From Xanthobacter flavus (GTDB taxonomy: Bacteria; Pseudomonadota; Alphaproteobacteria; Rhizobiales; Xanthobacteraceae): DNA of 64,000 nt. Numbering within the stretch: position 1 is the first letter of the stretch; each line of letters opens with the position of its first letter. The translations under genes and the position numbers were made by a program. The notes under the pieces are model-generated. The model was not told the origin of the DNA and searched no databases. It saw only the letters and a list, made by a program, of their open reading frames with translations. Location: positions 1,364,001 to 1,428,000 of the forward strand of contig NZ_JAGGML010000001.1 of NCBI RefSeq assembly GCF_017875275.1, in the 5' to 3' direction. Below are positions 1-64,000 of this stretch, piece by piece.

Positions 1-280
1 CGAAGAGCGGCGGGATGGGCGCCGCCAGGAACAGCAGCGCGAAGGTGGCGACGATGACGAGATACTGCACGATCACCGCCGAAGGGCTGAGCCGCAGCTT
101 CAGCGCCGGGATCAGCAGCGAGACGGTGAGGAGGCACAGATTGACCAGCGCCGGCTCGCGCGTGAACAGATAGGCGATCACCAGCGGCCCGGTCACCACC
201 AGTGCACGGACGATGGCGCCGAGATGAAGCTCCTGCGCCAGAAGGGGACGCAGCCCCGCGCCAGCGCCGGTCACGGGCAT
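1..280 (-). CDS. Multi-pass membrane protein, N-terminal fragment (cut by window edge)
   Basis: Reading the minus strand from the ATG at 280 gives 93 residues with no stop before the window edge, so only the N-terminus is visible. After about 20 mostly polar residues come three hydrophobic stretches (about 22-38, 45-60 and 68-92), separated by short charged loops such as TREPA and KLRLSP. That is the pattern of an inner-membrane protein. The family is not identifiable; an aromatic-acid-exporter (FUSC)-like protein is possible but this is a guess. It lies downstream of the YhaO/YhaN-like pair on the same strand with a 125-bp gap. A start further upstream cannot be excluded. Confidence 0.5.
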   Translation of the reverse strand, partial: MPVTGAGAGLRPLLAQELHLGAIVRALVVTGPLVIAYLFTREPALVNLCLLTVSLLIPALKLRLSPSAVIVQYLVIVATFALLFLAAPIPPLF

Positions 281-405
281 GCCCGCCCGGCACCCGGTGC
301 CGCCGGTCCAGGCACGCCGCGCCGCCCGCGCGCTCGGAGATTGCCGCCCATCCCTCTGCCCCTTCCCGCCACCATCCTACACCGGGTGCGGCGGACGGGG
401 GAGCA

Positions 406-3054
406 TCAGGCGGGACGGATGGCGAGCCGCGTCGCCGCCATGGCCCGGTAGGCCGAGGCGCGGCAGCTCAGCACCAGCACCTGCATGCGGCCGGAGGCCT
501 CGGAAAGGATGTCCATCATGGTGTCGAAGCGGTCGTCGTCGGCGAAGACGAGGGCATCGTCCAGCACCAGCGAGGCCGGCTGCCCCTTGTCAATGAGGAG
601 GTCGGCGAACGCGAGGCGGGTGAGGATGGCGATCTGCTCCTGCGTGCCCTTGCTCAGTATCTCCGCCGCCTCCTCGCGGCCGGCGCGGGTGAGAAGGCGC
701 GGCTTGAGGTCCTCGCCAAAGGACAGGCTGGCCGAGGGCAGCAGGCGCCGCACATAGGGCTCGATGCGCCGGGTGACGGGGGCGAGATAGCGCCGCGCCG
801 CATCCTGCTGAGCCTCCTTCAGCACCTTGAGCAGCAGCGCCAGCGTGTCCGCCTCGCCTTTCAGGCGGGCGAGCGCGGCGGCGGCGGCCTCGGCCTCCTC
901 GTCGGCGGCGGCCTTGCGGGTCGCGGGGCCTTCCCCGCCCAAGGTGCGCGCCTGCTCTTCCAGCCGCGCCACCGCACCCGCCAGCTCCGGCAGCTGGGCT
1001 TGCAGCGTGTCGCGCCTCTTTCGGAGACCGTCGCGACGGCGGATGAAGCCGTCCGCGTCCAGCCCCTCGGCGGCGCGGCGGGCGGTGTCGCAATCCACCA
1101 GCGCGCGGGCCTCGGCGGCACGGGCCTCTTCCAGGGCAGCGGCGAGATCGACGTCCGGGAGGGCCGCGCGGTCGGCGGCAAGGTCGGCGGCGAGGCGCGC
1201 CCGCTCCGCCTCGGCCCGCTCCAGCGCGGCCGTGAGGGCGACCTCCTTCAGCTCGCCCGCCTTCAGGCTCTCCAGAGCTGCCTCGCGGCGCGCGGCGGCC
1301 TCGGCCTCGGCGGCGCGGGCGGCGCGATAGGGCGTCTCGACGTCAGCGGCGGAGAACCCCGCATCCTTGGCCTCCGGCGCCGGGCGCTCCACGCCGGCGA
1401 GCGCGCCGCGCAGGGGATCGAGACCGGCGGGAATGCCGAGGGCGGCATCGGCCGGACATTCGGCCTTGAGCCGGGTCTTGAGGCCGAGCAGTTCGGCCTC
1501 GTCGATGGCCCGCGCCCGGCCCGCCGCACGGGCGGCCTGCGGAGCATCCTGGCCGACGCTCGAAAGGAAATCGGCGAGATCGCGCCGGGCCGCCCGAAGC
1601 CGCGCCAGCGCCGGCTCGCCCGAGGGTGGCGGGGCGAAGGCGAGGGTGCCGACGCCGGGAATGGCGAGGGTGCGCGGGCGGCTGAGGCGGATGGCGCCTT
1701 CGGTGAGCGGCACGCCGTCGAGGAGAATCTCTGGCGCGCCCGGTTCAAGAGTCACGGTAAGGGTGGCGGCGCCGGCTTCCGCCTGGGCGCGCGCGGCGCT
1801 TTCCGCATCCTCCAGCTGGCGCAGGCGATCCATGGCGGCGGCGTCCATGCGCGAGGCCGCGATGCGGCTCTCCCGCGCCCTAATGTCCCCCGCAAGCGCC
1901 TCCGCTCGGTCGAGCCGGGCGAAGGCGGAGGCGAAGGCGGAGGCGAAGGCGAGGCGGCGTTCGGCGGCGGCGCGTTCGGCGACGGACTGGTCCCGCCGCG
2001 TCTCCGCCTCCCGCAGGCCCGCGCGGGCGGCATCCAGCGCAGCGGCCGCAGCTTTTTCAGCGGAGCGGGCGTGGCCGATCACCTCGGCATGGGCGCTCAC
2101 GGCCTCGGCGGCGCGCGCAACCTTCGCCTCGGCCTCCCGAAGCTGGCCCGCGAGCTTCTCGCGCCCCGCCCTGCGCTCCTCGAGCGCAGTGCGGCGGCCG
2201 GATTGCTCGCGCACGGCGAGGGTGGCGATCTCCAGCGCCTGGCCGGCGGCGCGGGCGCGGGCGATATCCTCGTCGAGCGTCTTCAGATCGGCATCGGTCT
2301 GCGGGTCCTCGATGTCGCGCACGAGGCGGCGACGCTCGTTGCGCTTATATTCCAACTGCTCCAGCACGCCCTCGAATTGCTCCAGCTCCCGCGCCCGCTC
2401 GGTGGCGGAAAGACGCGCGGCCTCGGCCGCCTCCATCGCCAGCTTCAATCGCTTGGTAGGCTTGCCACCGGGAGTAAGGAAATCCTCGAGCGCCTTCTCC
2501 ACCTGCGCCACCACCGCCTTGGCCCGGCGCCCGCCGGTGACCGCGCCGATCTCGCCGGCCAGGGCCTCCTCCAGCGTGCGGCGGGCGGTTTCGCCCGGGC
2601 TGCCGAGGAGGAAGGACTGGCCCTGCTCCACCCACAGCAGCCCCAAAGCGCCACGGCTGTCATCATCGGCGCCGCGATTGCCGGCGGGTGCGAAACCGAG
2701 CAGCCCCTGCAATTTTTCCTCGGCGGCATCCGAGGCGAACCGCCCCTGCGGCCCCTCCAGCATCACGGAAGGCGACAGCAGAAACCGCTTGGTGAGGCGC
2801 CATTCCTCGCCGTTCACGTCGAAGGCCAGTTCCACGCTCGGCGCCACCTCGTCGCCCTGCGGACGGAAGGAGCGGATACGCTCGCTCTTGGCGCTGTGCC
2901 GTTCGAACAGGGCGGCGCGCAGGGCGTCCAGCACGGTGGATTTGCCGGTCTCATTGGGCTCGCAGACGAGGTTCAGCCCGTCGGTGAAGCCGTCCACCAC
3001 CACGGGGGCGCGGAACTTGCGGAAATTCTCGATCCTGAGGCGACGAACCCGCAT
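406..3054 (-). CDS. YhaN-type SMC/Rad50-like ATPase
   Basis: The 882-residue protein has the split-ATPase architecture of SbcC/Rad50/YhaN proteins. An N-terminal Walker A (PNETGKST, residues 33-40) and a C-terminal ABC signature (LSKGTQEQI) plus Walker B (LVLDDALVFADD) flank a long Ala/Glu/Arg-rich coiled coil. Such ATPases act with a metallophosphoesterase subunit in DNA-end processing, and the gene directly upstream encodes one. The two genes overlap as TGATG, so they are probably translationally coupled. I chose the ATG at 3054 over the GTG at 3057 because of the overlap and the purine-rich GGGGGAAG just upstream. The CxxC zinc hook of true SbcC/Rad50 is not visible, which favours YhaN. 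Confidence 0.88.
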   Translation of the reverse strand: MRVRRLRIENFRKFRAPVVVDGFTDGLNLVCEPNETGKSTVLDALRAALFERHSAKSERIRSFRPQGDEVAPSVELAFDVNGEEWRLTKRFLLSPSVMLEGPQGRFASDAAEEKLQGLLGFAPAGNRGADDDSRGALGLLWVEQGQSFLLGSPGETARRTLEEALAGEIGAVTGGRRAKAVVAQVEKALEDFLTPGGKPTKRLKLAMEAAEAARLSATERARELEQFEGVLEQLEYKRNERRRLVRDIEDPQTDADLKTLDEDIARARAAGQALEIATLAVREQSGRRTALEERRAGREKLAGQLREAEAKVARAAEAVSAHAEVIGHARSAEKAAAAALDAARAGLREAETRRDQSVAERAAAERRLAFASAFASAFARLDRAEALAGDIRARESRIAASRMDAAAMDRLRQLEDAESAARAQAEAGAATLTVTLEPGAPEILLDGVPLTEGAIRLSRPRTLAIPGVGTLAFAPPPSGEPALARLRAARRDLADFLSSVGQDAPQAARAAGRARAIDEAELLGLKTRLKAECPADAALGIPAGLDPLRGALAGVERPAPEAKDAGFSAADVETPYRAARAAEAEAAARREAALESLKAGELKEVALTAALERAEAERARLAADLAADRAALPDVDLAAALEEARAAEARALVDCDTARRAAEGLDADGFIRRRDGLRKRRDTLQAQLPELAGAVARLEEQARTLGGEGPATRKAAADEEAEAAAAALARLKGEADTLALLLKVLKEAQQDAARRYLAPVTRRIEPYVRRLLPSASLSFGEDLKPRLLTRAGREEAAEILSKGTQEQIAILTRLAFADLLIDKGQPASLVLDDALVFADDDRFDTMMDILSEASGRMQVLVLSCRASAYRAMAATRLAIRPA

Positions 3055-4184
3055 CACGCTTCCCCCGCCCTTTGGGCGCGCATCTGCTCCACATAAAGAC
3101 GCTCCAGCGCCTGGGCGGCGAGCCGCCCCTCGGCCCCGCCCCCGCCCATCATCGCCCGCAGGCGCACGGCGGCGGCGTGGAGTTCGCCTTGCGTGTCGAT
3201 CTCGGAGAGATCCGTGTCAGTGGGACGGGTCACGAGGTCGTCGGCAATCAGGTCCAGCCAGCGCATTTCGTGGGCGAGTTCATCCTCCAGCCGGCGCCGC
3301 ACAGCCACCCGCTCGGCCAGGGTGACGAGGCCGGAGAGCCGGAGCCGGCAGACCAGATCCTGCCGCGCCACGCCCGGCGCGAGGCCGGCGATGCGCGCGT
3401 CGAGATCGTCCGCGCCGGAGAGGGTCCAGCCCTCCTCCAGCCAGTGGTGGCGGCCGATAGGCAGTTCCGTCACCTGCGGCGGGGCACTGCCGGAGACATC
3501 CACGAGCAGGGCGACACCCGTGACCTCACGGCCGAAATCGTCCGGCTCGGGCGTGCCGCTGTAATAAGTGCGCTCATCGATGCGGATGCGGCCATGCCAG
3601 TCGCCCAGCGCCAGATAGGCAAGGCCGGCGCGGCGGGCGCGGTCGACGGCGACGAGATTGGGGTCGGCATCCCCGCCGAAGGTCTGAACCGAGCCGTGGG
3701 CGAGGCCGATGCGCAAGGCGCCCGGCGGGGTTTCCGCCCCGTCGAACCATTGGGTGGGGTCGGCGACGCTGCGCTTGCGGGAGAGCGGCGCCGGCAGCAG
3801 CACGGCCGCCTCGCCCGATCCGGCGCCCAGCTCCAGCGGCCGCGCCTCGGTGAGGGCTGCGACATTGGCCGGCGTGTCGGCGGCAAGCCGGCTCCACAAT
3901 CCGTCGGCGCGCAGGGGATCGTGGTTGCCTGGCAGCAGCAGGAAGCGCACGTCGGCCTGCGCCTTCATGCGGTTGAGCGCCTGCCGGTAGACGCGATCCC
4001 CCGGCTCGGGGCTGTCGAACACGTCCCCGGCCACCAGCACCAGCGGCGCGCCATGGGCACGCGCGGCGGCGGCGAGGCGGTCGATAACATCGAGCCGCGC
4101 CTCCTTCAGAACGGTGCGCGCCTCCTCCGGCACGCGGCCGAACGGCTTGCCCAGTTGCCAGTCAGACGTGTGGATGAAACGCAT
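3054..4184 (-). CDS. YhaO/SbcD-like metallophosphoesterase (DNA repair exonuclease)
   Basis: The 376-residue protein shows the calcineurin-like phosphoesterase motifs in order: HTSDWQLGK at the N-terminus, LVAGDVFDS, LLPGNHDP, then later LAHGSVQ and LALGDWHG. These are the metal-binding motifs of Mre11/SbcD nucleases. A longer reading frame upstream to 4382 exists, but the ATG at 4184 begins exactly at the conserved MRFIHTSDWQ motif and has GGAGG five bases upstream, so it is the better start. It overlaps the YhaN-type ATPase gene downstream, so the pair likely forms a nuclease-ATPase complex acting on DNA ends in the cytoplasm. Confidence 0.88.
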   Translation of the reverse strand: MRFIHTSDWQLGKPFGRVPEEARTVLKEARLDVIDRLAAAARAHGAPLVLVAGDVFDSPEPGDRVYRQALNRMKAQADVRFLLLPGNHDPLRADGLWSRLAADTPANVAALTEARPLELGAGSGEAAVLLPAPLSRKRSVADPTQWFDGAETPPGALRIGLAHGSVQTFGGDADPNLVAVDRARRAGLAYLALGDWHGRIRIDERTYYSGTPEPDDFGREVTGVALLVDVSGSAPPQVTELPIGRHHWLEEGWTLSGADDLDARIAGLAPGVARQDLVCRLRLSGLVTLAERVAVRRRLEDELAHEMRWLDLIADDLVTRPTDTDLSEIDTQGELHAAAVRLRAMMGGGGAEGRLAAQALERLYVEQMRAQRAGEA

Positions 4185-4551
4185 GCCCGCCTCCGCGCGC
4201 AGATGTGGCGCAGGCGCGGCAACGGCGCAAGGTGGGACCGGGGCCGCCCGTCCGACGGATCGATCTCCGGCGCCGATGATGTCGGCGAACACACCCCAAG
4301 CGGCGTGCATCTTCATCTGCGACATTCGGTCTTTCAATACCGGCGCACACTCTTTGATCACGATCAAGGAATGGGCGAACACCCCCGCCTAGCGTTTCCG
4401 GATTGCGGGGCTTTCCGGGTCCGGCGGGGGTCCGAAAAGGCTGCCCGGCGGATCGTCGGCAGCGGCGCGGGGGCAGGTCCGGCGTTTCAGGACCGGCCGC
4501 CGGAAGGCGACCGCAGAGATTTTCTTGATCCTTTCCAGAGGAGACCTTGTG
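4185..4551. other. Divergent intergenic region of 367 bp
   Basis: This region separates the YhaO-like gene (minus) from a small conserved gene (plus). It contains a perfect FNR/FixK-type dyad at 4354-4367 and a good Shine-Dalgarno (AGAGGAG) just before the downstream ATG. Open frames on the minus strand continue upstream of the YhaO start, but I see no motif or ribosome site supporting them. Confidence 0.6.
4354..4367. promoter_or_regulatory. FNR/FixK/ANR-type binding site
   Basis: TTGATCACGATCAA is an exact match to the TTGAT-N4-ATCAA consensus of FNR/FixK proteins. Its centre (4360.5) lies about 190 bp before the 4552 gene and about 176 bp before the YhaO-like gene. Which promoter it serves is not clear. 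A possible -10 element on the minus strand (TATTGA, 4339-4334) lies nearer than anything convincing on the plus strand. Confidence 0.6.
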
Positions 4552-4788
4552 ATGAACGCCCTTTCCCAGCCCATCCTTGCCGCCGAAGCGTCCGCCACCG
4601 ATGACGTGCTGATCCACGTCCGCTTCGAACCCAACGCCGACATCTTCACCATCGACCGGCTGCCCGAGGGCCAGAGCGGCAAGGCGTGGTTCGATCACCT
4701 CTACGCCAATGCGGCGTCCCATTACCGGACCTTTGCCAACGGCCGCGGCTTCTTCCGCATTCCGGCGTCCGTCTTCGCGACGCTCTGA
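4552..4788 (+). CDS. Small conserved hypothetical protein (78 aa)
   Basis: The 78-residue soluble protein has no signal peptide or membrane segment and I do not recognise a named domain. The start is set by AGAGGAG about eight bases upstream of the ATG at 4552. The residues MILSRGDLV before it are probably untranslated. It is followed by an intrinsic terminator at 4838-4871, so it is probably transcribed alone, with an FNR/FixK-type dyad about 190 bp upstream. Its C-terminal half is rich in aromatic residues (WFDHLYANAASHYRTF). The function is unknown. Confidence 0.7.
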   Translation: MNALSQPILAAEASATDDVLIHVRFEPNADIFTIDRLPEGQSGKAWFDHLYANAASHYRTFANGRGFFRIPASVFATL

Positions 4789-4837
4789 ACGCTTGTAAAT
4801 CCGTGTTCTCCAGGTTCGACCTCCGGGTCGAAACGGG

Positions 4838-4871
4838 AGGCCGGCGCCAGCTCTCCGGCGCCGGCCTTTTT
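4838..4871 (+). terminator. Rho-independent terminator
   Basis: A perfect 11-bp stem (AGGCCGGCGCC at 4838-4848 paired with 4857-4867) with an 8-nt loop is followed by five T residues. It lies 50 bp after the 78-aa gene. Confidence 0.85.
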
Positions 4872-4990
4872 GTTGGCGCTCCGCCGGATGTGAACGCGAG
4901 CGCCGCCGGAAAGAGTTGATATCGGACAACGACATCGCCCCACTGATGGGGAAACTGCCCAAAGACGGCAGTTCCCAAGGGAGGCGACCC

Positions 4991-5473
4991 ATGTCCGAGG
5001 CAGCACAGCAGCACACCACACTGGGCGACGAGAGCTTCATGAGCGCGGATGATCTGCGCGCGTACATGATGGAAGTCGAGACGGCCAAGCTCTCCAAGGA
5101 GATCTCCGCCATGGACCGGGCCGACAAGGCCCGTGAGGAGCTCATCAAGACGCTCTCCCAGCCCTTGGACCTGACGCCCGAGACCCTGCACCAGATCGCC
5201 CAAAACCTGCTCACAAAGATCCGCCTCGCCGCCCAGCGGGGCGAGACCGAGATCATGGTCATGCGCTTTCCCAACGTGCTTTGCACCGACAAGGGCCGCG
5301 CCATCAACAATGCGGAAGAGGGCTGGCCCGACACGCTCACCGGCCGCCCGCGCCAGGCCTTCGAGCTGTGGCGCGACCACCTCCGGCAGGGCCACTACAA
5401 GCTCAAGGCGATGATCGTGGACTGGCCGAACGGCATGCCCGGCGACGTGGGCTTCTTCCTGAGCTGGGCCTGA
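4991..5473 (+). CDS. Conserved hypothetical protein (160 aa)
   Basis: The 160-residue cytoplasmic-looking protein has an N-terminal helical half rich in Glu, Lys and Met (about 20-90) and a C-terminal part with many aromatic residues ending in DVGFFLSWA. The ATG at 4991 is preceded by GGGAGG at the right distance; the frame upstream to 4916 lacks such a site. The gene is followed after 41 bp by ppk2 on the same strand, so the two may be co-transcribed. I do not recognise the family. An imperfect FNR-like half dyad lies near 4916-4929 but has two mismatches. Confidence 0.7.
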   Translation: MSEAAQQHTTLGDESFMSADDLRAYMMEVETAKLSKEISAMDRADKAREELIKTLSQPLDLTPETLHQIAQNLLTKIRLAAQRGETEIMVMRFPNVLCTDKGRAINNAEEGWPDTLTGRPRQAFELWRDHLRQGHYKLKAMIVDWPNGMPGDVGFFLSWA

Positions 5474-5514
5474 CCCGCCGTCCTATCGGCGCGGTTTCAA
5501 GGGAGGACGCCGCC

Positions 5515-6366
5515 ATGGCGCACAAGCACAAGAAAAAGCACACGACCCAGACCATCCTGCCCCCTTCCGGCACGGACGGCGACAGCCCCGCCGCCCCGCT
5601 CTCCCGCAAGGAATACGAGGCGGAGCTGAAGCACCTGCATGCCGAGCTGGTGAAGCTTCAGCTGTGGGTGAAGCACACGGGCGCGAAGATCTGCATTGTC
5701 TTCGAGGGCCGGGATGGGGCCGGCAAGGGCGGCGTCATCAAGGCCATCCTGGAGCGGGTGAGCCCGCGCATCTTCCGGGTGGTGGCGCTGCCGCCGCCCA
5801 CCGAGCGCGAGAAGACGCAGATGTTCATCCAGCGCTATGTGACCCACCTGCCGGCCGGCGGCGAGATCATCATCTTCGACCGCTCCTGGTACAATAGGGC
5901 CGGCGTCGATCGCGTGATGGGCTTCTGCACCGAGGAGCAAGCCCAGAAATTCCTGGCGAGCGTGCCCTACGTGGAGCAGTCCATCGTCGAATCGGGTGTG
6001 ATCCTCCTGAAATACTGGCTCGAAGTGTCAGAGGAGGAGCAGACCCGGCGGATGGAGAGCCGCATCGACGATCCGCGCAAGATCTGGAAGCTCTCGCCCA
6101 TGGACCTGGAATCCTACGCGCGCTGGTATGATTACTCCCGGGCGCGAGACGCCATGTTCGAGGCCTCAGACACCATGTGGGCGCCGTGGTTCGTGGCCTT
6201 TTCAGACGACAAGAAGCGGGCGCGGCTCAACATCATCTCGCACCTGCTCTCCCGCATCCCCTACGAGGACGTGCCGCGGGAGAATATCAAGCTGCCGAAG
6301 CGCCAGAAGGACCCTGACTATGTGGAGGCGGACTATGCCCGCCACCGGGTGCCCGAACGGTTCTGA
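5515..6366 (+). CDS. ppk2: Polyphosphate kinase 2 (PPK2)
   Basis: PPK2 enzymes use polyphosphate to phosphorylate nucleotides (GDP or ADP, reversibly). This 283-residue protein has the family's Walker A (GRDGAGKG, residues 65-72), Walker B/lid motif (IFDRSWYNRAG, Asp122) and the typical C-terminal SHLLSRIPYEDVP and APWF segments. Its length fits a single-domain class I PPK2. A Lys/His-rich N-terminal tail (AHKHKKKH) precedes the fold. GGGAGGA sits eight bases before the ATG at 5515; the longer frame from 5281 overlaps the upstream gene and lacks support. Its closeness to trehalose synthase suggests an energy or stress-reserve block. Confidence 0.92.
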   Translation: MAHKHKKKHTTQTILPPSGTDGDSPAAPLSRKEYEAELKHLHAELVKLQLWVKHTGAKICIVFEGRDGAGKGGVIKAILERVSPRIFRVVALPPPTEREKTQMFIQRYVTHLPAGGEIIIFDRSWYNRAGVDRVMGFCTEEQAQKFLASVPYVEQSIVESGVILLKYWLEVSEEEQTRRMESRIDDPRKIWKLSPMDLESYARWYDYSRARDAMFEASDTMWAPWFVAFSDDKKRARLNIISHLLSRIPYEDVPRENIKLPKRQKDPDYVEADYARHRVPERF

Positions 6367-6426
6367 GCGACCGCTCGACCACATGGCGAAAAGGCGGCCG
6401 GCTTGCGCGGCCGCCCGGCCGTCCGA

Positions 6427-6669
6427 TCACATCATCCGGCGCTGCGCGTCGGGGGAAAGACGCATGGCGTCGGCGAAGGTCTCGAACGCCACCCAGGCCC
6501 GGCGCTGAAGCTCGGGCAGGCGGGCGGCCTCCATCTGATCCACCAGCATCTCGGCATGTTCTCCCACGGGATGGGAGCGGACGAAGCCGATGGCGTCATC
6601 CAGAGAGCGCAGGATGATGCAGGAGCCATCGATGCAGATCTTGAGCGGGTGGTGGGCGGCATCGACCAT
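6427..6669 (-). CDS. Small DUF982-like hypothetical protein (80 aa)
   Basis: An 80-residue protein converges on ppk2. The pattern (a short beta-rich start, then DAIGFVRSHPV and a helical end with AFETFADAM) resembles the DUF982 family of small Rhizobiales proteins, but I cannot confirm this. The ribosome site GGAGGA lies six bases before the ATG at 6669. No signal peptide or membrane segment is visible. The function is unknown. Confidence 0.6.
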   Translation of the reverse strand: MVDAAHHPLKICIDGSCIILRSLDDAIGFVRSHPVGEHAEMLVDQMEAARLPELQRRAWVAFETFADAMRLSPDAQRRMM

Positions 6670-7242
6670 AGGCGGTCCTCCGTGTGAGCTGTGGGGCAGC
6701 TGGGGTGTCGCGTCAGGTTCTGCCGGCCAACGACGCTTGGCGCCTCCCGCATTTTGGGGAGACCGTCAAAAAGCGCGATACATGACCGGGGCGGGGCAGG
6801 CTCCTTTGAGCCCGAACGACCGTTGAAACGCGGATCAGCCACCAAGGTTCCCATCGCTCATCAAAAAAAAATTCTGGTCGGCCATCCTCCATTTTCGGGA
6901 TGCCGGGAAGGCCCTGTCCGCGCGAAACAGGACGGGCGCCGATATTGCCACGGCAAACTGACGCGCCGGCCGGACGGCATTCCCCCGCATGCCGTCCGGC
7001 TGCCCCATTTCTCCCCTGAACTCTCCCTGACGGAATTCGGAACCGCCACGCTCCAGCCGCGTTGGGCAAGCATGGCCGCTCGTCCGGCGCGTCCGCCGCA
7101 GCGGCGACGTGTCGGCCGGGCTCCACCGTTCGTCCTTCCACGACGGTTCAAGGGAGCACCGTGCCTTTCTGCCCCGCCCCCATCTCGTCCGCCCCGGCCG
7201 CCGCGCGCGGCTCAAAGTCCTCCGGAACCGGGAGCCTCGGCC
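6670..7242. other. 573-bp region upstream of treS without a supported gene
   Basis: The plus-strand frame is open through this region, but nothing in it resembles a known protein and there is no ribosome site until the treS start. It contains a run of nine A residues near 6863-6872, an otherwise rare feature in this DNA, and a perfect 12-bp hairpin at 6969-7000. It probably holds the treS promoter and a long leader. Confidence 0.55.
6969..7000. repeat. Perfect 12-bp inverted repeat (hairpin) in the treS leader
   Basis: GCCGGACGGCAT at 6969-6980 pairs perfectly with 6989-7000 across an 8-nt loop. No T-run follows on either strand, so it is not a standard intrinsic terminator. It lies 243 bp before the treS ATG. 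Confidence 0.6.
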
Positions 7243-10464
<3,222 letters not shown>

Positions 10465-10527
10465 TGGCATGCCGATGGGGAACGGGTGGCGCGGCCGCTC
10501 GTTGACTGCGCAAAGGAGATCGATGTT

Positions 10528-10905
10528 ATGAGCCCCACAGCCACCACGTCCGCCCCCCGCACCGCGCCGCTCGACCAGCGGCTGGACGAAGCGCTGGAAG
10601 AGTCCTTTCCTGCCAGCGATCCGCCGTCCGTCACCCGCGCCCCGAAGGCGGAGGGCGAGCCGCGAGATGAGGCCCAGCGCGAAAAGGAGGAGGTCTCCGA
10701 CCAGCTGGACGAGGCGCTGGAGGATTCCTTCCCCGCCAGCGATCCGCCCTCCATCACCCGCGCCCCGAAGCCCGAGGGCGATCCGGCGGCGGATGCGCGG
10801 GACGACGACGCGAAAAAGCGCACCTCTGACCGCCTCGACGAGGCGCTGAAGGAGACCTTTCCCGCCAGCGATCCGCCCGCGCTGGTCCAGCCCGGCGCAG
10901 TGTGA
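10528..10905 (+). CDS. Small protein with three SFPASDPP repeats
   Basis: The 125-residue acidic, proline-rich protein consists almost entirely of three copies of an L-D-E-A-L-[EK]-[ED]-[ST]-F-P-A-S-D-P-P unit (about residues 17-32, 55-70 and 98-112), joined by charged linkers (E/K/R/D-rich). I have seen single copies of the FPASDPP motif in small alphaproteobacterial proteins, but no function is known to me. It has no membrane segment or signal peptide and is probably partly disordered. AAAGGAG lies nine bases before the ATG at 10528. The gene begins 63 bp after treS and is likely in the same transcript. Confidence 0.75.
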   Translation: MSPTATTSAPRTAPLDQRLDEALEESFPASDPPSVTRAPKAEGEPRDEAQREKEEVSDQLDEALEDSFPASDPPSITRAPKPEGDPAADARDDDAKKRTSDRLDEALKETFPASDPPALVQPGAV

Positions 10906-10932
10906 ACGGCTCAAGAAGGGCCGCCTCCGCCC

Positions 10933-11889
10933 TCAGCCCCTCGGGCTTTGGGGGCGGGGGCGGCCGGCGCCGTCTTCGGGGGCTGGAATGAATTCGTCGT
11001 GGTCCATGGGGATGAGGTCGAACCGCCCCTCCCGCCATGCCGCCTTGGCCGCATCGAGCCGATCGAGGCTCGACGACACGAAATTCCACCAGATATAGCG
11101 CGGCCCCTCCAGCGGCTCGCCGCCGACCAGCATCAGCCGTGCGGGCGTGCGGGCGCGCACAGAGGTCGCGACGCCGCGCCGGATCACCAGCATCTGGCCG
11201 GGCGGGAAGGCGGTGCCGTCCACCTCCACCTCGCCCTCCAGCGTGAACAGGGCGCGGTCCTCGTGGGTGGGGTCCACCGGCACATGAGCGCCGGCGGCCA
11301 GCTGGATTTCCACATAGGTCGCGGGAGACGCGAGCGCGACGGGCGAGGTCGCGCCGAAGGCACTGCCGAGGATGACCCGCGCGCGTACCCCACCATCCGC
11401 CACAACCGGAAGCTTTTCGCTGTCGGCGTGGAGGAAGTCCGGCGCCGTCTCCTCCAGCGCTTTCGGCAACGCGATCCAGCTCTGGATGCCGAACAGCGGC
11501 CCGCCGCGCGCCTTCACCGTGGCGTCGTGGCGTTCGGAATGGACGATGCCCCGGCCGGCGGTCATCAGGTTCACCGCGCCCGGCTCGATCACCCGCTCGG
11601 TGCCGAGGCTGTCGCGGTGGATCATGCTGCCTTCGAACAGATAGGTGACAGTCGCGAGCCCGATGTGCGGATGGGGCCGCACATCCTGTGCCTGCGCCGC
11701 CGAGAATCGCACCGGCCCCATCCGGTCGAAGAAGATGAAGGGCCCGATCATCTGGCCCTGCACGGAGGGCAGCACGCGGGCCACCTCCATGCCACCGATG
11801 TCGTGGGCGCGGGGGACGATGACGGTCTCGACGGCCGCGCAGCTGGCGGCATCGCCGGGGACGGGATCGGGGGTCGGGGAGAAGCTCAT
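10933..11889 (-). CDS. Pirin family protein (bicupin)
   Basis: The 318-residue protein is a cupin of the pirin type. The N-terminal domain has the metal-binding signature HPHIGLATVTYLFEG with the later GIVHSERH, and the C-terminal half has the second cupin (LAAGAHVPVDPTHEDRALF). Some pirins are quercetinases or redox sensors; the role here cannot be assigned. It converges on the FPASDPP-repeat gene with a 27-bp gap and is transcribed away from the Flp pilin genes. The C-terminal tail (PPKTAPA-like, proline-rich) is longer than in many pirins. Confidence 0.85.
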   Translation of the reverse strand: MSFSPTPDPVPGDAASCAAVETVIVPRAHDIGGMEVARVLPSVQGQMIGPFIFFDRMGPVRFSAAQAQDVRPHPHIGLATVTYLFEGSMIHRDSLGTERVIEPGAVNLMTAGRGIVHSERHDATVKARGGPLFGIQSWIALPKALEETAPDFLHADSEKLPVVADGGVRARVILGSAFGATSPVALASPATYVEIQLAAGAHVPVDPTHEDRALFTLEGEVEVDGTAFPPGQMLVIRRGVATSVRARTPARLMLVGGEPLEGPRYIWWNFVSSSLDRLDAAKAAWREGRFDLIPMDHDEFIPAPEDGAGRPRPQSPRG

Positions 11890-11989
11890 GGCGGGAGCTT
11901 GCCGGCCTCCGGCGCCGCCGTCAAAGGGGCGTGGTGGACGGCGACGTCAAAGGCGCGCGAGCGGAACCGTTAACCTTTCACGCAGGCAA

Positions 11990-12023
11990 CCCCCTCCTCC
12001 GGCACCGGCGGGGGGCGTTTTTT
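11990..12023 (+). terminator. Possible terminator or attenuator hairpin before the Flp pilin gene
   Basis: CCCCC at 11990-11994 can pair with the G-run at 12010-12015, with a small CCGG/CCGG inner helix, and six T residues follow (12018-12023). No plus-strand gene ends nearby, so it may stop antisense transcription across pirin or act as an attenuator. The stem is interrupted, so support is moderate. Confidence 0.35.
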
Positions 12024-12122
12024 ACTTCCCCGCAAGGGGCCGACCCTAGCGTCGGCCTACCGCGGCACCCTCGTCGCGGCATCATTTTCGCGGCCATGCG
12101 CCGCCCTGACCGGATTTGAGCC

Positions 12123-12287
12123 ATGAAGCTTCTGTTCTCGCGCTTCATCAAGGAAGAGGACGGCTCCACCGCCCTCGAATACGGCTTGATCGCCGCCGGG
12201 CTTTCCATCGCCATCGTCACGGTGCTGGTGCAGATCGCCTCGACCTTCGCCCGGCTGCAGGCCTCCTCGGCCGCCGCCGGGAACTGA
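12123..12287 (+). CDS. flp: Flp/Fap-type pilin subunit (54 aa)
   Basis: The ATG at 12123 opens a 54-residue frame with the type IVb pilin layout: a short basic leader, then EDGSTALEYGLIAAGLSIAI, where the LEYGLIAA motif with Glu at position 5 of the mature protein is the Flp processing and assembly signature, followed by one hydrophobic helix and a short Ala-rich tail. Processing would be by the prepilin peptidase encoded seven bp downstream. Flp pilins build tight-adherence (Tad) pili, but no other tad/cpa genes are in the window. Confidence 0.9.
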   Translation: MKLLFSRFIKEEDGSTALEYGLIAAGLSIAIVTVLVQIASTFARLQASSAAAGN

Positions 12288-12294
12288 CCGCGCG

Positions 12295-12786
12295 ATGGGG
12301 ATGGGCCACATGAGGATCGCCGAGCTGCTGCTGCTCGGCCTCTATCCGGCGCTGTTGTGCGCGTCGATCGGCGCGGACGTCGCCCGCCGGATCATCCCCA
12401 ATGTCGTGGTCGTCAGCCTCATCGCCGCCTTTGCCGCCGTCACGTTTCTTGTCCCCGTGCCCGACCTGATCTTCCGGCTCGCCGCCGCCGGCGCCGTCAC
12501 GGCGCTGGGCTTCTCCTTGTTCGCCGAGGACATCATCGGCGCGGGCGACGCCAAGCTCGCGGGTGCCATCGTGCTGTGGGTGGACCCGCTGCACCTGCCC
12601 CTGTTCGTGCTCGCCACCGGCACGATCGGCGCCATGCTCGGCATCGCCGCCGCGGCTCGCCATCGCTTCGCAGGGGTGGATGAAGCCGCCCTTGCCGACC
12701 GGCGCCGCGCCAGCCTGCCCTATGGGGTGGCGCTGGCGGGCGCCGGCCTCATTATCCATCCCCTGTCGAGCCTGCTGCATCCCTGA
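12295..12786 (+). CDS. cpaA: Prepilin peptidase CpaA/TadV (A24 family)
   Basis: The 163-residue polytopic membrane protein belongs to the small CpaA/TadV prepilin peptidases, which cleave and may methylate Flp pilins at the inner membrane. The two catalytic aspartates are visible, in GADVARRIIPN near residue 28 and in the GxGD motif (IIGAGDAKL, near residue 84). About five hydrophobic helices can be seen. The start could also be the ATG at 12310 (MRIAEL). It follows the Flp pilin gene immediately and is surely co-transcribed with it. Confidence 0.88.
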   Translation: MGMGHMRIAELLLLGLYPALLCASIGADVARRIIPNVVVVSLIAAFAAVTFLVPVPDLIFRLAAAGAVTALGFSLFAEDIIGAGDAKLAGAIVLWVDPLHLPLFVLATGTIGAMLGIAAAARHRFAGVDEAALADRRRASLPYGVALAGAGLIIHPLSSLLHP

Positions 12787-12906
12787 TCCGGTACGGCTGC
12801 GCCACTCCCTTGCGGGCGGGCGCGGCGCGGACCACCATGCGCCGTCTGCGCGGCGCCGGATGGCGGAACCATTGCCTGTCCCCCCGGCGCGGCGCGAGGA
12901 GTTCCG

Positions 12907-14277
12907 TTGATGATCGATTGCTTTGCCCTGTCGTCCGCCGTCAGCCTGCCCGTCTGGTGCGTCTCCAAGGACACCTTCGCTTCCGCACCCATTCCCGAGG
13001 CCGCGCGCCGCTTCGCCGAAGCGGCCGGCTTCTCCGGCGCCGCCGGCAAGCTGCTGCTGCTGCCGAACGCCGACGGCGGGCTCGCCGGCGCCCTGTTCGG
13101 CATCGCCCCCGCTCCGAAGTCGGATGCTTTCGCCACCGGTGCCCTGCCCGGACTGCTGCCGGAGGGCGTGTGGCGGCTGGAGGGCGAGGTGCCGAGCCCC
13201 CGCCTCGCCGCCCTCGCCTTCGCGCTGGGCACCTACCGCTTCTCCGCCTATCGCACCGCCAAGGCCCCCAAGGTGCAGTTGGCGGTGCCGGAGGGCGTGG
13301 ACGTCGCCCAGCTCCACCGCACGGTGGAGGCGGTGACCCTCACCCGAGATCTCGTCAACACCCCCGCCAACGATCTCGGCCCCGCCGAGCTGGAGGACGC
13401 CGCCCGCAGCCTCGCCGCCCGCCACGGCGCGCGTTTCCGCTCCATCGTCGGCGATGCGCTGCTGGCGCAGAACTTTCCCATGATCCACGCGGTGGGCCTT
13501 GCCGCCGCCCGCGCGCCGCGCCTCATCGAGATTCGCGCCGGCGATCCCGCCCACCCCAAGGTGACGCTGGTGGGCAAGGGCGTGTGCTTCGACACCGGCG
13601 GACTCGATCTCAAGCCCTCCTCGGCCATGCTGCTGATGAAGAAGGACATGGGCGGCGCCGCCAACGCGCTGGGCCTCGCCCACATGCTCCTGTCGCGCGG
13701 CGCGAAGGTGAACCTGCGGGTGCTCATCCCGGCGGTGGAGAATTCCGTCTCCGGCGTCGCCTTCCGTCCCGGCGACGTGCTGCGCAGCCGCAAGGGCATC
13801 TCGGTGGAGATCGGCAACACGGACGCCGAGGGCCGCCTCGTGCTGGCCGACGCGCTCGCCCTCGCCGACGAGGAGGCGCCCGACCTCGTGGTGGATTTCG
13901 CCACCCTCACCGGCGCCGCCCGCGTCGCCCTCGGCCCGCAGCTCCCCGCCGCCTTCACCGACGACGAGGACTTCGCCGCCGACCTCGCCCGCCACGCCAT
14001 GGTGGAGGCCGACCCGCTGTGGCGGCTGCCGCTCTGGGCGCCCTACGCGGGCATGCTCGATTCCAAGGTGGCCGACATCAACAACGTGTCCTCCGGCGGC
14101 TTCGCCGGCGCCATCACCGCCGCTCTGTTCCTCGCGAAGTTCGTCGAGAAGGCCCGGTCCCATCTCCACCTGGACCTGTTCGCCTGGAACCCCGGCAGCC
14201 GACACGGACGCCCCGAGGGCGGCGAGGCGCAGACCATCCGCGCGCTGGACGCGCTGATCGCCGAGCGGTTCGGCTGA
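12907..14277 (+). CDS. M17 leucyl aminopeptidase family protein
   Basis: The 456-residue cytoplasmic metallopeptidase has the M17 catalytic motifs: GKGVCFDTGGLDLKP with the active-site Lys224, MKKDMGGAAN, and the signature NTDAEGR (304-310) with catalytic Arg310. M17 enzymes are usually hexameric di-metal peptidases removing N-terminal residues from peptides. The N-terminal domain is divergent from classical PepA. AGGAG lies six bases before the tandem ATGs at 12907/12910. The next gene, an NlpC/P60 hydrolase, follows after 16 bp, a pairing that suggests joint peptide or murein-peptide turnover. Confidence 0.92.
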   Translation: MMIDCFALSSAVSLPVWCVSKDTFASAPIPEAARRFAEAAGFSGAAGKLLLLPNADGGLAGALFGIAPAPKSDAFATGALPGLLPEGVWRLEGEVPSPRLAALAFALGTYRFSAYRTAKAPKVQLAVPEGVDVAQLHRTVEAVTLTRDLVNTPANDLGPAELEDAARSLAARHGARFRSIVGDALLAQNFPMIHAVGLAAARAPRLIEIRAGDPAHPKVTLVGKGVCFDTGGLDLKPSSAMLLMKKDMGGAANALGLAHMLLSRGAKVNLRVLIPAVENSVSGVAFRPGDVLRSRKGISVEIGNTDAEGRLVLADALALADEEAPDLVVDFATLTGAARVALGPQLPAAFTDDEDFAADLARHAMVEADPLWRLPLWAPYAGMLDSKVADINNVSSGGFAGAITAALFLAKFVEKARSHLHLDLFAWNPGSRHGRPEGGEAQTIRALDALIAERFG

Positions 14278-14293
14278 GGACAGGGGGGAAGCC

Positions 14294-15151
14294 ATGACCT
14301 TCGCTTTGCCCCCGGGCCTCGATGCCCGGCTGACCCCCGCCCGCGCCGATCTTGCTGCGACCAGCCTCAAGGGGCTGGTGCACGTGCCCCGCTTCGTGGA
14401 CGGCGAAATGCGGCGCGTGGCCGTGCCCGTCGCGCCCCTGCGCCGCCGCCCCGCCGGCGACGCCCCGCTCGAGACCGAGGCGCTGTTCGGCGAGCGGGTG
14501 CGCCTGTTCGAGGAGGATACGGAAGGCTGGGCCTGGGTGCAGCTGGAGGCAGACAATTACGTCGGCTACATGCCCGCCGAGGCCCTCGCCCCCGAAGGCA
14601 CCGCGCCCGCGCACAAGGTGACGGCGCTCCGGACCTTCCTGTTTCCCGGACCGGACATCAAGCTGCCGCCCCGCGACGCGCTCGTGTTCGGCAGCCGGGT
14701 GGTGGTGCGCTCCATCTCGGGCGGGTTCGCCTTGACGACGGACGGCTGCCTGCCCGCCGTCCATGTGGCCCCCGCCGACGACCGCGAGGGCGATTTCGTC
14801 ACCGTGGCTGCCCGCTTCCTCGGCGTTCCCTATCTGTGGGGCGGGCGCTCCAGCCTTGGCATCGACTGTTCGGGACTGGTGCAGACCGCCCTCGCCGCCA
14901 CCGGCGTCCGGGTGCCGCGCGACAGCGACATGCAGGAAAAGGCCATCGGCGCGGCCATTCCGCTCGATGCCCCTCGCCGGCGCGGCGATCTCCTGTTCTG
15001 GCCGGGACACGTGGGCATCGCCGAGGACGAGCAGACGCTGCTCCACGCCAACGCCTTCCACATGGCCGTGGCGCGCGAGCCCCTCGCCGGCGCGCTGGAG
15101 CGAATCAGCGCCGCCGGCCTCGCGCTGCGGACCATCCGCCGTCCGGGCTGA
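14294..15151 (+). CDS. NlpC/P60 family cell-wall peptidase with SH3-like domain
   Basis: The 285-residue protein has an N-terminal SH3b-like region (about 30-130, including EGWAWVQLEADNYVGYM) and a C-terminal NlpC/P60 domain. The catalytic triad is clear: Cys192 in GIDCSGLVQ, His239 in WPGHVGI and His251 in LLHANAF. Such enzymes cleave gamma-D-Glu-diamino acid bonds in murein peptides. There is no signal peptide, so it may act on recycled peptides in the cytoplasm together with the M17 peptidase encoded just upstream. The ribosome site AGGGGGGAAG is strong. Confidence 0.9.
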   Translation: MTFALPPGLDARLTPARADLAATSLKGLVHVPRFVDGEMRRVAVPVAPLRRRPAGDAPLETEALFGERVRLFEEDTEGWAWVQLEADNYVGYMPAEALAPEGTAPAHKVTALRTFLFPGPDIKLPPRDALVFGSRVVVRSISGGFALTTDGCLPAVHVAPADDREGDFVTVAARFLGVPYLWGGRSSLGIDCSGLVQTALAATGVRVPRDSDMQEKAIGAAIPLDAPRRRGDLLFWPGHVGIAEDEQTLLHANAFHMAVAREPLAGALERISAAGLALRTIRRPG

Positions 15152-15163
15152 CGCGACGCCTCT

Positions 15164-16792
15164 TCAGCTGTGGGCGATGACCCGGTCGCGGCCGCCGCGC
15201 TTCGCCTCGTAGAGCGCGGCATCGGCGGCGGCGATAAGGGCGTCCGGGCTGCCCTCCGCTGTCGGCACGACGGAGGCGACCCCAAAGCTCGCCGTCACCC
15301 GGCGGCGCGGGGCGGCCGGATGCTCGATGCCAAGCTCGGCGAGCAGGCGGCGCACATCCTCCGCGAAGGCGACGCCGGCGCTCATGTCGGCACCGGACAT
15401 CAGCACGACGAATTCCTCGCCGCCATAGCGCGCCACGAGATGGGACGTGCCCGCCGCCGCCGCCGACAGCATCCGCGACACGGCCCTGAGCGCGTCGTCA
15501 CCCTGCAGATGCCCGCGCGTGTCGTTGAAGGCCTTGAAGTGGTCCACGTCGAGCATCACCAGCGTGAGCGGCACGCCCTCGCCGCGCGCCCGCACCCAAT
15601 CCTGTGAGAACTGCACGTCGAAGGTGCGGCGGTTGGCGAGGCCGGTGAGACCGTCGGTCCGCGCCAGCGAGGCGAGGCGCCCGTTCATGGTCCTGAGCTC
15701 GTTGTTGCGCTGGGAGAGGCGGCGCGCCATCTCGTTGAAGGCCTGGACGAGGGGCGAGAATTCCGCGACGCCCATGTCGGTCACGCGATCCGCTTCGCCG
15801 CGCCCCACCGCCGCCACCGCCCGCGTGAGACGGGCGATGGGCGCGATGACGATCCGCTCCTCTGCCACCCAGGCGAGCAGCAGGAAGCAGGCGAGCGCGA
15901 TGAAATAGGCCAGCGCCGTCGAGCGCACCTTGCTGTCGATGGGGCCCATCGCCTTCGCCGTCTCGATACCCACGGCAATGTGGATGGGCAGATTGCCGAA
16001 GCCCTCGAACGCGAAGATGCGCTCCTTGCCGTCATAGCCGGGCACCCGGACGATGCCGCTCTGCTCGGCCGTCACCGCGCGCGTGAGCGGGTGATCGGGA
16101 AAGCTGTGCTCCACGATATCGGGCATGGTGGGATAGCGCACCAGCACCATTCCGTTATCGCCGATGAGATCCACGACCACACCGAGTTCCACGGCGCTTC
16201 CGGCCGCGATCCGTGAGAGCCATTGAAGGTCGAGAACCACCCCGGTCACGGTGCGCACGCCCCCTCCCGGACCACGCTCCGCCCGCAGCAGGAACACCGA
16301 GTTGCGCCCGCTCACCCGCGAGACGAACATCTCGGTCATCACCACGCCGTCCACGGCAACGGCATCGTGGAAGTAGTCCCGCTCGGAGATGTTGACGCCG
16401 AGCGCGAGCGGCGCATGGGCGCAGCGGACGATGCCCGTCGCGTCCGCGATGAACGCGCCCTGGATGCCGGCCACCTCATCGGCGAGGCGGGACACCTGCC
16501 GGTTGCAGACGGCAGGATCCTCGAGCATACGATCCGCCATGCGGGACACTACTTCGAGGCTCGTCAATGCCCGCGACATGCCTTCCAGCTGGGCGAGCCT
16601 GGCGCTGCGGGCGAAGTTCCGCACGTCCTCTTCGAGGGCGGCGACCTGCACCTGCCGCTCGGCCATCAGGGCGAGCATCCGCTCCACCGACAAAGGGATG
16701 GCCACAAGGCAGACAAGGAACAGGACGCGCAGACGCAGGCTCGACCGCCGCCCGCGCGCAGCCTTGACCCCTCCCCCATTTCCCTCGACCAT
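15164..16792 (-). CDS. Membrane diguanylate cyclase (Cache-HAMP-GGDEF)
   Basis: The 542-residue protein has an N-terminal membrane helix (about 25-45, LFLVCLVAIPLS), a periplasmic Cache-like sensor region (about 45-290), a second helix (YFIALACFLLLAWVA), a HAMP linker and a C-terminal GGDEF domain whose active-site motif is GGEEF (457-461). It should make cyclic di-GMP from GTP. The RxxD inhibitory site usually found five residues before the motif is absent (the region reads GTSHLVARY). The start at 16792 (MVEGNGGG) is preferred to 16924 because it leaves a short basic N-terminus before the helix and does not overlap the divergent YggS-type gene. Confidence 0.88.
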   Translation of the reverse strand: MVEGNGGGVKAARGRRSSLRLRVLFLVCLVAIPLSVERMLALMAERQVQVAALEEDVRNFARSARLAQLEGMSRALTSLEVVSRMADRMLEDPAVCNRQVSRLADEVAGIQGAFIADATGIVRCAHAPLALGVNISERDYFHDAVAVDGVVMTEMFVSRVSGRNSVFLLRAERGPGGGVRTVTGVVLDLQWLSRIAAGSAVELGVVVDLIGDNGMVLVRYPTMPDIVEHSFPDHPLTRAVTAEQSGIVRVPGYDGKERIFAFEGFGNLPIHIAVGIETAKAMGPIDSKVRSTALAYFIALACFLLLAWVAEERIVIAPIARLTRAVAAVGRGEADRVTDMGVAEFSPLVQAFNEMARRLSQRNNELRTMNGRLASLARTDGLTGLANRRTFDVQFSQDWVRARGEGVPLTLVMLDVDHFKAFNDTRGHLQGDDALRAVSRMLSAAAAGTSHLVARYGGEEFVVLMSGADMSAGVAFAEDVRRLLAELGIEHPAAPRRRVTASFGVASVVPTAEGSPDALIAAADAALYEAKRGGRDRVIAHS

Positions 16793-16927
16793 CCCGGCCG
16801 CCCCCCTGCCGCCCGGATACTTGAGCCGAACCGCAGCCTTTTCATACCCGCTTCTTGATCGGAAAGGGAGATCGGTACATGTCCTCGTTGGCGGCGCGTG
16901 GGCCGGCGCGAGGGTGGGAGCCAAAGC

Positions 16928-17626
16928 ATGACTGAGGGCGGGGCAACGCCGGAAAGCGCACTGAGACTCGCCGCGGTGCGCCGCGAGATCGCCGAAAGCT
17001 GCGCGGAGTGCGGCCGCCCCGCTGCGGATGTGACGCTGGTGGCGGTGTCAAAGACCTTTCCCGCCGAGGACATCGTGCCGACGCTCGAAGCCGGACAGCG
17101 GGTGTTCGGTGAGAACCGGGTGCAGGAGGCGGGGCACAAGTGGCCCGGCCTGCGGGCGCGGTATCCCGACGTGGAGCTCCACCTCATCGGGCCGCTCCAG
17201 TCCAACAAGGCGCGGGAGGCTGTGGCCCTGTTCGACGTGATCCACACCGTCGACCGTCCCAAGATCGCGGCTGCCCTTGCCGAGGAAATGGCGCGCCAGG
17301 ATCGCCGGCCGCGGCTGTTCGTGCAGATCAATACCGGCGCCGAGCCGCAGAAGGCCGGCGTTCTGCCCGAGGAGGCCGACGCCTTCATCGCTGTGTGCCG
17401 GGATATCCACAGGCTGGAGATCGCCGGCCTCATGTGCATTCCGCCAGCCGAGGACGTGCCGGACCCGCACTTCGCTCTCCTCGCGGAAATCGCGGCCCGC
17501 AATGGCCTTTCCGGCCTTTCCATGGGCATGAGCGCCGACTTTTCCGCCGCCATCCGCCAGGGCGCCACCCATGTGCGGATCGGCAGCGCCATCTTCGGCC
17601 ATCGCCCCAGCCAGAAGGAGGCTTGA
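16928..17626 (+). CDS. yggS: YggS/PROSC family PLP-binding protein
   Basis: The 232-residue protein is the PLP homeostasis protein family (YggS/PLPBP). It has the PLP lysine in LVAVSKTFP (Lys42), FGENRVQEA, HLIGPLQSNK, VQINTGAEPQKAGV and the C-terminal phosphate-binding MSADFSAAI and RIGSAIFG. It binds PLP without known catalysis and affects amino-acid and vitamin B6 balance. The start MTEGGATP at 16928 has GGGAG upstream; the frame further upstream lacks homology. It is divergent from the diguanylate cyclase gene and is followed by tRNA-Glu. Confidence 0.92.
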   Translation: MTEGGATPESALRLAAVRREIAESCAECGRPAADVTLVAVSKTFPAEDIVPTLEAGQRVFGENRVQEAGHKWPGLRARYPDVELHLIGPLQSNKAREAVALFDVIHTVDRPKIAAALAEEMARQDRRPRLFVQINTGAEPQKAGVLPEEADAFIAVCRDIHRLEIAGLMCIPPAEDVPDPHFALLAEIAARNGLSGLSMGMSADFSAAIRQGATHVRIGSAIFGHRPSQKEA

Positions 17627-17671
17627 AGTCCCCGGCATTCGCCGCTATAGAGCCCTCCTCCTCGCGAGATG

Positions 17672-17747
17672 CTCCCATCGTCTAGCGGTCTAGGACGTCG
17701 CCCTCTCACGGCGAAAACAGGGGTTCGAGTCCCCTTGGGAGCGCCAT
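17672..17747 (+). tRNA. tRNA-Glu (anticodon CTC)
   Basis: The 76-nt sequence folds as a tRNA. The 7-bp acceptor stem is GCTCCCA (17672-17678) with TGGGAGC (17737-17743), followed by discriminator G and an encoded CCA (17745-17747). The anticodon arm is TCGCC-CTCTCAC-GGCGA, giving anticodon CTC, and the T-loop is GTTCGAG. It closely resembles known tRNA-Glu sequences. Confidence 0.95.
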
Positions 17748-18217
17748 TTGCGCAAATTATCCAACAAAAGCACTGTGTTACGCGCAACGCGTGAAAGGTT
17801 GGCGAGCCGGTTCGCCAGCCGGTCGGGCACGCCGCCTTTGCCGGTTGCGATCGGCTTGAACGCGACTCTCATGCTGTCGCGGGGGCCAATAACCTCTCGA
17901 TCCGTGCGAGTGGCGAATTACTTGCTGCGCGTCCGAGAGCGGAGAATATCCGCTAGCCAGACGTATCCTTTTTCAAAGCGGCTCTCCGAGGCCGTTTAGA
18001 GTGCCGCGCGCTTGTTACCACCTATCGCGTCGTCGTCTCCGCCCCAAACCAGGCGAGCAAGTTCGTTCGCGGATTCAATGCTGCAGACGGCTATTGATCT
18101 ACGTCAATTATAATTGAGACACGAATATTTCGCGAAATTTATGCATAGCCCCTCTAGAGTGCGACGGGACGAACTTTCCGGTCGCCGCGCGGGAAGCCGC
18201 GTGTCAGGGGTGGGCGC
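17748..18217. other. 470-bp gene-free region after tRNA-Glu, with AT-rich promoter end
   Basis: No frame here has recognisable homology. The part next to the tRNA and the last 130 bp before fabI are visibly richer in A/T than the surroundings. The latter part carries an FNR/FixK box (18094-18107) and a 12-bp palindrome CAATTATAATTG (18105-18116), so it is probably the promoter of the acetate/CoA operon. The 3' end of a tRNA is a common integration site, but I see no integrase or flanking direct repeat. Confidence 0.55.
18094..18107. promoter_or_regulatory. FNR/FixK-type binding site upstream of the fabI-pta-ackA operon
   Basis: TTGATCTACGTCAA matches the FNR/FixK/DNR consensus TTGAT-N4-[AG]TCAA. 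It lies 110-124 bp before the fabI-like ATG. A -10-like TATGCA at 18140-18145 or AATATT at 18124-18129 lies downstream, so a class II activator position is plausible. This predicts low-oxygen induction. Confidence 0.65.
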
Positions 18218-18982
18218 ATGTTCAAGCTTCAGGATCAGCTGGCCCTCGTGGTGGGCGTCGCCAATGACCAGTCCATCGCCTGGGGATGCGCCAAGGCGCT
18301 GCACGAGCAGGGGGCCAAGCTTGCCATCACCTATCTCAACGAACGGGCCGAGCCGCATGTGCGCCCCCTCGCCGAGAGCCTCGGCGCCGACATCATCGCG
18401 CCTCTCGATGTGAGCGTTCCCGGCCAGCTTGAGGCGGTGTTCGACGAGATCACGGCGCGCTGGGGTCGGCTCGACACCCTCGTCCACTCCATCGCCTTCT
18501 GCCCGAAGGACGATCTGCACGGCCGCGTCGTCGACTGCTCGGCGGAAGGGTTCGCCACGGCCATGGACGTGTCCGTCCACTCCTTCCTGCGCATGATCCG
18601 CCGGGCGGAGCCGCTAATGGGCGCGGGCGGCACCTGCATGACCGTCTCGTTCTACGGCGCGGAGAAGGTGGTCGAGAACTACAACATCATGGGGCCGGTG
18701 AAATCGGCGCTGGAATCCGTGGTGCGCTACGCCGCCGCGGAGCTGGGGGAAAAGCGCATCCGCGTCCACGCCCTCTCGCCCGGACCGCTGAAGACCCGCG
18801 CCGCCTCGGGCATCGGCCATTTCGACGACCTTCTCGCCGCCGCCGCCGAGCGCGCGCCCACCCACCTCCTCGCTTCAATTGAAGATGTGGGTGCCTTCGC
18901 CGCCTTCCTCGCCAGCCGCGAGGCCGCCAACGTCACCGGCGGCGTCCACCAGATTGACGGCGGCTACAGCATCATCGGCTGA
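18218..18982 (+). CDS. fabI: Enoyl-ACP reductase FabI-like protein
   Basis: The 254-residue SDR-fold protein matches FabI: GVANDQSIAWG cofactor loop, VHSIAFCP, catalytic tyrosines Tyr146 and Tyr155 (ENYNIMGPVK) with Lys162, and the C-terminal GGVHQIDGGYSIIG. FabI reduces trans-2-enoyl-ACP with NAD(P)H. Because it heads an operon with a MaoC-Pta fusion, acetate kinase and CoA-transferase and not fatty-acid synthesis genes, it may be a second, specialised copy acting on short acyl chains or acyl-CoA; that is inference. An FNR/FixK box lies upstream. Confidence 0.88.
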   Translation: MFKLQDQLALVVGVANDQSIAWGCAKALHEQGAKLAITYLNERAEPHVRPLAESLGADIIAPLDVSVPGQLEAVFDEITARWGRLDTLVHSIAFCPKDDLHGRVVDCSAEGFATAMDVSVHSFLRMIRRAEPLMGAGGTCMTVSFYGAEKVVENYNIMGPVKSALESVVRYAAAELGEKRIRVHALSPGPLKTRAASGIGHFDDLLAAAAERAPTHLLASIEDVGAFAAFLASREAANVTGGVHQIDGGYSIIG

Positions 18983-19051
18983 AAGCATTCCCGTCGTCGC
19001 ACTCCCTTCCGGCGCCGCCCAGGGGCGGCCCATACCGAAGGCGCCCCGAGC

Positions 19052-20464
19052 ATGAGACGTGAGAACAGGACCTTCAGCGAGCTTCAGGTCGGCGACAGCG
19101 CGGAACTGCGCCGCGTCTGCACGGCGGATGACCTGTTCGTGTTCGCCAGCGCGTCGGGCAACCACAATCCGCTGCACCTGCCCGGTTACGACCTCGACCA
19201 GGACGGCCGGCAGGACGACGTGACGGCACCGGCCATGTGGGTCGGCTCGCTCATCTCCGCCGTGCTCGGCAACATCCTGCCCGGCGCCGGCACGCGCTAC
19301 CGTTCGCAGAAATTCGAGTTTCTCGGCCGCGCCAAGGCCGGCGACGACCTGGTGGCGCGTGTGCGCCTGACGGAGAAGCGGGACGACGGAGACGTTGTGC
19401 TCGCCACCACTGTCTATCGCGAGGAGCCGGAAGAGCTGCTGCTCAAGGGCGAGGCGGTGGTGACCGCGCCGAGCACCAAGATCGAGTATGAGGCGCAGGA
19501 CATCCCCGGCCTCGTGGTCGAGCGCCATCGCCACTTCGATGCGCTCGTCGCGCGGGCCGAGACACTGGAGCCGCTCACCGTGGCGGTGGTGGCGCCGGAG
19601 GAGCCGAACTCCCTCGGCGGCGCCCTGCTGGCGGCGCGGCACCATCTCATCACCCCGATCCTGATCGGTGCCCGGGTCAAGATCGAGGCCGCCGCGAAGG
19701 ACTGCGGCCAGAGCCTCGACGGCATCGAGATTCTGGACGTGACCGACCACGCCGCCGCATCGAACCTCGCGGTCGACCTCGTGGCCCAGCACCGGGTCGG
19801 CGCGGTCATGAAGGGCCACCTGCATACCGACGAACTGCTGCACGCCGCCCTGCGCAAGGAGAACGGCCTGCGCAGCGGGCGCCGCTTCACCCACATCTTC
19901 GTCATGGACGTGCCGGGGCTCGCGCACCCTCTGCTGGTGACGGATGCCGCCATCAACATCCAGCCCGACCTCGCCACCAAGATCGACATCGTGCAGAACG
20001 CCATCGATCTCGCCATCTCGCTGGGGATTGCTCAGCCAAAGGTCGGCGTCCTGTCGGCGGTGGAGACGGTGAACCCGCAGATCCCCTCCTCCGTGGACGC
20101 GGCGCTCCTGTCCAAGATGGCGGAGCGCGGCCAGATCAGCGGCGGGCTCGTGGACGGGCCGCTCGCCATGGACAATGCCATCGATGTCGCCGCCGCCCGC
20201 ACCAAGGGCATCGTCTCGCCCGTGGCCGGCCATGCGGACATCCTGGTGGTGCCGAACCTCGACGCGGGCAACATGGTGGCCAAGCAGCTCACTTACGTTT
20301 CCCATGCGGAGGGAGCGGGCCTGGTGATGGGCGCGAAGGTGCCGATCATCCTCACCTCGCGCGCCGACAGCGCCAAGGCGCGCCTCGCGTCCTGCGCCGT
20401 CGCCGCCATCCATCATGCTCGCATGAGCGCCCTCGTATCCGCCGCCCGGGACGGTGCCCGATGA
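19052..20464 (+). CDS. Bifunctional MaoC-like enoyl hydratase / phosphate acetyl(butyryl)transferase
   Basis: The 470-residue fusion has an N-terminal MaoC hot-dog domain (about 1-150, with the hydratase motif DLFVFASASGNHNPLH supplying the Asp/His pair) and a C-terminal phosphate acetyl/butyryltransferase domain (about 165-465, with GLVDGPLAMDNAID, VPNLDAGNM and KQLTYVSHAEGAGLVMGAKV spread over its end). It would hydrate enoyl-CoA and exchange CoA for phosphate on acyl groups. The stop codon overlaps the ackA start (ATGA), so acyl-phosphate can be passed to the kinase to make ATP. Whether acetyl- or butyryl-CoA is the substrate cannot be told. Confidence 0.88.
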   Translation: MRRENRTFSELQVGDSAELRRVCTADDLFVFASASGNHNPLHLPGYDLDQDGRQDDVTAPAMWVGSLISAVLGNILPGAGTRYRSQKFEFLGRAKAGDDLVARVRLTEKRDDGDVVLATTVYREEPEELLLKGEAVVTAPSTKIEYEAQDIPGLVVERHRHFDALVARAETLEPLTVAVVAPEEPNSLGGALLAARHHLITPILIGARVKIEAAAKDCGQSLDGIEILDVTDHAAASNLAVDLVAQHRVGAVMKGHLHTDELLHAALRKENGLRSGRRFTHIFVMDVPGLAHPLLVTDAAINIQPDLATKIDIVQNAIDLAISLGIAQPKVGVLSAVETVNPQIPSSVDAALLSKMAERGQISGGLVDGPLAMDNAIDVAAARTKGIVSPVAGHADILVVPNLDAGNMVAKQLTYVSHAEGAGLVMGAKVPIILTSRADSAKARLASCAVAAIHHARMSALVSAARDGAR

Positions 20465-21666
20465 CCACGCTACCGGTTGCCCTCACCCTGAACGCGGGCT
20501 CTTCTTCGCTGAAGTTCAGCCTGTTCGACATCTCCGGCGCGCCGACGCAGATGGCCATCGGCCTCGTGGAGAACATCGGCAAGCAGCCGCGGCTGAAGGC
20601 CGATCTCGGCGAGGCCCTGCCGGCGGTCGCGCGCGAACTGAAGCCGGAGGACGCCGTCGACCACACCGCCGCCCTCGCCACCGTGCTCGCCTTGCTGCGC
20701 GGGAGCTTCCCCGGTGCCAAGGCGTCGGTGGTGGGGCACCGCGTGGTGCACGGCGGCCCCCATTTCGCCGAGCCGATGGTGGTGACGGACCAGGTGATGG
20801 CGGAGCTGAAGCGCCTCTCGCCGTTCGCGCCGATCCACCAGCCGCACAACATCGCCGGCATCGAGGCGGCGCGGGCGGCCTTTCCGGAGGCGCTGCAGGT
20901 AGCGTGCTTCGACACCGCCTTCCACCGCCACCATCCCAAGGCGAACGACGTCTTCGCTTTGCCGCGGGAATATTACGACAAGGGCATCCGCCGCTACGGC
21001 TTCCACGGCCTCAGCTATGAATATGTCTCGGGCGAGCTGAAGCGCATCGCGCCGCAGATTCATGCCGGGCGGGTGGTGGTGGCGCACCTCGGCAACGGCG
21101 CCTCCATGTGCGGCATCCTCGGCGGCCGCTCGGTGGCGTCCACCATGGGCTTCACCGCCCTCGACGGCCTGCCCATGGGTACGCGCTGCGGCCAGGTGGA
21201 CCCCGGCGTCATCTTCTACATGGTGCAGCAGGAAGGCCGCAGCATCGACGAGGTGCGGGACATCTTCTACACCAAGTCCGGCCTGCTCGGCCTCTCCGGC
21301 ATCTCCAACGACATGCGCATTCTGGAGAGCGCGGGCGTTCCGGAGGCCAACGAGGCCATCGACTATTTCGTCTTCCGCATCCGCCGCGAACTGGGCGGCC
21401 TCGCGGCGGCCCTCGGCGGGCTCGATGCACTCGTCTTCTGCGGCGGCATCGGCGAGAATTCGCGCAAGATCCGCCGGCGCATCTGCGACGCGATGGACTG
21501 GATCGGCCTGGAACTGGATCACGACCGCAACGACAAAAACGCGCGGGTGATCTCGACCGACTTCAGCCGGGCGCGGATCATGGTGGTTCCGACCAACGAG
21601 GAAATCGTCATCGCACGGGCCGCCAAACGACTGTCGGCGATGCCCGAAGCGGCGGCGGCGGAATGA
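20461..21666 (+). CDS. ackA: Acetate kinase
   Basis: The 401-residue protein has acetate kinase motifs: LTLNAGSSSLKFSLF at the N-terminus, VVGHRVVHGG, DTAFHRH, YGFHGLSYEYVS, HLGNGASMCGI, MGTRCGQVDPG and FCGGIGENSRKIR. It converts acetyl phosphate and ADP to acetate and ATP, or the reverse, in the cytoplasm. It overlaps the MaoC-Pta gene by four bases and is followed after 12 bp by a CoA-transferase pair. Full length and all key motifs are present, so it should be active. Confidence 0.94.
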   Translation: MTTLPVALTLNAGSSSLKFSLFDISGAPTQMAIGLVENIGKQPRLKADLGEALPAVARELKPEDAVDHTAALATVLALLRGSFPGAKASVVGHRVVHGGPHFAEPMVVTDQVMAELKRLSPFAPIHQPHNIAGIEAARAAFPEALQVACFDTAFHRHHPKANDVFALPREYYDKGIRRYGFHGLSYEYVSGELKRIAPQIHAGRVVVAHLGNGASMCGILGGRSVASTMGFTALDGLPMGTRCGQVDPGVIFYMVQQEGRSIDEVRDIFYTKSGLLGLSGISNDMRILESAGVPEANEAIDYFVFRIRRELGGLAAALGGLDALVFCGGIGENSRKIRRRICDAMDWIGLELDHDRNDKNARVISTDFSRARIMVVPTNEEIVIARAAKRLSAMPEAAAAE

Positions 21667-21678
21667 GGAGGGGGACGC

Positions 21679-22332
21679 ATGAGGAAGGCGATCAGACCTG
21701 AGGAAGCGGCCGACATCGTGCCCGATGGCGCCGTGGTGCTCATCGGCGGCTTCATGGGTGTGGGGACGCCCGAGCGCATGATCGACGCGCTGGTGGCGCG
21801 CGGGGTGAAGAACCTCACCGTGGTGGCCAACGATGCCGCCATGCCGGGCAAGGGCATCGGCAAGCTGGTCAGCGCCGGCGCCGTCTCGCGGGCGATCATG
21901 TCGCACATCGGGCTCAACCCCGAGATCCAGAAGAAGATGATCGCGGGCGAGGTGGACGTGGAGCTGGTGCCGCAGGGCACGCTGGTGGAGCGCATCCGCG
22001 CCGCCGGCGTCGGGCTCGGCGCCGTCGTCACCGCCACCGGCATCGGAACGCCGGTGGAAGAGGGCAAGCAGGTGATCGAGATCGACGGCAAGCGCTATCT
22101 GGTGGAAAAGCCCATCCATGGCGACTTCGCGCTGATCGCCGCCCAGCAGGCGGACTATGCCGGCAACCTGCTCTATTCGCTGACCGCCCACAATTTCAAC
22201 CCGATCATGGCGCTGGCCGGCCGCATGGTCATCGTCGAGCCGGAGATGATCGTGCCCATCGGCGTGATCCCGCCGGACGCGGTGAAGACGCCGGGTGTGC
22301 TTGTGGACCACATGCTCGCGAGGGCCGCGTGA
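21679..22332 (+). CDS. scoA: 3-oxoacid CoA-transferase subunit A (ScoA/AtoD-like)
   Basis: The 217-residue protein is the alpha subunit of a family I CoA-transferase: VLIGGFMGVGTPERMIDAL, NDAAMPGKGIGKL, HIGLNPEIQ, LVPQGTLVERIRAAG and the substrate loop EIDGKRYLVEKPI are present. It partners with the next gene product to move CoA between acids such as succinate, acetate or acetoacetate. The start follows GAGGAGGGGGACGC. Lying directly after ackA, it may link acetate or short-acid activation to this operon. It is distinct in sequence from PcaI encoded at 27577. Confidence 0.88.
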   Translation: MRKAIRPEEAADIVPDGAVVLIGGFMGVGTPERMIDALVARGVKNLTVVANDAAMPGKGIGKLVSAGAVSRAIMSHIGLNPEIQKKMIAGEVDVELVPQGTLVERIRAAGVGLGAVVTATGIGTPVEEGKQVIEIDGKRYLVEKPIHGDFALIAAQQADYAGNLLYSLTAHNFNPIMALAGRMVIVEPEMIVPIGVIPPDAVKTPGVLVDHMLARAA

Positions 22333-23021
22333 TGGATGCCAAGGTAACGGATCGCCCGCGCGCGGGCATGAGCGCCAAGGACGTGATCGCCCGCCGCGTG
22401 GCACAGGAGATCAAACCCGGCATGCTGGTCAATCTCGGCATCGGCCTGCCGAGCATGGTGGCCAATTACATCCCCCATGACCACGGCGTCTTTTTCCAGG
22501 CGGAGAACGGGGTCATCGGCCTCGGTGCCCGCCCGCCGGAAGGCATGGAGGACCCGCACCTCACCGACGCCGGCGGCGGCTTCGTGACCGCTGTGCCGGG
22601 CGCGGCCTCCATCGACAGCGCCATGAGCTTCGGCATCATCCGCGGCGGCCATCTGGACATGACCGTGCTCGGCGGCCTGCAGGTGGACGAGCGCGGCTAT
22701 CTCGCCAACTGGATGGTGCCCGGCAAGATGGTGCCCGGCATGGGCGGCGCGATGGACCTCGTCGCCGGGGCGAAGCGCGTGGTGGTGGCCATGGTCCATT
22801 CCGCCAAGGGCGAGGCCAAGATCGTGCCCGAATGCACCCTGCCCCTCACCGCCATGCGCCGCGTCAGTCTCATCGTCACGGAATTAGCGGTGATCGAGCC
22901 GACGCACGAGGGCCTTTTACTGCGCGAGCGCGGACCGGATGTGCGCGTGGAGGACATCCTCGCCCAGACGTCGGCACGCCTCATCGTCGAGGATGACGTG
23001 CCCGAGATGCGGATCGGCTGA
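22332..23021 (+). CDS. scoB: 3-oxoacid CoA-transferase subunit B (ScoB/AtoA-like)
   Basis: The 229-residue beta subunit carries the catalytic glutamate region (FFQAENGVIGLG), NLGIGLPSMVANY near the N-terminus, DSAMSFGIIRGGHLDMTVLG and PGMGGAMDLVAGAKRV. It joins subunit A as TGATG overlap, which favours the ATG at 22332; a GTG at 22329 is also possible. It is the last gene of the operon and converges on the DUF3141 gene with a 48-bp gap. Confidence 0.88.
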   Translation: MDAKVTDRPRAGMSAKDVIARRVAQEIKPGMLVNLGIGLPSMVANYIPHDHGVFFQAENGVIGLGARPPEGMEDPHLTDAGGGFVTAVPGAASIDSAMSFGIIRGGHLDMTVLGGLQVDERGYLANWMVPGKMVPGMGGAMDLVAGAKRVVVAMVHSAKGEAKIVPECTLPLTAMRRVSLIVTELAVIEPTHEGLLLRERGPDVRVEDILAQTSARLIVEDDVPEMRIG

Positions 23022-23069
23022 TGACGGTCCGGCAATCGCCGGACCCTGCCGCCTGATCTTCGGGCGGCG

Positions 23070-25478
23070 CTATTGCGCCGCCTCCGTCAGGGTGCTGAGG
23101 GGATCGGTCAGCACGTCCATCGTCGCCGGCGGCAAGCCGAGCACGTCGCGGAAGCGCTGGAGCATGGCAAGGGTACGCGGCTCCATGTCTGACAGCAGGC
23201 CGGGCACGAACTGCACCACCTCGACCGCCCGGCGCCGCTCTTCGGGCGTGCGCAGCAGGTCCGGCAGGGTTCCGATGGCCGCCGGGCCGGCATATTCCAC
23301 GATCAGGCTCTGCTCGTGGATGATCTGGGCGCGCTGATCCGTCTTCAGCGAGCGGAACGGCTCGTCCTTGGTGAGCACGCGGGCGGACCGCTCCAGCCGG
23401 TCGCGCCGCACCGCGCCGCGCGCATCGGCCAAAAGGATCAGCATGCGGATGACCGCTTCCACGAAGCCGCCCGACGAGACGTGCAGCAGCGCCGACTGCA
23501 CCTCGGGCAGGCCGATCAGCTCATCCTTGGACTTGTGGGTGCGCTCGAAATTGAAGTTGCGGCCGAACCACCGCGCCTGCGGCGTGGCATAGATGGAGAA
23601 GAACAGCGTCTCGTACCAGGCGTCGCGTACGTCGCGGATGATGTCGAAGCTCTGCTCGATAGCATCGGCGACAAGCTTCTCGGCAATGGCGAACGGGTTG
23701 TCCGGCGCCACCGGCTGGCGGTTCTGGGCCGTCGACTGGGCCGCGCCGGGGAGCGCGGCGAGGAAGGGATTGCGCGAGGACATGAGCCCGCGTTGCAGCC
23801 GCAGCGGGTGAAGCTGGCGGCCGATTTCCGCGCTCGCCTTGGTCACGCAGGCCTGCACCCAGGGCCGCACGCAGATGTCGTAGAGCTCGGCCTGCAGCTC
23901 GGACAGGCGCTCCACCGCGCCGAAGGGCACCTCGTCCTGCCGCCCATCGCCGTATCCGGGCAGATCCGAGAGGCGGCGTTCGGAGAAGGACACGGTGAAA
24001 TGCTTGCCGGCACCGTCCTGCGTCTCGTCCTCGATGATCATCTCATAGAGGCCGGGCGCCAGCGCCTCGATGGTCTTCAGGGTCGAAGCCACCTCCTGAT
24101 GCTCGCGCTTGGCGATGGAGGAGGAGACGAAGATGCCGAGATGGCCGATGGACTCGTGGACCATGTAGACGATGCGCTGGCCGCGGATCTTGATCTCGGT
24201 CTCGTCGGCATAGGCGTCCATGATCCAGTTCACGGCCTGCTTCACCGGGGTGATGTTGTCGCCGTGGCTCGCGAACACGATGATGGGCGAGCGGATCTGC
24301 TTCACGTCGAGCACGCGCCCGTGCTCCAGCCGCGCCTCGTTGCGGGCGAGCTTGTTGCCGACGAACAGCTCGCGCACGATCCAGACGATCTCCGGCTCGT
24401 TGAGCAGGAAGAAGCCGCTCCACCACTTCTCGAATTCCAGAAAGCGGCCGCGCTCGGTGTCCACCTTCTCGAACACGTCGTAATATTTGCGGAACCAGGT
24501 ACGGCCCGGATTCAGCATCTCGAAGTTCAGCACCAGCCAGGCGCCGTCGAAGACGCCGTCGCCGTAATCGGACCAGAACATGGGCTGGACCTGCCCGCCG
24601 AGCAGGCCGGCATTGTAGCGCATGGGGTTCGAGCCCACGTCGCCGGACCAGGTTTCAACCGGGGCGCCGTTGAGCACGAGGGGGCCGGTGAGATCGGGAT
24701 TGGAGGCGCCAAGCACCAGCGTCGCCCAGCCGCCCTGGCAGTTCCCGATCACAACCGGCTTCGGCGCATCGGGGTGCTTTTCCTGCACGTAGCGGACGAA
24801 CGACGCCTCGGCGCGGGCGACGTCGGCGAGGGTCTGACCCGGCTCGGGATTGCGCCAGAAGGCGGCGAAATAGACCGGATGCCCCGCCTTCAGCGCCACG
24901 CCCACCTGGCTGTCGGCCTTGAAGCCGCCGATGCCGGCGCCGTGGCCGGCGCGCGGGTCGATGATGACATAGGGCCGCTTCCAGGCGAATACCTCGACGC
25001 CCTCGGGCGGGGTGATCTTCAGCAGCATGTAATTGCAGGGCCGCGACAGCTGGCGCCCGTCCACGGCGATCTCGTAATCATAGATCAGCACCGGCGGGCA
25101 GCCGGCGGCCTCATGGGCGAAGAAGGTGTCGCCGCGCTCGCGCAGGCAGTCCGCCATCAGGATGGTGCGCTGGGCGCGGTCGGTGGCATAGGCGCGGAAC
25201 TCGCCCAGCAGCGCCAGGGGCGAGGCGCGCGGCTTCGTCACCTCCGCCACGAGGCCGGTGAGGGCATTGAAGGTGGCGCGCAGGCGCTCGCCATGGGTGG
25301 CCGAGATGCTGTTGAAATGACGGCCGGCGGCCTTGGAGGTCAGTTCGCCGACGGTCGACCACTCGGAGAGCTGGGCGGTGAGCGCAAGCGCCCGCTGGCG
25401 GGCCGTCCAGGCGTTTCCGTCGGTTACAGCCGCGAAGAACGGATTGCGATCACCCGCATTGCTGTCCGCAGTATTCAC
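23070..25478 (-). CDS. DUF3141 protein, PHA-synthase-like alpha/beta hydrolase
   Basis: The 802-residue protein has an alpha/beta hydrolase core whose nucleophile elbow is GNCQGG (Cys247), the lipase-like box with cysteine that is typical of polyhydroxyalkanoate synthases, with later SHGDNITP and HESIGHLGIFVSS supplying possible Asp and His. The C-terminal third is helical and unlike PhaC, which fits the DUF3141 family. I prefer the GTG at 25478 because GAGGAG lies six bases upstream; a GTG at 25496 has nothing. It converges on the fabI-ackA-scoAB operon; a role in PHA or 3-hydroxyacyl metabolism is inferred, and polymerase activity is unproven. Confidence 0.82.
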   Translation of the reverse strand: MNTADSNAGDRNPFFAAVTDGNAWTARQRALALTAQLSEWSTVGELTSKAAGRHFNSISATHGERLRATFNALTGLVAEVTKPRASPLALLGEFRAYATDRAQRTILMADCLRERGDTFFAHEAAGCPPVLIYDYEIAVDGRQLSRPCNYMLLKITPPEGVEVFAWKRPYVIIDPRAGHGAGIGGFKADSQVGVALKAGHPVYFAAFWRNPEPGQTLADVARAEASFVRYVQEKHPDAPKPVVIGNCQGGWATLVLGASNPDLTGPLVLNGAPVETWSGDVGSNPMRYNAGLLGGQVQPMFWSDYGDGVFDGAWLVLNFEMLNPGRTWFRKYYDVFEKVDTERGRFLEFEKWWSGFFLLNEPEIVWIVRELFVGNKLARNEARLEHGRVLDVKQIRSPIIVFASHGDNITPVKQAVNWIMDAYADETEIKIRGQRIVYMVHESIGHLGIFVSSSIAKREHQEVASTLKTIEALAPGLYEMIIEDETQDGAGKHFTVSFSERRLSDLPGYGDGRQDEVPFGAVERLSELQAELYDICVRPWVQACVTKASAEIGRQLHPLRLQRGLMSSRNPFLAALPGAAQSTAQNRQPVAPDNPFAIAEKLVADAIEQSFDIIRDVRDAWYETLFFSIYATPQARWFGRNFNFERTHKSKDELIGLPEVQSALLHVSSGGFVEAVIRMLILLADARGAVRRDRLERSARVLTKDEPFRSLKTDQRAQIIHEQSLIVEYAGPAAIGTLPDLLRTPEERRRAVEVVQFVPGLLSDMEPRTLAMLQRFRDVLGLPPATMDVLTDPLSTLTEAAQ

Positions 25479-25730
25479 CGCACTCTCCTCTGGCACTACA
25501 TTCTATTCTGGGCGCATGGCACGCCCGCCGCAATAAGACGGCACACATCTTCTTAGCTGAGCAATGCTGCAATACAGTGTCTGTCACACATCAAAATCTG
25601 TAAGCCGGCTCTCTTCTGGCCAGGCAACCTCGATTACAATGAAATGGCTCGCATTTCCGGGGTATGCGGCATCGGCGGCACTTCGCTGGGATAGGCCGCG
25701 CATCGCGAAATCGGGTGATCGCCAGGCGCC

Positions 25731-26600
25731 TCAGCCCGCCAGCTTCTGCTGCGCGGGCGCTGCCTGCGCGGTGAAAGAGCAGCGGTCCAGCCATTCACGG
25801 ATCGCCGCCAGCGCCTCCGGCTCGTCGAGGAAGGGCGTGTGGCCGCGGTCCGGCACCTCGGCATAGATCAGATCCGGACGCCGGGCGGCCATCGCCGCGG
25901 CGGCGCCGGCGCTCAGCACATCGGAATTGGCGCCGCGGATCAAAGCCACCGGCACGCCTGCGCAGGCGTCGAACAGGGGCCAGGCATCCGTCGGCGGCGC
26001 GGCGAGAGCCTTCTGGAACGACAGGCGCAGGTCTGGATCATATGGGAGGGCGATGCCTGTCTCCGTCTGGACGTAGCGGCGGATGGTCTCCTCCTCCCAC
26101 CGCAGTTCCGGGACGTGGTGGAAGCCGGGCATGGCCTGCGGCATGCGGTCGGCGATCTCCTCCAGCGTGGTGACAGCGGGCTCGACGCCGATATAGGCGC
26201 CGATGCGCTCCAGCCCCGCGCGCTCCATCACCGGGCCGACATCGTTGAGGCAGACGCCGGCCACGCGCGCCGGCGCCTTCATGGCCATCAGCATGGCGAG
26301 AATGCCGCCCCGGGAGGAGCCGATGACGGCGGCGCGCGGGATGGCGAGATGGTCCAGCAGCGCGATCGCGTCGTCGCTCTCCTGAAGCGCGGTGTATGTG
26401 TCGGCCCCCGTCCACTGGGACTCGCCCCGGCCCCGGCTGTCGAGCCGGATCAGCCGCACGTCGTGCAGGTGGCGGCCGAGATAGTCGAAATCGCGCGAAT
26501 TGCGGGTGAAGCCGGCCAGTGCCAGCAGCGGCCGCCCCGTGCCGACGTCTGAGAAGGCGAGGCTTGCGCCATCCTGCGCGTGAAAGGTGTCTCTCTTCAT
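25731..26600 (-). CDS. Alpha/beta hydrolase (serine hydrolase)
   Basis: The 289-residue protein is an alpha/beta hydrolase. It has the oxyanion/strand region LLALAGFTRNSRDF, the nucleophile elbow GSSRGG (Ser96) and the catalytic His in DRGHTPFLDEPE near the C-terminus. The fold resembles 3-oxoadipate enol-lactone hydrolases and other small esterases, but the substrate is not readable. It lies 77 bp downstream of the IclR gene on the same strand and so may belong to the pca-related set. The Shine-Dalgarno is weak (GGGATGCC). Confidence 0.82.
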   Translation of the reverse strand: MKRDTFHAQDGASLAFSDVGTGRPLLALAGFTRNSRDFDYLGRHLHDVRLIRLDSRGRGESQWTGADTYTALQESDDAIALLDHLAIPRAAVIGSSRGGILAMLMAMKAPARVAGVCLNDVGPVMERAGLERIGAYIGVEPAVTTLEEIADRMPQAMPGFHHVPELRWEEETIRRYVQTETGIALPYDPDLRLSFQKALAAPPTDAWPLFDACAGVPVALIRGANSDVLSAGAAAAMAARRPDLIYAEVPDRGHTPFLDEPEALAAIREWLDRCSFTAQAAPAQQKLAG

Positions 26601-26677
26601 GGCATCCCGCGTGGTCGCACCATCCTAGCATCGGATGGGCGGCGGCGCTGCGCCTTGATCCATCACACAAGACGCGC

Positions 26678-27442
26678 CTATCGCAGGATCTTGCGGATTT
26701 CCCCCTGCACCCGTTCCAGCGGCGGAAGATAGCGCGCCACCAGCGCCTCCGCGTCGCCGGCATGGGTGGGCAGGCCGAGGTTGAGCGCCGCGACGGTGAC
26801 GCCCCGCGCATTGAGGAGCGGCACCGCGATGGAGCGCAGGCCGAGTTCCACCTCCTGGTCGATCACCGCATGGCCACGCTCCCGCGCCCGCCGCACAGCC
26901 CCCATAACCGCGTCCGGATCGGTCAGCGTCAGCGGCGTGCGCGCGGCGAGCGGATTGAGGCGCAGGCGGCGCATCGCCTCCGCCTCCGGCAAGGCGGCGA
27001 GGAGCACGCGGCCCATGGAGGTGCAATAGGCCGGCAGGCGCGAGCCGGGCATGAGGGCGATGGACATCACCCGGCGCTGCGCCGCGCGCGCCACATAGAC
27101 GATCTCGTCCGCGTCGAGGATGGAGACGGAGGAACTCTCCCCCAGATCCTCCGAGAGCCGGTCGAGCCAGGGCTGCACCATCTGCGGCAACGGCATGGCC
27201 GCGAGGCAGGCGGTTCCGAGCCTCAGCACGCGGGGCGTGAGGGTGAAGAACTTCCCGTCATAGTCCGCATAGCCGAGGTGGGCGAGCGTGAGCAGGCAGC
27301 GCCGCGCCGTCGCCCGGTCGAGCCCGCTCGCGGCGGACACCTCGGCGATGGACTGGCGCGGCCGCTCGGCGGTGAAGGTCTCGATCACCGAGAGCCCCTT
27401 GGCGAGCCCGCCCATGGTGTCGCGCTGGGAAATCCCGGTCAC
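26678..27442 (-). CDS. pcaR: IclR-family regulator, PcaR/PobR type
   Basis: The 254-residue protein has an N-terminal winged HTH (about 12-75, with IAEVSAASGLDRATARRCLLTL) and a C-terminal IclR effector domain (about 90-250, including ALMPGSRLPAYCTSMGRVLLAALP). This closely follows the PcaR/PcaU/PobR branch, which controls beta-ketoadipate genes in response to pathway intermediates. The GTG at 27442 has AGGAG six bases upstream. It is divergent from pcaIJF, and the 134-bp gap between them carries a perfect 15-bp inverted repeat, a likely operator for both directions. Confidence 0.9.
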   Translation of the reverse strand: MTGISQRDTMGGLAKGLSVIETFTAERPRQSIAEVSAASGLDRATARRCLLTLAHLGYADYDGKFFTLTPRVLRLGTACLAAMPLPQMVQPWLDRLSEDLGESSSVSILDADEIVYVARAAQRRVMSIALMPGSRLPAYCTSMGRVLLAALPEAEAMRRLRLNPLAARTPLTLTDPDAVMGAVRRARERGHAVIDQEVELGLRSIAVPLLNARGVTVAALNLGLPTHAGDAEALVARYLPPLERVQGEIRKILR

Positions 27443-27453
27443 CTGCGGCTCCT

Positions 27454-27498
27454 CAGTTTGTGCGATATGTCAACAAATCTCCTATATCGCACAAACTG
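27454..27498. promoter_or_regulatory. Perfect 15-bp inverted repeat, probable PcaR operator
   Basis: CAGTTTGTGCGATAT at 27454-27468 is the exact reverse complement of 27484-27498, with a 15-bp spacer (centres about three helical turns apart). The spacer region contains TTGACA on the minus strand (27474-27469), a -35-like element toward pcaR. IclR-family proteins of this branch bind repeats of this kind between regulator and target. Confidence 0.75.
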
Positions 27499-27576
27499 GA
27501 TTGAAGTCGAGCCCGTCGTTTTTTATGCGTCGGGTATCGGAAAGGCGCGCCGCCCCGGGCGCAACAGGGACCGGAC

Positions 27577-28299
27577 ATGGACAAGACGATCGCCACACCC
27601 GCGGAGGCGGTGGCCGACATCGGCGACAACGCCACGGTGATGATCGGAGGCTTCGGCGGCTCCGGCGCGCCCATCGAGCTGATCCACGCGCTCATCGACC
27701 GTTTCGTGAAGACCGGCTCGCCGCGCAACCTCACGGTGGTCAACAACAATGCCGGCAACGGCCATGTCGGCCTCGCCGCCATGATCGAGGTGGGGATGGT
27801 GGGCAAGCTCATCTGCTCCTTCCCCCGCTCGGCGGATCCGCGCGTCTTCACGCAGAAGTATCTCGCCGGGGAAATCGCGCTGGAGCTGGTGCCGCAGGGC
27901 ACCCTCGCCGAGCGCATCCGCGCGGGCGGCGCCGGCATCCCGGCCTTCTACACGCCGACCTCCTACGGCACGGACCTCGCCGACGGGAAGCCCACGGCAG
28001 AGTTCGACGGCCGCTCCTACGTGCAGGAGCGCTGGCTGAAGGCCGATTTCGCGCTGGTGAAGGCGCATCTGGGCGACCGCCTCGGCAACCTGACCTACAA
28101 CAAGGCGGCCCGCAATTTCGGCCCGCTCATGTGCTCGGCCGCGCGGCACGCCATCGTGCAGGTGTCGCAGCTGGTGCCGCCCGGCACCATCGATCCCGAG
28201 CATGTCGTCACCCCCGGCATCTTCGTCTCGCGCGTGGTGGAAGTGCCCAGCCCCGCCCAGGAAGAGCTGCTGAACCGCGCCGGAGCAACCTATCCATGA
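27577..28299 (+). CDS. pcaI: 3-oxoadipate CoA-transferase subunit A
   Basis: The 240-residue alpha subunit has VMIGGFGGSGAPIELIHALID, NNNAGNGHVGLAAMIE, CSFPRSADPRVF and LVPQGTLAERIRAGGAG. This loop pattern is that of PcaI (3-oxoadipate:succinyl-CoA transferase), not AtoD. With PcaJ it activates 3-oxoadipate to 3-oxoadipyl-CoA. It starts the pcaIJF operon, divergent from the IclR regulator, and overlaps pcaJ by four bases. Since maleylacetate reductase of the cluster at 30-42 kb makes 3-oxoadipate, this enzyme can also serve the hydroxyquinol route. Confidence 0.92.
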   Translation: MDKTIATPAEAVADIGDNATVMIGGFGGSGAPIELIHALIDRFVKTGSPRNLTVVNNNAGNGHVGLAAMIEVGMVGKLICSFPRSADPRVFTQKYLAGEIALELVPQGTLAERIRAGGAGIPAFYTPTSYGTDLADGKPTAEFDGRSYVQERWLKADFALVKAHLGDRLGNLTYNKAARNFGPLMCSAARHAIVQVSQLVPPGTIDPEHVVTPGIFVSRVVEVPSPAQEELLNRAGATYP

Positions 28300-28979
28300 C
28301 CGCCAGCGACGATACCAAGCTCTCCAACGCCCAGATCGCCTGGCGCGCGGCGCAGGACATCGCCGACGGCGCCTATGTGAACCTCGGCATCGGCTTCCCC
28401 GAGATGGTCGCGCGCTATCAGCCGGCCGGCCGCGAGGTGATCTACCACACCGAGAACGGCATCCTCGACTTTGGCCAGGAGCCGCCCGAGGGCGAAGAGG
28501 ACTGGGACCTCATCAACGCCGGCAAGAAGGCGGTGACGCTGAAGCCCGGCTCGGCCTTCTTCCACCATGCCGACAGCTTCGCCATGGTGCGCGGCGGGCA
28601 TCTGGACGTCGCCATCCTCGGCGCCTACCAGGTGGCGCAGAACGGCGACCTCGCCAACTGGAGCGTCGGCGCGAAGGGCGTGCCCGCGGTGGGCGGGGCC
28701 ATGGACCTCGTGCATGGCGCCAAGCGCGTCGCGGTCATCACCGAGCACGTCACCAAGGCGGGCGAGCCGAAGCTGCTGGACCGCTGCACCCTGCCCCTCA
28801 CCGGGGTCGGCTGCGTCACGCGGGTCTATACCAGCCTCGCCGTGGTGGACATCGAGGGCGGCCGCTTCGTGCTGCGCGAGAAGCTGCCCACGATCACGCT
28901 GGAGAAGCTCCAGTCCCTTACCGGGGCGGAGCTGGTCATCGCCGGCCCCGTGGCCGATCTCATCGTTCCCCAGCTCTAG
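28296..28979 (+). CDS. pcaJ: 3-oxoadipate CoA-transferase subunit B
   Basis: The 227-residue beta subunit has NLGIGFPEMVARY, the catalytic Glu region YHTENGILDFG, FFHHADSFAMVRGGHLDVAILG and AVGGAMDLVHGAKRV. The ATG at 28296 overlaps the pcaI stop (ATGA), which argues for translational coupling and rejects the long frame that extends upstream through pcaI. It is followed after nine bases by pcaF. Confidence 0.92.
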   Translation: MTASDDTKLSNAQIAWRAAQDIADGAYVNLGIGFPEMVARYQPAGREVIYHTENGILDFGQEPPEGEEDWDLINAGKKAVTLKPGSAFFHHADSFAMVRGGHLDVAILGAYQVAQNGDLANWSVGAKGVPAVGGAMDLVHGAKRVAVITEHVTKAGEPKLLDRCTLPLTGVGCVTRVYTSLAVVDIEGGRFVLREKLPTITLEKLQSLTGAELVIAGPVADLIVPQL

Positions 28980-28988
28980 GAGCCCGCA

Positions 28989-30191
<1,203 letters not shown>

Positions 30192-30211
30192 TAGCCGCTT
30201 TAGGTAGACAC

Positions 30212-30250
30212 AAAAAAGCAGCGGCGAGGGGCCATGCCTCTCGCCGCTGC
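30212..30250 (-). terminator. Rho-independent terminator of the large minus-strand operon
   Basis: A perfect 11-bp stem (30218-30228 with 30240-30250, loop 11 nt) is followed on the minus strand by six T residues (30217-30212). It lies just after the stop of the FMN-reductase gene and just after pcaF on the other strand, where the T-run is poor, so it mainly serves the minus-strand operon. Confidence 0.85.
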
Positions 30251-30278
30251 CGTTTCAGGTTGGTCGTTCCGGATCAGC

Positions 30279-30842
30279 TCAGCGCAGGCGCTCGGTCCAG
30301 GTCGCGAGCGCGGTGAGGAGCTGGCGGATGAAGTCGGCCGTCGCCTCGTCGGTGAGGGCGCCCGAGGCGTCGAACTTGGTCTGCGCGGCGCCGATCATCA
30401 CTTCCGGCTTGTTGAGCGGGAAGGCATTCAGGAACACCAGCATCTGCCGCAACTGATACTGCGCCCGCGCGGTGCCGAGCACGCCCATGCTGGCGCCCAT
30501 GATGGCCACCGGCTTGTTGTCGAACGGCTGGCTCGGCGGGCGCGAGGCCCAGTCGATGGCGTTCTTCAGCACGCCGGGGATGGAGTAATTGTACTCGGGC
30601 GTCACGAACAGGATGGCATCCGCCGCCGCAAGCTGGGCGCGGAAGCGCTCCACCTCCGGCGGATAGCCGGCGAGGCGCACGTCGTCATTGTAGTGCGGCA
30701 GGTCGCCGATTTCGGCCGCCTCGATGGTCATGCCCTCGGGGGCAAGCTCCATGGCTGCCTTGAGGGCCATCGTGTTGTAGGAGCCCTTGCGCAGGCTGCC
30801 GGAAATTCCCACCACCCGGATCGGGCGGGCATCGCTTGCCAT
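30279..30842 (-). CDS. NADPH-dependent FMN reductase family protein
   Basis: The 187-residue flavodoxin-like protein has the FMN-binding signature GISGSLRKGSYN at the N-terminus and FVTPEYNYSIPGVLKNAIDW, typical of NAD(P)H-dependent FMN or azo/chromate reductases. It may recycle flavin for a monooxygenase or reduce quinones formed from hydroxyquinol, which autoxidises readily. AAGGAG precedes the ATG at 30842; the frame beyond has no support. It is the last gene of the minus-strand operon and is followed by a strong terminator. Confidence 0.87.
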   Translation of the reverse strand: MASDARPIRVVGISGSLRKGSYNTMALKAAMELAPEGMTIEAAEIGDLPHYNDDVRLAGYPPEVERFRAQLAAADAILFVTPEYNYSIPGVLKNAIDWASRPPSQPFDNKPVAIMGASMGVLGTARAQYQLRQMLVFLNAFPLNKPEVMIGAAQTKFDASGALTDEATADFIRQLLTALATWTERLR

Positions 30843-30886
30843 AATTCGTCTCCTTGAAACGGGATCGGTCTTCAACCGTTGAACGT

Positions 30887-31174
30887 TCAACCCTGACGGC
30901 GCAGGAAGCCGGTGATGGTCACACGCTCCCAGATGTCCGCCTTCCTGAAGGGGTCGGCCGCGTTGAACGCCTCGACGGCCGCGCGGTCCGGCGCCTCGAT
31001 GAGGAAGAGGCTGCCGATCATCGTGGTTCCATCGTCGGCCACCAGCGGACCGGACATGACGATCTTGACCCCGAGCGCGGAGGTGTCGGACAGGAAGGCC
31101 TTGTGCGCCTCGTAATGGGCGAGGCGGGTGTCGAGCGCGCCGGGGCGGTCGATACCGTGGATGGCGAACAGCAT
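30887..31174 (-). CDS. YciI-like protein
   Basis: The 95-residue protein fits the YciI family: a dimeric ferredoxin-like fold with the conserved FAIHGIDRPGAL start, the His/Asp pair (HYEAHKAFL and SGPLVADDG) and DPFRKADIWERVTI. YciI-like proteins include chloro-muconolactone dehalogenases and decarboxylases that act on muconolactone-type compounds, so a role in ring-cleavage product handling is possible. AGGAG lies about eight bases before the ATG at 31174. It sits 44 bp before the FMN reductase in the same operon. Confidence 0.85.
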   Translation of the reverse strand: MLFAIHGIDRPGALDTRLAHYEAHKAFLSDTSALGVKIVMSGPLVADDGTTMIGSLFLIEAPDRAAVEAFNAADPFRKADIWERVTITGFLRRQG

Positions 31175-31280
31175 CAGAGAGGCTCCTTCACGATCGGGGC
31201 GGCACGCGGCTTGAAAGCCGGTGTCGCCCCGCGCGGTTGATAGCACGCCGGCTTTGCTGGCCGGCGTCGGGGGGTCGAAA

Positions 31281-32279
31281 TCAGTTGGTCTTGGTGGGCG
31301 CCTTGGTGGCCATGGCGGCAGCGTCCGCCCAGCTCGGGCAGGCGCGGGCGTCCAGCGGCACGTCGTAGGGCTGGTAGTTGGAGGCGTTGACCACGGTGGG
31401 CTTCAGCACCACTTCGGTCACGATGGCCTCGTTGCGCAGCGCGCGGATGGCCACCATGGTGCCGATGCAGCCCTGCACGAAGCCGTTGTAGTCGCCCGAG
31501 GCCAGCAGCTTGCCGGCCTTGATGGCGTCCACCGCCTCCTTCGTGCCGTTGATGCCGATGACCTTGGCCTTGCGGTTGGCGCCGTCCAGCGCCTCGATGG
31601 CGCCGATGGCCATGGCGTCGTTGGCGGCCAGCACGCCGTCGATCTGCGGATGGGACTGCATCAGGTTCTCCATCACCTGCAGGCCCTGCAGGCGCTGGTA
31701 GTTCGCCGGCTGGCTGGCGAGCAGCTTCACGTCCTTGTTTTCCTTGATGGCGTCATTGAAGCCGCGCACCCGGTCGATGTTGGTGAGCGAGCCCTTCACG
31801 CCCTCAAGGATCACCACATTGCCCTTGCCGCCCATCTCCTTGAGCAGGTAGCGGCCGGTTTCCAGGCCGAGGCTGTAGTCGTCCGCGCCGACGAAGGCGA
31901 GGAACTTGCCGCCGGCCGAACGGTCGGTGACGTTCACCACCGGAATCTTGGCGTCGTTGATCTGCTCCACCCCGGGCACCATGGCCTTGTAGTCCACCGG
32001 CACGAAGACGATGGCGCTCGGCTTCTTGACGATCACGTCCTCGATCTGGCTGAGCTGCTCGGGGATCGAATCCGGCTTGGTGGGAATGTAGTGCACCACC
32101 TTGGCGCCCATGGACTTCGCCGCCACCTCGGCGCCCACGCGCACGGTCTGGAAATACGGGTTGGTCTGGTTCTTGGTGAAGACAGCGATGGTCTCGTCCG
32201 CGGCGAGTGCGCCGGTGGACAGGAGCGCCACCGGCAGCGCCGCGGCGATGAGCTTGAGGTTCGACTTCAACGTCTTCAT
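31281..32279 (-). CDS. Sugar-type ABC transporter periplasmic binding protein (RbsB-like)
   Basis: The 332-residue protein begins with a clear Sec signal peptide (MKTLKSNLKL, then a hydrophobic core ending in TGALAADET, cleavage likely near residue 26). The rest is a type I periplasmic binding protein of the peripla_BP_4 group (NPYFQTVRVGAEVAAKSMG, GADDYSLGLETGRYL, GVLAANDAMAIGAIEAL). Such proteins bind pentoses, inositols, autoinducer-2 or similar polyols. It is the importer's receptor for the operon whose enzymes end in aromatic ring cleavage, so its ligand may be a non-classical substrate. Confidence 0.9.
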   Translation of the reverse strand: MKTLKSNLKLIAAALPVALLSTGALAADETIAVFTKNQTNPYFQTVRVGAEVAAKSMGAKVVHYIPTKPDSIPEQLSQIEDVIVKKPSAIVFVPVDYKAMVPGVEQINDAKIPVVNVTDRSAGGKFLAFVGADDYSLGLETGRYLLKEMGGKGNVVILEGVKGSLTNIDRVRGFNDAIKENKDVKLLASQPANYQRLQGLQVMENLMQSHPQIDGVLAANDAMAIGAIEALDGANRKAKVIGINGTKEAVDAIKAGKLLASGDYNGFVQGCIGTMVAIRALRNEAIVTEVVLKPTVVNASNYQPYDVPLDARACPSWADAAAMATKAPTKTN

Positions 32280-32329
32280 GGGGGTCTTCCTCCGATTTTT
32301 GATATTTGGCTGGTTACTTCGATGACGCT

Positions 32330-33304
32330 TCAGGACCGCTTGCGGCTGATCATGTCGAGCCACACGGCGAAGACGACGATCACGCCCGTCACCAGAGGCT
32401 GCCAGCTCGCGTTGACCGCGAGCAGGTTCATGCCGTTCAGCACCAGCGTGAGGATGAGCGCGCCGACGAAGGTGCCGAACACGCTGCCCACCCCGCCGAA
32501 CAGCGAAGCGCCTCCGATGAGCACCGCCGCGATGGCCGGCAGCGTCATCGCCTCGCCGATGTCGCCCTCGGCCGAGTTCAGCCGGGCAAGGAAGACGATG
32601 GAGGCGACGCCCGCCATGGCGCCGGAGAAGGCGTAGACGAGGATCAGGCGCCGATCGACCGGGATGCCCGAAAGCCGCGCCGCCACCGGGTTCGCGCCGA
32701 TGGCATAGATCTGCTGCCCCCACACGGTGCGCTGGGCGAAGACGGCACCGGCCACGAGGAAGCCGACCATGAGGTAGACCGGGATCGGGATGCCGAGGAA
32801 ATAGCCCGAGCCGATCTGCCGGAAGCCGGGCGGGAAGCCGTGGATGGTCTCGCCGGCCATGTAATAATAGGTCAGCCCGTGCAGCACCCACAGCATGCCA
32901 TAGGTGGCGATGAAGGAGGGGATGCGCAGCTTCGCTACCATCAGCCCGTTGCAGATGCCGATGGCGCAGCCGCTGGCGAGCCCGGTGAGGGTGCCCAGCG
33001 CCGGCGAGCCGGTGCCCTTGATGACGGTGGCGGCGAGGCAGGCGGACAGCCCGATGTTCGCGCCCACCGAGAGGTCGAGCCCGCCGGTGAGGATCACCAG
33101 CGTCAGCCCCGAGGCGAGGAAGAACAGGAGGCTCGCCTGCCTGAGCACGTTGAGGATGTTGTTGGTGGTGAAGAAGGCATCCGTCGCGACGCTCAGCGCC
33201 ACGCACAGGAGGCCCGCCGCCAGCAGCCGGTAGATCAGCTGCTGCATGTCCTTGGACAGATGGATGCGGGGCGTGCCCGCGGAGATGTCGCCGGCGAGGC
33301 TCAT
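32330..33304 (-). CDS. ABC transporter permease (ribose/simple-sugar type)
   Basis: The 324-residue inner-membrane protein has eight to ten hydrophobic segments and the BPD_transp_2 signature GLDLSVGANIGLSACLAATV, IPSFIATYGMLWVLHGLTYYY and AAVLIGGASLFGGVGSVFG. The ATG at 33304 overlaps the stop of the preceding permease gene (ATGA). With its neighbour it forms the heterodimeric channel of the importer. Confidence 0.9.
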   Translation of the reverse strand: MSLAGDISAGTPRIHLSKDMQQLIYRLLAAGLLCVALSVATDAFFTTNNILNVLRQASLLFFLASGLTLVILTGGLDLSVGANIGLSACLAATVIKGTGSPALGTLTGLASGCAIGICNGLMVAKLRIPSFIATYGMLWVLHGLTYYYMAGETIHGFPPGFRQIGSGYFLGIPIPVYLMVGFLVAGAVFAQRTVWGQQIYAIGANPVAARLSGIPVDRRLILVYAFSGAMAGVASIVFLARLNSAEGDIGEAMTLPAIAAVLIGGASLFGGVGSVFGTFVGALILTLVLNGMNLLAVNASWQPLVTGVIVVFAVWLDMISRKRS

Positions 33305-34266
33305 GACTTCTTGCTCCGCATGCCGTCGAGGAAGAGGGCGAAGATGACGAGGACGCCGATGCAGGCCACCTGCACCGAGGAGGGCACGGCCATGAGGTTC
33401 AGCCCGTTGCGCAGCACGCCGACGGTGAGCACGCCCATGAGGGTGCCGAAGATCCAGCCGTTGCCGCGCTCGAAGGAGGTGCCGCCCAGCGCCACGGCGG
33501 CGATGGCGTCGAACTCCATGCCGATGGCGGCGGTGGGATGGCCGGCATTCATGCGCGCCGTCATCAGGAGCGCCGCGACGCCGGCCATGGCGCCGCCGAG
33601 CATGTAGACGGAGATCAGCAGCCGCCGCCACTTCACACCCGCCAGCGTCAGCGCCTCGCGGTTGCCGCCCAGCGCGCAGATGTAGGTGCCGAAGCGGGTG
33701 TGGTAGAGCAGCACATGGAACAGGGCGTAGAAGCCCGCGCCGATGAGGATGGGGTTCGGGATGCCCGCCACATCGCCGGAATAGACCTGCCGCACGAAGC
33801 GCGGGATGCCCACCACGCTCTGCCCGTCCGAGACGATGAGCGCGAGCCCCTGCGCCGCCCCGAGCGTGCCCAGCGTGGCGACGAAGGGCGGAATGCCCAG
33901 CACCGACACCAGCCAGCCGTTGGCGAGGCCGAAGGCGAGGCCCACGCCCAGCGCTCCGGCGAGCCCGAGCAGCAGCGATTGGGTCGCCACCACGATCAGC
34001 GCCAGCACCAGCGAGGCGAGGGTGAGCACCGCGCCCATGGAGAGGTCCAGCCCCTCCGTCATGATGATGAGCGTCATCGGCAAGGCGAGGAGCAGCAGGA
34101 TCACCGACTGCACCAGGATGTTGGAGATGTTGCCGGCCGTCAGGAAGCCGGGGCTCGCCACCGCGAACAGGACGCCGAGCACGGCGAGCGCCACGGCGAC
34201 GCCGGGCACGGACGGGATGCGCGCCCGTCCGAGGGCAGCGGAGGGGGAGAAGGCATGGTCACTCAT
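33301..34266 (-). CDS. ABC transporter permease (ribose/simple-sugar type)
   Basis: The 321-residue polytopic protein carries the same family signatures: TEGLDLSMGAVLTLASLV, GIPPFVATLGTLGAAQGLAL and AAVALGGTSFERGNGWIFG. The ATG at 34266 lies inside the end of the upstream ATPase gene, an eight-base overlap, so translation is coupled. A longer upstream frame overlaps the ATPase and is rejected. Two distinct permeases imply a heterodimeric channel. Confidence 0.9.
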   Translation of the reverse strand: MSDHAFSPSAALGRARIPSVPGVAVALAVLGVLFAVASPGFLTAGNISNILVQSVILLLLALPMTLIIMTEGLDLSMGAVLTLASLVLALIVVATQSLLLGLAGALGVGLAFGLANGWLVSVLGIPPFVATLGTLGAAQGLALIVSDGQSVVGIPRFVRQVYSGDVAGIPNPILIGAGFYALFHVLLYHTRFGTYICALGGNREALTLAGVKWRRLLISVYMLGGAMAGVAALLMTARMNAGHPTAAIGMEFDAIAAVALGGTSFERGNGWIFGTLMGVLTVGVLRNGLNLMAVPSSVQVACIGVLVIFALFLDGMRSKKS

Positions 34267-35809
34267 CGTGCATCCCCATTCGGACGATGTTCTCTTCGGA
34301 GAGGTCGGCGCGGCCGAGTTCGCCGACGATGCGCTTGCCGCGCATGACGTAGGCGCGGTCGCAGACATGGACGATCTCCGCCTGCTCGGAGGAGATCATG
34401 AGCACCGCCGCCCCTTCGGCGACCAATTGGTCGATCAGGGCGAAGATCTCGGATTTCGCGCCCACGTCGATGCCGCGGGTGGGCTCGTCGAAGATGAACA
34501 GGCGCGTGCCGGCGGCGAGCCACTTGCCGATCACCACCTTCTGCTGGTTGCCGCCGGAGAGGACGGCGACGCTCTGGTTCGGCGAGGGGGTGGCGATGCG
34601 CAGGCGCTGGATCATCTCCTGCGCCGAACGCCGCGCCTTGCCGGGGGAGAACATGTTGCTGGGGAAGAGCTTCGGCAGGCCGGCCACGGCGAGGTTGTCG
34701 CTGACCGTGCGGATGAGCGCGAGGCCTTCCGCCTTCCGGCTCTCCGGGATGAGGCCGACGCCGGCGAAGGCGGTGGCGTCCGGCCCGCCGGTCCTCGGCC
34801 TGCCGAAGATGTGCACCTCGCCCGCCGTCACCGGATCGGCGCCGAAGATCGCGCGCGCCACCTCCGTGCGGCCCGAGCCGACGAGGCCGCACAGGCCGAC
34901 GATCTCGCCGGCGCGCACCTTCAGGTCGATGTCGCGGATGCCGTTGGTGGAGGAAAGGCCCCTGGTCTCCAGCACCACCCCGCCAGGCTCAGTGGCGAAG
35001 CGGCGGGGATAGGACATGTCCACGTTGCGACCGACCATCATCCGCACCAGTTCGTCCGGCGAGGTCTCGCCGGGCAGCGCGCGGCCCACCAGCTTGCCGT
35101 CGCGCAGCACGGTGATGCGGTCGCCGAGGGCGAACACCTCGGCCATGCGGTGGGAGATGTAGACGAGGGCGACGCCCTTCGCCTGCAGCTGGCGCATCAC
35201 CTCGAACAGCCGCTCGGTCTCGCGGTCGGACAGCGCGGCGGTGGGCTCGTCCATGACGAGGATGCGGGCATCCTGCGACAGTGCCTTGCCGATCTCCACC
35301 ATCTGCTGCTGGGCGACGCCGAGCTGGTGCACCTTGGTGCGCGGGTCCACATCGAGGCCGATGAGATCCAGCACCTTCTGTGCCTCGCGATAGAGGCGGC
35401 GGCGATCCATCAGGCCTGGAATGCGCGAGGGGAACTCGCGGCCGAGGAAGATGTTCTGCGCCACGTCCAGATAGGGGACGAGGGAGAACTCCTGGAAGAT
35501 CACCGCGATGCCGAAGCGCCGCGCATCGGCGGGGGAGCGGATCTCCACCCTCTCGCCGTTGTGGAAGTATTCGCCCGCATCGGCCTGATAGGCGCCGCAG
35601 AGCACCTTCATGAGCGAAGACTTGCCGGCGCCGTTCTCGCCGAGGAGCATGTGGACCTCGCCCGGCCACACGGCGAAGGATACGTCGTCCAGCGCCTTCA
35701 CGCCCGGGAAGGTCTTGGAGATGCCCTTCAGCTCCAGGATGGGGGTGGCGGGCACGGCCGGGGGCGCGGCCAGTTCGAGGCGAGGCGTCGTTGCCATGAC
35801 CGCCCTCAT
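34259..35809 (-). CDS. ABC transporter ATPase with two nucleotide-binding domains (RbsA/MglA type)
   Basis: The 516-residue protein has two NBDs. The first (about 25-250) has Walker A GENGAGKS, signature LGVAQQQMVEIGKALS and Walker B ILVMDEPTAALS. The second (about 275-510) has a degenerate P-loop (GLVGSGRTEVARAIFG), signature LSGGNQQKVVIGKWL and Walker B LFIFDEPTRGID. This is the pattern of sugar importers such as RbsA. The ATG at 35809 has AAGGAG upstream and overlaps the stop of the FAD-oxidase gene by four bases. Confidence 0.92.
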   Translation of the reverse strand: MRAVMATTPRLELAAPPAVPATPILELKGISKTFPGVKALDDVSFAVWPGEVHMLLGENGAGKSSLMKVLCGAYQADAGEYFHNGERVEIRSPADARRFGIAVIFQEFSLVPYLDVAQNIFLGREFPSRIPGLMDRRRLYREAQKVLDLIGLDVDPRTKVHQLGVAQQQMVEIGKALSQDARILVMDEPTAALSDRETERLFEVMRQLQAKGVALVYISHRMAEVFALGDRITVLRDGKLVGRALPGETSPDELVRMMVGRNVDMSYPRRFATEPGGVVLETRGLSSTNGIRDIDLKVRAGEIVGLCGLVGSGRTEVARAIFGADPVTAGEVHIFGRPRTGGPDATAFAGVGLIPESRKAEGLALIRTVSDNLAVAGLPKLFPSNMFSPGKARRSAQEMIQRLRIATPSPNQSVAVLSGGNQQKVVIGKWLAAGTRLFIFDEPTRGIDVGAKSEIFALIDQLVAEGAAVLMISSEQAEIVHVCDRAYVMRGKRIVGELGRADLSEENIVRMGMHDE

Positions 35810-37230
35810 GGTGCGTCTCCTTGCTGTGTGTCGCGGGGCCGGAAGATCTTGCCGGGATTGAGAATGCCGTCGGGATCGAGGGCGCCCTTCACGAGGCGCA
35901 TCACGTCCACCGCGTCGCCCAGTTCGAGGGGCAGGAAATCCATCTTGCCGAAGCCGATGCCGTGCTCGCCGGTGCAGGTGCCTTCCAGCGCGATGGCGCG
36001 GCGGGCGAGGCGGTCGCAGAAGGCCTTGGCGCGGGCGAGTTCCTCGGCGCTGGCGGGATCGATCAGCACCAGAAGGTGGAAATTGCCGTCGCCCACATGG
36101 CCCACCACCGGGGCGGTGAGGCCGCTTTCCGCGATATCCGCCGCCGTCTCCACCAGGCATTCGGCGAGGCGGGAGATGGGCACGCACACGTCGGTGATCA
36201 TCGCCTTCGCCCCGGGGCGCAGGGCGAGGCCGGCGTAAAGCGTGTTGTCGCGGGCATGCCAGAGGCGGCTGCGCTCCTCCGGCGTCGTCGCCCACTGGAA
36301 GCCCTCGCCGCCGAACTCGGCCGCCAGCGCCTGCGTGGTCTCCGCCTGCTCGGCCACATAGGCCTTGGAGCCGTGGAACTCGAAGAAAAGATGCGGCACC
36401 TCGGGCAGGCCGAGCTTGGCGTGCAAATTCATGCCGCGCATCATCACCGCGTCGAGCAGCTCCACCCGCGCCACCGGCACGCCGGACTGGATGACGGCGA
36501 TGGCCGTGTCCACCGCGGCTTTCAGATCCGGGAAGGCGCAGACGGCGGAGGAGATGGCCTCCGGCTGCGGATGCAGCTTCAGCGTCACCTGAGTGATGAC
36601 GCCGAGCGTGCCCTCGGCGCCCACGAACAGGCGGGTGAGATCGTAGCCGGCGGCGGACTTGCGCGCCCGCTGCGCGGTGCGGATGACGCGGCCGTCGGCC
36701 AGCACCACTTCCAGCGCCAGAACATTGTCCTTCATGGTGCCGTAGCGCACCGCCATGGTGCCCGAGGCGCGGGTGGAGGTCATGCCGCCGATGGAGGCGT
36801 CGGCGCCGGGATCGATGGGGAAGAAGAGGCCCGTATCACGCAGCTGGGCGTTGAGCTGCTTGCGGGTGATGCCGGGCTGGACGGTGACGTCCATGTCCTC
36901 CGCATTCACCCTGAGCACCCCATTCATCCGCCCCATGTCGAGGGAGACGCCGCCGTGGAGTGCCGCCGCATTGCCCTCCAGCGAGGTGCCCGCGCCGAAT
37001 GCGACCACCGGCAGCCTCAGCTCGCGGCACAGGCGCACGACCGCCTGCACCTCGGCGGTGGTTTCGGGAAACACCACCACGTCCGGCGGTGTCGCCGCAT
37101 GGTAGGCCTCGCTGCGGCCGTGGTCGGCGAGCACGCCGGGGGCGCGGGTGGCCCGTTCCCCGACGATCTCGGCGAGCCGTGCCAGGACGCCATCCATGGG
37201 ATGCGCTGCGATGGGCATATGGGCAGACAT
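35806..37230 (-). CDS. FAD-linked oxidase (GlcD/D-lactate dehydrogenase type)
   Basis: The 474-residue VAO-family flavoprotein has the N-terminal FAD-binding domain (VAFGAGTSLEGNAAAL, IDPGADASIGGMTSTRASGT, GYDLTRLFVGAEGTLGVIT) and the C-terminal FAD-oxidase domain with GHVGDGNFHLLVLID and GTCTGEHGIGFGK. Relatives oxidise glycolate, D-lactate or D-2-hydroxyglutarate. Its place between the importer and the ring-cleavage dioxygenase suggests it oxidises a hydroxyl group of the imported compound or a hydroxyacid side chain. GGAGG precedes the start. It overlaps the ABC ATPase gene. Confidence 0.88.
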   Translation of the reverse strand: MSAHMPIAAHPMDGVLARLAEIVGERATRAPGVLADHGRSEAYHAATPPDVVVFPETTAEVQAVVRLCRELRLPVVAFGAGTSLEGNAAALHGGVSLDMGRMNGVLRVNAEDMDVTVQPGITRKQLNAQLRDTGLFFPIDPGADASIGGMTSTRASGTMAVRYGTMKDNVLALEVVLADGRVIRTAQRARKSAAGYDLTRLFVGAEGTLGVITQVTLKLHPQPEAISSAVCAFPDLKAAVDTAIAVIQSGVPVARVELLDAVMMRGMNLHAKLGLPEVPHLFFEFHGSKAYVAEQAETTQALAAEFGGEGFQWATTPEERSRLWHARDNTLYAGLALRPGAKAMITDVCVPISRLAECLVETAADIAESGLTAPVVGHVGDGNFHLLVLIDPASAEELARAKAFCDRLARRAIALEGTCTGEHGIGFGKMDFLPLELGDAVDVMRLVKGALDPDGILNPGKIFRPRDTQQGDAP

Positions 37231-37287
37231 GCGTTCCTCCCTCCGCGCGTCCCGTTGTCCGGGCTTGCTGCGCGTCTGTCCGTCCCG

Positions 37288-38169
37288 TTACGCCGCCTGC
37301 GAAGCCGCGGCGGATACGGGGTTGAGCTTGAAATCGTAGGTCAGCGCGCACCACGGCGCGTCCATCGCCCGGCCGTCCGGCGCGGTGCCCGGCGCATGGG
37401 CGATGAAGTCGCGGATGAGCGAATCCTTCACCCCAAACACCGCGTCGCTGTCGAGATAGGTGTCGCCGGCGACGAACACATGGGTCACGAGCTTCTCGTG
37501 GCCGGGTGCCTCGATCATGAAATGCACATGGGCCGGCCGCCAGGGATGACGCCCCTGCGCCTCCAGCATCTTGCCCACCGGCCCGTCGTGCGGAATGGGA
37601 TAGGCGGCGGGCTTGATGGACCAGAAGGCGAACCGGCCCTGATCGTCCGTGCGCAGGCGGGCGCGGGCGACGAGGCCGTCGTCCTCGTGCTGCACGTCGT
37701 AATAGCCGTCCACGTCCGAGTGCCAGACATCGACGATGGCGTTCGCGAGCGGCGTGCCGTCCAACGTCGCGACCGAGCCGGAGACGAACATGGGTTCGCC
37801 TTCCAGATGCCCGGAAATATCCGTGCCGTTCGCCACCTCCGGCGGGCCGTCCACATAGAAGGGACCGAGCACGGTGCTCTCGGTGACCGCCGTCTGGTGA
37901 TCGTGGTTGATGGCGTCCACCAGCATGGAGACGCCGAGCGTGTCCGACAGCAGGATGAACTCCTGCCGCGTGCCGGTGCACATGTGGCCGGTATCGGTGA
38001 GGAAGCCGATGCCCTTCTCCCATTCCGCCTGGGTGGGGCGCACCTCGCGGATGAAATTGTGCAGGTGGCGCACGAGCGCCTCGCTGATCTCGCGGACGCG
38101 GGCATCAGGCGCGTTGGCGACGCGCTCCAGCACCGCCTCGGTGATGGAAAACTGGTCGAAATTCCTCAT
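37288..38169 (-). CDS. Intradiol dioxygenase, hydroxyquinol 1,2-dioxygenase type
   Basis: The 293-residue protein has the N-terminal helical dimerisation domain and the catalytic domain of catechol/hydroxyquinol 1,2-dioxygenases. Iron ligands are Tyr156 or Tyr157 (DGYYDVQ), Tyr190 (AAYPIPHDG), His214 and His216 (RPAHVHF). The LGPFYVDGPPE segment is typical of the family. Together with maleylacetate reductase in the same operon it is best read as hydroxyquinol (1,2,4-benzenetriol) dioxygenase, giving maleylacetate. The ATG overlaps the upstream dehydrogenase stop (ATGA). Catechol 1,2-dioxygenase is the alternative. Confidence 0.88.
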   Translation of the reverse strand: MRNFDQFSITEAVLERVANAPDARVREISEALVRHLHNFIREVRPTQAEWEKGIGFLTDTGHMCTGTRQEFILLSDTLGVSMLVDAINHDHQTAVTESTVLGPFYVDGPPEVANGTDISGHLEGEPMFVSGSVATLDGTPLANAIVDVWHSDVDGYYDVQHEDDGLVARARLRTDDQGRFAFWSIKPAAYPIPHDGPVGKMLEAQGRHPWRPAHVHFMIEAPGHEKLVTHVFVAGDTYLDSDAVFGVKDSLIRDFIAHAPGTAPDGRAMDAPWCALTYDFKLNPVSAAASQAA

Positions 38170-39083
38170 GCGAGCCTCCCGTCATTCTTGTCGAGATCCG
38201 GCTCGCCCAGTCCGGCGAGCCATTCGGCAAGGCGGACCGGTGCAATGAAGTCCGCCTCCCCCTCGCCGCGCCCGATGAGCGCGCCGTAGATCTCCCGCGT
38301 GAGCGTGGCGAGGGGCATGGCCATCTCGGCGGCGTGGCCGGCCCCGACGATGAGGTCGAGGTCCTTGGCCATCTGCCGGCAGGAGAAAGTGGAATTGAAG
38401 TCGCGCGTCTCCAGGCTCTTGGCCTTGTAGTGGACCATCGGCGAGCCCACCGCGCTGTTGGTGAGCACGTCGAGGATGTCCTGCCAGGCGAGGTTGCCCT
38501 TGCGGGCGAGCACGATGCTCTCGCCCATCATGGCGGCCGAGACGGCGATCATCAGGTTCACGGAGAGCTTGGCGTAGCGCGCCTCCTCCTGCGTGCCGAG
38601 ATACTTCTGCGCGCGGGTGAAGTCCTGCGCCACGGGCAGGAAGGTGTCGAAGGCCGCGCGGGGGCCGGAGACGAAGCAGGTGAGGTTGCCGGTGTGGGCA
38701 ATCGCGGCATTGCCGGAGACCGGCGCGCGCAGATAGGCGATGCCGGCGCTTTCCGCCACCTGCGCCACCTCGGCGGAGATGCCGGGACTCACGGTGGAGG
38801 TCTCCACCAGGATCGCGCCCTTGCGCATGGCGGAGAGCAGCGGCCCGTCCAACGCCACGGCGCGCAGCGCCCGGTCGTCCGGCAGCGAGGTGAAGACCAT
38901 ATCGCGGCCGGCCGCCTCTTCCAGCGTCGCGGCCGGGGTGACGCCACCGGCGGCGGCCTCGGCGATGCGCTCCTGATCGCGGTCGAAGCCGGCGATGTCG
39001 CGGCCCGCGCCGGCGAGGCGGGTGGAGATGGGCAGGCCCATCTTGCCAAGCCCGATCCAGCCGAGGGTCAAAGTGTCAGCCAT
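38166..39083 (-). CDS. NAD(P)-dependent beta-hydroxyacid dehydrogenase (3-hydroxyisobutyrate dehydrogenase family)
   Basis: The 305-residue protein has the Rossmann motif GWIGLGKMGLPISTRLAGAG and the family blocks FTSLPDDRAL, VETSTVSPG, LRAPVSGNAA and the catalytic lysine segment YAKLSVNLMIA. Substrates in this family are 3-hydroxyacids such as hydroxyisobutyrate, tartronate semialdehyde or 6-phosphogluconate. AGGAG sits six bases before the ATG at 39083. It overlaps the dioxygenase gene. In context it may oxidise or reduce an intermediate before ring cleavage. Confidence 0.86.
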   Translation of the reverse strand: MADTLTLGWIGLGKMGLPISTRLAGAGRDIAGFDRDQERIAEAAAGGVTPAATLEEAAGRDMVFTSLPDDRALRAVALDGPLLSAMRKGAILVETSTVSPGISAEVAQVAESAGIAYLRAPVSGNAAIAHTGNLTCFVSGPRAAFDTFLPVAQDFTRAQKYLGTQEEARYAKLSVNLMIAVSAAMMGESIVLARKGNLAWQDILDVLTNSAVGSPMVHYKAKSLETRDFNSTFSCRQMAKDLDLIVGAGHAAEMAMPLATLTREIYGALIGRGEGEADFIAPVRLAEWLAGLGEPDLDKNDGRLA

Positions 39084-39093
39084 CATCCTCTCC

Positions 39094-40458
39094 TCACGCC
39101 GCCTTTTTGCCGAGGCCGAGCTCATCGACGATGCGCGTGCCCGAGGCGGTAAGCCGGGCGAGCTTCTCGTCGAGGCCGGTGGCGAGCAGCGTCCTGTTCT
39201 TCTTCATGAAACGACCGGCGATCATCACCGCCTCCACGTCGCCGCGCCCCGCCTGCATCACCACGGTGGCGACGGGATCATGCACCGGCTGGAGATGCAG
39301 CGCGCGGGCGTCGATCAGGACGAGGTCCGCCTGCTTGCCGGGGGCGAGGGAGCCGATGCGGGCGTCGAGGCCCAGCATCCGCGCGCCCTCGATGGTGATC
39401 CATTCCAGCGCCTGCCGAACCCGCACCGTGGACGTGGGCGGAATGGCGCCGGTGTCGCGGCGGCTGTCCGTATTGTCGAGCACCCGCTGCATGCCGAGGG
39501 CGATGCGCGCGACGCCCATCATGTCGCCGGCCAGCACGCTTTCCAGATCGACCCCGAGGGACGGCGCCGCGCCGCGCTTCAGCAGGCGGCCGGTGACGGG
39601 GAAGCCGTGGCCCTGCGTCATCTCGTTTTCCGGCGTCACCGAGAAGGAGGCGCCGAGGTCCACGAGGCGGGAGAACAGCTCGTCCGAAAGGTCGTTGCCG
39701 TGGACAACGTTGATGCCGGGGCCGACCAGCCCCTCGGCGATCAGCGTCTCCCAGCCGCCCGGCGTCTTCGCCGCGCCGCCGCCCTGGTGCATGGAGGCGA
39801 CGAGGCCGAATTCGCGGGCGAGCCTGAAATCGGCGCGCGCGACCTCCATGGTCGAATAATGTGGGCCGAGAATGGCGAGGCCCAGCGTCAGCAGCCCGTC
39901 GTCGCTGGCGAACGGGCCGCGCCGCAGCCGCTCGATCTCGGCGCGCGGATGCGGCACTTCGGAGAAATGCGGCTCGCCTGGCTTGGCATCGGGCTTCGGC
40001 GAGCCGTGGAAGAAGGCAGCGCGGATGCCGCTTTCGGCCAGGGCCTCCACCGCCGCGTCGGTGTGGTCGGGCGTCGGGTTGTTGTGGCACCAGTCCACCA
40101 GCGTGGTGGTGCCGGCATCGATCTGGCCGAGCGCGCCCACAAGGGTGGCAATACCGATGTCGTCGGGGCGGAAGCGGGTGGCAAGGCCCGCGTGGACCCA
40201 GCGGAAATATTCCAGCAGCGTCCAGTCGGCGGCGAGGCTCCTTAGCCCCGTCTGCCAGGTATGCATATGCGCATTCACGAAGCCGGGCACGCAGATGCGG
40301 CCCTTCGCGTCCACCTGCTCGGCGTCCGCCGCCTCGATGCGCGGGGCGATGGCGGCGATGCGGCCATCCGCGATCAGGATGTCGCCCGTCTTGAGGTCGC
40401 CGATGGCCGGCTCCATCGAGAGGATGGTGGCGCCACAGATGAGGGTGCGCGCGCCCAT
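39094..40458 (-). CDS. Amidohydrolase (guanine deaminase/triazine hydrolase-like)
   Basis: The 454-residue TIM-barrel metalloenzyme has metal ligands His64 and His66 (NAHMHTWQ), His224 (SMHQGG), His253 (VVHGNDL) and Asp304 (GVDLES), the subtype III set, plus the C-terminal APGKQADLVLID. The Glu of the HxxE motif that shuttles protons in most deaminases of this group is not present after His224 (HQGG), so the reaction may be hydrolysis rather than simple deamination, or the proton carrier lies elsewhere. It overlaps maleylacetate reductase (ATGA), so it belongs to the catabolic operon; the substrate is unknown. Confidence 0.85.
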   Translation of the reverse strand: MGARTLICGATILSMEPAIGDLKTGDILIADGRIAAIAPRIEAADAEQVDAKGRICVPGFVNAHMHTWQTGLRSLAADWTLLEYFRWVHAGLATRFRPDDIGIATLVGALGQIDAGTTTLVDWCHNNPTPDHTDAAVEALAESGIRAAFFHGSPKPDAKPGEPHFSEVPHPRAEIERLRRGPFASDDGLLTLGLAILGPHYSTMEVARADFRLAREFGLVASMHQGGGAAKTPGGWETLIAEGLVGPGINVVHGNDLSDELFSRLVDLGASFSVTPENEMTQGHGFPVTGRLLKRGAAPSLGVDLESVLAGDMMGVARIALGMQRVLDNTDSRRDTGAIPPTSTVRVRQALEWITIEGARMLGLDARIGSLAPGKQADLVLIDARALHLQPVHDPVATVVMQAGRGDVEAVMIAGRFMKKNRTLLATGLDEKLARLTASGTRIVDELGLGKKAA

Positions 40459-41546
40459 CAGGCCGCCTCCTCCGCGGGCACCGCCGCCACCGGCCGCTCG
40501 CCCGAATAGGCGCGGGCGATGAGGTCGCGGATGCCGTCGCGCGTCACGGGGCGCGGGTTCCAGTAGGGGTTTTCCACGGCGAGGTCGGCAGCCGTCTCGA
40601 TGCCGTCCGCCGGCATTCCGATGTCGCAGAGCGCGCGCGGCACGCCGAGCGCCCGCACCAGATCGAACAGCCCCTGCGCCGCATCCGGCGCGCCCAGCGC
40701 GCGGGTGATGGCCGCCATGGCCTCCGGCGCGGCGGGGGCGTTGTAGGCCACCGCGTGGGGGAGAACGATGGTGTGCGTCTCCGCGTGGGGCAGGTTGAAG
40801 GTGCCGCCGAGCGTGTGGCAGAGCTTGTGGTGCAGCGCCATGCCCACCGCGCCGAGGCAGCAGCCGCACAGCCACGCGCCATAGAGCGCCATCGTGCGGG
40901 CCTCGATATTCGCCGGCTCGTGGATGAGGATGGGCAGCGCGGAGGAGAGGGTGCGGATGCCGTCCTCCGCCATCAGCGAGATCACAGGATTGCGGTCCCG
41001 CGCATAGAGCGCCTCCACCGCATGGGCGATGGCGTTGACGCCGGAGGTGGCGGAGAGGCCGGGCGGAAGGGTGAGCGTCAGATCCACGTCGTAGATGACC
41101 ACCTCGGGCAGCACGTCCAGCGAGCGGATGGTGGTCTTGCGCCCCTCCTGCGTCTCACCGAGGATGGGCGTCATCTCCGAACCCGCATAGGTGGTGGGAA
41201 TGACGAGCTGCGGCACCCCGGTGCGCAGCGCCAGCGCCTTGCCGAGGCCGGTGGTGGAGCCGCCGCCCAGCGCCACGACGCAATCGGCGTCGGCAGCCTT
41301 CAGCGCGGCGAGCGCCTTGTCCGTCACCTCCACCGGGGTGTGCATGGTGGCGCCGGGAAAGACCCCCGCGCAGGCTTCACCGATGAGCCCGCCGATGCGC
41401 TCGCCCTCCCCCGCCTGCTGCGGCGTGGTGAGCACCAGCGCCCGCCGCGCGCCGAGCCGCGCCACCTCGGCACCGACCTCGGCGACGGTGCCGCGGCCGA
41501 AGCGGACGCGGATGGGCAGGGCCTCGTAGGTGAAGGTCTCGATCAT
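40458..41546 (-). CDS. Maleylacetate reductase
   Basis: The 362-residue protein belongs to the iron-type alcohol dehydrogenase superfamily in its maleylacetate reductase branch: GGGSTTGLGKALAL for NADH binding, PTTYAGSEMTPI, and the metal-site-equivalent residues in ALHHKLCHTLGG and LPHAETHTIVLPHAVAYN. It reduces maleylacetate to 3-oxoadipate, the substrate of PcaIJ encoded at 27.6-29.0 kb. Its presence fixes the direction of the whole operon as hydroxyquinol-type ring cleavage. Confidence 0.92.
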   Translation of the reverse strand: MIETFTYEALPIRVRFGRGTVAEVGAEVARLGARRALVLTTPQQAGEGERIGGLIGEACAGVFPGATMHTPVEVTDKALAALKAADADCVVALGGGSTTGLGKALALRTGVPQLVIPTTYAGSEMTPILGETQEGRKTTIRSLDVLPEVVIYDVDLTLTLPPGLSATSGVNAIAHAVEALYARDRNPVISLMAEDGIRTLSSALPILIHEPANIEARTMALYGAWLCGCCLGAVGMALHHKLCHTLGGTFNLPHAETHTIVLPHAVAYNAPAAPEAMAAITRALGAPDAAQGLFDLVRALGVPRALCDIGMPADGIETAADLAVENPYWNPRPVTRDGIRDLIARAYSGERPVAAVPAEEAA

Positions 41547-41588
41547 GGTTCAGATCCGTCTGCGGCGCGCACGGGCGCGCCTTGGGGC

Positions 41589-41984
41589 TCACTCGCCGGC
41601 GAGAAGCGCGTCGCGCGGACGCGGCGCCGCAGCGGCGGCGGGCGCACGGGCCTCGATGGCGCCGAACGCCGCGTCCTCGGCCACATAATCCACTTGGAAG
41701 CGGGCGATGCGCAGGTTCGCCAGCTCCTGCCGGACACGCAGATGCTCGGGATGGGAGGCGTAGGCGGCGAGATCGGCGGCGGTGGCGAACTCGGTCACCA
41801 GCACCACGTCGCAGGCATAATCCACATCGGAGATGTCGAGACCGATCTCCACGCGGGTCATGCCGGCGACGCGGCCGCGCAGGCCCTCGAACGCGGCCTT
41901 GACCTTCTGGCGGGCGGCGGCGCGCTCCTCGCGCGTGTCTCCGCTGACCCGCCACATCACGATGTGCCGGATGGGTCCCATCAT
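41589..41984 (-). CDS. Dabb (stress-responsive alpha/beta-barrel) domain protein
   Basis: The 131-residue protein has the Dabb fold (PIRHIVMWRVSGDTREE, EIGLDISDVDYACDVVLVTEF, AAYASHPEHLRVRQEL), a small dimeric ferredoxin-like barrel, with an Ala/Pro-rich C-terminal tail. Dabb proteins include small cyclases and decarboxylases such as olivetolic acid cyclase, so it could act on a cyclic intermediate; this is inference. It is the first gene of the minus-strand catabolic operon, divergent from the LysR gene, with GAGGAAAA upstream of the start. Confidence 0.85.
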   Translation of the reverse strand: MMGPIRHIVMWRVSGDTREERAAARQKVKAAFEGLRGRVAGMTRVEIGLDISDVDYACDVVLVTEFATAADLAAYASHPEHLRVRQELANLRIARFQVDYVAEDAAFGAIEARAPAAAAAPRPRDALLAGE

Positions 41985-42032
41985 TGGCGTTTTCCTCGAC
42001 CTATTGGTCTTTCGTTGGATGTGAGTTTTGAC

Positions 42033-42092
42033 TTGCGCGCAGCGGAAATAAACGGGATTTTTCGGAACTGTCTTTTGCGCAAAGTGGAAATA
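42033..42092. promoter_or_regulatory. Two 18-bp direct repeats in the LysR/catabolic operon intergenic region
   Basis: TTGCGCGCAGCGGAAATA at 42033-42050 and TTGCGCAAAGTGGAAATA at 42075-42092 match at 15 of 18 positions and are exactly 42 bp (four helical turns) apart. The second copy includes the palindrome TTTGCGCAAA and ends on the LysR start codon. This is a likely operator for the LysR protein. Confidence 0.55.
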
Positions 42093-43006
42093 TGGATCGC
42101 CTGACCCAGATCGAGGTGTTCGTGAAGACCGCCGAGCTGCGCAGCCTGTCGCGTGCGGCGGAGGCGCTGGGCATGTCCAACGCGGCGGCGAGCCGGCATC
42201 TCGCGGCGCTGGAGGAGCGGCTCTCCGCCCGCCTCATCGAGCGCAACACCCGCCGCCTGTGGCTGACCGAGGCGGGGCAGGAATTCTACCAGCGCAGCGG
42301 CACGCTCCTCACCGAACTGGCCGAAGCCGAAGAGGCGGTGAACGAGCATACCCTCGCCCCGCAGGGCCTGCTGCGGGTGACAAGCTCGCTCTCGTTCGCC
42401 ACCATCTATCTCGCGCCCATGCTGCCGCAGTTCCGCAAGCTCTATCCCAAGCTCAACGTGCATATCGCGGTGGCCAACCGCTATCTCGACTTCATCGAGG
42501 CGGGCATCGACGTCGCCATCCGCACCCGCCTGCACGAGCCCGACACCAACATCATCGTGCGCCGGCTCGGACGGATGCGGCGGGTGCTGGCCGCCTCGCC
42601 GGCCTATCTGGAGGAGCACGGCCGCCCGCGTGAGCCGGCCGACCTCACGCGACACGACATGCTGGTCTACAATCTCGCGCAGGACCCCTTCTCCCTGCGC
42701 CTCACGAAAGGCGACGCGGAGCGTACCGTGCGCATCACCGGCGCGCTGGACTGCAACGACGGGCAGGTGATCCGGCAGGCCGCCCTCTCGGGGCTCGGCA
42801 TCCTCATCCAGCCGCTCTACATCGTGCAGGACGACCTCGCGTCCGGGCGGCTCGTGGCCGTGATGCAGGACTGGCAGCTGCCCATGCTGACCATGAACAT
42901 CGCCTACCAGAACCGCGAGCGCCTGCCGGCCAAGATCCGCGTGTTCACCGACTATCTCGTCAATTACGTGCGGCAGGCCTCGAGCGCCGGCATCTGGTCC
43001 GCCTGA
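42092..43006 (+). CDS. LysR-family transcriptional regulator
   Basis: The 304-residue regulator has an N-terminal winged HTH (about 1-60, FVKTAELRSLSRAAEALGMSNAAASRHLAALE) and a LysR substrate-binding domain (about 90-300). It is of the CrgA/PecT-like branch. It is transcribed divergently from the 12-gene importer/ring-cleavage operon, with 107 bp between starts, so it very likely controls that operon and itself. Repeats that may be its operator lie just before its start codon. Confidence 0.92.
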   Translation: MDRLTQIEVFVKTAELRSLSRAAEALGMSNAAASRHLAALEERLSARLIERNTRRLWLTEAGQEFYQRSGTLLTELAEAEEAVNEHTLAPQGLLRVTSSLSFATIYLAPMLPQFRKLYPKLNVHIAVANRYLDFIEAGIDVAIRTRLHEPDTNIIVRRLGRMRRVLAASPAYLEEHGRPREPADLTRHDMLVYNLAQDPFSLRLTKGDAERTVRITGALDCNDGQVIRQAALSGLGILIQPLYIVQDDLASGRLVAVMQDWQLPMLTMNIAYQNRERLPAKIRVFTDYLVNYVRQASSAGIWSA

Positions 43007-43042
43007 CGCAGGCGCGGCTGTCGCCAACGCTCAAGCTGGGCC

Positions 43043-43396
43043 ATGATGGCGACCCCGATACCCTGCGATCACGGGCCGCCCATGCAGCACATCCTCGGCG
43101 CCTTCGCCGCCCTCGACCCGCTGATCGCGCTGGGGGTGTTCATCGCCACCGCCGCCACCGATGCCTGCTACGTCGCCTTCACCTCGGCGGTGGTGGCGCG
43201 CCGGCGCCTGTCGACGGCCAACTGGTCCAGCGTCTGGTACATGCTCTCCTCGTTCGCCGTCATCAGTTACACGGAGAACTGGGTCTATGTGGTGTTCGCG
43301 GCGGTGGGTTCCTGGGTGGGCGCCTTCCTGTCGCTGACCCTCCTCCACCGCCCCGGCGGCAAGCCCGCGCCGGTCGGCTCCTCCCCGCCGGAATGA
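43043..43396 (+). CDS. Small membrane protein of unknown function
   Basis: The 117-residue (or 104-residue, if the ATG at 43082 is used) protein has three hydrophobic helices: LIALGVFIATAATDACYVAF, VWYMLSSFAVISY and VYVVFAAVGSWVGAFLSL. Neither start has a convincing ribosome site. It is 36 bp after the LysR gene on the same strand but could be separately transcribed. The family is not recognised. Confidence 0.65.
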   Translation: MMATPIPCDHGPPMQHILGAFAALDPLIALGVFIATAATDACYVAFTSAVVARRRLSTANWSSVWYMLSSFAVISYTENWVYVVFAAVGSWVGAFLSLTLLHRPGGKPAPVGSSPPE

Positions 43397-43408
43397 CGCG
43401 CGGAACCC

Positions 43409-43935
43409 TCACTCCGGCGCGTCGATGAGCGGATCGGGCCGGGCGAAGGCGGCGAGCGCGGGGCGATCTGCGAGGGTGATGACGGCGCCCCGGCTCGTCA
43501 CGCCGTGGGTCTTCAGCACGGCGAAGGCGCGGGAAAGGTGCTCCGGCGTCATGCCCGGGAGCGACGACAGCACCCGTTTCTCGAACGGCAGGGGGATGCG
43601 GTCCGCGCCCTCCCCATCGGCGCGCTGGAGCAGCCAGTTGGCGAGCCGCTCGGCCCCCGTGCGCAGCTTCTGGCCTTTCACCTCCTTCACCGCACGGCGA
43701 TAGCCGCGGCCAGCTCGGTGACGACGGCGCGGGTGAAGGCCGGGTCGGTGCCCAGCGCGTCGCGCACCTTTTCCGCCGGGATCATCAGCACCTGCGATTT
43801 CTTGAGGGTGCGGGCGGACTGGAGATAGATGCGCGCGTTGAGCACCGCGGCGAGAATGAAGGTGCCCACCGGCGGAAAGCGCTGAAGAAAGGCCGTGCGC
43901 ACCAGTTCCGCGAAGGTCTCCTCGCGGGCGCGCCC
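43409..43935 (-). pseudogene. Crp/Fnr-family regulator, 5'-truncated and frameshifted
   Basis: The minus strand encodes the end of a cNMP-binding domain (TFAELVRTAFLQRF, then LQSARTLKKSQVLMIPAEKV) in one frame until a stop near 43687, and the HTH domain (QKLRTGAERLANWLL, LPFEKRVLSSLPGMTPEHLS) in another frame down to the stop at 43409. Shifting one base near 43706 joins them smoothly, so a single-base deletion is likely. The N-terminal half of the sensor domain is missing: homology stops near 43930, where narK homology starts on the opposite strand. The HTH resembles nitrate/NO-type regulators of the FNR superfamily. Confidence 0.78.
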
Positions 43936-43937
43936 TT

Positions 43938-44407
43938 TCCATGAGCACCCTCGCCTTCACCGTGTGCTTCGCGGTGTGGGCGATCTTCTCCATCATCGGC
44001 ATCCGCATCCGGCAGGATCTCGGGCTCTCGGACTCCGAGTTCGGCCTGCTCATCGGTACGCCCATCCTCACCGGATCGCTCATCCGCGTGGCCCTGGGCG
44101 TGTGGGCGGATGTCTATGGCGGGCGCGTGGTTTTCGCCCTCACATGCTGGCGGCGGCACTCGCCACCTTCCTCCTCACCTATGCCGCGACCTACCCCCAA
44201 TTCCTGCTGGCAGCACTCGGCGTCGGCATCGTCGGCGGCTCCTTCTCGGTGGGCGTCGCCTAAGTCTCGCGCTGGTATCCGGCAAGCCGGCATGATCGCC
44301 GCCGCCTTCTCCGTGTCGGCGAGCCTGTTCCGCGCCTATGGCGGGCATCTCTCCGACGTCTACGGCGCGCGGCGGGTGATGTACTGGACCTTCCTCGTCT
44401 CCGGACC
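43938..44407 (+). pseudogene. narK: Nitrate/nitrite transporter NarK remnant
   Basis: The frame from 43941 gives MSTLAFTVCFAVWAIFSIIG, SEFGLLIGTPILTGSLIR and YGGRVVFALT, clear NarK sequence. A one-base deletion near 44143 shifts the frame, and the next frame continues MLAAALATFLLTYAATYPQF and GSFSVGVA before a TAA at 44261-44263 where a tyrosine codon is expected, then VSRWYPA. Homology then jumps to AGMIAAAFSVSASLFRAYGG and RRVMYWTFLVSG, so over 100 residues are deleted, and the C-terminus is lost. The N-terminus is missing too. This gene cannot make a working transporter. Confidence 0.85.
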
Positions 44408-44621
44408 ACCGCGAGACCAAGAGGAGGCGGTGATCCGCGCCTTGCTCGAGCAGGAGGTGAAGGTGCCCACGGCGGACGAGGCCACCTGCCGGCGCAATTT
44501 CTCTCGCAACCCGGCCCTCTTCCGCACCGGGGATGATGGCGGGAGGCCACGACGCGCGTCCGACGGGGCTGGACATTTAATTTTATCCGGGTATTTTTAT
44601 GAACATTGCAGGAATCGCCCC

Positions 44622-45203
44622 ATGTCCTTTTTCCCCGCCAGACCTTGCACCGCCTTCGCCGGAACACGCCTTCTCCGCAGCGGCCCTCTCGTCGAGGTGG
44701 CGATGGCGGTGAAGGCGGCGATGGCAGAGGACAGCGCCCCGCTTCTCGTCTTCGACGATACGACCGGCCGCGTGATCGATCTCGACCTGCGTGGCAGCGA
44801 CGCCGAAGTCATCGCCCGCCTGGATATGCCGAAGACACCGGCCATGGCCGAACCAAGCCCTCCGGCCAAAGGCCGTGGTCGCCCCAAGCTTGGCGTCGTC
44901 GCCCGCGAGGTGACCCTTCTGCCCCGGCACTGGGACTGGCTCGCAGCCCAGCCGAGCGGTGCTTCCGCCACCTTGCGCCGGCTCGTGGACGAGGCCCGAC
45001 GTCGGGAAGCCCCACAGCAGCAGCGCCGCACCGCGCAGTCCGCCGCCTATCATTTCATGCAGGCGCTGGCCGGCGACTTCGCGGGCTATGAGGAAGCCAC
45101 CCGCGCCCTGTTCGCAGACGACCGGGACGGGCTGGTGCGGACGACCGCAGGCTGGCCCGCGGACGTACGCGCTCATGTCCTGCGCCTCGCCTTCGACGCC
45201 TGA
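44622..45203 (+). CDS. DUF2239 family protein
   Basis: The 193-residue protein fits DUF2239: CTAFAGTRLLRSGPLVEVA at the N-terminus, LLVFDDTTGRVIDLDLRG, then GRGRPKLGVVAREVTLLPRHWDW spread through the centre and a C-terminal helical part. The function is unknown. The basic central segment ending in PRHWDWLAAQPSGASATLR suggests nucleic-acid contact, but this is weak. I chose the ATG at 44622; the frame upstream belongs to the narK remnant. An AT-rich stretch (44575-44610) upstream may hold the promoter. Confidence 0.82.
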   Translation: MSFFPARPCTAFAGTRLLRSGPLVEVAMAVKAAMAEDSAPLLVFDDTTGRVIDLDLRGSDAEVIARLDMPKTPAMAEPSPPAKGRGRPKLGVVAREVTLLPRHWDWLAAQPSGASATLRRLVDEARRREAPQQQRRTAQSAAYHFMQALAGDFAGYEEATRALFADDRDGLVRTTAGWPADVRAHVLRLAFDA

Positions 45204-45262
45204 GCGGCATTAAAGCCGCGGCAACCGGAGGGGCGCAGTGTGGGACAACCGCCGGAGCCACC

Positions 45263-45751
45263 ATGTCCGACCAGACCGCGCCGCCCCCATTCCCCGCCTA
45301 TGCCCTCTCCGGCGCCACACCCAGGGATCGTCCGGCGATGGCGCAGCTGTGGGTGGAGACCTGGGCGAAGACCATGCCCGATATCGACTTCGTCGCCCGC
45401 CTGCCCTGGCTGGAAAGCCATCTGGATGGCCTTTCAGCCGGCGGCGCGCTGATCCGCGTGGCACGGGAAGGCGGCGAAGACGGGCAGGTCGCCGGATTTG
45501 TCGTCATCCATCCCGGCACCGGCTATCTCGATCAGCTGGCCGTGGCGCCGCGGGTGTGGGGCAAGGGCGCGGCCGAGGCGCTGATGGCGGAGGCGCGACG
45601 GATCTCCCCAACCCTCGTCGCCCTCGACGTAAACCAGGACAATCCACGCGCGGTCCGCTTCTACGAGAAGATGGGGCTTGCCATCGTCTCGGAGGGCGCC
45701 AATCCCATGTCCGGCCGGCTGACCTACCGGATGGAGTGGCGCGGCGCCTGA
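45263..45751 (+). CDS. GNAT-family N-acetyltransferase
   Basis: The 162-residue protein has the GNAT core: AGFVVIHPGTGYLDQLAVAP forms strands 3 and 4, the acetyl-CoA loop is VWGKGAAEALMAEA (a relaxed Q/RxxGxG/A), and the C-terminal NPRAVRFYEKMGL is the usual family end. The acceptor cannot be predicted. It ends four bases before the convergent ABC exporter gene. Confidence 0.88.
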   Translation: MSDQTAPPPFPAYALSGATPRDRPAMAQLWVETWAKTMPDIDFVARLPWLESHLDGLSAGGALIRVAREGGEDGQVAGFVVIHPGTGYLDQLAVAPRVWGKGAAEALMAEARRISPTLVALDVNQDNPRAVRFYEKMGLAIVSEGANPMSGRLTYRMEWRGA

Positions 45752-45754
45752 AAG

Positions 45755-47578
45755 CTAGGCCGCCGCATGGAACTGGAGCTGGGCCAGGCGGGCGTAGAGG
45801 CCACCCTTGGCGACCAGTTCGGCATGGGTGCCCTCGTCCACGATCCGCCCGGCTTCCATCACCAGAATGCGGTCCGCCGACAGCACCGTTGCGAGGCGAT
45901 GGGCGATGACCAGGGTGGTCCGCCCTTCCATGGACCGCTCGAGGGCCGTCTGCACCAGCGTTTCACTCTCCGCATCGAGCGCGCTCGTGGCTTCGTCGAG
46001 CAGGAGGATGGGCGCGCCGCGCAGGATGGCGCGGGCGATGACGATGCGCTGTCGCTGGCCGCCGGACAGCGTGACGCCGCGTTCGCCCACCATGGTGTCC
46101 CACCCGTGCGGCATGCCGGCGACAAATTCGTCCACCAGCGCCGCGCGGCCGGCCGCTTCGACCTCGGCATCGGTGGCGTCTGGCCGTCCCAGGCGGATGT
46201 TGGCGCGCACGCTGTCGGCAAAGATCGCCACCTCCTGCGGCACCAGCGCCATCTGCCGCCGCACAGCGACGGGATCGGCATCACGGATATCGATGCCGTC
46301 GAGGAGGATGCGGCCGGCCTGCGGATCATAGAACCGCTCCAGCAACTGGAACACGGTGCTCTTGCCGGCCCCGGACGGGCCGACCAGAGCCACCCGCTCG
46401 CCGGGCCTGATGGTGAACGAGACCGCGGCCAGCGCCGCATGGTCCCGCCGCGTCGGATAGGAGAAGGACACCTCGTCGAAGGCAATGGCGCCGCTGACCC
46501 GCGCCGGCAGCGTCACCGGGTTCGCAGGGGCGCGCACCTGCGGCTCCACCTTGAGCAGTTCGCCGATGCGCTCGGCGGCGCCGGCGGCGGCCGACATCTC
46601 GCCCCACGTCTCGGACAGGTTGCCGAGGGAGGCGGCGGCCAGCACCGCGTAAAGCACGAACTGGCTCAGCGCGCCGGACGTCATGGTCCCGGCCAGCACG
46701 GACTGCGCACCGGCCCACAGCACCGCCACGACCGATCCGAACACGAGGAAGATGGCGATGCCGGTCAGCCAGCCGCGGGCCTGCGTCGCTTGCCGGGCGG
46801 CATCGAAGGCATGGTCAACGGCGCCGTCGAACCGCTGCCGCGCCGCGCCCTCGGCGCTCGCCGCCTGCAGCGCGCGCATGCTGTTCAGCGCCTCTGCGGC
46901 ATAGGCGGAGGCATCGGCGAGCGTATCCTGCGCCTGTCGGGTCAGCCGGCGCACCTTGCGCCCCGAGGCCATGAGCGGCAGCACGATGATCGGGATCGCC
47001 ACCAGCACCAGACCAGAGAGCCGCGGGCTGGTCACCACCATCATCGCCACGGAGCCGATGCACATCATGAGATTGCGCAGCGCCGTCGAGGCGGAAGCGC
47101 CGACCGCGGACTTGAGCTGCGTAGTGTCGGCGGTCAGCCGAGAGGTGAGTTCGCCCGAACGAGCCGAATCGTAGAAGGCGCCGTCGAGCGTGACCAAGCG
47201 GGCGAACACCGCCGTGCGCAGATCCGACACGACCCGCTCGCCAAGGGTGGTGACCAGGTAGTAGCGGCAGGCCGAGGCGAGGGCGAGGACGGCGGCCACC
47301 GCCACCAGCACCCCGAAATACTGGTCCACGAGGCCGGCATGGTCTTCGGCAAATCCGAAATCGATCATCCGCCGCACCGCGACAGGCAGCGCCAGCGTGG
47401 CCAGCGCGGCGGCGAGCAGAGCGCAGACCGCAGCGGTCACCCGACCGCGATACCGCATCAGGTAGGGCGCAAGGCTCGCCAGCGGCTTCAGATCGCGCCT
47501 GCGCTTCTCAGCCTCGGCGCGGGTTTCGGGGCTGTCGACAGGGGCAGATGAGGTGTCGGCTTGTGTCAAGGCATCCAC
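45755..47578 (-). CDS. ABC exporter, fused membrane and ATPase domains (MsbA/LmrA-like)
   Basis: The 607-residue half transporter has six predicted membrane helices (about 35-320) and an NBD with Walker A GPSGAGKS, Q-loop LVPQEVAIF, signature LSGGQRQRIVIA, Walker B ILLLDEATSALD and H-loop IAHRLATV. It would act as a homodimeric exporter of lipids, drugs or peptides. The start is a GTG at 47578. It converges on the GNAT gene and is divergent from rpmE. Confidence 0.9.
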   Translation of the reverse strand: MDALTQADTSSAPVDSPETRAEAEKRRRDLKPLASLAPYLMRYRGRVTAAVCALLAAALATLALPVAVRRMIDFGFAEDHAGLVDQYFGVLVAVAAVLALASACRYYLVTTLGERVVSDLRTAVFARLVTLDGAFYDSARSGELTSRLTADTTQLKSAVGASASTALRNLMMCIGSVAMMVVTSPRLSGLVLVAIPIIVLPLMASGRKVRRLTRQAQDTLADASAYAAEALNSMRALQAASAEGAARQRFDGAVDHAFDAARQATQARGWLTGIAIFLVFGSVVAVLWAGAQSVLAGTMTSGALSQFVLYAVLAAASLGNLSETWGEMSAAAGAAERIGELLKVEPQVRAPANPVTLPARVSGAIAFDEVSFSYPTRRDHAALAAVSFTIRPGERVALVGPSGAGKSTVFQLLERFYDPQAGRILLDGIDIRDADPVAVRRQMALVPQEVAIFADSVRANIRLGRPDATDAEVEAAGRAALVDEFVAGMPHGWDTMVGERGVTLSGGQRQRIVIARAILRGAPILLLDEATSALDAESETLVQTALERSMEGRTTLVIAHRLATVLSADRILVMEAGRIVDEGTHAELVAKGGLYARLAQLQFHAAA

Positions 47579-47666
47579 TCAGCTATAGACCCGCCACTTC
47601 CGTCAGGAACCGAAATTGACGCTGCCCTCCCTGGCGGGGCGGGCGTGGCGATAAAGGATTGAACCA

Positions 47667-47891
47667 ATGAAGAGCGACATCCATCCCGATTACCACTTCA
47701 TCAAGGTGGTGATGACGGACGGTTCCGAGTACACGACCCGGTCGACCTACGGCAAGGAGGGCGACACCCTTCAGCTCGATATCGATCCGCGCACCCATCC
47801 GGCGTGGACCGGCGGCAGCCAGCAGCTGATGGACCGCGGCGGCCGCGTGTCCCGCTTCAAGAACAAGTTCGGCGCGCTGCTCAAGGGCTGA
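47667..47891 (+). CDS. rpmE: 50S ribosomal protein L31
   Basis: The 74-residue protein is L31 of the alphaproteobacterial form: [36 protein letters not shown] and [21 protein letters not shown]. The zinc-binding cysteines of some L31 types are absent, as is usual in this group. It is divergent from the ABC exporter. A short GC hairpin (47899-47914) follows without a T-run. Confidence 0.95.
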
Positions 47892-47994
47892 TGCCGACGG
47901 GGCCTTCCGGCCCCCGCTTCCCCTGCGAGGCTGCGCGCCTCCGCCGCAGCGACGCAAGCGCACAACCGGCGCTCCAATGAGGGCCGGCGACCGT

Positions 47995-48399
47995 TCAGGG
48001 ACTGACGAGTTCAAGCCGCGGGCGGACCTGCCGCCGTCGCGGCTTTTCGTTTTTGCGGGTCTCGGCCGCCTGCGCCGCAGCAAGGCGGGCTGCGACGCCC
48101 TCGGCCAATGCGGCAAGATCTAGCGCCGCAAGGCGAGCCACGGCCGTCAGGCGGGTCATCACATTTGCGGGAAGAGCCAGCTCCAGCGGCGCGGCGGCAG
48201 CGGCCAGCTCCGCCCGGGCGATGCAGCCATCGTCCATGCTCAGCAGCAGCACCAAGCCGGACGCGATGTCCGCATTGAGGCGCGAGAGGGTTTCGCGGTC
48301 GCCGACGGAAAGCGGGCAAGCGTTCAGCCGCTCTTGCGCGGCGGCAAGCCGCGCGAAGTCGCGCCCGATCTCGTCCCCCTTGTCCCGCGCCTGATCCAC
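47995..48399 (-). CDS. Conserved hypothetical, helical protein (134 aa)
   Basis: The 134-residue protein is almost wholly Ala-rich helices with a basic C-terminal tail (ETRKNEKPRRRQVRPRLEL). I chose the GTG at 48399 because AAAGGAG lies six bases upstream; the frame further up to 48585 crosses an intrinsic terminator and is probably not translated. I do not recognise the family. Two cysteines (near residues 25 and 56) are present. A CtrA-type box lies 200 bp upstream, beyond the terminator. Confidence 0.55.
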   Translation of the reverse strand: MDQARDKGDEIGRDFARLAAAQERLNACPLSVGDRETLSRLNADIASGLVLLLSMDDGCIARAELAAAAAPLELALPANVMTRLTAVARLAALDLAALAEGVAARLAAAQAAETRKNEKPRRRQVRPRLELVSP

Positions 48400-48491
48400 C
48401 GCTCGCTCCTTTGAAGGGACCGGCATGAAGCGCAGAGCCGGCGTCCCCGTAAAGAGGAACAACGCCGCAGAAACTGGGGATATCGGGGGCT

Positions 48492-48521
48492 GGCCAAAGA
48501 AGAGCCGCCTTGCGGCGGCTC
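48492..48521 (-). terminator. Rho-independent terminator with GCAA loop
   Basis: On the minus strand GAGCCGCC, a GCAA loop and GGCGGCTC (48521-48502) are followed by TTCTTTGG. The stem is perfect over 8 bp. It lies about 80 bp downstream (minus strand) of a CtrA-type box and before the 134-aa gene. Confidence 0.75.
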
Positions 48522-48598
48522 GAAGTCCGACAGGGAGAGTTGCCAGAAGTCCGGGAAGGATCATTTCCAGCGGACAACATGACAATGCGCGCCGCTTA

Positions 48599-48613
48599 TT
48601 AAGGTCGCCTTAA
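48599..48613. promoter_or_regulatory. CtrA-type binding site
   Basis: TTAAGGTCGCCTTAA fits the CtrA consensus TTAA-N7-TTAA exactly and is followed by C on the plus strand. It is also a near-perfect palindrome. No known cell-cycle gene is next to it. The nearest downstream minus-strand elements are the terminator at 48502-48521 and then the 134-aa gene. Confidence 0.55.
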
Positions 48614-48669
48614 CGCGAGGCCGCTAGACGCCCGTCCGCCCACGAACGGGCCCGGGCGCAAGCGCCGCG

Positions 48670-48852
48670 CTACAACTTGAACGCTGCATCCGCCGCCGCA
48701 CGGGACGCGCGCTTGGCCTGCAGCGCCGATTCCAACCGCGCGATCTCCGTCTTCAGCGCGGCGATGCGCGCCTCGATCTCGTCCACCGACAGGCGGGATA
48801 TGTCCGCGCCGGTCAGGGGATCGATGGGCTTCGGCCTGATCTCCTCGTCCAT
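48670..48852 (-). CDS. DUF1192 family protein (60 aa)
   Basis: The 60-residue protein fits DUF1192, a small family found in Hyphomicrobiales: an acidic start (MDEEIRPKPIDP), then LSVDEIEARIAALKTEIARL, a coiled coil, and the KRASRAAADAAFK end. The function is unknown. It is divergent from the quinone oxidoreductase gene with a 140-bp gap. Confidence 0.85.
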   Translation of the reverse strand: MDEEIRPKPIDPLTGADISRLSVDEIEARIAALKTEIARLESALQAKRASRAAADAAFKL

Positions 48853-48992
48853 TGGCTTTGCTCCTCCCCTTCCCTATTCTCCGGATCGACCGCCGCCTCA
48901 GGCGCGGCTCGTTTCCTGTCCGATCCTATTTTGCGCGCCGCGGCCGGGCTGGGAAGAGGCTCGCGCCGCCGCCCCTCCTCCCGGAGCGTTCC

Positions 48993-50003
48993 ATGTCCAG
49001 CGCCGCCGCTTTGCCCGAAACCATGACCGCCATCACCGTCAGCACGCCCGGCGGCCCCGAGGTGCTGGTGCCCGGCCCCCGTCCCGTGCCCAAGCCGGCG
49101 CCGGGCGAGGTGCTGGTGAAGGTCGAGGCCGCCGGTATCAACCGGCCGGACGTCATGCAGCGCAAGGGTCTCTATCCGCCCCCGCCCGGCGCCTCCGACA
49201 TCCCGGGGCTGGAGATTGCCGGAACCGTGGTGGCGCTGGGTGAAGGCGCCACCACCTACAAGATCGGCGACAAGGTGTGCGCCCTCGTCACCGGCGGCGG
49301 GTACGCGGAATATTGCCCGGCCAATGAGGCCACTACCCTGCCCGTGCCCGACGGTCTCTCCATGGCTGAGGCCGCGGCCATGCCCGAGACCGTCTTCACC
49401 GTGTGGAGCAACGTGTTCGACCGCGGCGGCCTGAAACCGGGAGAGACGCTGCTGGTTCATGGAGGAGCGAGCGGCATCGGCACGACGGCGATACAGCTGG
49501 CCAAGGCGTTCGGCGCCCGCGTCGTGGTCACCGCCGGCTCGGACGAGAAGTGCGCCGCCTGCGTCAATCTCGGCGCGGACCTCGCGGTGAACTACAAGAC
49601 GCAGGATTTCGTCACCGAGGTGAAGAGCTTCACCGCCGGCAAGGGCGCCAATGTCATCCTCGACATGATCGGCGGACCTTATATCCAGAAGAATTACGAA
49701 GCGGCCGCGCAGGATGGCCGGATCGTTCAGATTGCCTTCCAGCAGGGTGCCAAGGCCGAGGTCGACTTCATGCGCCTGATGCTGAAGCGCCTCACCCATA
49801 CCGGCTCAACCCTGCGATCGCGCCCGGTGGCAGAGAAGGCGGCCATCGCGGCAGCTATCGTCGCGCATGTGCTGCCGCTGATCGCCGCCGGAAAGTACCG
49901 TCCGGTGATGGACGAGACCTTCCCGCTGGCGGACGCTGCCGGCGCGCACGCCCGCATGGACGCGAGCGCGCACGTGGGCAAGATCGTGCTGGTGGTGGGC
50001 TAG
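48993..50003 (+). CDS. NAD(P)H-quinone oxidoreductase, zinc-independent MDR (PIG3 family)
   Basis: The 336-residue medium-chain dehydrogenase has no catalytic zinc ligands and shows the quinone-oxidoreductase signature: GEVLVKVEAAGINRPDVMQR, GLEIAGTVVALGEG, the NADPH loop LLVHGGASGIGTTAIQLAKA and VVVTAGSDEKCAACVNLGAD. It should reduce quinones or enones with NADPH. The start at 48993 follows CGGAGCG; the longer frame from 48852 overlaps the divergent DUF1192 start and is rejected. Confidence 0.92.
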   Translation: MSSAAALPETMTAITVSTPGGPEVLVPGPRPVPKPAPGEVLVKVEAAGINRPDVMQRKGLYPPPPGASDIPGLEIAGTVVALGEGATTYKIGDKVCALVTGGGYAEYCPANEATTLPVPDGLSMAEAAAMPETVFTVWSNVFDRGGLKPGETLLVHGGASGIGTTAIQLAKAFGARVVVTAGSDEKCAACVNLGADLAVNYKTQDFVTEVKSFTAGKGANVILDMIGGPYIQKNYEAAAQDGRIVQIAFQQGAKAEVDFMRLMLKRLTHTGSTLRSRPVAEKAAIAAAIVAHVLPLIAAGKYRPVMDETFPLADAAGAHARMDASAHVGKIVLVVG

Positions 50004-50013
50004 TTTCGGACAA

Positions 50014-50038
50014 GGCGGGGGATTGCCCCGCCTCCGAT
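50014..50038 (+). terminator. Weak hairpin terminator between convergent genes
   Basis: GGCGGGG (50014-50020) pairs with CCCCGCC (50026-50032) across GATTG, followed by TCCGATTT. It lies 11 bp after the oxidoreductase stop. The T-run is short, so support is moderate. Confidence 0.5.
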
Positions 50039-50039
50039 T

Positions 50040-50294
50040 TCAGGAGCGCCAGTCGCGCGGCGGCACGCCGCCCGAGCGCTGGATAGCCTCGATGACCTCG
50101 CGCTGGCGGCGATCGGTACGCTTCATGTGCACCGCGATCACCGCATGGGCGGAGGGCACCAGGAACATCAACGGGAAGATCAGGCCGAGCAGGATGCAGG
50201 GCACGATCATCACCAGATTGATGATGGCCGAGACGGGCTGCCCGTTCACCAGCAGGCCGACGGGCGGCAGCAGAGCGGCGAGAATGTAGATCAT
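50040..50294 (-). CDS. Pmp3/YqaE-like small membrane protein
   Basis: The 84-residue protein has two hydrophobic helices and the Pmp3 pattern IYILAALLPPVGLL followed by an INLVMIVPCILLGLIFP segment; a charged tail (KRTDRRQREVIEAIQ) extends beyond the usual family length. Pmp3 proteins are linked to membrane potential and salt or cold stress. The ATG at 50294 matches the family start. Confidence 0.72.
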   Translation of the reverse strand: MIYILAALLPPVGLLVNGQPVSAIINLVMIVPCILLGLIFPLMFLVPSAHAVIAVHMKRTDRRQREVIEAIQRSGGVPPRDWRS

Positions 50295-50467
50295 GGTCTT
50301 CCCGGGCCCTCCTTTGAGGCCCATCGTCCATATGGTGTGCCCTGCCCGTGCTGCAAGGATCGGGGCCGGACCATGCGCCGAACGCCGGTTGATCGGTACG
50401 CCGCCTCCGCCTATTGCGAAGAAGGGGGAACGGCGAGGCCCGAATGGGCCGGCCCAAAGGTTAGCTC

Positions 50468-51907
50468 ATGCAGCTCAAGGCGCTTCCGCCTCAGGTCCTT
50501 ATCCCGCTCATCGTCGCCTGCGCGCTCTTCATGGAGCAGGTGGACTCGACGGTCATCGCTACCTCGCTACCCGCCATCGCCGCCGACCTCGGCGAGGACC
50601 CGGTATCGCTGAAGCTGGCGCTGACCTCCTACCTCCTCTCGCTGGCCGTTTTCATTCCCGCGAGCGGCTGGGCCGCGGACCGCTACGGCGCGCGCACGGT
50701 CTTCCGCTCGGCCATCGTCATTTTCACCATCGGCTCGATCCTGTGCGGCCTGTCCTCCTCGCTGGCGGACTTCGTGCTCTACCGCATCGTCCAGGGCATG
50801 GGCGGGGCCATGATGGTGCCGGTGGGGCGCCTCGTCATTCTGCGCTCGGTGCCGAAATCCGAGCTGGTCTCCTCGCTGGCCTGGCTCACCATTCCCGCGC
50901 TGCTCGGGCCGGTGTTCGGGCCGCCGCTGGGCGGATTCATCACCACCTATTTCGACTGGCGCCTCATCTTCTTCATCAATGTGCCGATCGGCGTGCTGGG
51001 CGTGTTCCTCGCCACGCGCTTCATCGAGAACGTGCGCGAAGAGGATGTGCCGCCCCTCGACCTCAAGGGCCTGATCCTGTCGGGTGTCGGGCTGGCCGGC
51101 CTCGTCTTCGGCTTCGCCGTGCTCGGGCAGGAGGTGCTGGTGCCGCAATGGGCGGCAATCACGATTGGCGCGACGGGGGCGTTCTTCCTGTTCCTCTACG
51201 TGCGCCACGCGCGGGTCACACCCCATGCGGTGCTGGATCTCAGGCTGCTGCGCCACGGCACGTTCCGCGCCGGCGTGGTGGGTGGCTCCCTGTTCCGGGT
51301 CGGCATCGGCGCCATGCCCTTCCTGCTGCCCCTGATGCTGCAGCTCTCCTTCGGCCTCTCGCCCTTCGCCTCCGGCCTCCTGACTTTCACCGCCTCTGCC
51401 GGGGCGATGGCCATGAAGTTCACCGCCGCCCGGCTGTTGCGGCGCATCGGCTACAAGCGGGTTCTCCTCGCCAACGTGTTCCTGTGCAGCGGCTTCATCG
51501 CGATCAATGCCGCCTTCACACCACTGACGCCGCACTGGCTCATCGCGTCACTGCTTCTGGTGGGCGGGTTCCTGCGCTCGCTGCAGTTCACGGCCCTCAA
51601 CGCGCTTAGCTATGCCGACGTGGAACCGGCCGAAATGAGCCGCGCAACCTCGTTCGCCAGCGTGGCGCAGCAGGTGTCACTGTCCTTCGGCGTCGCCGTG
51701 GCGGGCCTGGTGCTGGAAACCATGCGCGCCTCGCGCGGCGAGGTGACGGTGACGCAGGGCGACTTCTCTGCCGCCTTCCTCGTGGTGGCGGCGGTGAGCG
51801 CGCTCAGCGTCTTCTTCTTCATCCCCCTGCCGAAGGATGCCGGCGCCTCGCTCACGGCCCGCAAGCCGGATCTGGACGACCCACGCAGCGAAGTGCCTCC
51901 GGACTAG
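50468..51907 (+). CDS. MFS drug transporter, DHA2 (14-TM) family
   Basis: The 479-residue protein has about 14 hydrophobic helices and DHA2 motifs: FMEQVDSTVIATSLPAIA (motif D1), SGWAADRYGARTVF (motif A) and RIVQGMGGAMMVPVGRLV (motif B), then LGPVFGPPLGG (motif C). It is a proton-driven multidrug exporter similar to MdtD/EmrB. It has no membrane-fusion partner nearby. Its stop TAG overlaps the convergent rlmE stop at 51904-51907. Confidence 0.9.
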   Translation: MQLKALPPQVLIPLIVACALFMEQVDSTVIATSLPAIAADLGEDPVSLKLALTSYLLSLAVFIPASGWAADRYGARTVFRSAIVIFTIGSILCGLSSSLADFVLYRIVQGMGGAMMVPVGRLVILRSVPKSELVSSLAWLTIPALLGPVFGPPLGGFITTYFDWRLIFFINVPIGVLGVFLATRFIENVREEDVPPLDLKGLILSGVGLAGLVFGFAVLGQEVLVPQWAAITIGATGAFFLFLYVRHARVTPHAVLDLRLLRHGTFRAGVVGGSLFRVGIGAMPFLLPLMLQLSFGLSPFASGLLTFTASAGAMAMKFTAARLLRRIGYKRVLLANVFLCSGFIAINAAFTPLTPHWLIASLLLVGGFLRSLQFTALNALSYADVEPAEMSRATSFASVAQQVSLSFGVAVAGLVLETMRASRGEVTVTQGDFSAAFLVVAAVSALSVFFFIPLPKDAGASLTARKPDLDDPRSEVPPD

Positions 51908-52632
51908 GCTTCCGCCTCGTCCGGCTCTTGCGCCCCATCCTCGGCTTTGCCGCGGAAGCCGGTGGCGAGCACATAAAGCTCGGCCGAATCAGCGCGGCTG
52001 GCAGCCGGCTTGAGGTGGCGCACCAGTGCGAAATCCCGCTTGAGGTTGGCGAGCAGCGTGCCCTCCGTTCCGCCCTGGATCACCTTGGCGAGGAAGCCGC
52101 CGCCGGGCGCGAGCACCTGGCGAGCGAAGTCCGCCGCCAGTTCCACCAGGCCGACGATGCGCAAATGGTCGGTCTTCTTGTGGCCGGTGGCGTTGGCCGC
52201 CATGTCGGACATCACGAAGTCCGCCTGCCCGCCCAGCATTTCCATCAGCCGCGCGGGTGCATCGGGGGCGAGGAAGTCCATCTGGGCGAAGGCGACGCCG
52301 GGAATAGGGTCCATCTCAAGGAGGTCGATCGCGACGATCTTGCCCTGCCCCTGCTCCAGGCCGATCTTCTGCGCCGCCACCTGGCTCCAGCCGCCCGGCG
52401 CCGCGCCGAGATCGACGATGCGCATGCCGCGCTTCAGAAGCTTCGCCTTCTCGTCGATCTCGATGAGCTTGAACGCGGCGCGCGAGCGCCAGCCCTCGCG
52501 CTTGGCGCGCGCCACATAGGGATCGTTCAGCTGACGCTGAAGCCATTTCTGCTGCGAGGTGGTGCGGCCGCGCGAGGTCTTCACGCGCACTTTCAAGGGC
52601 CGGCCGTCCGGCCCGCGGGGGGGTGTGGTCAC
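51904..52632 (-). CDS. rlmE: 23S rRNA (uridine-2'-O)-methyltransferase RlmE
   Basis: The 242-residue FtsJ/RrmJ methyltransferase has the KxxGWRSRAAFKLIEID entry motif, the SAM site VDLGAAPGGWSQVAA, DLLEMDPI, the catalytic Asp region DFVMSDMAANATGHK, and Lys/Glu in FLAKVIQGG and RADSAELYVLATGF, giving the K-D-K-E set. It methylates U2552 of 23S rRNA. I prefer the GTG at 52632, which overlaps the Ppx stop as GTGA; a GTG at 52695 would add an unusual tail. Confidence 0.92.
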   Translation of the reverse strand: MTTPPRGPDGRPLKVRVKTSRGRTTSQQKWLQRQLNDPYVARAKREGWRSRAAFKLIEIDEKAKLLKRGMRIVDLGAAPGGWSQVAAQKIGLEQGQGKIVAIDLLEMDPIPGVAFAQMDFLAPDAPARLMEMLGGQADFVMSDMAANATGHKKTDHLRIVGLVELAADFARQVLAPGGGFLAKVIQGGTEGTLLANLKRDFALVRHLKPAASRADSAELYVLATGFRGKAEDGAQEPDEAEA

Positions 52633-53849
52633 GCTGGGCGGCTTCCGTTCGGCGGGTTCGCTTGGAAGCCGTCGGCCGAGCGGCCGTTCCGCCACACGCC
52701 GTCCGCCCGCATCATCTGCACCAGCATCCCCTCTCTCAGCCCGCGATCGGCCACCCTAAGCCGGTCGGCGGGAAACACGCGGCGCACCGCTTCCATGATG
52801 GCGCAGCCGGCGAGCACGAGATCGGCCCGCTGGGCGCCGATGCAGGGATTGGCGACACGCTCCTCGAAGCTCATGGTCATCAGCCGGTCCACCACCTGCT
52901 CGATGTGGCTGGCGCCCAGCCAGGCCCCGTCCACACGCGCCCGATCATAGCGATCGAGCCCGAGATGGATGCCGGCCACGGTCGTCACCGTACCCGACGT
53001 GCCCAGGAGATGCAGCCGGGCGGGGGCGCGCACACCCCAGCTCTGGCGCACGCCGTCGAGCATCGCGCACACTTCGTCGACCATGGTGTGGAACACGTCC
53101 GGCGACACCTTCACGCCGCCGTGGCGCTCCGAGAGCGAAACGACGCCGACGGGCAGCGAGACCCAGGAGCGGATGCGGGCGCGCGGCGGGCCGTCGTCGC
53201 CCGCCGAACGGCGGCCGAGCCAGACCACTTCGGTGGAACCGCCGCCGATGTCGAACAGCACAGCGCCCTCGCAGGAGGGATCCACCAGCGGCGCGCAGCC
53301 TGTGGCGGCAAGCCCCGCCTCTGTGCGTCGGTCCACCACCTCCAGCGTCAGCCCGGTCCGGGCTTCCACCTGGGCGCAGAAATCCTCGCCGTTGACGGCG
53401 GAGCGGCAGGCTTCGGTGGCCACCATGCGGGCACGGGTGACGCCGCGCAGGTCCATCTTGGCGGCGCAGATTTCAAGCGCCCCGAGGGCTCGCTCCATGG
53501 CGCCGTCGCACAGACGGCCAGTCGCGCCGAGCCCTTCGCCGAGGCGGACGATGCGCGAGAAGGCGTCCACCACGCGGAAGCTGCGGGCGGTCGGCCGGGC
53601 GACCAGAAGGCGGCAATTGTTGGTGCCGAGGTCAATGGCGGCATAGATGCCCTGCGGGCTCGGCACCCGCGATTCTGTCGGGCGATCGTGGGACGGGGCG
53701 GGAGTGGCGCAGGAGCGGACGGCAGGAGGCTGGTCCTTTGGACCATCACCCGTTCCCGCACGCAGGGGAGAAACCGTTGCCTCCGCAAGGTTTCCGCTGC
53801 GGGAAGACTGCTCCGGACCCCCGGCGGGCCCGTGCGTCTCGTCCCTCAT
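52629..53849 (-). CDS. Ppx/GppA phosphatase family protein
   Basis: The 406-residue protein belongs to the sugar kinase/Hsp70/actin-fold exopolyphosphatase family: YAAIDLGTNNCRLLVARP (phosphate 1), FDIGGGSTEVVWLG (phosphate 2) and GTSGTVTTVAGIHLGL. It would hydrolyse polyphosphate or pppGpp. About 65 Pro/Ser/Gly-rich residues precede the fold and may be disordered. Coupling to rlmE links stringent signalling with ribosome maturation in one transcript. It is the possible polyphosphate-degrading counterpart of PPK2 in this window. Confidence 0.9.
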   Translation of the reverse strand: MRDETHGPAGGPEQSSRSGNLAEATVSPLRAGTGDGPKDQPPAVRSCATPAPSHDRPTESRVPSPQGIYAAIDLGTNNCRLLVARPTARSFRVVDAFSRIVRLGEGLGATGRLCDGAMERALGALEICAAKMDLRGVTRARMVATEACRSAVNGEDFCAQVEARTGLTLEVVDRRTEAGLAATGCAPLVDPSCEGAVLFDIGGGSTEVVWLGRRSAGDDGPPRARIRSWVSLPVGVVSLSERHGGVKVSPDVFHTMVDEVCAMLDGVRQSWGVRAPARLHLLGTSGTVTTVAGIHLGLDRYDRARVDGAWLGASHIEQVVDRLMTMSFEERVANPCIGAQRADLVLAGCAIMEAVRRVFPADRLRVADRGLREGMLVQMMRADGVWRNGRSADGFQANPPNGSRPA

Positions 53850-53996
53850 GTCCTGTCCCTCGCCGCAAGGCGGTCCCGTGCGCTCAGGCCAGCCGCAAAG
53901 GTCCGCGGCCGGCTGCGCCTTGCGGCCAGTGTAACAGCGTGCCGCCGCTGCGCAATGCCGCGGCGTGCCCTGTTCGTAATCAGGCTGAGATAAGGG

Positions 53997-54746
53997 TTAC
54001 TCGGCGGCGGCGCGGCCCTTGAGGTCGAGGGTCAGGCCGGCGGCGAGGGCATCAGTGCGGAAAGCCTTCACCGCATCCAGGGACAGTTCGGCGGCGGTGC
54101 GCGAGCCAAGGGCCGGGAGCTTCTTCAGCACATCGGCGGGGGCGGTGATGATGTGGCAGCCCATCCCATCCGCCTCGATCACGTTCCACACCTCGCGGGT
54201 GGAGGCCCAGATGACCTCGACGTTCGGGGTTGCGCGGGAGAGCTCGACCGCGCGGGAAATGGCGGGCTTGTAATCGATGCCCAGATCGGCCAGCCGACCG
54301 GCGAAAACCGAGATAATTGAAGGCGCTCCGCCGGCCAGGGCCTTCACGCCCTCGTCCACCTGGGGGACGTCGAAGATGGCGGTGAGGTTCACCTTCACGC
54401 CGTCCTGCACGAGGTCGCGCACCAGATCGTACAAGGGTTCGCCGCGGGTGGTGGAGACCGGGAGCTTCACATGGACGTGCTCGCCCCAGGTGGCGATGAC
54501 GCGGGCCTGGGCGCGGATTTCGGGGATGTCGTCGGAGAAGACCTCGAACGAGATATGCCGGTCGGGCACCGCCGCTACGAGATCCTTTGCGTAGGATTCA
54601 TAATCGGTTACGCCGGCCTTGCGGAGCAAAGAGGGGTTGGTGGTGAAGCCGGCGATGTGGGGCTGCTTCGCCATTTCCACGATCTGCGCCTTGTCGGCGC
54701 CGTCGGTGAACAGCTTCACCTTCAGGTCGCTCAGCTTCACGGACAT
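53997..54746 (-). CDS. tal: Transaldolase, fructose-6-phosphate aldolase-like subgroup
   Basis: The 249-residue small transaldolase has KLFTDGADKAQIVEMA, GFTTNPSLLRKAG, the Schiff-base lysine in HVHVKLPVS, VNLTAIFDVPQV and SVFAGRLADLGID, and WASTREVWN. It transfers a dihydroxyacetone unit in the pentose phosphate pathway, or may act as an aldolase. AGGGAG lies about nine bases before the ATG at 54746. The longer frame upstream to 55043 overlaps the divergent gene's leader and is unsupported. Confidence 0.9.
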   Translation of the reverse strand: MSVKLSDLKVKLFTDGADKAQIVEMAKQPHIAGFTTNPSLLRKAGVTDYESYAKDLVAAVPDRHISFEVFSDDIPEIRAQARVIATWGEHVHVKLPVSTTRGEPLYDLVRDLVQDGVKVNLTAIFDVPQVDEGVKALAGGAPSIISVFAGRLADLGIDYKPAISRAVELSRATPNVEVIWASTREVWNVIEADGMGCHIITAPADVLKKLPALGSRTAAELSLDAVKAFRTDALAAGLTLDLKGRAAAE

Positions 54747-55026
54747 CTCTTCGGCTCCCTTGACGATTTCGGCCATCCTATAGGCCGTTTGCGGCGAATT
54801 GGACACAGCCCGGATCGAGAATTCGAACCGGGTGTCAGCCGAGGTTTCAGGGTGGGATATCGATGGCGTTAAGAGCCTGTTCACCATGTGTCGAACAGAG
54901 CCGGGGCCGGCAACTTCCGGGAAAGAACCGCCGCGGCATCCTTCGTCCGGAGGCAGGGGCAAAAGCGCACGGCCTGCGCACTGCAATACCTCCACACTCC
55001 GAAGGTCAGGGCATCGAGGGACGGGC

Positions 55027-55386
55027 ATGGTCTCGACGGACATGGTGGAGCGGATGGCGCAGGCGATGCACGCCTATTCGCAGCAGCGCTACCCCCTGCT
55101 GGAGCCGTGGGACGAGCTCTCCCCCGAGCGGCGGGCCTACCAGCGCCAGCTCGCCGCCCATGCCCTCCAGGCCCTCACCCCCCACGACGTGATCGAGATC
55201 ACCTCCCGCGCCGCGCCGGCCATCGTGGCCGTGCCGCTGGAGCCGGCGCCCTGGGCGCTGGCGGAGCTGCAGGAAGCCGCCATCTCCGACAACGGCACGG
55301 CCATGGACGCCCGGCGGCGCTACCGCTCCTTCCTCGCGACCGCCTCCCTGCCGCTGGCCACCCGCCATGCCGAAGGCGCTGTCTGA
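55027..55386 (+). CDS. Hypothetical protein (119 aa)
   Basis: The 119-residue soluble protein has two parts: a helical N-terminus with MAQAMHAYSQQRYPLLEPWD and RQLAAHALQALTPHDV, then an Ala/Pro-rich middle and a basic end. I do not recognise the family. GAGGGA lies six bases before the ATG at 55027. The gene is divergent from transaldolase. Confidence 0.6.
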   Translation: MVSTDMVERMAQAMHAYSQQRYPLLEPWDELSPERRAYQRQLAAHALQALTPHDVIEITSRAAPAIVAVPLEPAPWALAELQEAAISDNGTAMDARRRYRSFLATASLPLATRHAEGAV

Positions 55387-55741
55387 GGCCGCCACCCGGC
55401 TCCACCTTCCCCCTGTCCCCTCATCGTCCGTGCGAAGCGGGAGATGACGCGTGAGACGCGGCCGCGCAGCGCCGCGGCCATGCCCTGTCCCGCAGGGGGC
55501 ATACCCTTGTACGAGCCCGCCAAACCCTCAGCCTAGACCGCCACCCCCTCGTAGAATGGAGGGCCGGCGACCCCGCAGCCATGCTCCATCCGTCGCCCTC
55601 GCACCTCTCTCGCGGGAAGGGCGACGGCACAGGCGCGACCTTCCGCGCCCAGCGGCTGTCGGAGCGCGCGATGGGCAGGGCCCGGACCAATCCTGTTGAT
55701 CCTCTTCACCGGGCCGCAGAGCGGGATCGGGAGCGCCTGCC
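55387..55741. other. 355-bp region without a supported gene
   Basis: I see no gene, repeat or terminator with T-run in this stretch. The last 60 bp, before the efflux adaptor gene, are likely to hold its promoter and leader. Confidence 0.5.
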
Positions 55742-56875
55742 ATGAGCACCGGCTCCCGCCCCCTCCGCCTCGCCCTCGCCTGCGGCCTCGCGGCAGCGCT
55801 CGTCGGCGGCGCCTACGCCGTCACCCGTCATGAGCGTCAGCCGGCGCCCCCGTCCGCCTCCGCGCCCGTGCCGGTGGTGACGGCTGCGGCCAAGCGACAG
55901 GACGTGCCGGTGGACCTCACCGGCATCGGCACGGTGACGCCGTTCAACACCGTGACCATCCGCTCGCGAGTGGACGGGGCGTTGCAGCAGGTGCTGTTCC
56001 ACGAAGGGCAGGACATCGCGAAGGGCGCGCCCATCGCGGTGATCGACCCGCGCACCTATGAGGCGGCGCTGGAACAGGCCGAGGCGCGCCTCCAGCAGGA
56101 TCAGGCGGCGCTCGCCAACACCCAGCTGATCTTCCAGCGCGACGCCAAGCTCGGCCGCGATGCCTTCGTCAGCCAGCAGACGGTGGACAACGAGCATAGC
56201 GCCGTGGCGCAGCTTGAGGCGCAGGTCGCCCAGGACAGGGCGGCCATCGAAACCGCCCGCACGGAGCTTTCCTACACGCAGATCACCGCCCCCATCGATG
56301 GGCGCGCCGGGCTCCGGCTGGTGGATGAGGGCAACATCGTCCATGCGGCGGACCCGACCGGCCTGGTCGTGCTGAACCAGATCCATCCCATCGCGGTCAT
56401 CTCCACCCTGCCCCAGTCGGATGTCGCGACCATCCGGGCGGCCCTTGCCGCCGGCCCCGTGGCGGCGCGGGCGGTCTCGCGCGAGGACGGGACGGTGCTC
56501 GACACCGGCTCGGTGGAGATCATCGACAACGAGATCGATCCGAAGAGCGGAACGCTGCGGGTCAAGTCCACCTTCGCCAATCGGGAGGACCGGCTCTGGC
56601 CGGGGCAGTTCGTCGATGTGCGGCTGCGCGTCACCACGCTCACGGGCGTCGTCACGGTCCCCGCCGAGGCCGTGCAGCGCGGGCCGGACGGCCCCTTCGT
56701 CTACACGGTGGGCGCGGACGGACGGGTCGCGGCCACTCCCGTCACGCCTGGCCAGATCGCGGAGGGCATCGCCGTCATCAAGGCGGGCATCGCCGAAGGG
56801 CAGGAGGTGGTGGTACAGGGCCAGTCTCGCCTGGCTCCCGGCGTGACGGTGCGCGGCAAGGCGCAGGGGGGCTGA
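55742..56875 (+). CDS. RND efflux periplasmic adaptor (MdtA/HlyD type)
   Basis: The 377-residue membrane-fusion protein has an N-terminal anchor/signal (LALACGLAAALVGGAYAV), the lipoyl and hairpin regions (VRTAAKRQDVPVDL-like, GTVTPFNTVTIRSRVDGAL, QVLFHEGQDIAKGAPIAVID) and a beta-barrel end (LRVTTLTGVVTVPAEAVQRG). It links the RND pump to an outer-membrane channel. The pump gene starts five bases after the stop. No TolC-type gene is in the window. Confidence 0.92.
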   Translation: MSTGSRPLRLALACGLAAALVGGAYAVTRHERQPAPPSASAPVPVVTAAAKRQDVPVDLTGIGTVTPFNTVTIRSRVDGALQQVLFHEGQDIAKGAPIAVIDPRTYEAALEQAEARLQQDQAALANTQLIFQRDAKLGRDAFVSQQTVDNEHSAVAQLEAQVAQDRAAIETARTELSYTQITAPIDGRAGLRLVDEGNIVHAADPTGLVVLNQIHPIAVISTLPQSDVATIRAALAAGPVAARAVSREDGTVLDTGSVEIIDNEIDPKSGTLRVKSTFANREDRLWPGQFVDVRLRVTTLTGVVTVPAEAVQRGPDGPFVYTVGADGRVAATPVTPGQIAEGIAVIKAGIAEGQEVVVQGQSRLAPGVTVRGKAQGG

Positions 56876-56880
56876 GCGCC

Positions 56881-59800
56881 ATGGCCAACGCCGAGCCCCG
56901 TGCCGCCTCCCCGTCCGCTTCCCCGTCCGCCGCGACGACCTCCCTCTCCGCCTGGTTCATCCGCAATCCCATCGGCACATCGCTGCTGATGGCGGGGTTG
57001 CTGGCGCTCGGCGCGATCTGCTTTCCGCTCCTGCCGGTGGCGCCCCTGCCGGATGTGGATTTTCCCACCCTTCAGGTTTCCACCGCGCTGCCCGGTGCCA
57101 GCCCCGAGATCATCGCCTCGTCGGTCACGCAGCCGCTGGAGCGCCAGTTCGGGGAGATTCCCGGCCTCGCGCAGATGACCTCCATCTCGACGCTGGGGAA
57201 TTCCGCCATCACGCTCCAGTTCAATCTGGGCGTGGACATCAACGGCGCCGCGCTGGACGTGCAGACCGCCATCAACGCCGCCGGCGGGCAATTGCCGGCC
57301 GACCTGCCGGCCCCGCCCACCTACAGGAAGGTGAACCCGGCCGATCCGCCCATCATCGTCCTCGCCCTCTCCTCGGACACGCTGCCCATCATTCAGGTGG
57401 ATGATTTCGCCGAGACCGTGCTGGAGCAGCACCTGAGCCAGATCAACGGCGTGGGGCAGGTGAACGTGGTGGGCCAGCAGAAGCCCTCCGTGCGCATTCA
57501 GGTGGACCCGGCAAAGGTCGCCAACCTCGGCCTCTCGCTGGAGGACATCCGGCAGGCCATCGTCGCCACCACGCTCAACGGCCCCAAGGGCACGGTGCAG
57601 GGCAAGGCGCGCACCTTCACCCTCTATGACAACGACCAGCTCACCGCCGCCGGCCCGTGGCTGGATGCCATTCTCGCCTGGCGCGACGGCGCGCCGGTGC
57701 GGGTGCGCGACATCGGCATGGCGGTGGACGCCGCCGAGAACACGCAGCTCGCGGCCTGGGCCAACGGCGGGCGCGCCATTCTCCTGCCCGTCTACAAGCT
57801 GCCGGGCGCCAACGTCATCTCCACGGCAGACGCGATCAAGGCCAGTCTCCCGACGCTGATGGCCACCGCCCCCGCCGGCATCCATCTGGAGATCCTCTCG
57901 GACCGCACGGTCACCATCCGCGCCTCGGTGGACGATGTGGAGAAGACGCTGGTCATCACCATCGTGCTGGTGGTGGCGGTGATCTTCGTCTTCCTGCGAA
58001 CCATGTGGGCGACCATCATCCCCGCCGTCGCCGTGCCGCTCGCCATCGTCGGCACCTTCGCGGCGATGTACGCGCTCGGCTACAGCCTCGACAACCTCTC
58101 GCTCATGGGGCTCTCCATCGCGGTCGGCTTCGTGGTGGACGATGCCATCGTCATGCTGGAGAACATCGAGCGGCATGTGGACATGGGCAAATCGCCCGTT
58201 CAGGCGGCCCTCGACGGCTCGGCGGAGATCGGCTTCACCATCCTCTCCATCAGCCTGTCGCTGGTGGCGGTGTTCATCCCGCTGCTGCTGATGGGCGGCA
58301 TCGTCGGCGGGCTGTTCCGCGAGTTCGCGGTGACGGTGACCATCACCATCGCCGTCTCGGCCCTCGTCTCGCTGACGCTGACCCCCATGATGTGCGCCCT
58401 TTTCCTGCGCCCCAAGGGCGCGCCACAGGCCCACGGGCGGCTCTATCTCGTGTCCGAGCGGGCCTTTGGCGCCCTGCTTGCCGGCTATCGCCGCACGCTG
58501 GACCTCGCGCTCGACCATGCCCGCGTGACGCTCTGCATCTTTCTGGCGGCGGTCGTGGCCACCGGCGTGCTGTTCTACGCCATTCCGAAGGGCTTCTTCC
58601 CGCAGCAGGACACCGGCCTCATCATCGGCATTTCCGAGGCCGCGCAGGACGTGTCGTTCGCCGAGATGGCGCGGCGCCAGCTCGCCCTCGCGCAGATCGT
58701 CTCGGCCGATCCGGATGTCGCCTCGGTGGGCACGGGGGTGGGCGCGGGTGCCGGCCAGTCGGTGAACAACGGGCGCATGTTCATCACCCTGAAGCCACGC
58801 GCCGAACGCACCGCCTCCGCCTTCCAGATCATCGACCGGCTGCAGGCGAAGCTCGCCGGTGTCGAGGGCGCGGCGCTGTTTCTCCAGGCGGCGCAGGATC
58901 TCAACGTGGGCGGGCGGCTGTCGCGCACGCAGTTCCAGTACACCCTTCAGGATGGCGACATCGGCGAGCTGAACACCTGGGCGCCGCGGCTCCTCGCGGC
59001 GATGAAGGGCCTGCCGCAGCTCACCGGCGTCGCCTCGGACCAGCAGACCGGGGGCGCCACCCTCACCCTCACCATCGACCGGGAGCAGGCCGAGCGGCTC
59101 GGCATCAGCCCCGCCGACATCGACGCCACGCTCTACGACGCCTTCGGTCAGCGGCAGGTGACGCAGTATTTCACCCAGCTCAACAGCTACCACGTCATCC
59201 TTGAGCTGCTGCCGGCCATGCAGGCCTCGCCCCATGCCCTCGACGCGCTTTATGTGAAATCGCCGCGCACGGGCGAGCAGGTCCCCCTCTCCGTGCTCGC
59301 CAGGTGGACCTCGCTGCCGACGACCTTCCTCTCCATCAACCACCAGTCCCAATTCCCCTCGGTGACGCTCTCCTTCAACCTCGCGCCCGGCGTGGCGCTG
59401 GGGGATGCGGTGGCGGCCATCCACGGCGCGGAGCAGGGGCTCGGAACCCCGCCGACGCTGGCCGGCACCTTCCAGGGCAACGCGCAGGCCTTCCAGCAGT
59501 CGCTGGCGCGCGAGCCCTATCTCGTCGCGGCCGCGCTGGTGGTGATCTACATCATCCTCGGCGTGCTCTATGAGAGCTACGTCCACCCCCTCACCATCCT
59601 CTCGACGCTGCCCTCGGCGGGGCTCGGGGCGCTCGTCATGCTCTGGGCGTGCGGCTTCGACTTCTCCATCATCGCCCTCGTCGGCGTGATCCTGCTGATC
59701 GGCATCGTGAAGAAGAACGGCATCATGATCGTGGACTTCGCCATCGCCCGCGAGCGCGGGGCCGGCCTGTCGCCGCGCGAAGCCATCCGCGAGGCCTGCC

Positions 59801-60036
59801 TGCTGCGGTTCCGGCCGATCCTGATGACCACCTGCGCCGCGCTGCTCGCCGGCGTGCCGCTGATGCTCGGCCACGGCACCGGCTCCGAGCTGCGCCAGCC
59901 GCTGGGCTACGCCATCGTCGGCGGGCTCCTCGTCAGCCAGGTGCTGACGCTCTACACGACGCCCGTCATCTACCTCGTGCTCGACCGCCTGCGCGCGGGC
60001 GCGGGGCGCCGGACGGCCGAAGGTACATACCCATAG
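56881..60036 (+). CDS. RND efflux pump, MdtB/MdtC/HAE1 type
   Basis: The 1051-residue inner-membrane pump has the usual 12 helices with two large periplasmic loops. Visible features are the N-terminal FIRNPIGTSLLMAGLLALG, ATALPGASPEIIASSVT-like, the proton-relay aspartates in GFVVDDAIVMLENIERH, the LTLTPMMCALFL segment and IGIVKKNGIMIVDFAI. It should export hydrophobic compounds with the upstream adaptor. About 20 Ala/Ser/Pro-rich residues precede the first helix. Confidence 0.94.
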   Translation: MANAEPRAASPSASPSAATTSLSAWFIRNPIGTSLLMAGLLALGAICFPLLPVAPLPDVDFPTLQVSTALPGASPEIIASSVTQPLERQFGEIPGLAQMTSISTLGNSAITLQFNLGVDINGAALDVQTAINAAGGQLPADLPAPPTYRKVNPADPPIIVLALSSDTLPIIQVDDFAETVLEQHLSQINGVGQVNVVGQQKPSVRIQVDPAKVANLGLSLEDIRQAIVATTLNGPKGTVQGKARTFTLYDNDQLTAAGPWLDAILAWRDGAPVRVRDIGMAVDAAENTQLAAWANGGRAILLPVYKLPGANVISTADAIKASLPTLMATAPAGIHLEILSDRTVTIRASVDDVEKTLVITIVLVVAVIFVFLRTMWATIIPAVAVPLAIVGTFAAMYALGYSLDNLSLMGLSIAVGFVVDDAIVMLENIERHVDMGKSPVQAALDGSAEIGFTILSISLSLVAVFIPLLLMGGIVGGLFREFAVTVTITIAVSALVSLTLTPMMCALFLRPKGAPQAHGRLYLVSERAFGALLAGYRRTLDLALDHARVTLCIFLAAVVATGVLFYAIPKGFFPQQDTGLIIGISEAAQDVSFAEMARRQLALAQIVSADPDVASVGTGVGAGAGQSVNNGRMFITLKPRAERTASAFQIIDRLQAKLAGVEGAALFLQAAQDLNVGGRLSRTQFQYTLQDGDIGELNTWAPRLLAAMKGLPQLTGVASDQQTGGATLTLTIDREQAERLGISPADIDATLYDAFGQRQVTQYFTQLNSYHVILELLPAMQASPHALDALYVKSPRTGEQVPLSVLARWTSLPTTFLSINHQSQFPSVTLSFNLAPGVALGDAVAAIHGAEQGLGTPPTLAGTFQGNAQAFQQSLAREPYLVAAALVVIYIILGVLYESYVHPLTILSTLPSAGLGALVMLWACGFDFSIIALVGVILLIGIVKKNGIMIVDFAIARERGAGLSPREAIREACLLRFRPILMTTCAALLAGVPLMLGHGTGSELRQPLGYAIVGGLLVSQVLTLYTTPVIYLVLDRLRAGAGRRTAEGTYP

Positions 60037-60164
60037 GTCGGCCCATCACCCGATGGTTCAGGCTGGAAAAATGGATGGAGAATGTCCGCCTCCGCCACCG
60101 CGTGGAATGCTTCTCCCCGTCATTGCGGCGCTTCGGCGCGCTTCTTCTGTCCGGCGAGGGGATA

Positions 60165-60569
60165 ATGCTCGTTTATACTTATGTCGCACTTGGCGGCGCC
60201 CTCGGTTCCATTCTGCGCTACGGGATGAACCGCTGGCTCACCCTCCTCGTCGGCGGCGCGCTGCCGTGGGGGACCATCCTCATCAACATCGCCGGCTCGT
60301 TCGTCATCGGCGCGCTGGCGGGGCTCTTCCAGGGGGCGGGATCGGGCGCGCCGAACGAGGTCCGCCAGTTCCTGCTGGCAGGGCTGTGCGGCGGCTTCAC
60401 CACCTTCTCCTCCTTCAGCCTCCAGACGCTCGACCTCATCCAGGCCGGCGAGCCGGGACGCGCGGCGCTCAATGTGGGCCTGTCGGTGGCGCTGGGCCTC
60501 ACCGCCGTGACGCTCGGCTTCCTCGCGCCCGGCGCGCTCGCCACGGTGTCGCGCAGCGTCGGTGCGTGA
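60165..60569 (+). CDS. crcB: Fluoride channel CrcB/Fluc
   Basis: The 134-residue protein has four membrane helices and Fluc motifs: GGALGSILRYGMNRWL, WGTILINIAGSFVIGALAGL and GGFTTFSSFSLQTLDL. It exports fluoride as an antiparallel dimer. The ATG at 60165 follows CGAGGGG. I looked for a fluoride riboswitch in the 128-bp gap upstream and found no match. Confidence 0.92.
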   Translation: MLVYTYVALGGALGSILRYGMNRWLTLLVGGALPWGTILINIAGSFVIGALAGLFQGAGSGAPNEVRQFLLAGLCGGFTTFSSFSLQTLDLIQAGEPGRAALNVGLSVALGLTAVTLGFLAPGALATVSRSVGA

Positions 60570-60578
60570 GCCGCCCGC

Positions 60579-61475
60579 TCAGATCCGGGCGCTGCGCCGG
60601 AATTCGCCGGGCGACACGCCGAGCTGCCGCCGGAAAGCCCGCGTGAAGGTCGATTGCGAGGAGAAGCCGCAGGAGAGGGCCACATCGGCGAGGCTGGCCT
60701 CGCTGTGGGCCAGAAGCTCCTGCGCGCGCTTGAAGCGCAGGGCGCTGATGAAGCGGTGCGGCGGCACGCCCGTCGCCGTGCGGAAGGCGCGGGCGAAATG
60801 GTGGCGGCTCAGGCACGCCAGGTCCGCCAGCGTGGACAGGGAGATGTCCGTCTCGATGTTCTCGTTGATGAAGCCGATGACGCGCCGCAGCCGCCGGTCC
60901 TCGATGGTGACGGCGGCCGCCGAGGCCTCGATGAGGCCGGCGCCCGAATAGCGCGACACGAGGTGGGCGGCCATGGCCCGCGCCAGCCCCTCCACCAGCA
61001 TGGCGCCGCACGCCGTCTCCTGCCCCAGTTCCTCGGAGATGCGGTATCCCACCCCCCGCAGGAAATCGTCGTCGATCCCGGCGATGTACTGGATGTCGCC
61101 GGACGAGACCGGGCGCGAGAGCAGGTCGGAAATGTCACGGAAGATGTCGCTGCCGACGAACACATGCATCACGTTGGTCAGGTCGGCCCCGATCCGGATG
61201 GAGTCCTCGAACACGCCGGTCGGGCAGAGCCAGAGGGTGCCGGCCTGCACCGGCGTGTCCTGAAGCTGGCCGTTGGCGCGGCGCTCCACGCGCGCGCCGC
61301 CGGCACCGGACAGGGCCAGCGTCATTTCCAGCTGCTGCGGCACGGGCGGGGGAATCTCCCCGGCGGGATGGTTGCGGATTTCGGCGCACAAGCCCTTCCA
61401 CCTGCGCGCGCCGGAGCTCGCGACGAGATCGGCGCGGGGGAATTTCATGCGGCCGAAATCATTCAGCCCAACCAT
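60579..61475 (-). CDS. AraC-family transcriptional regulator
   Basis: The 298-residue protein has a divergent N-terminal effector domain and a C-terminal AraC DNA-binding domain with two HTHs (LSTLADLACLSRHHFARAFR and LADVALSCGFSSQSTFTRAFR) ending in GVSPGEFRR. GGAG lies six bases before the ATG at 61475; a second start is the ATG at 61448. It is divergent from the kinase-like/ATPase gene and converges on crcB. The intergenic region carries a 19-bp tandem repeat. Confidence 0.9.
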   Translation of the reverse strand: MVGLNDFGRMKFPRADLVASSGARRWKGLCAEIRNHPAGEIPPPVPQQLEMTLALSGAGGARVERRANGQLQDTPVQAGTLWLCPTGVFEDSIRIGADLTNVMHVFVGSDIFRDISDLLSRPVSSGDIQYIAGIDDDFLRGVGYRISEELGQETACGAMLVEGLARAMAAHLVSRYSGAGLIEASAAAVTIEDRRLRRVIGFINENIETDISLSTLADLACLSRHHFARAFRTATGVPPHRFISALRFKRAQELLAHSEASLADVALSCGFSSQSTFTRAFRRQLGVSPGEFRRSARI

Positions 61476-61500
61476 TTCAAGCTCCGATGCGGAAGGCCCG

Positions 61501-61538
61501 GCTTCCCCAAGCACCCTATGCTTCCCCAAGCGCCCTAT
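61501..61538. repeat. Tandem 19-bp repeat between AraC and kinase-like genes
   Basis: Two adjoining copies of GCTTCCCCAAGCRCCCTAT (61501-61519 and 61520-61538) differ at one position. Each copy also holds the small dyad GCTT-CCCC-AAGC. Directly repeated sites about two helical turns apart fit AraC-family operators. Confidence 0.6.
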
Positions 61539-61698
61539 AGTGAAGCTCCTGGCCGGAACGATCAAGAACGTCAATTTTGGCCAATGAAAATGACGCTTCC
61601 GGCAAAGACGCCGCCCGGCCGGATCGGTAGCGTCAGGCTCGCTCCGGCAGTGCCCCCTGCGCGGCCGGGGCCGAACAGCAACCCGCCGGGAGCCCGCC

Positions 61699-64000
61699 AT
61701 GAACCCGAGGAGGCAGATGCCGAACCTGTCTCACCGCGACGTGACGGCCGCGCCCGACGACTGGTATCTCCTCGGCAACGATCTCTCCGGCCGTCTCGGC
61801 ACGAAGGACCGGGCATGGTGGGCGGGCCTTGCGGTGACCGCCCGCACCTCCGAGCAGGGCATCGAATGCTGGTCCGCCACGGATGCGGATGGCGCGCGCT
61901 GGCGCATCCGTCTGGCCAGGTGGAGCGCCCCCGCCGCGAGCCGGCTTGAGACCGAGGCGGCCGTGGCCCTCCGGCTGGGCGCGGCGCTGGCGGAGGTTCC
62001 GCTCTTCATGGGCGGCACCGGGCGCCCGGCGCTGGTTTATCCCGCCCGCAGCGGGCAGACGCTCGCGGAGGCGCCGCGCGGGATCAAGGTCGCCCCCTTC
62101 CTCGACCTGGCGCTGGCGGCGACGGCGGCGCTGGCGCAGGTGCATGCGGCGGGCATCATCCACGGGGCGCTGACGCCCGGGCGCGTGCTCATCGAGCCCG
62201 ACGGCCGGGTGCGCTTCGCCGATTTCGCGGTTCTCGGCGACCGATCCGTCGCGGAACACGACTTCGCCTATGCCGCCCCCGAGCTGCTGCGCACCGAGCC
62301 GGCGGCGGTTGATGCCCGCGTGGATCTCTACGCCCTCGGGGTGATGCTCTATGAACTGCTGGCCGGGCGGCTGCCGCTGACGGCGGCCAGCCTCGCCGAC
62401 TGGCTCCATGCGCACGTGGCGATGGACGCCCCCTCCGTCCGGCCGGCCCGGCCGGAGGTGCCCGCCATCATCGACCGCATCCTGCTGAAGCTCATCAGCA
62501 AGGAGCCCCGCCAGCGCTACCAGACCGCCGAGGCGCTCCATGCCGATCTGCGGCGGGTGGCACGCACCATCGCCGCCACCGGCGCGGCCGGAGACTTCGT
62601 GCTCGCACGCGGCGAGTTCGCCGATCTAACGCGCGCCTCGGCCCATCTGGTCGGGCGCGACCGGGACCGCGCGACGCTGCTCGATGCCCATGCCGCCGCC
62701 CGGCGATCGTCGCGCGGGCAGATCGTGCTCGTCACCGGCGAGGCCGGTGCCGGCAAGTCGGCGCTGGTGGACGGAGTGCTCGACACGCTCCGCGATACCG
62801 GCGCGCTCTGCACCACGGGCAAGGGCGTGCAGCTGCGTCAGGGCACGCCGTTCGCCCCCGCCGGGCAGGCTTTGCGCAGCGCCATCGCCGCGGTGATGGG
62901 CGCCGATGCGGCCCTGCTGGAGGGCGTGCGCGCGCGCCTCGGCACCATCGTGGGCAGCAGCCGGATGCTGGCGGAGCTGGCGCCCGAGGCGACGCTGCTG
63001 CCGCCCGAGACCCACGCGCTGGCGGATGTGCCCGCCCATCTCGCGCAGGCCCGCGCCACCCGCATCGTCGCCGAGACCTTCGCCGCCCTCGCCTCCCCCG
63101 AGGCGCCGCTGGTGCTGTTCCTCGACGACCTGCAATGGTTCGATCAGGCCAGCCTCAACGTGGTGCGCCACCTGTGCGCCGCGCCGCCCCCGCATGTGCT
63201 GCTCATCTGCAGCTATCGGCAGGATGCCGAAGGCCGGGGCGCGTTGAAGGCATTTCTGGAGGTGGCGCGCGGCGCCGGTACGGACCTTCGGGAAGTGCGC
63301 CTCGCGCCGCTGGACCTCCCGCAGACGGCGGACCTCATCGCCCTCACGCTGAACAGCGCGCCCGACGACGTGCGCGCGATGGCCGCCTTCTTTCATCGTG
63401 AAGCCGGCGGCAACCCGTTCCACATCGGCCAGCTGCTCCAGCGCATGCGCGAGGACAGGGCCCTGCGCTTCGATGCCGATGCGCAGGCCTGGCACTTCGA
63501 CCCGCCGCACTTCGACCCGCCCCACCTCGGCCGGCAGCATGAGGTTCTGGAGCTGATGCAGGAGCGCATCGGCGTGCTCCCGCCGCTCCAGCGGGAGGTG
63601 CTGCGGCGCTGCGCGAGCCTCGGCGGGCGCCTGACGACGGGCCTCGCGGCCCAGCTCTGCGGCATCGGCCCCGAGGAGGCGGCGCGAGCGGCGGGCACTC
63701 TCGTGGCCGGCGGCCTTCTGCGCCGCGCGGGAGCCGAGTTCGCCATCGTCCACGACCGGGTGCTGGAAGCGGCCTATGCGGACATGGCGCCCGACCAGCG
63801 GGCCGACATGCACCTCGGCAACGCCCGCTGCCTTGCCGCCGGTGCCGGCGTGCCGGACCGTGCCGTCGCCTTCGACATTGCCGCGCAGGTGGAGCGCTGC
63901 GATCTCGCGCGGCTGGGAGAGGACGACCGCCGCCGGTTCGCGGGCATCGTGCTTCAGGCCGCGCGCACCGCCCGTTCCGCCGGCGATGCCGAACGCGCCC
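61699..64000 (+). CDS. Protein-kinase-like / AAA-type ATPase signalling protein (C-terminus beyond the window)
   Basis: The frame is open from the ATG at 61699 to the window end (767 residues). Residues about 25-280 are a protein-kinase fold: the APE motif is present (YAAPELL, 191-197), but the HRD motif reads HGA (155-157) and DFG reads DFA (175-177), so catalysis is doubtful. Residues about 310-600 are an AAA/STAND-type ATPase with Walker A GEAGAGKS (347-354) and Walker B LFLDDLQW (about 473-480). A short DNA and protein repeat (HFDPP twice) lies near residue 600. In related large proteins GAF and histidine-kinase domains follow, which cannot be seen here. It is divergent from the AraC gene. 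Confidence 0.85.
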   Translation, partial: MNPRRQMPNLSHRDVTAAPDDWYLLGNDLSGRLGTKDRAWWAGLAVTARTSEQGIECWSATDADGARWRIRLARWSAPAASRLETEAAVALRLGAALAEVPLFMGGTGRPALVYPARSGQTLAEAPRGIKVAPFLDLALAATAALAQVHAAGIIHGALTPGRVLIEPDGRVRFADFAVLGDRSVAEHDFAYAAPELLRTEPAAVDARVDLYALGVMLYELLAGRLPLTAASLADWLHAHVAMDAPSVRPARPEVPAIIDRILLKLISKEPRQRYQTAEALHADLRRVARTIAATGAAGDFVLARGEFADLTRASAHLVGRDRDRATLLDAHAAARRSSRGQIVLVTGEAGAGKSALVDGVLDTLRDTGALCTTGKGVQLRQGTPFAPAGQALRSAIAAVMGADAALLEGVRARLGTIVGSSRMLAELAPEATLLPPETHALADVPAHLAQARATRIVAETFAALASPEAPLVLFLDDLQWFDQASLNVVRHLCAAPPPHVLLICSYRQDAEGRGALKAFLEVARGAGTDLREVRLAPLDLPQTADLIALTLNSAPDDVRAMAAFFHREAGGNPFHIGQLLQRMREDRALRFDADAQAWHFDPPHFDPPHLGRQHEVLELMQERIGVLPPLQREVLRRCASLGGRLTTGLAAQLCGIGPEEAARAAGTLVAGGLLRRAGAEFAIVHDRVLEAAYADMAPDQRADMHLGNARCLAAGAGVPDRAVAFDIAAQVERCDLARLGEDDRRRFAGIVLQAARTARSAGDAERA

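Follow-up and report, generated by a model that had tools for sequence, protein, structure and literature searches.

A conserved operon joins a sugar-type importer to predicted hydroxyquinol cleavage in Xanthobacter and its relatives

Introduction

Hydroxyquinol operons are customarily read as parts of pollutant or lignin-phenol pathways. The systems described in degraders of resorcinol and resorcylate, p-nitrophenol or 2,4,5-trichlorophenol share with the operon studied here a hydroxyquinol 1,2-dioxygenase (HQD), a maleylacetate reductase (MAR) and 3-oxoadipate. The tft pathway for 2,4,5-trichlorophenol further includes a hydroxybenzoquinone reductase and an eliminase, TftG, of the YciI family, to which one protein of our operon also belongs; the product of TftG is hydroxybenzoquinone, which the reductase converts to benzenetriol (PMC3975901). 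Unlike these pathways, however, the operon encodes a CUT2 ABC importer, an amidohydrolase (AmiH), an FAD-linked oxidase of the D-2-hydroxyacid dehydrogenase type and a beta-hydroxyacid dehydrogenase (HIBADH family), and has no ring hydroxylase.

Catabolism of myo-inositol (iol) uses CUT2-type uptake in many organisms, and relatives of our gene set carry Gfo/Idh and IolM-like dehydrogenases together with xylose-isomerase-like barrels, the Gfo/Idh and IolM-like matches lying far below cut-offs. The host genome differs in that none of its eight IolD matches is above cut-off, and the product proposed here is aromatic and would be cut by a dioxygenase rather than a TPP hydrolase. The conversion of quinate and shikimate to protocatechuate is the textbook example of bacteria making an alicyclic polyol aromatic by dehydration. 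A type II dehydroquinase is present in or beside the operon of two relatives, but the product here would be carboxyl-free hydroxyquinol, leading to maleylacetate and 3-oxoadipate instead of protocatechuate 3,4-cleavage.

We found no description of the operon's upper half in the literature searched. We infer, with slightly less than even confidence, that the operon imports a polyhydroxylated alicyclic compound (of the cyclitol, deoxy- or aminocyclitol, or C7 carbasugar class) and makes hydroxyquinol from it by oxidation and water elimination, a route that would bypass hydroxylation of any pre-existing aromatic ring. If sugar-like rings turned out to supply many hydroxyquinol operons in Bradyrhizobium, Bosea and Xanthobacter, these operons would have to be re-annotated and their inferred ecology revised, and root-nodule and soil carbon exchange would include a new substrate. 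A testable role would then also be at hand for the AmiH subfamily and for Dabb and YciI.

Operon structure and lower pathway

The operon lies in a 64-kb stretch of Xanthobacter flavus DNA (the window) and consists of 12 co-directional minus-strand genes, running from 41984 down to 30279, with a divergent LysR-type regulator gene at its head (42092..43006, plus strand; PF00126 and PF03466). Gene calling and family searches bore out the genes, order and strand of the original prediction, whose span ended at 43006, the end of the LysR gene, whereas the operon itself stops at 41984. Starts were picked from ribosome-binding sites and gene calling; eight fall inside the longest ORFs and give shorter proteins, namely those of the FMN reductase (30842), YciI (31174), the binding protein (32279), the two permeases (33304 and 34266), the ATPase (35809), HIBADH (39086) and the amidohydrolase (40458). 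Adjacent genes overlap at five joints, MAR/AmiH (1 bp), HIBADH/HQD (4 bp), FAD oxidase/ATPase (4 bp), ATPase/permease (8 bp) and permease/permease (4 bp), and the remaining six intergenic gaps measure 7 to 106 bp. Between LysR and Dabb, a putative divergent promoter/operator occupies 107 bp (41985..42091). This length is conserved in relatives, at 106-108 bp in 55 of the 62 loci having both genes, and conserved blocks run across 18 aligned sequences of the gap. At the distal end, the strong intrinsic terminator of the original prediction is present: on the operon (minus) strand, at about 30212-30251, six U come directly after a long stem of G+C, and the fold has a z of -5.0 against 200 shuffles. 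A simple terminator scanner did not list this hairpin, and in the region it returned four terminator-like sites against a shuffle mean of 4.6, i.e. no excess.

By the families encoded, the operon's lower half is an ordinary hydroxyquinol pathway for which hydroxyquinol cleavage is predicted. HQD (37288..38169) has both catechol-dioxygenase N and C domains (PF04444 and PF00775), and residues Y157, Y190, H214 and H216, which we take to be the iron ligands, are invariant in 15 aligned rows. MAR (40458..41546; PF25137/PF00465) belongs to the Fe-ADH family, its same-operon relatives being annotated as maleylacetate reductases. The convergent plus-strand neighbours are PcaI and PcaJ, the A and B subunits of 3-oxoadipate CoA-transferase (27577..28299, TIGR02429, 345.9 bits, cut-off 128.5; 28296..28979, TIGR02428, 305.7 bits, cut-off 243.55), and PcaF, the 3-oxoadipyl-CoA thiolase (28989..30191, TIGR02430, 689.6 bits, cut-off 597). 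The adjoining of HQD, MAR and PcaIJF proposed in the original prediction thus holds, with family matches throughout and the Pca trio above NCBI cut-offs. Because of these enzyme families, we propose that the dioxygenase would convert hydroxyquinol to maleylacetate, the reductase would yield 3-oxoadipate, and PcaIJF would release succinyl-CoA and acetyl-CoA. It is very improbable that HQD and MAR act instead on another trihydroxybenzene or substituted ring, with hydroxyquinol not the intermediate. HQD is assigned from its sequence, and its family does include the 6-chlorohydroxyquinol enzyme 8r2x; but its nearest solved relative is the hydroxyquinol 1,2-dioxygenase 1tmx, at 325 bits versus 135 for catechol and chlorocatechol enzymes, and maleylacetate and 3-oxoadipate are the intermediates that MAR and the neighbouring PcaIJF would be expected to take.

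Conservation and the importer

A search for a conserved gene set, suggested along with the original prediction, covered 80 genome loci of relatives. Eleven genes are contiguous and in the same order in 55 of them, with LysR divergent in all 55, in Bradyrhizobium, Bosea, Xanthobacter and Azorhizobium; the FMN reductase family is present in just 5 of the 80. The gene set is beyond chance and is not one genome's accident, and through its strict order the genes for aromatic catabolism are linked with those of the sugar importer.

The importer is complete, with one RbsB-like binding protein (31281..32279; PF13407), two BPD_transp_2 permeases (33301..34266 and 32330..33304; both PF02653) and a two-domain RbsA-type ATPase (34259..35809; two PF00005 matches) for which AraG, xylose and RbsA models score best, all below cut-off. 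CUT2 importers usually carry sugars and polyols. An importer for an ordinary sugar, co-located by coincidence, is nevertheless very improbable here. The binding protein does resemble RbsB, but both it and the ATPase fall short of the curated ribose-importer scores (RbsB, 168.4 bits against 337; RbsA, 484.8 against 745), and two positions presumed to form the ribose-binding pocket are changed in nearly all relatives, D215 of RbsB being replaced by Asn in 75 of 78 and Q235 by Tyr in 73 of 78. Moreover, the importer genes sit between FAD oxidase and YciI, a position kept in the 55 strictly ordered loci, and the ATPase gene overlaps its two neighbours by 4 and 8 bp. The expectation that aromatic substrates come with MFS or TRAP uptake is not borne out in this sample: 16 of the 19 hydroxylase-type loci have ABC importers of the branched-chain type (HAAT).

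Enzymes of the upper half

AmiH (39094..40458; PRK08204; NF006056, 617.7 bits, cut-off 391) has the fold of the AtzA/TRZ-type chlorohydrolases and deaminases, its predicted model (pLDDT 88.2) matching AtzA best (E 8.3e-33), and all five metal ligands are kept in 87 of 87 aligned members. It differs from those enzymes in having glycine for the catalytic HxxE glutamate; none of the 87 has the glutamate, 86 carrying Gly there and one Met, so that simple deamination is not the natural reading. AmiH is the one indication of a nitrogen-containing ring, and an aryl glycoside is without support since no glycosidase is encoded in the operon. Elsewhere, amidohydrolases 51% and 47% identical to AmiH, in Shinella (L008) and Burkholderia anthina (L009) respectively, are encoded by genes overlapping those of FAD_binding_3 monooxygenases, which suggests that the AmiH subfamily can belong to aromatic pathways; no HQD is listed near either.

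Among solved structures, the FAD oxidase (35806..37230; GlcD-like, 335.5 bits, cut-off 567.9) is closest to the D-lactate dehydrogenase 8jdc (535.8 bits), a similarity more in keeping with a hydroxy-acid substrate than with a ring alcohol. HIBADH (38166..39086) points, below cut-off, to tartronate-semialdehyde reductase (TIGR01505, 155.4 bits against 340.75). For the YciI protein (30887..31174; PF03795), the sole close solved relative is TftG (4lbh, E 7.8e-10), an eliminase whose substrate is a substituted hydroxyquinol, and H24 and D9 are kept in 83 of 83 rows, TftG included. The operon is completed by a Dabb (stress-responsive A/B barrel) protein (41589..41984; PF07876, 71.9 bits) and an NAD(P)H:FMN/quinone reductase-like flavoprotein (30279..30842; PF03358, 156.7 bits).

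These similarities would also suit a substrate whose ring is aromatic or quinonoid from the start, such as a hydroxyquinol masked by conjugation, amination or in some other way, taken up through the CUT2 importer, unmasked by AmiH through hydrolysis or deamination, and trimmed of a hydroxy-acid side chain by the oxidases. The AtzA fold and metal ligands of AmiH, the monooxygenase overlaps of its distant members, the hydroxy-acid leanings of FAD oxidase and HIBADH and the resemblance of YciI to TftG all speak for such a substrate. We nonetheless regard it as unlikely, given the missing glutamate, the usual cargo of CUT2 importers, and the several relatives in which enzymes of a sugar or cyclitol type stand in place of AmiH and/or FAD oxidase.

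Ring hydroxylases

The prediction of an operon free of ring hydroxylases holds for FAD_binding_3 enzymes in the window, the six matches of its own genome all lying outside, and fails for some relatives' neighbourhoods. Of 72 loci with both AmiH and HQD, 14 have an FAD monooxygenase of the PRK06126 kind encoded on the opposite strand no more than about 10 kb away, weaker matches raise the total to 20, and two monooxygenases lie upstream of the gene set in B. vaviloviae. Together with one own-genome FAD_binding_3 protein that is 39.9% identical to a B. vaviloviae enzyme, this would fit a hydroxylase encoded elsewhere that made hydroxyquinol from a simple phenol, the operon then being an ordinary lower pathway to which a sugar-acid module of no relation to it is attached. 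That arrangement appears distinctly improbable: apart from this match, alignments of at least 200 residues that pair the six proteins with HQD-locus hydroxylases or with the Bradyrhizobium neighbour stay at or below 33% identity; that neighbour, a monooxygenase, is encoded on the opposite strand next to a MarR-like gene; 52 of the 72 loci have no FAD monooxygenase match nearby; and the 11-gene unit stays intact in most relatives.

HIBADH, moreover, occurs in none of 19 hydroxylase loci versus 7 of 40 others, with YciI alongside in all seven. Taken singly, neither HIBADH (p = 0.085) nor YciI (1 of 19 versus 10 of 40, p = 0.085) was significantly depleted in hydroxylase loci, and the same holds for a marker set of CUT2, Gfo/Idh, TIM, dehydroquinase and MDR (3/19 versus 10/40, p = 0.52). 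A clear CUT2 importer is present in only three of the seven HIBADH loci (the window, L185 and L205); L186 has a HAAT importer and L174 a TRAP importer. The HQD clade containing the window's enzyme (31 rows) includes four hydroxylase loci and one with both.

Proposed route and cyclitol-type relatives

In the route that we favour, an alicyclic polyol would enter through the CUT2 importer, and the FAD oxidase and HIBADH-family enzyme would oxidize alcohol groups of the ring (or of a side chain), giving ketones. On the resulting ketone AmiH may then act as a lyase or hydrolase, the lyase role being assigned purely by analogy of its position. The TftG-like YciI protein, perhaps with Dabb, would carry out the final aromatizing elimination to hydroxyquinol or 2-hydroxybenzoquinone, and the FMN reductase, where encoded, might reduce the quinone. 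The balance would need no O2: a deoxyinosose (C6H10O5) minus two H2O equals hydroxyquinol (C6H6O3), and an inosose (C6H10O6) minus three H2O equals hydroxybenzoquinone (C6H4O3).

More broadly, and with greater doubt, plant- and soil-associated bacteria may aromatize carbohydrate-like rings (cyclitols, deoxy- or aminocyclitols, or carbasugars) to hydroxyquinol, oxidizing them and removing water repeatedly before ring cleavage. Such catabolism of sugar-like compounds by way of an aromatic intermediate would have been assembled several times from differing dehydrogenases and lyases, the AmiH fold having been recruited as lyase in the operon studied here.

No Gfo/Idh enzyme, polyol dehydrogenase or known sugar dehydratase is encoded in the window itself. 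Comparison with relatives nevertheless lends weight to the polyol or cyclitol substrate of the original prediction, in that hydroxylase-free lower pathways lie beside sugar-type importers, cyclitol-type enzymes and dehydratase-type folds, although matches stay below curated inositol cut-offs. In six informative hydroxylase-free relatives, FAD oxidase and/or AmiH are replaced by inositol-dehydrogenase-like or scyllo-inosose-dehydrogenase-like enzymes, type II dehydroquinase or xylose-isomerase-like barrels, often with CUT2 importers. At L185, where no FAD oxidase was called, a Gfo/Idh enzyme lies beside AmiH, HIBADH, HQD, a CUT2 importer and YciI; its nearest solved structure is scyllo-inositol dehydrogenase (E 1.3e-23), with an unnamed oxidoreductase scoring almost equally, and among NCBIfam models inositol 2-dehydrogenase fits it best, at 98.8 bits far below the cut-off of 355. 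Paraburkholderia largidicola (L113) keeps the CUT2 importer, HIBADH, YciI, HQD and MAR and has both AmiH and FAD oxidase replaced; its dehydrogenase scores highest with the scyllo-inosose 3-dehydrogenase model (192 bits, cut-off 450), and its type II dehydroquinase is above two subfamily cut-offs and below that of the aroQ equivalog. Finally, S. meliloti Rm41 has at its HQD locus (60.8% identity) a type II dehydroquinase, a xylose-isomerase-like barrel and a ketosteroid-dehydrogenase-like ring desaturase.

Organization of the operon

The minus-strand operon at 30279-41984 is a variant of the hydroxyquinol pathway family of which we found no description in the literature searched. It is transcribed in the order Dabb protein, maleylacetate reductase (MAR), amidohydrolase (AmiH), beta-hydroxyacid dehydrogenase (HIBADH), hydroxyquinol 1,2-dioxygenase (HQD), FAD-linked oxidase (FADox), the ATPase, two permeases and binding protein of a CUT2 importer, YciI, and FMN reductase. 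Five gene joints overlap, the operon ends at a terminator with a fold z of -5.0, and a LysR gene on the plus strand (42092-43006) diverges from the Dabb gene across a gap of 107 bp. The genes pcaI, pcaJ and pcaF, each above its curated cut-off, converge toward the terminator. The twelve-gene operon of the original prediction is thus borne out in its order, overlaps, terminator, divergent LysR gene and pcaIJF neighbours.

The window corresponds to bases 1364001-1428000 of a 5.35-Mb genome in one contig, and its sole tRNA is a tRNA-Glu (ctc) at 17671-17746. Apparent remnants of a nitrate-respiration region lie at 43409-44263: by our reading, the end of a Crp/Fnr-type regulator ORF and the start of a NarK-type transporter, fused with unrelated sequence.

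Conservation and distribution

AmiH is 94% identical to its counterpart in Xanthobacter aminoxidans and 93% to that of Xanthobacter sp. YC-JY1. Among genomes scanned at one per species, 465 AmiH relatives turned up, and the loci of the best 80 were taken. In 55 of these best 80 loci, the eleven genes from Dabb to YciI form an unbroken run on one strand with the order of the window, a count that relies on our own gene caller and in which some of the 25 failing loci are cut contigs. All 55 carry the divergent LysR gene, and the strict order is also found in both Bosea plasmid loci and in the window. A member of the FMN reductase family occurs in 5 of the 80. The gap between LysR and Dabb measures 106-108 bp in 55 of the 62 loci having that gene pair; alignment of 18 such gaps revealed shared sequence blocks, and a strict test for a palindromic T-N11-A LysR box found none in the 18 loci.

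In a draw of 398 genomes from the phylum, AmiH was detected at E <= 1e-100 in eight, all labelled as the family of the window, and in each of the eight an HQD match lies less than 1 kb away (partial in one genome, G384, at 185/289 positions). HQD itself is found at E <= 1e-70 in 43/398 genomes of the phylum and 121/397 of the order. The cassette is widespread in Bradyrhizobium and its kin. One contig titled Frankia sp. RB7 (JAUEPE010000002.1) carries a full Bradyrhizobium-type cassette together with flanking gene families (F20, F24, F18) otherwise seen at Bradyrhizobium loci; the assembly is probably misnamed or contaminated.

Regulators of the LacI type usually sense sugars, and a gene of this type, not a LysR-type one, precedes the cassette in four loci of Tardiphaga and Bradyrhizobium (L024, L031, L037, L049). 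In L020, L021, L027, L028 and other Bradyrhizobium loci, the LysR gene of the cassette often has as its neighbour a further ABC operon of sugar type that includes a xylulokinase gene (above the TIGR01312 cut-off in L088).

Ring cleavage

HQD contains both catechol-dioxygenase domains. Among solved structures it is closest to the hydroxyquinol 1,2-dioxygenase 1tmx (325 bits); the top-scoring catechol enzyme reaches 135 bits. MAR is a member of the iron-containing alcohol dehydrogenase family, and its relatives in operons of this kind are annotated as maleylacetate reductase. From family knowledge, we take the two enzymes to convert hydroxyquinol to maleylacetate and then to 3-oxoadipate. Genes found in some relatives suit this end product: homologues of pcaIJ, from the same clusters as those of the window, follow MAR in L072 and L065, and the Skermanella locus carries a BKACE gene annotated as 3-keto-5-aminohexanoate cleavage protein, BKACE enzymes being active on 3-oxoadipate.

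The BKACE genes of relatives also prompted us to consider the anaerobic phloroglucinol pathway (reductase, cyclohydrolase and BKACE), on which one paper was found (PMC10470551). That pathway is not known to use an intradiol dioxygenase and was set aside. L037, L084 and L222 carry a second type of HQD gene, accompanied by homologues of SDR, BKACE (DUF849-like) and a zinc alcohol dehydrogenase, and the one in L222 has a CUT2 operon running divergently from it.

Importer and upper-half proteins

The binding protein is RbsB-like, with Asn in 75/78 rows at the position of RbsB Asp215 and Tyr in 73/78 at that of Gln235, two residues that bind ribose in RbsB. Judged from these residues, the predicted pocket is of a sugar type and is not a ribose pocket. 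A plain RbsABC ribose operon was rejected, as both model scores and pocket residues misfit.

The metal ligands of AmiH (H64, H66, H224, H253, D304) are kept in 87/87 rows, and its AlphaFold model (pLDDT 88.2, pTM 0.91) has AtzA as best fold match. Where AtzA has its HxxE glutamate, 86 of the 87 rows show Gly and one shows Met. Fold matches also include TrzN entries named E241Q mutants, E241 presumably being the same glutamate. A deaminase or chlorohydrolase role was rejected since this glutamate is absent, and is retained solely within a rival explanation. Another fold-mate, AHS (6sj0), which we take to be a benzoxazole-forming enzyme, offers a lead by analogy: the AmiH fold may be capable of condensation chemistry. 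Amidohydrolases 65-69% identical to AmiH occur on contigs of Acidobacteria-type metagenome-assembled genomes (L018 and L023, also L045 and L055). By our reading, those of L018 and L023 sit amid glycosyltransferase- and asparagine synthase-like genes, with no dioxygenase called; in L018 the gene adjoins one of the HIBADH family, and the pair may serve another pathway there.

Eight solved chains match YciI at E <= 0.1, and only TftG, a 5-chloro-2-hydroxyhydroquinone dehydrochlorinase, falls below 0.001 (E 7.8e-10). In the tft pathway, as set out in PMC3975901, TftG yields hydroxybenzoquinone, which a reductase then converts to benzenetriol; TftG requires a His-Asp dyad, according to PMC7641849. 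Residues H24 and D9 of YciI are identical in 83/83 rows, TftG among them. The solved enzyme nearest to FADox is mitochondrial D-lactate dehydrogenase, so its substrate may be a hydroxy acid.

Proposed chemistry

The best-supported reading is that an alicyclic polyol of the cyclitol or carbasugar class is imported through the CUT2 system, oxidised and dehydrated to hydroxyquinol, and then ring-cleaved; we hold it at somewhat under even odds. The cyclitol thus stands as the leading idea among the substrates first proposed, the glycoside and nitrogen-ring variants being weaker. Loss of two H2O from a deoxyinositol ketone would give hydroxyquinol, and loss of three H2O from an inosose would give hydroxybenzoquinone (formulae checked by hand); AmiH, YciI or Dabb would be candidates for each elimination. 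Chemical precedents appear in the review PMC11467972: inosose is dehydrated in acid to 1,2,3,4-tetrahydroxybenzene, and multi-step chemical routes lead from myo-inositol to 1,2,4-trihydroxybenzene. No biological route from a cyclitol to hydroxyquinol appeared among the papers listed in the literature searched (20 of 84 and 20 of 57 where lists were longest), which covered few subscription papers and leaves absence from print unproven. In the source genome, no IolD scored above cut-off; this absence fits a different cyclitol route and equally fits an organism using no inositol. Benzoxazinoids, mycosporines, mimosine and coumarins were also considered as compounds to be degraded, and dropped for want of gene support.

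Enzyme swaps in related loci

Six loci retain the frame of the cassette and swap upper-half enzymes. L185 has the same order in another family: AmiH, HIBADH, HQD, CUT2 importer, YciI and a Gfo/Idh protein; gene calling gave no FAD oxidase there. The nearest solved relative of this Gfo/Idh protein is scyllo-inositol dehydrogenase. Among NCBIfam models it scores highest with inositol 2-dehydrogenase, at 99 bits, well below the cut-off of 355. The Mesorhizobium locus L036 holds AmiH, HQD, YciI, Gfo/Idh and, by our reading, an SDR and a fumarylacetoacetate-hydrolase-fold protein, with no HIBADH among the called genes. On a Paraburkholderia largidicola plasmid (L113) are found a type II dehydroquinase (above two subfamily cut-offs, below the aroQ equivalog cut-off), a CUT2 importer, a zinc dehydrogenase that scores highest with the scyllo-inosose 3-dehydrogenase model (192 bits, below the cut-off of 450), a HIBADH matching PF03446 and PF14833, YciI, HQD and MAR. 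L205 combines CUT2 genes, two SDRs, two zinc dehydrogenases, YciI, Gfo/Idh, MAR, HQD and HIBADH; L173 combines HQD, a xylose-isomerase-like barrel (PF01261), Gfo/Idh, CUT2 genes (weak similarity), Dabb and MAR. Finally, a plasmid of S. meliloti Rm41 (L098) encodes an HQD 60.8% identical to that of the window along with a type II dehydroquinase, MAR, a sugar-acid-dehydratase-like enolase, a SnoaL-like protein, a xylose-isomerase-like barrel and an FAD enzyme resembling ketosteroid dehydrogenases, with 4-oxocyclohexane- and 4-oxocyclohexene-carboxylate dehydrogenases among its relatives. The monooxygenase profile had no match across the six stretches. Dehydrogenase and lyase folds therefore occupy the place held by FADox and AmiH in the window. 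A wider reading, in which aromatization of sugar-like rings to hydroxyquinol would be a catabolic route assembled several times, is tentative and falls clearly short of an even chance.

Two kinds of HQD locus

We compared the window with 60 stretches hand-picked from HQD matches, favouring high score and genus variety; 59 of the 61 loci had HQD in the gene calling and were usable (L210 and L227 were left out). Gene labels come from BLAST to annotated plasmid-locus proteins, some being named by reading, and the counts are approximate. An FAD ring hydroxylase lies near HQD in 19/59 loci by BLAST labels and in 20/59 by profile. A HAAT (branched-chain-type) ABC importer accompanies 16/19 hydroxylase loci versus 13/40 others (p = 2.5e-4), HIBADH 0/19 versus 7/40 (p = 0.085) and YciI 1/19 versus 10/40 (p = 0.085), while YciI is present in 7/7 HIBADH loci versus 4/52 of the remainder (p = 1e-6), all p-values being generous as the genomes sampled are related. 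Sugar-type markers are not significantly depleted in hydroxylase loci (3/19 versus 10/40, p = 0.52), so this comparison is no basis for the claim, which depends on the pairing of HIBADH with YciI and on particular loci. Some of the marker matches in hydroxylase loci belong to a second importer cluster beside the HQD locus (L189, L190, L208). In 24/59 loci, neither these markers nor a labelled hydroxylase is present. Importer type varies among the HIBADH loci: CUT2 in the window, L185 and L205, HAAT in L186, TRAP in L174 and another ABC type in L226, the seventh (L194) being a short contig.

In an IQ-TREE phylogeny of 88 HQDs labelled as HIBADH/YciI, hydroxylase, both or other, the window enzyme belongs to a starred clade (support 100/98) with 31 rows in all, comprising 14 HIBADH/YciI, 12 other, 4 hydroxylase and 1 both. 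The 'other' rows of this clade include the dehydroquinase and barrel loci L098, L100, L101, L171, L182 and L213. The HIBADH/YciI label changes 14 times on the tree, gains and losses pooled, at least 13 changes being forced by starred branches. A single origin of the association was set aside in view of these changes, counted with several sugar-type loci under the 'other' label. HIBADH and YciI have thus met HQDs of several lineages, which argues for a role in hydroxyquinol chemistry and not for a frozen accident.

Monooxygenases near related cassettes

Monooxygenases near AmiH relatives and related cassettes weigh against the cyclitol reading. Amidohydrolases of Shinella (L008) and Burkholderia anthina (L009) are respectively 51% and 47% identical to AmiH; the gene of each overlaps an FAD_binding_3 monooxygenase gene, and no HQD-kind dioxygenase is among the listed neighbours. 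This arrangement slightly lowers the odds of the cyclitol-type dehydration and of the wider reading, and slightly raises those of a substrate that is already aromatic or quinonoid, a masked hydroxyquinol that AmiH would unmask, an explanation that we nevertheless consider unlikely. In Variovorax (L006), a PRK08204-like amidohydrolase gene overlaps a GMC oxidoreductase gene, again with no HQD among the listed neighbours; overlapping amidohydrolase and oxidoreductase genes recur as a couple in these three loci.

All six FAD_binding_3 proteins of the source genome are encoded outside the window. All but one are at most 33% identical to the hydroxylases of HQD loci or to the monooxygenase family F16 (alignments of at least 200 residues); the exception is 39.9% identical to a Bradyrhizobium vaviloviae enzyme. 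Of the 72 genome loci that combine AmiH and HQD, 14 have a strong FAD monooxygenase match near the cassette, or 20 with weak matches included. The 14 strong cases belong to family F16, in Bradyrhizobium and on the opposite strand, and the member scanned is above the PRK06126 cut-off. Most F16 loci carry a short gene of a family annotated as MarR in B. vaviloviae, where two monooxygenases lie upstream of the cassette.
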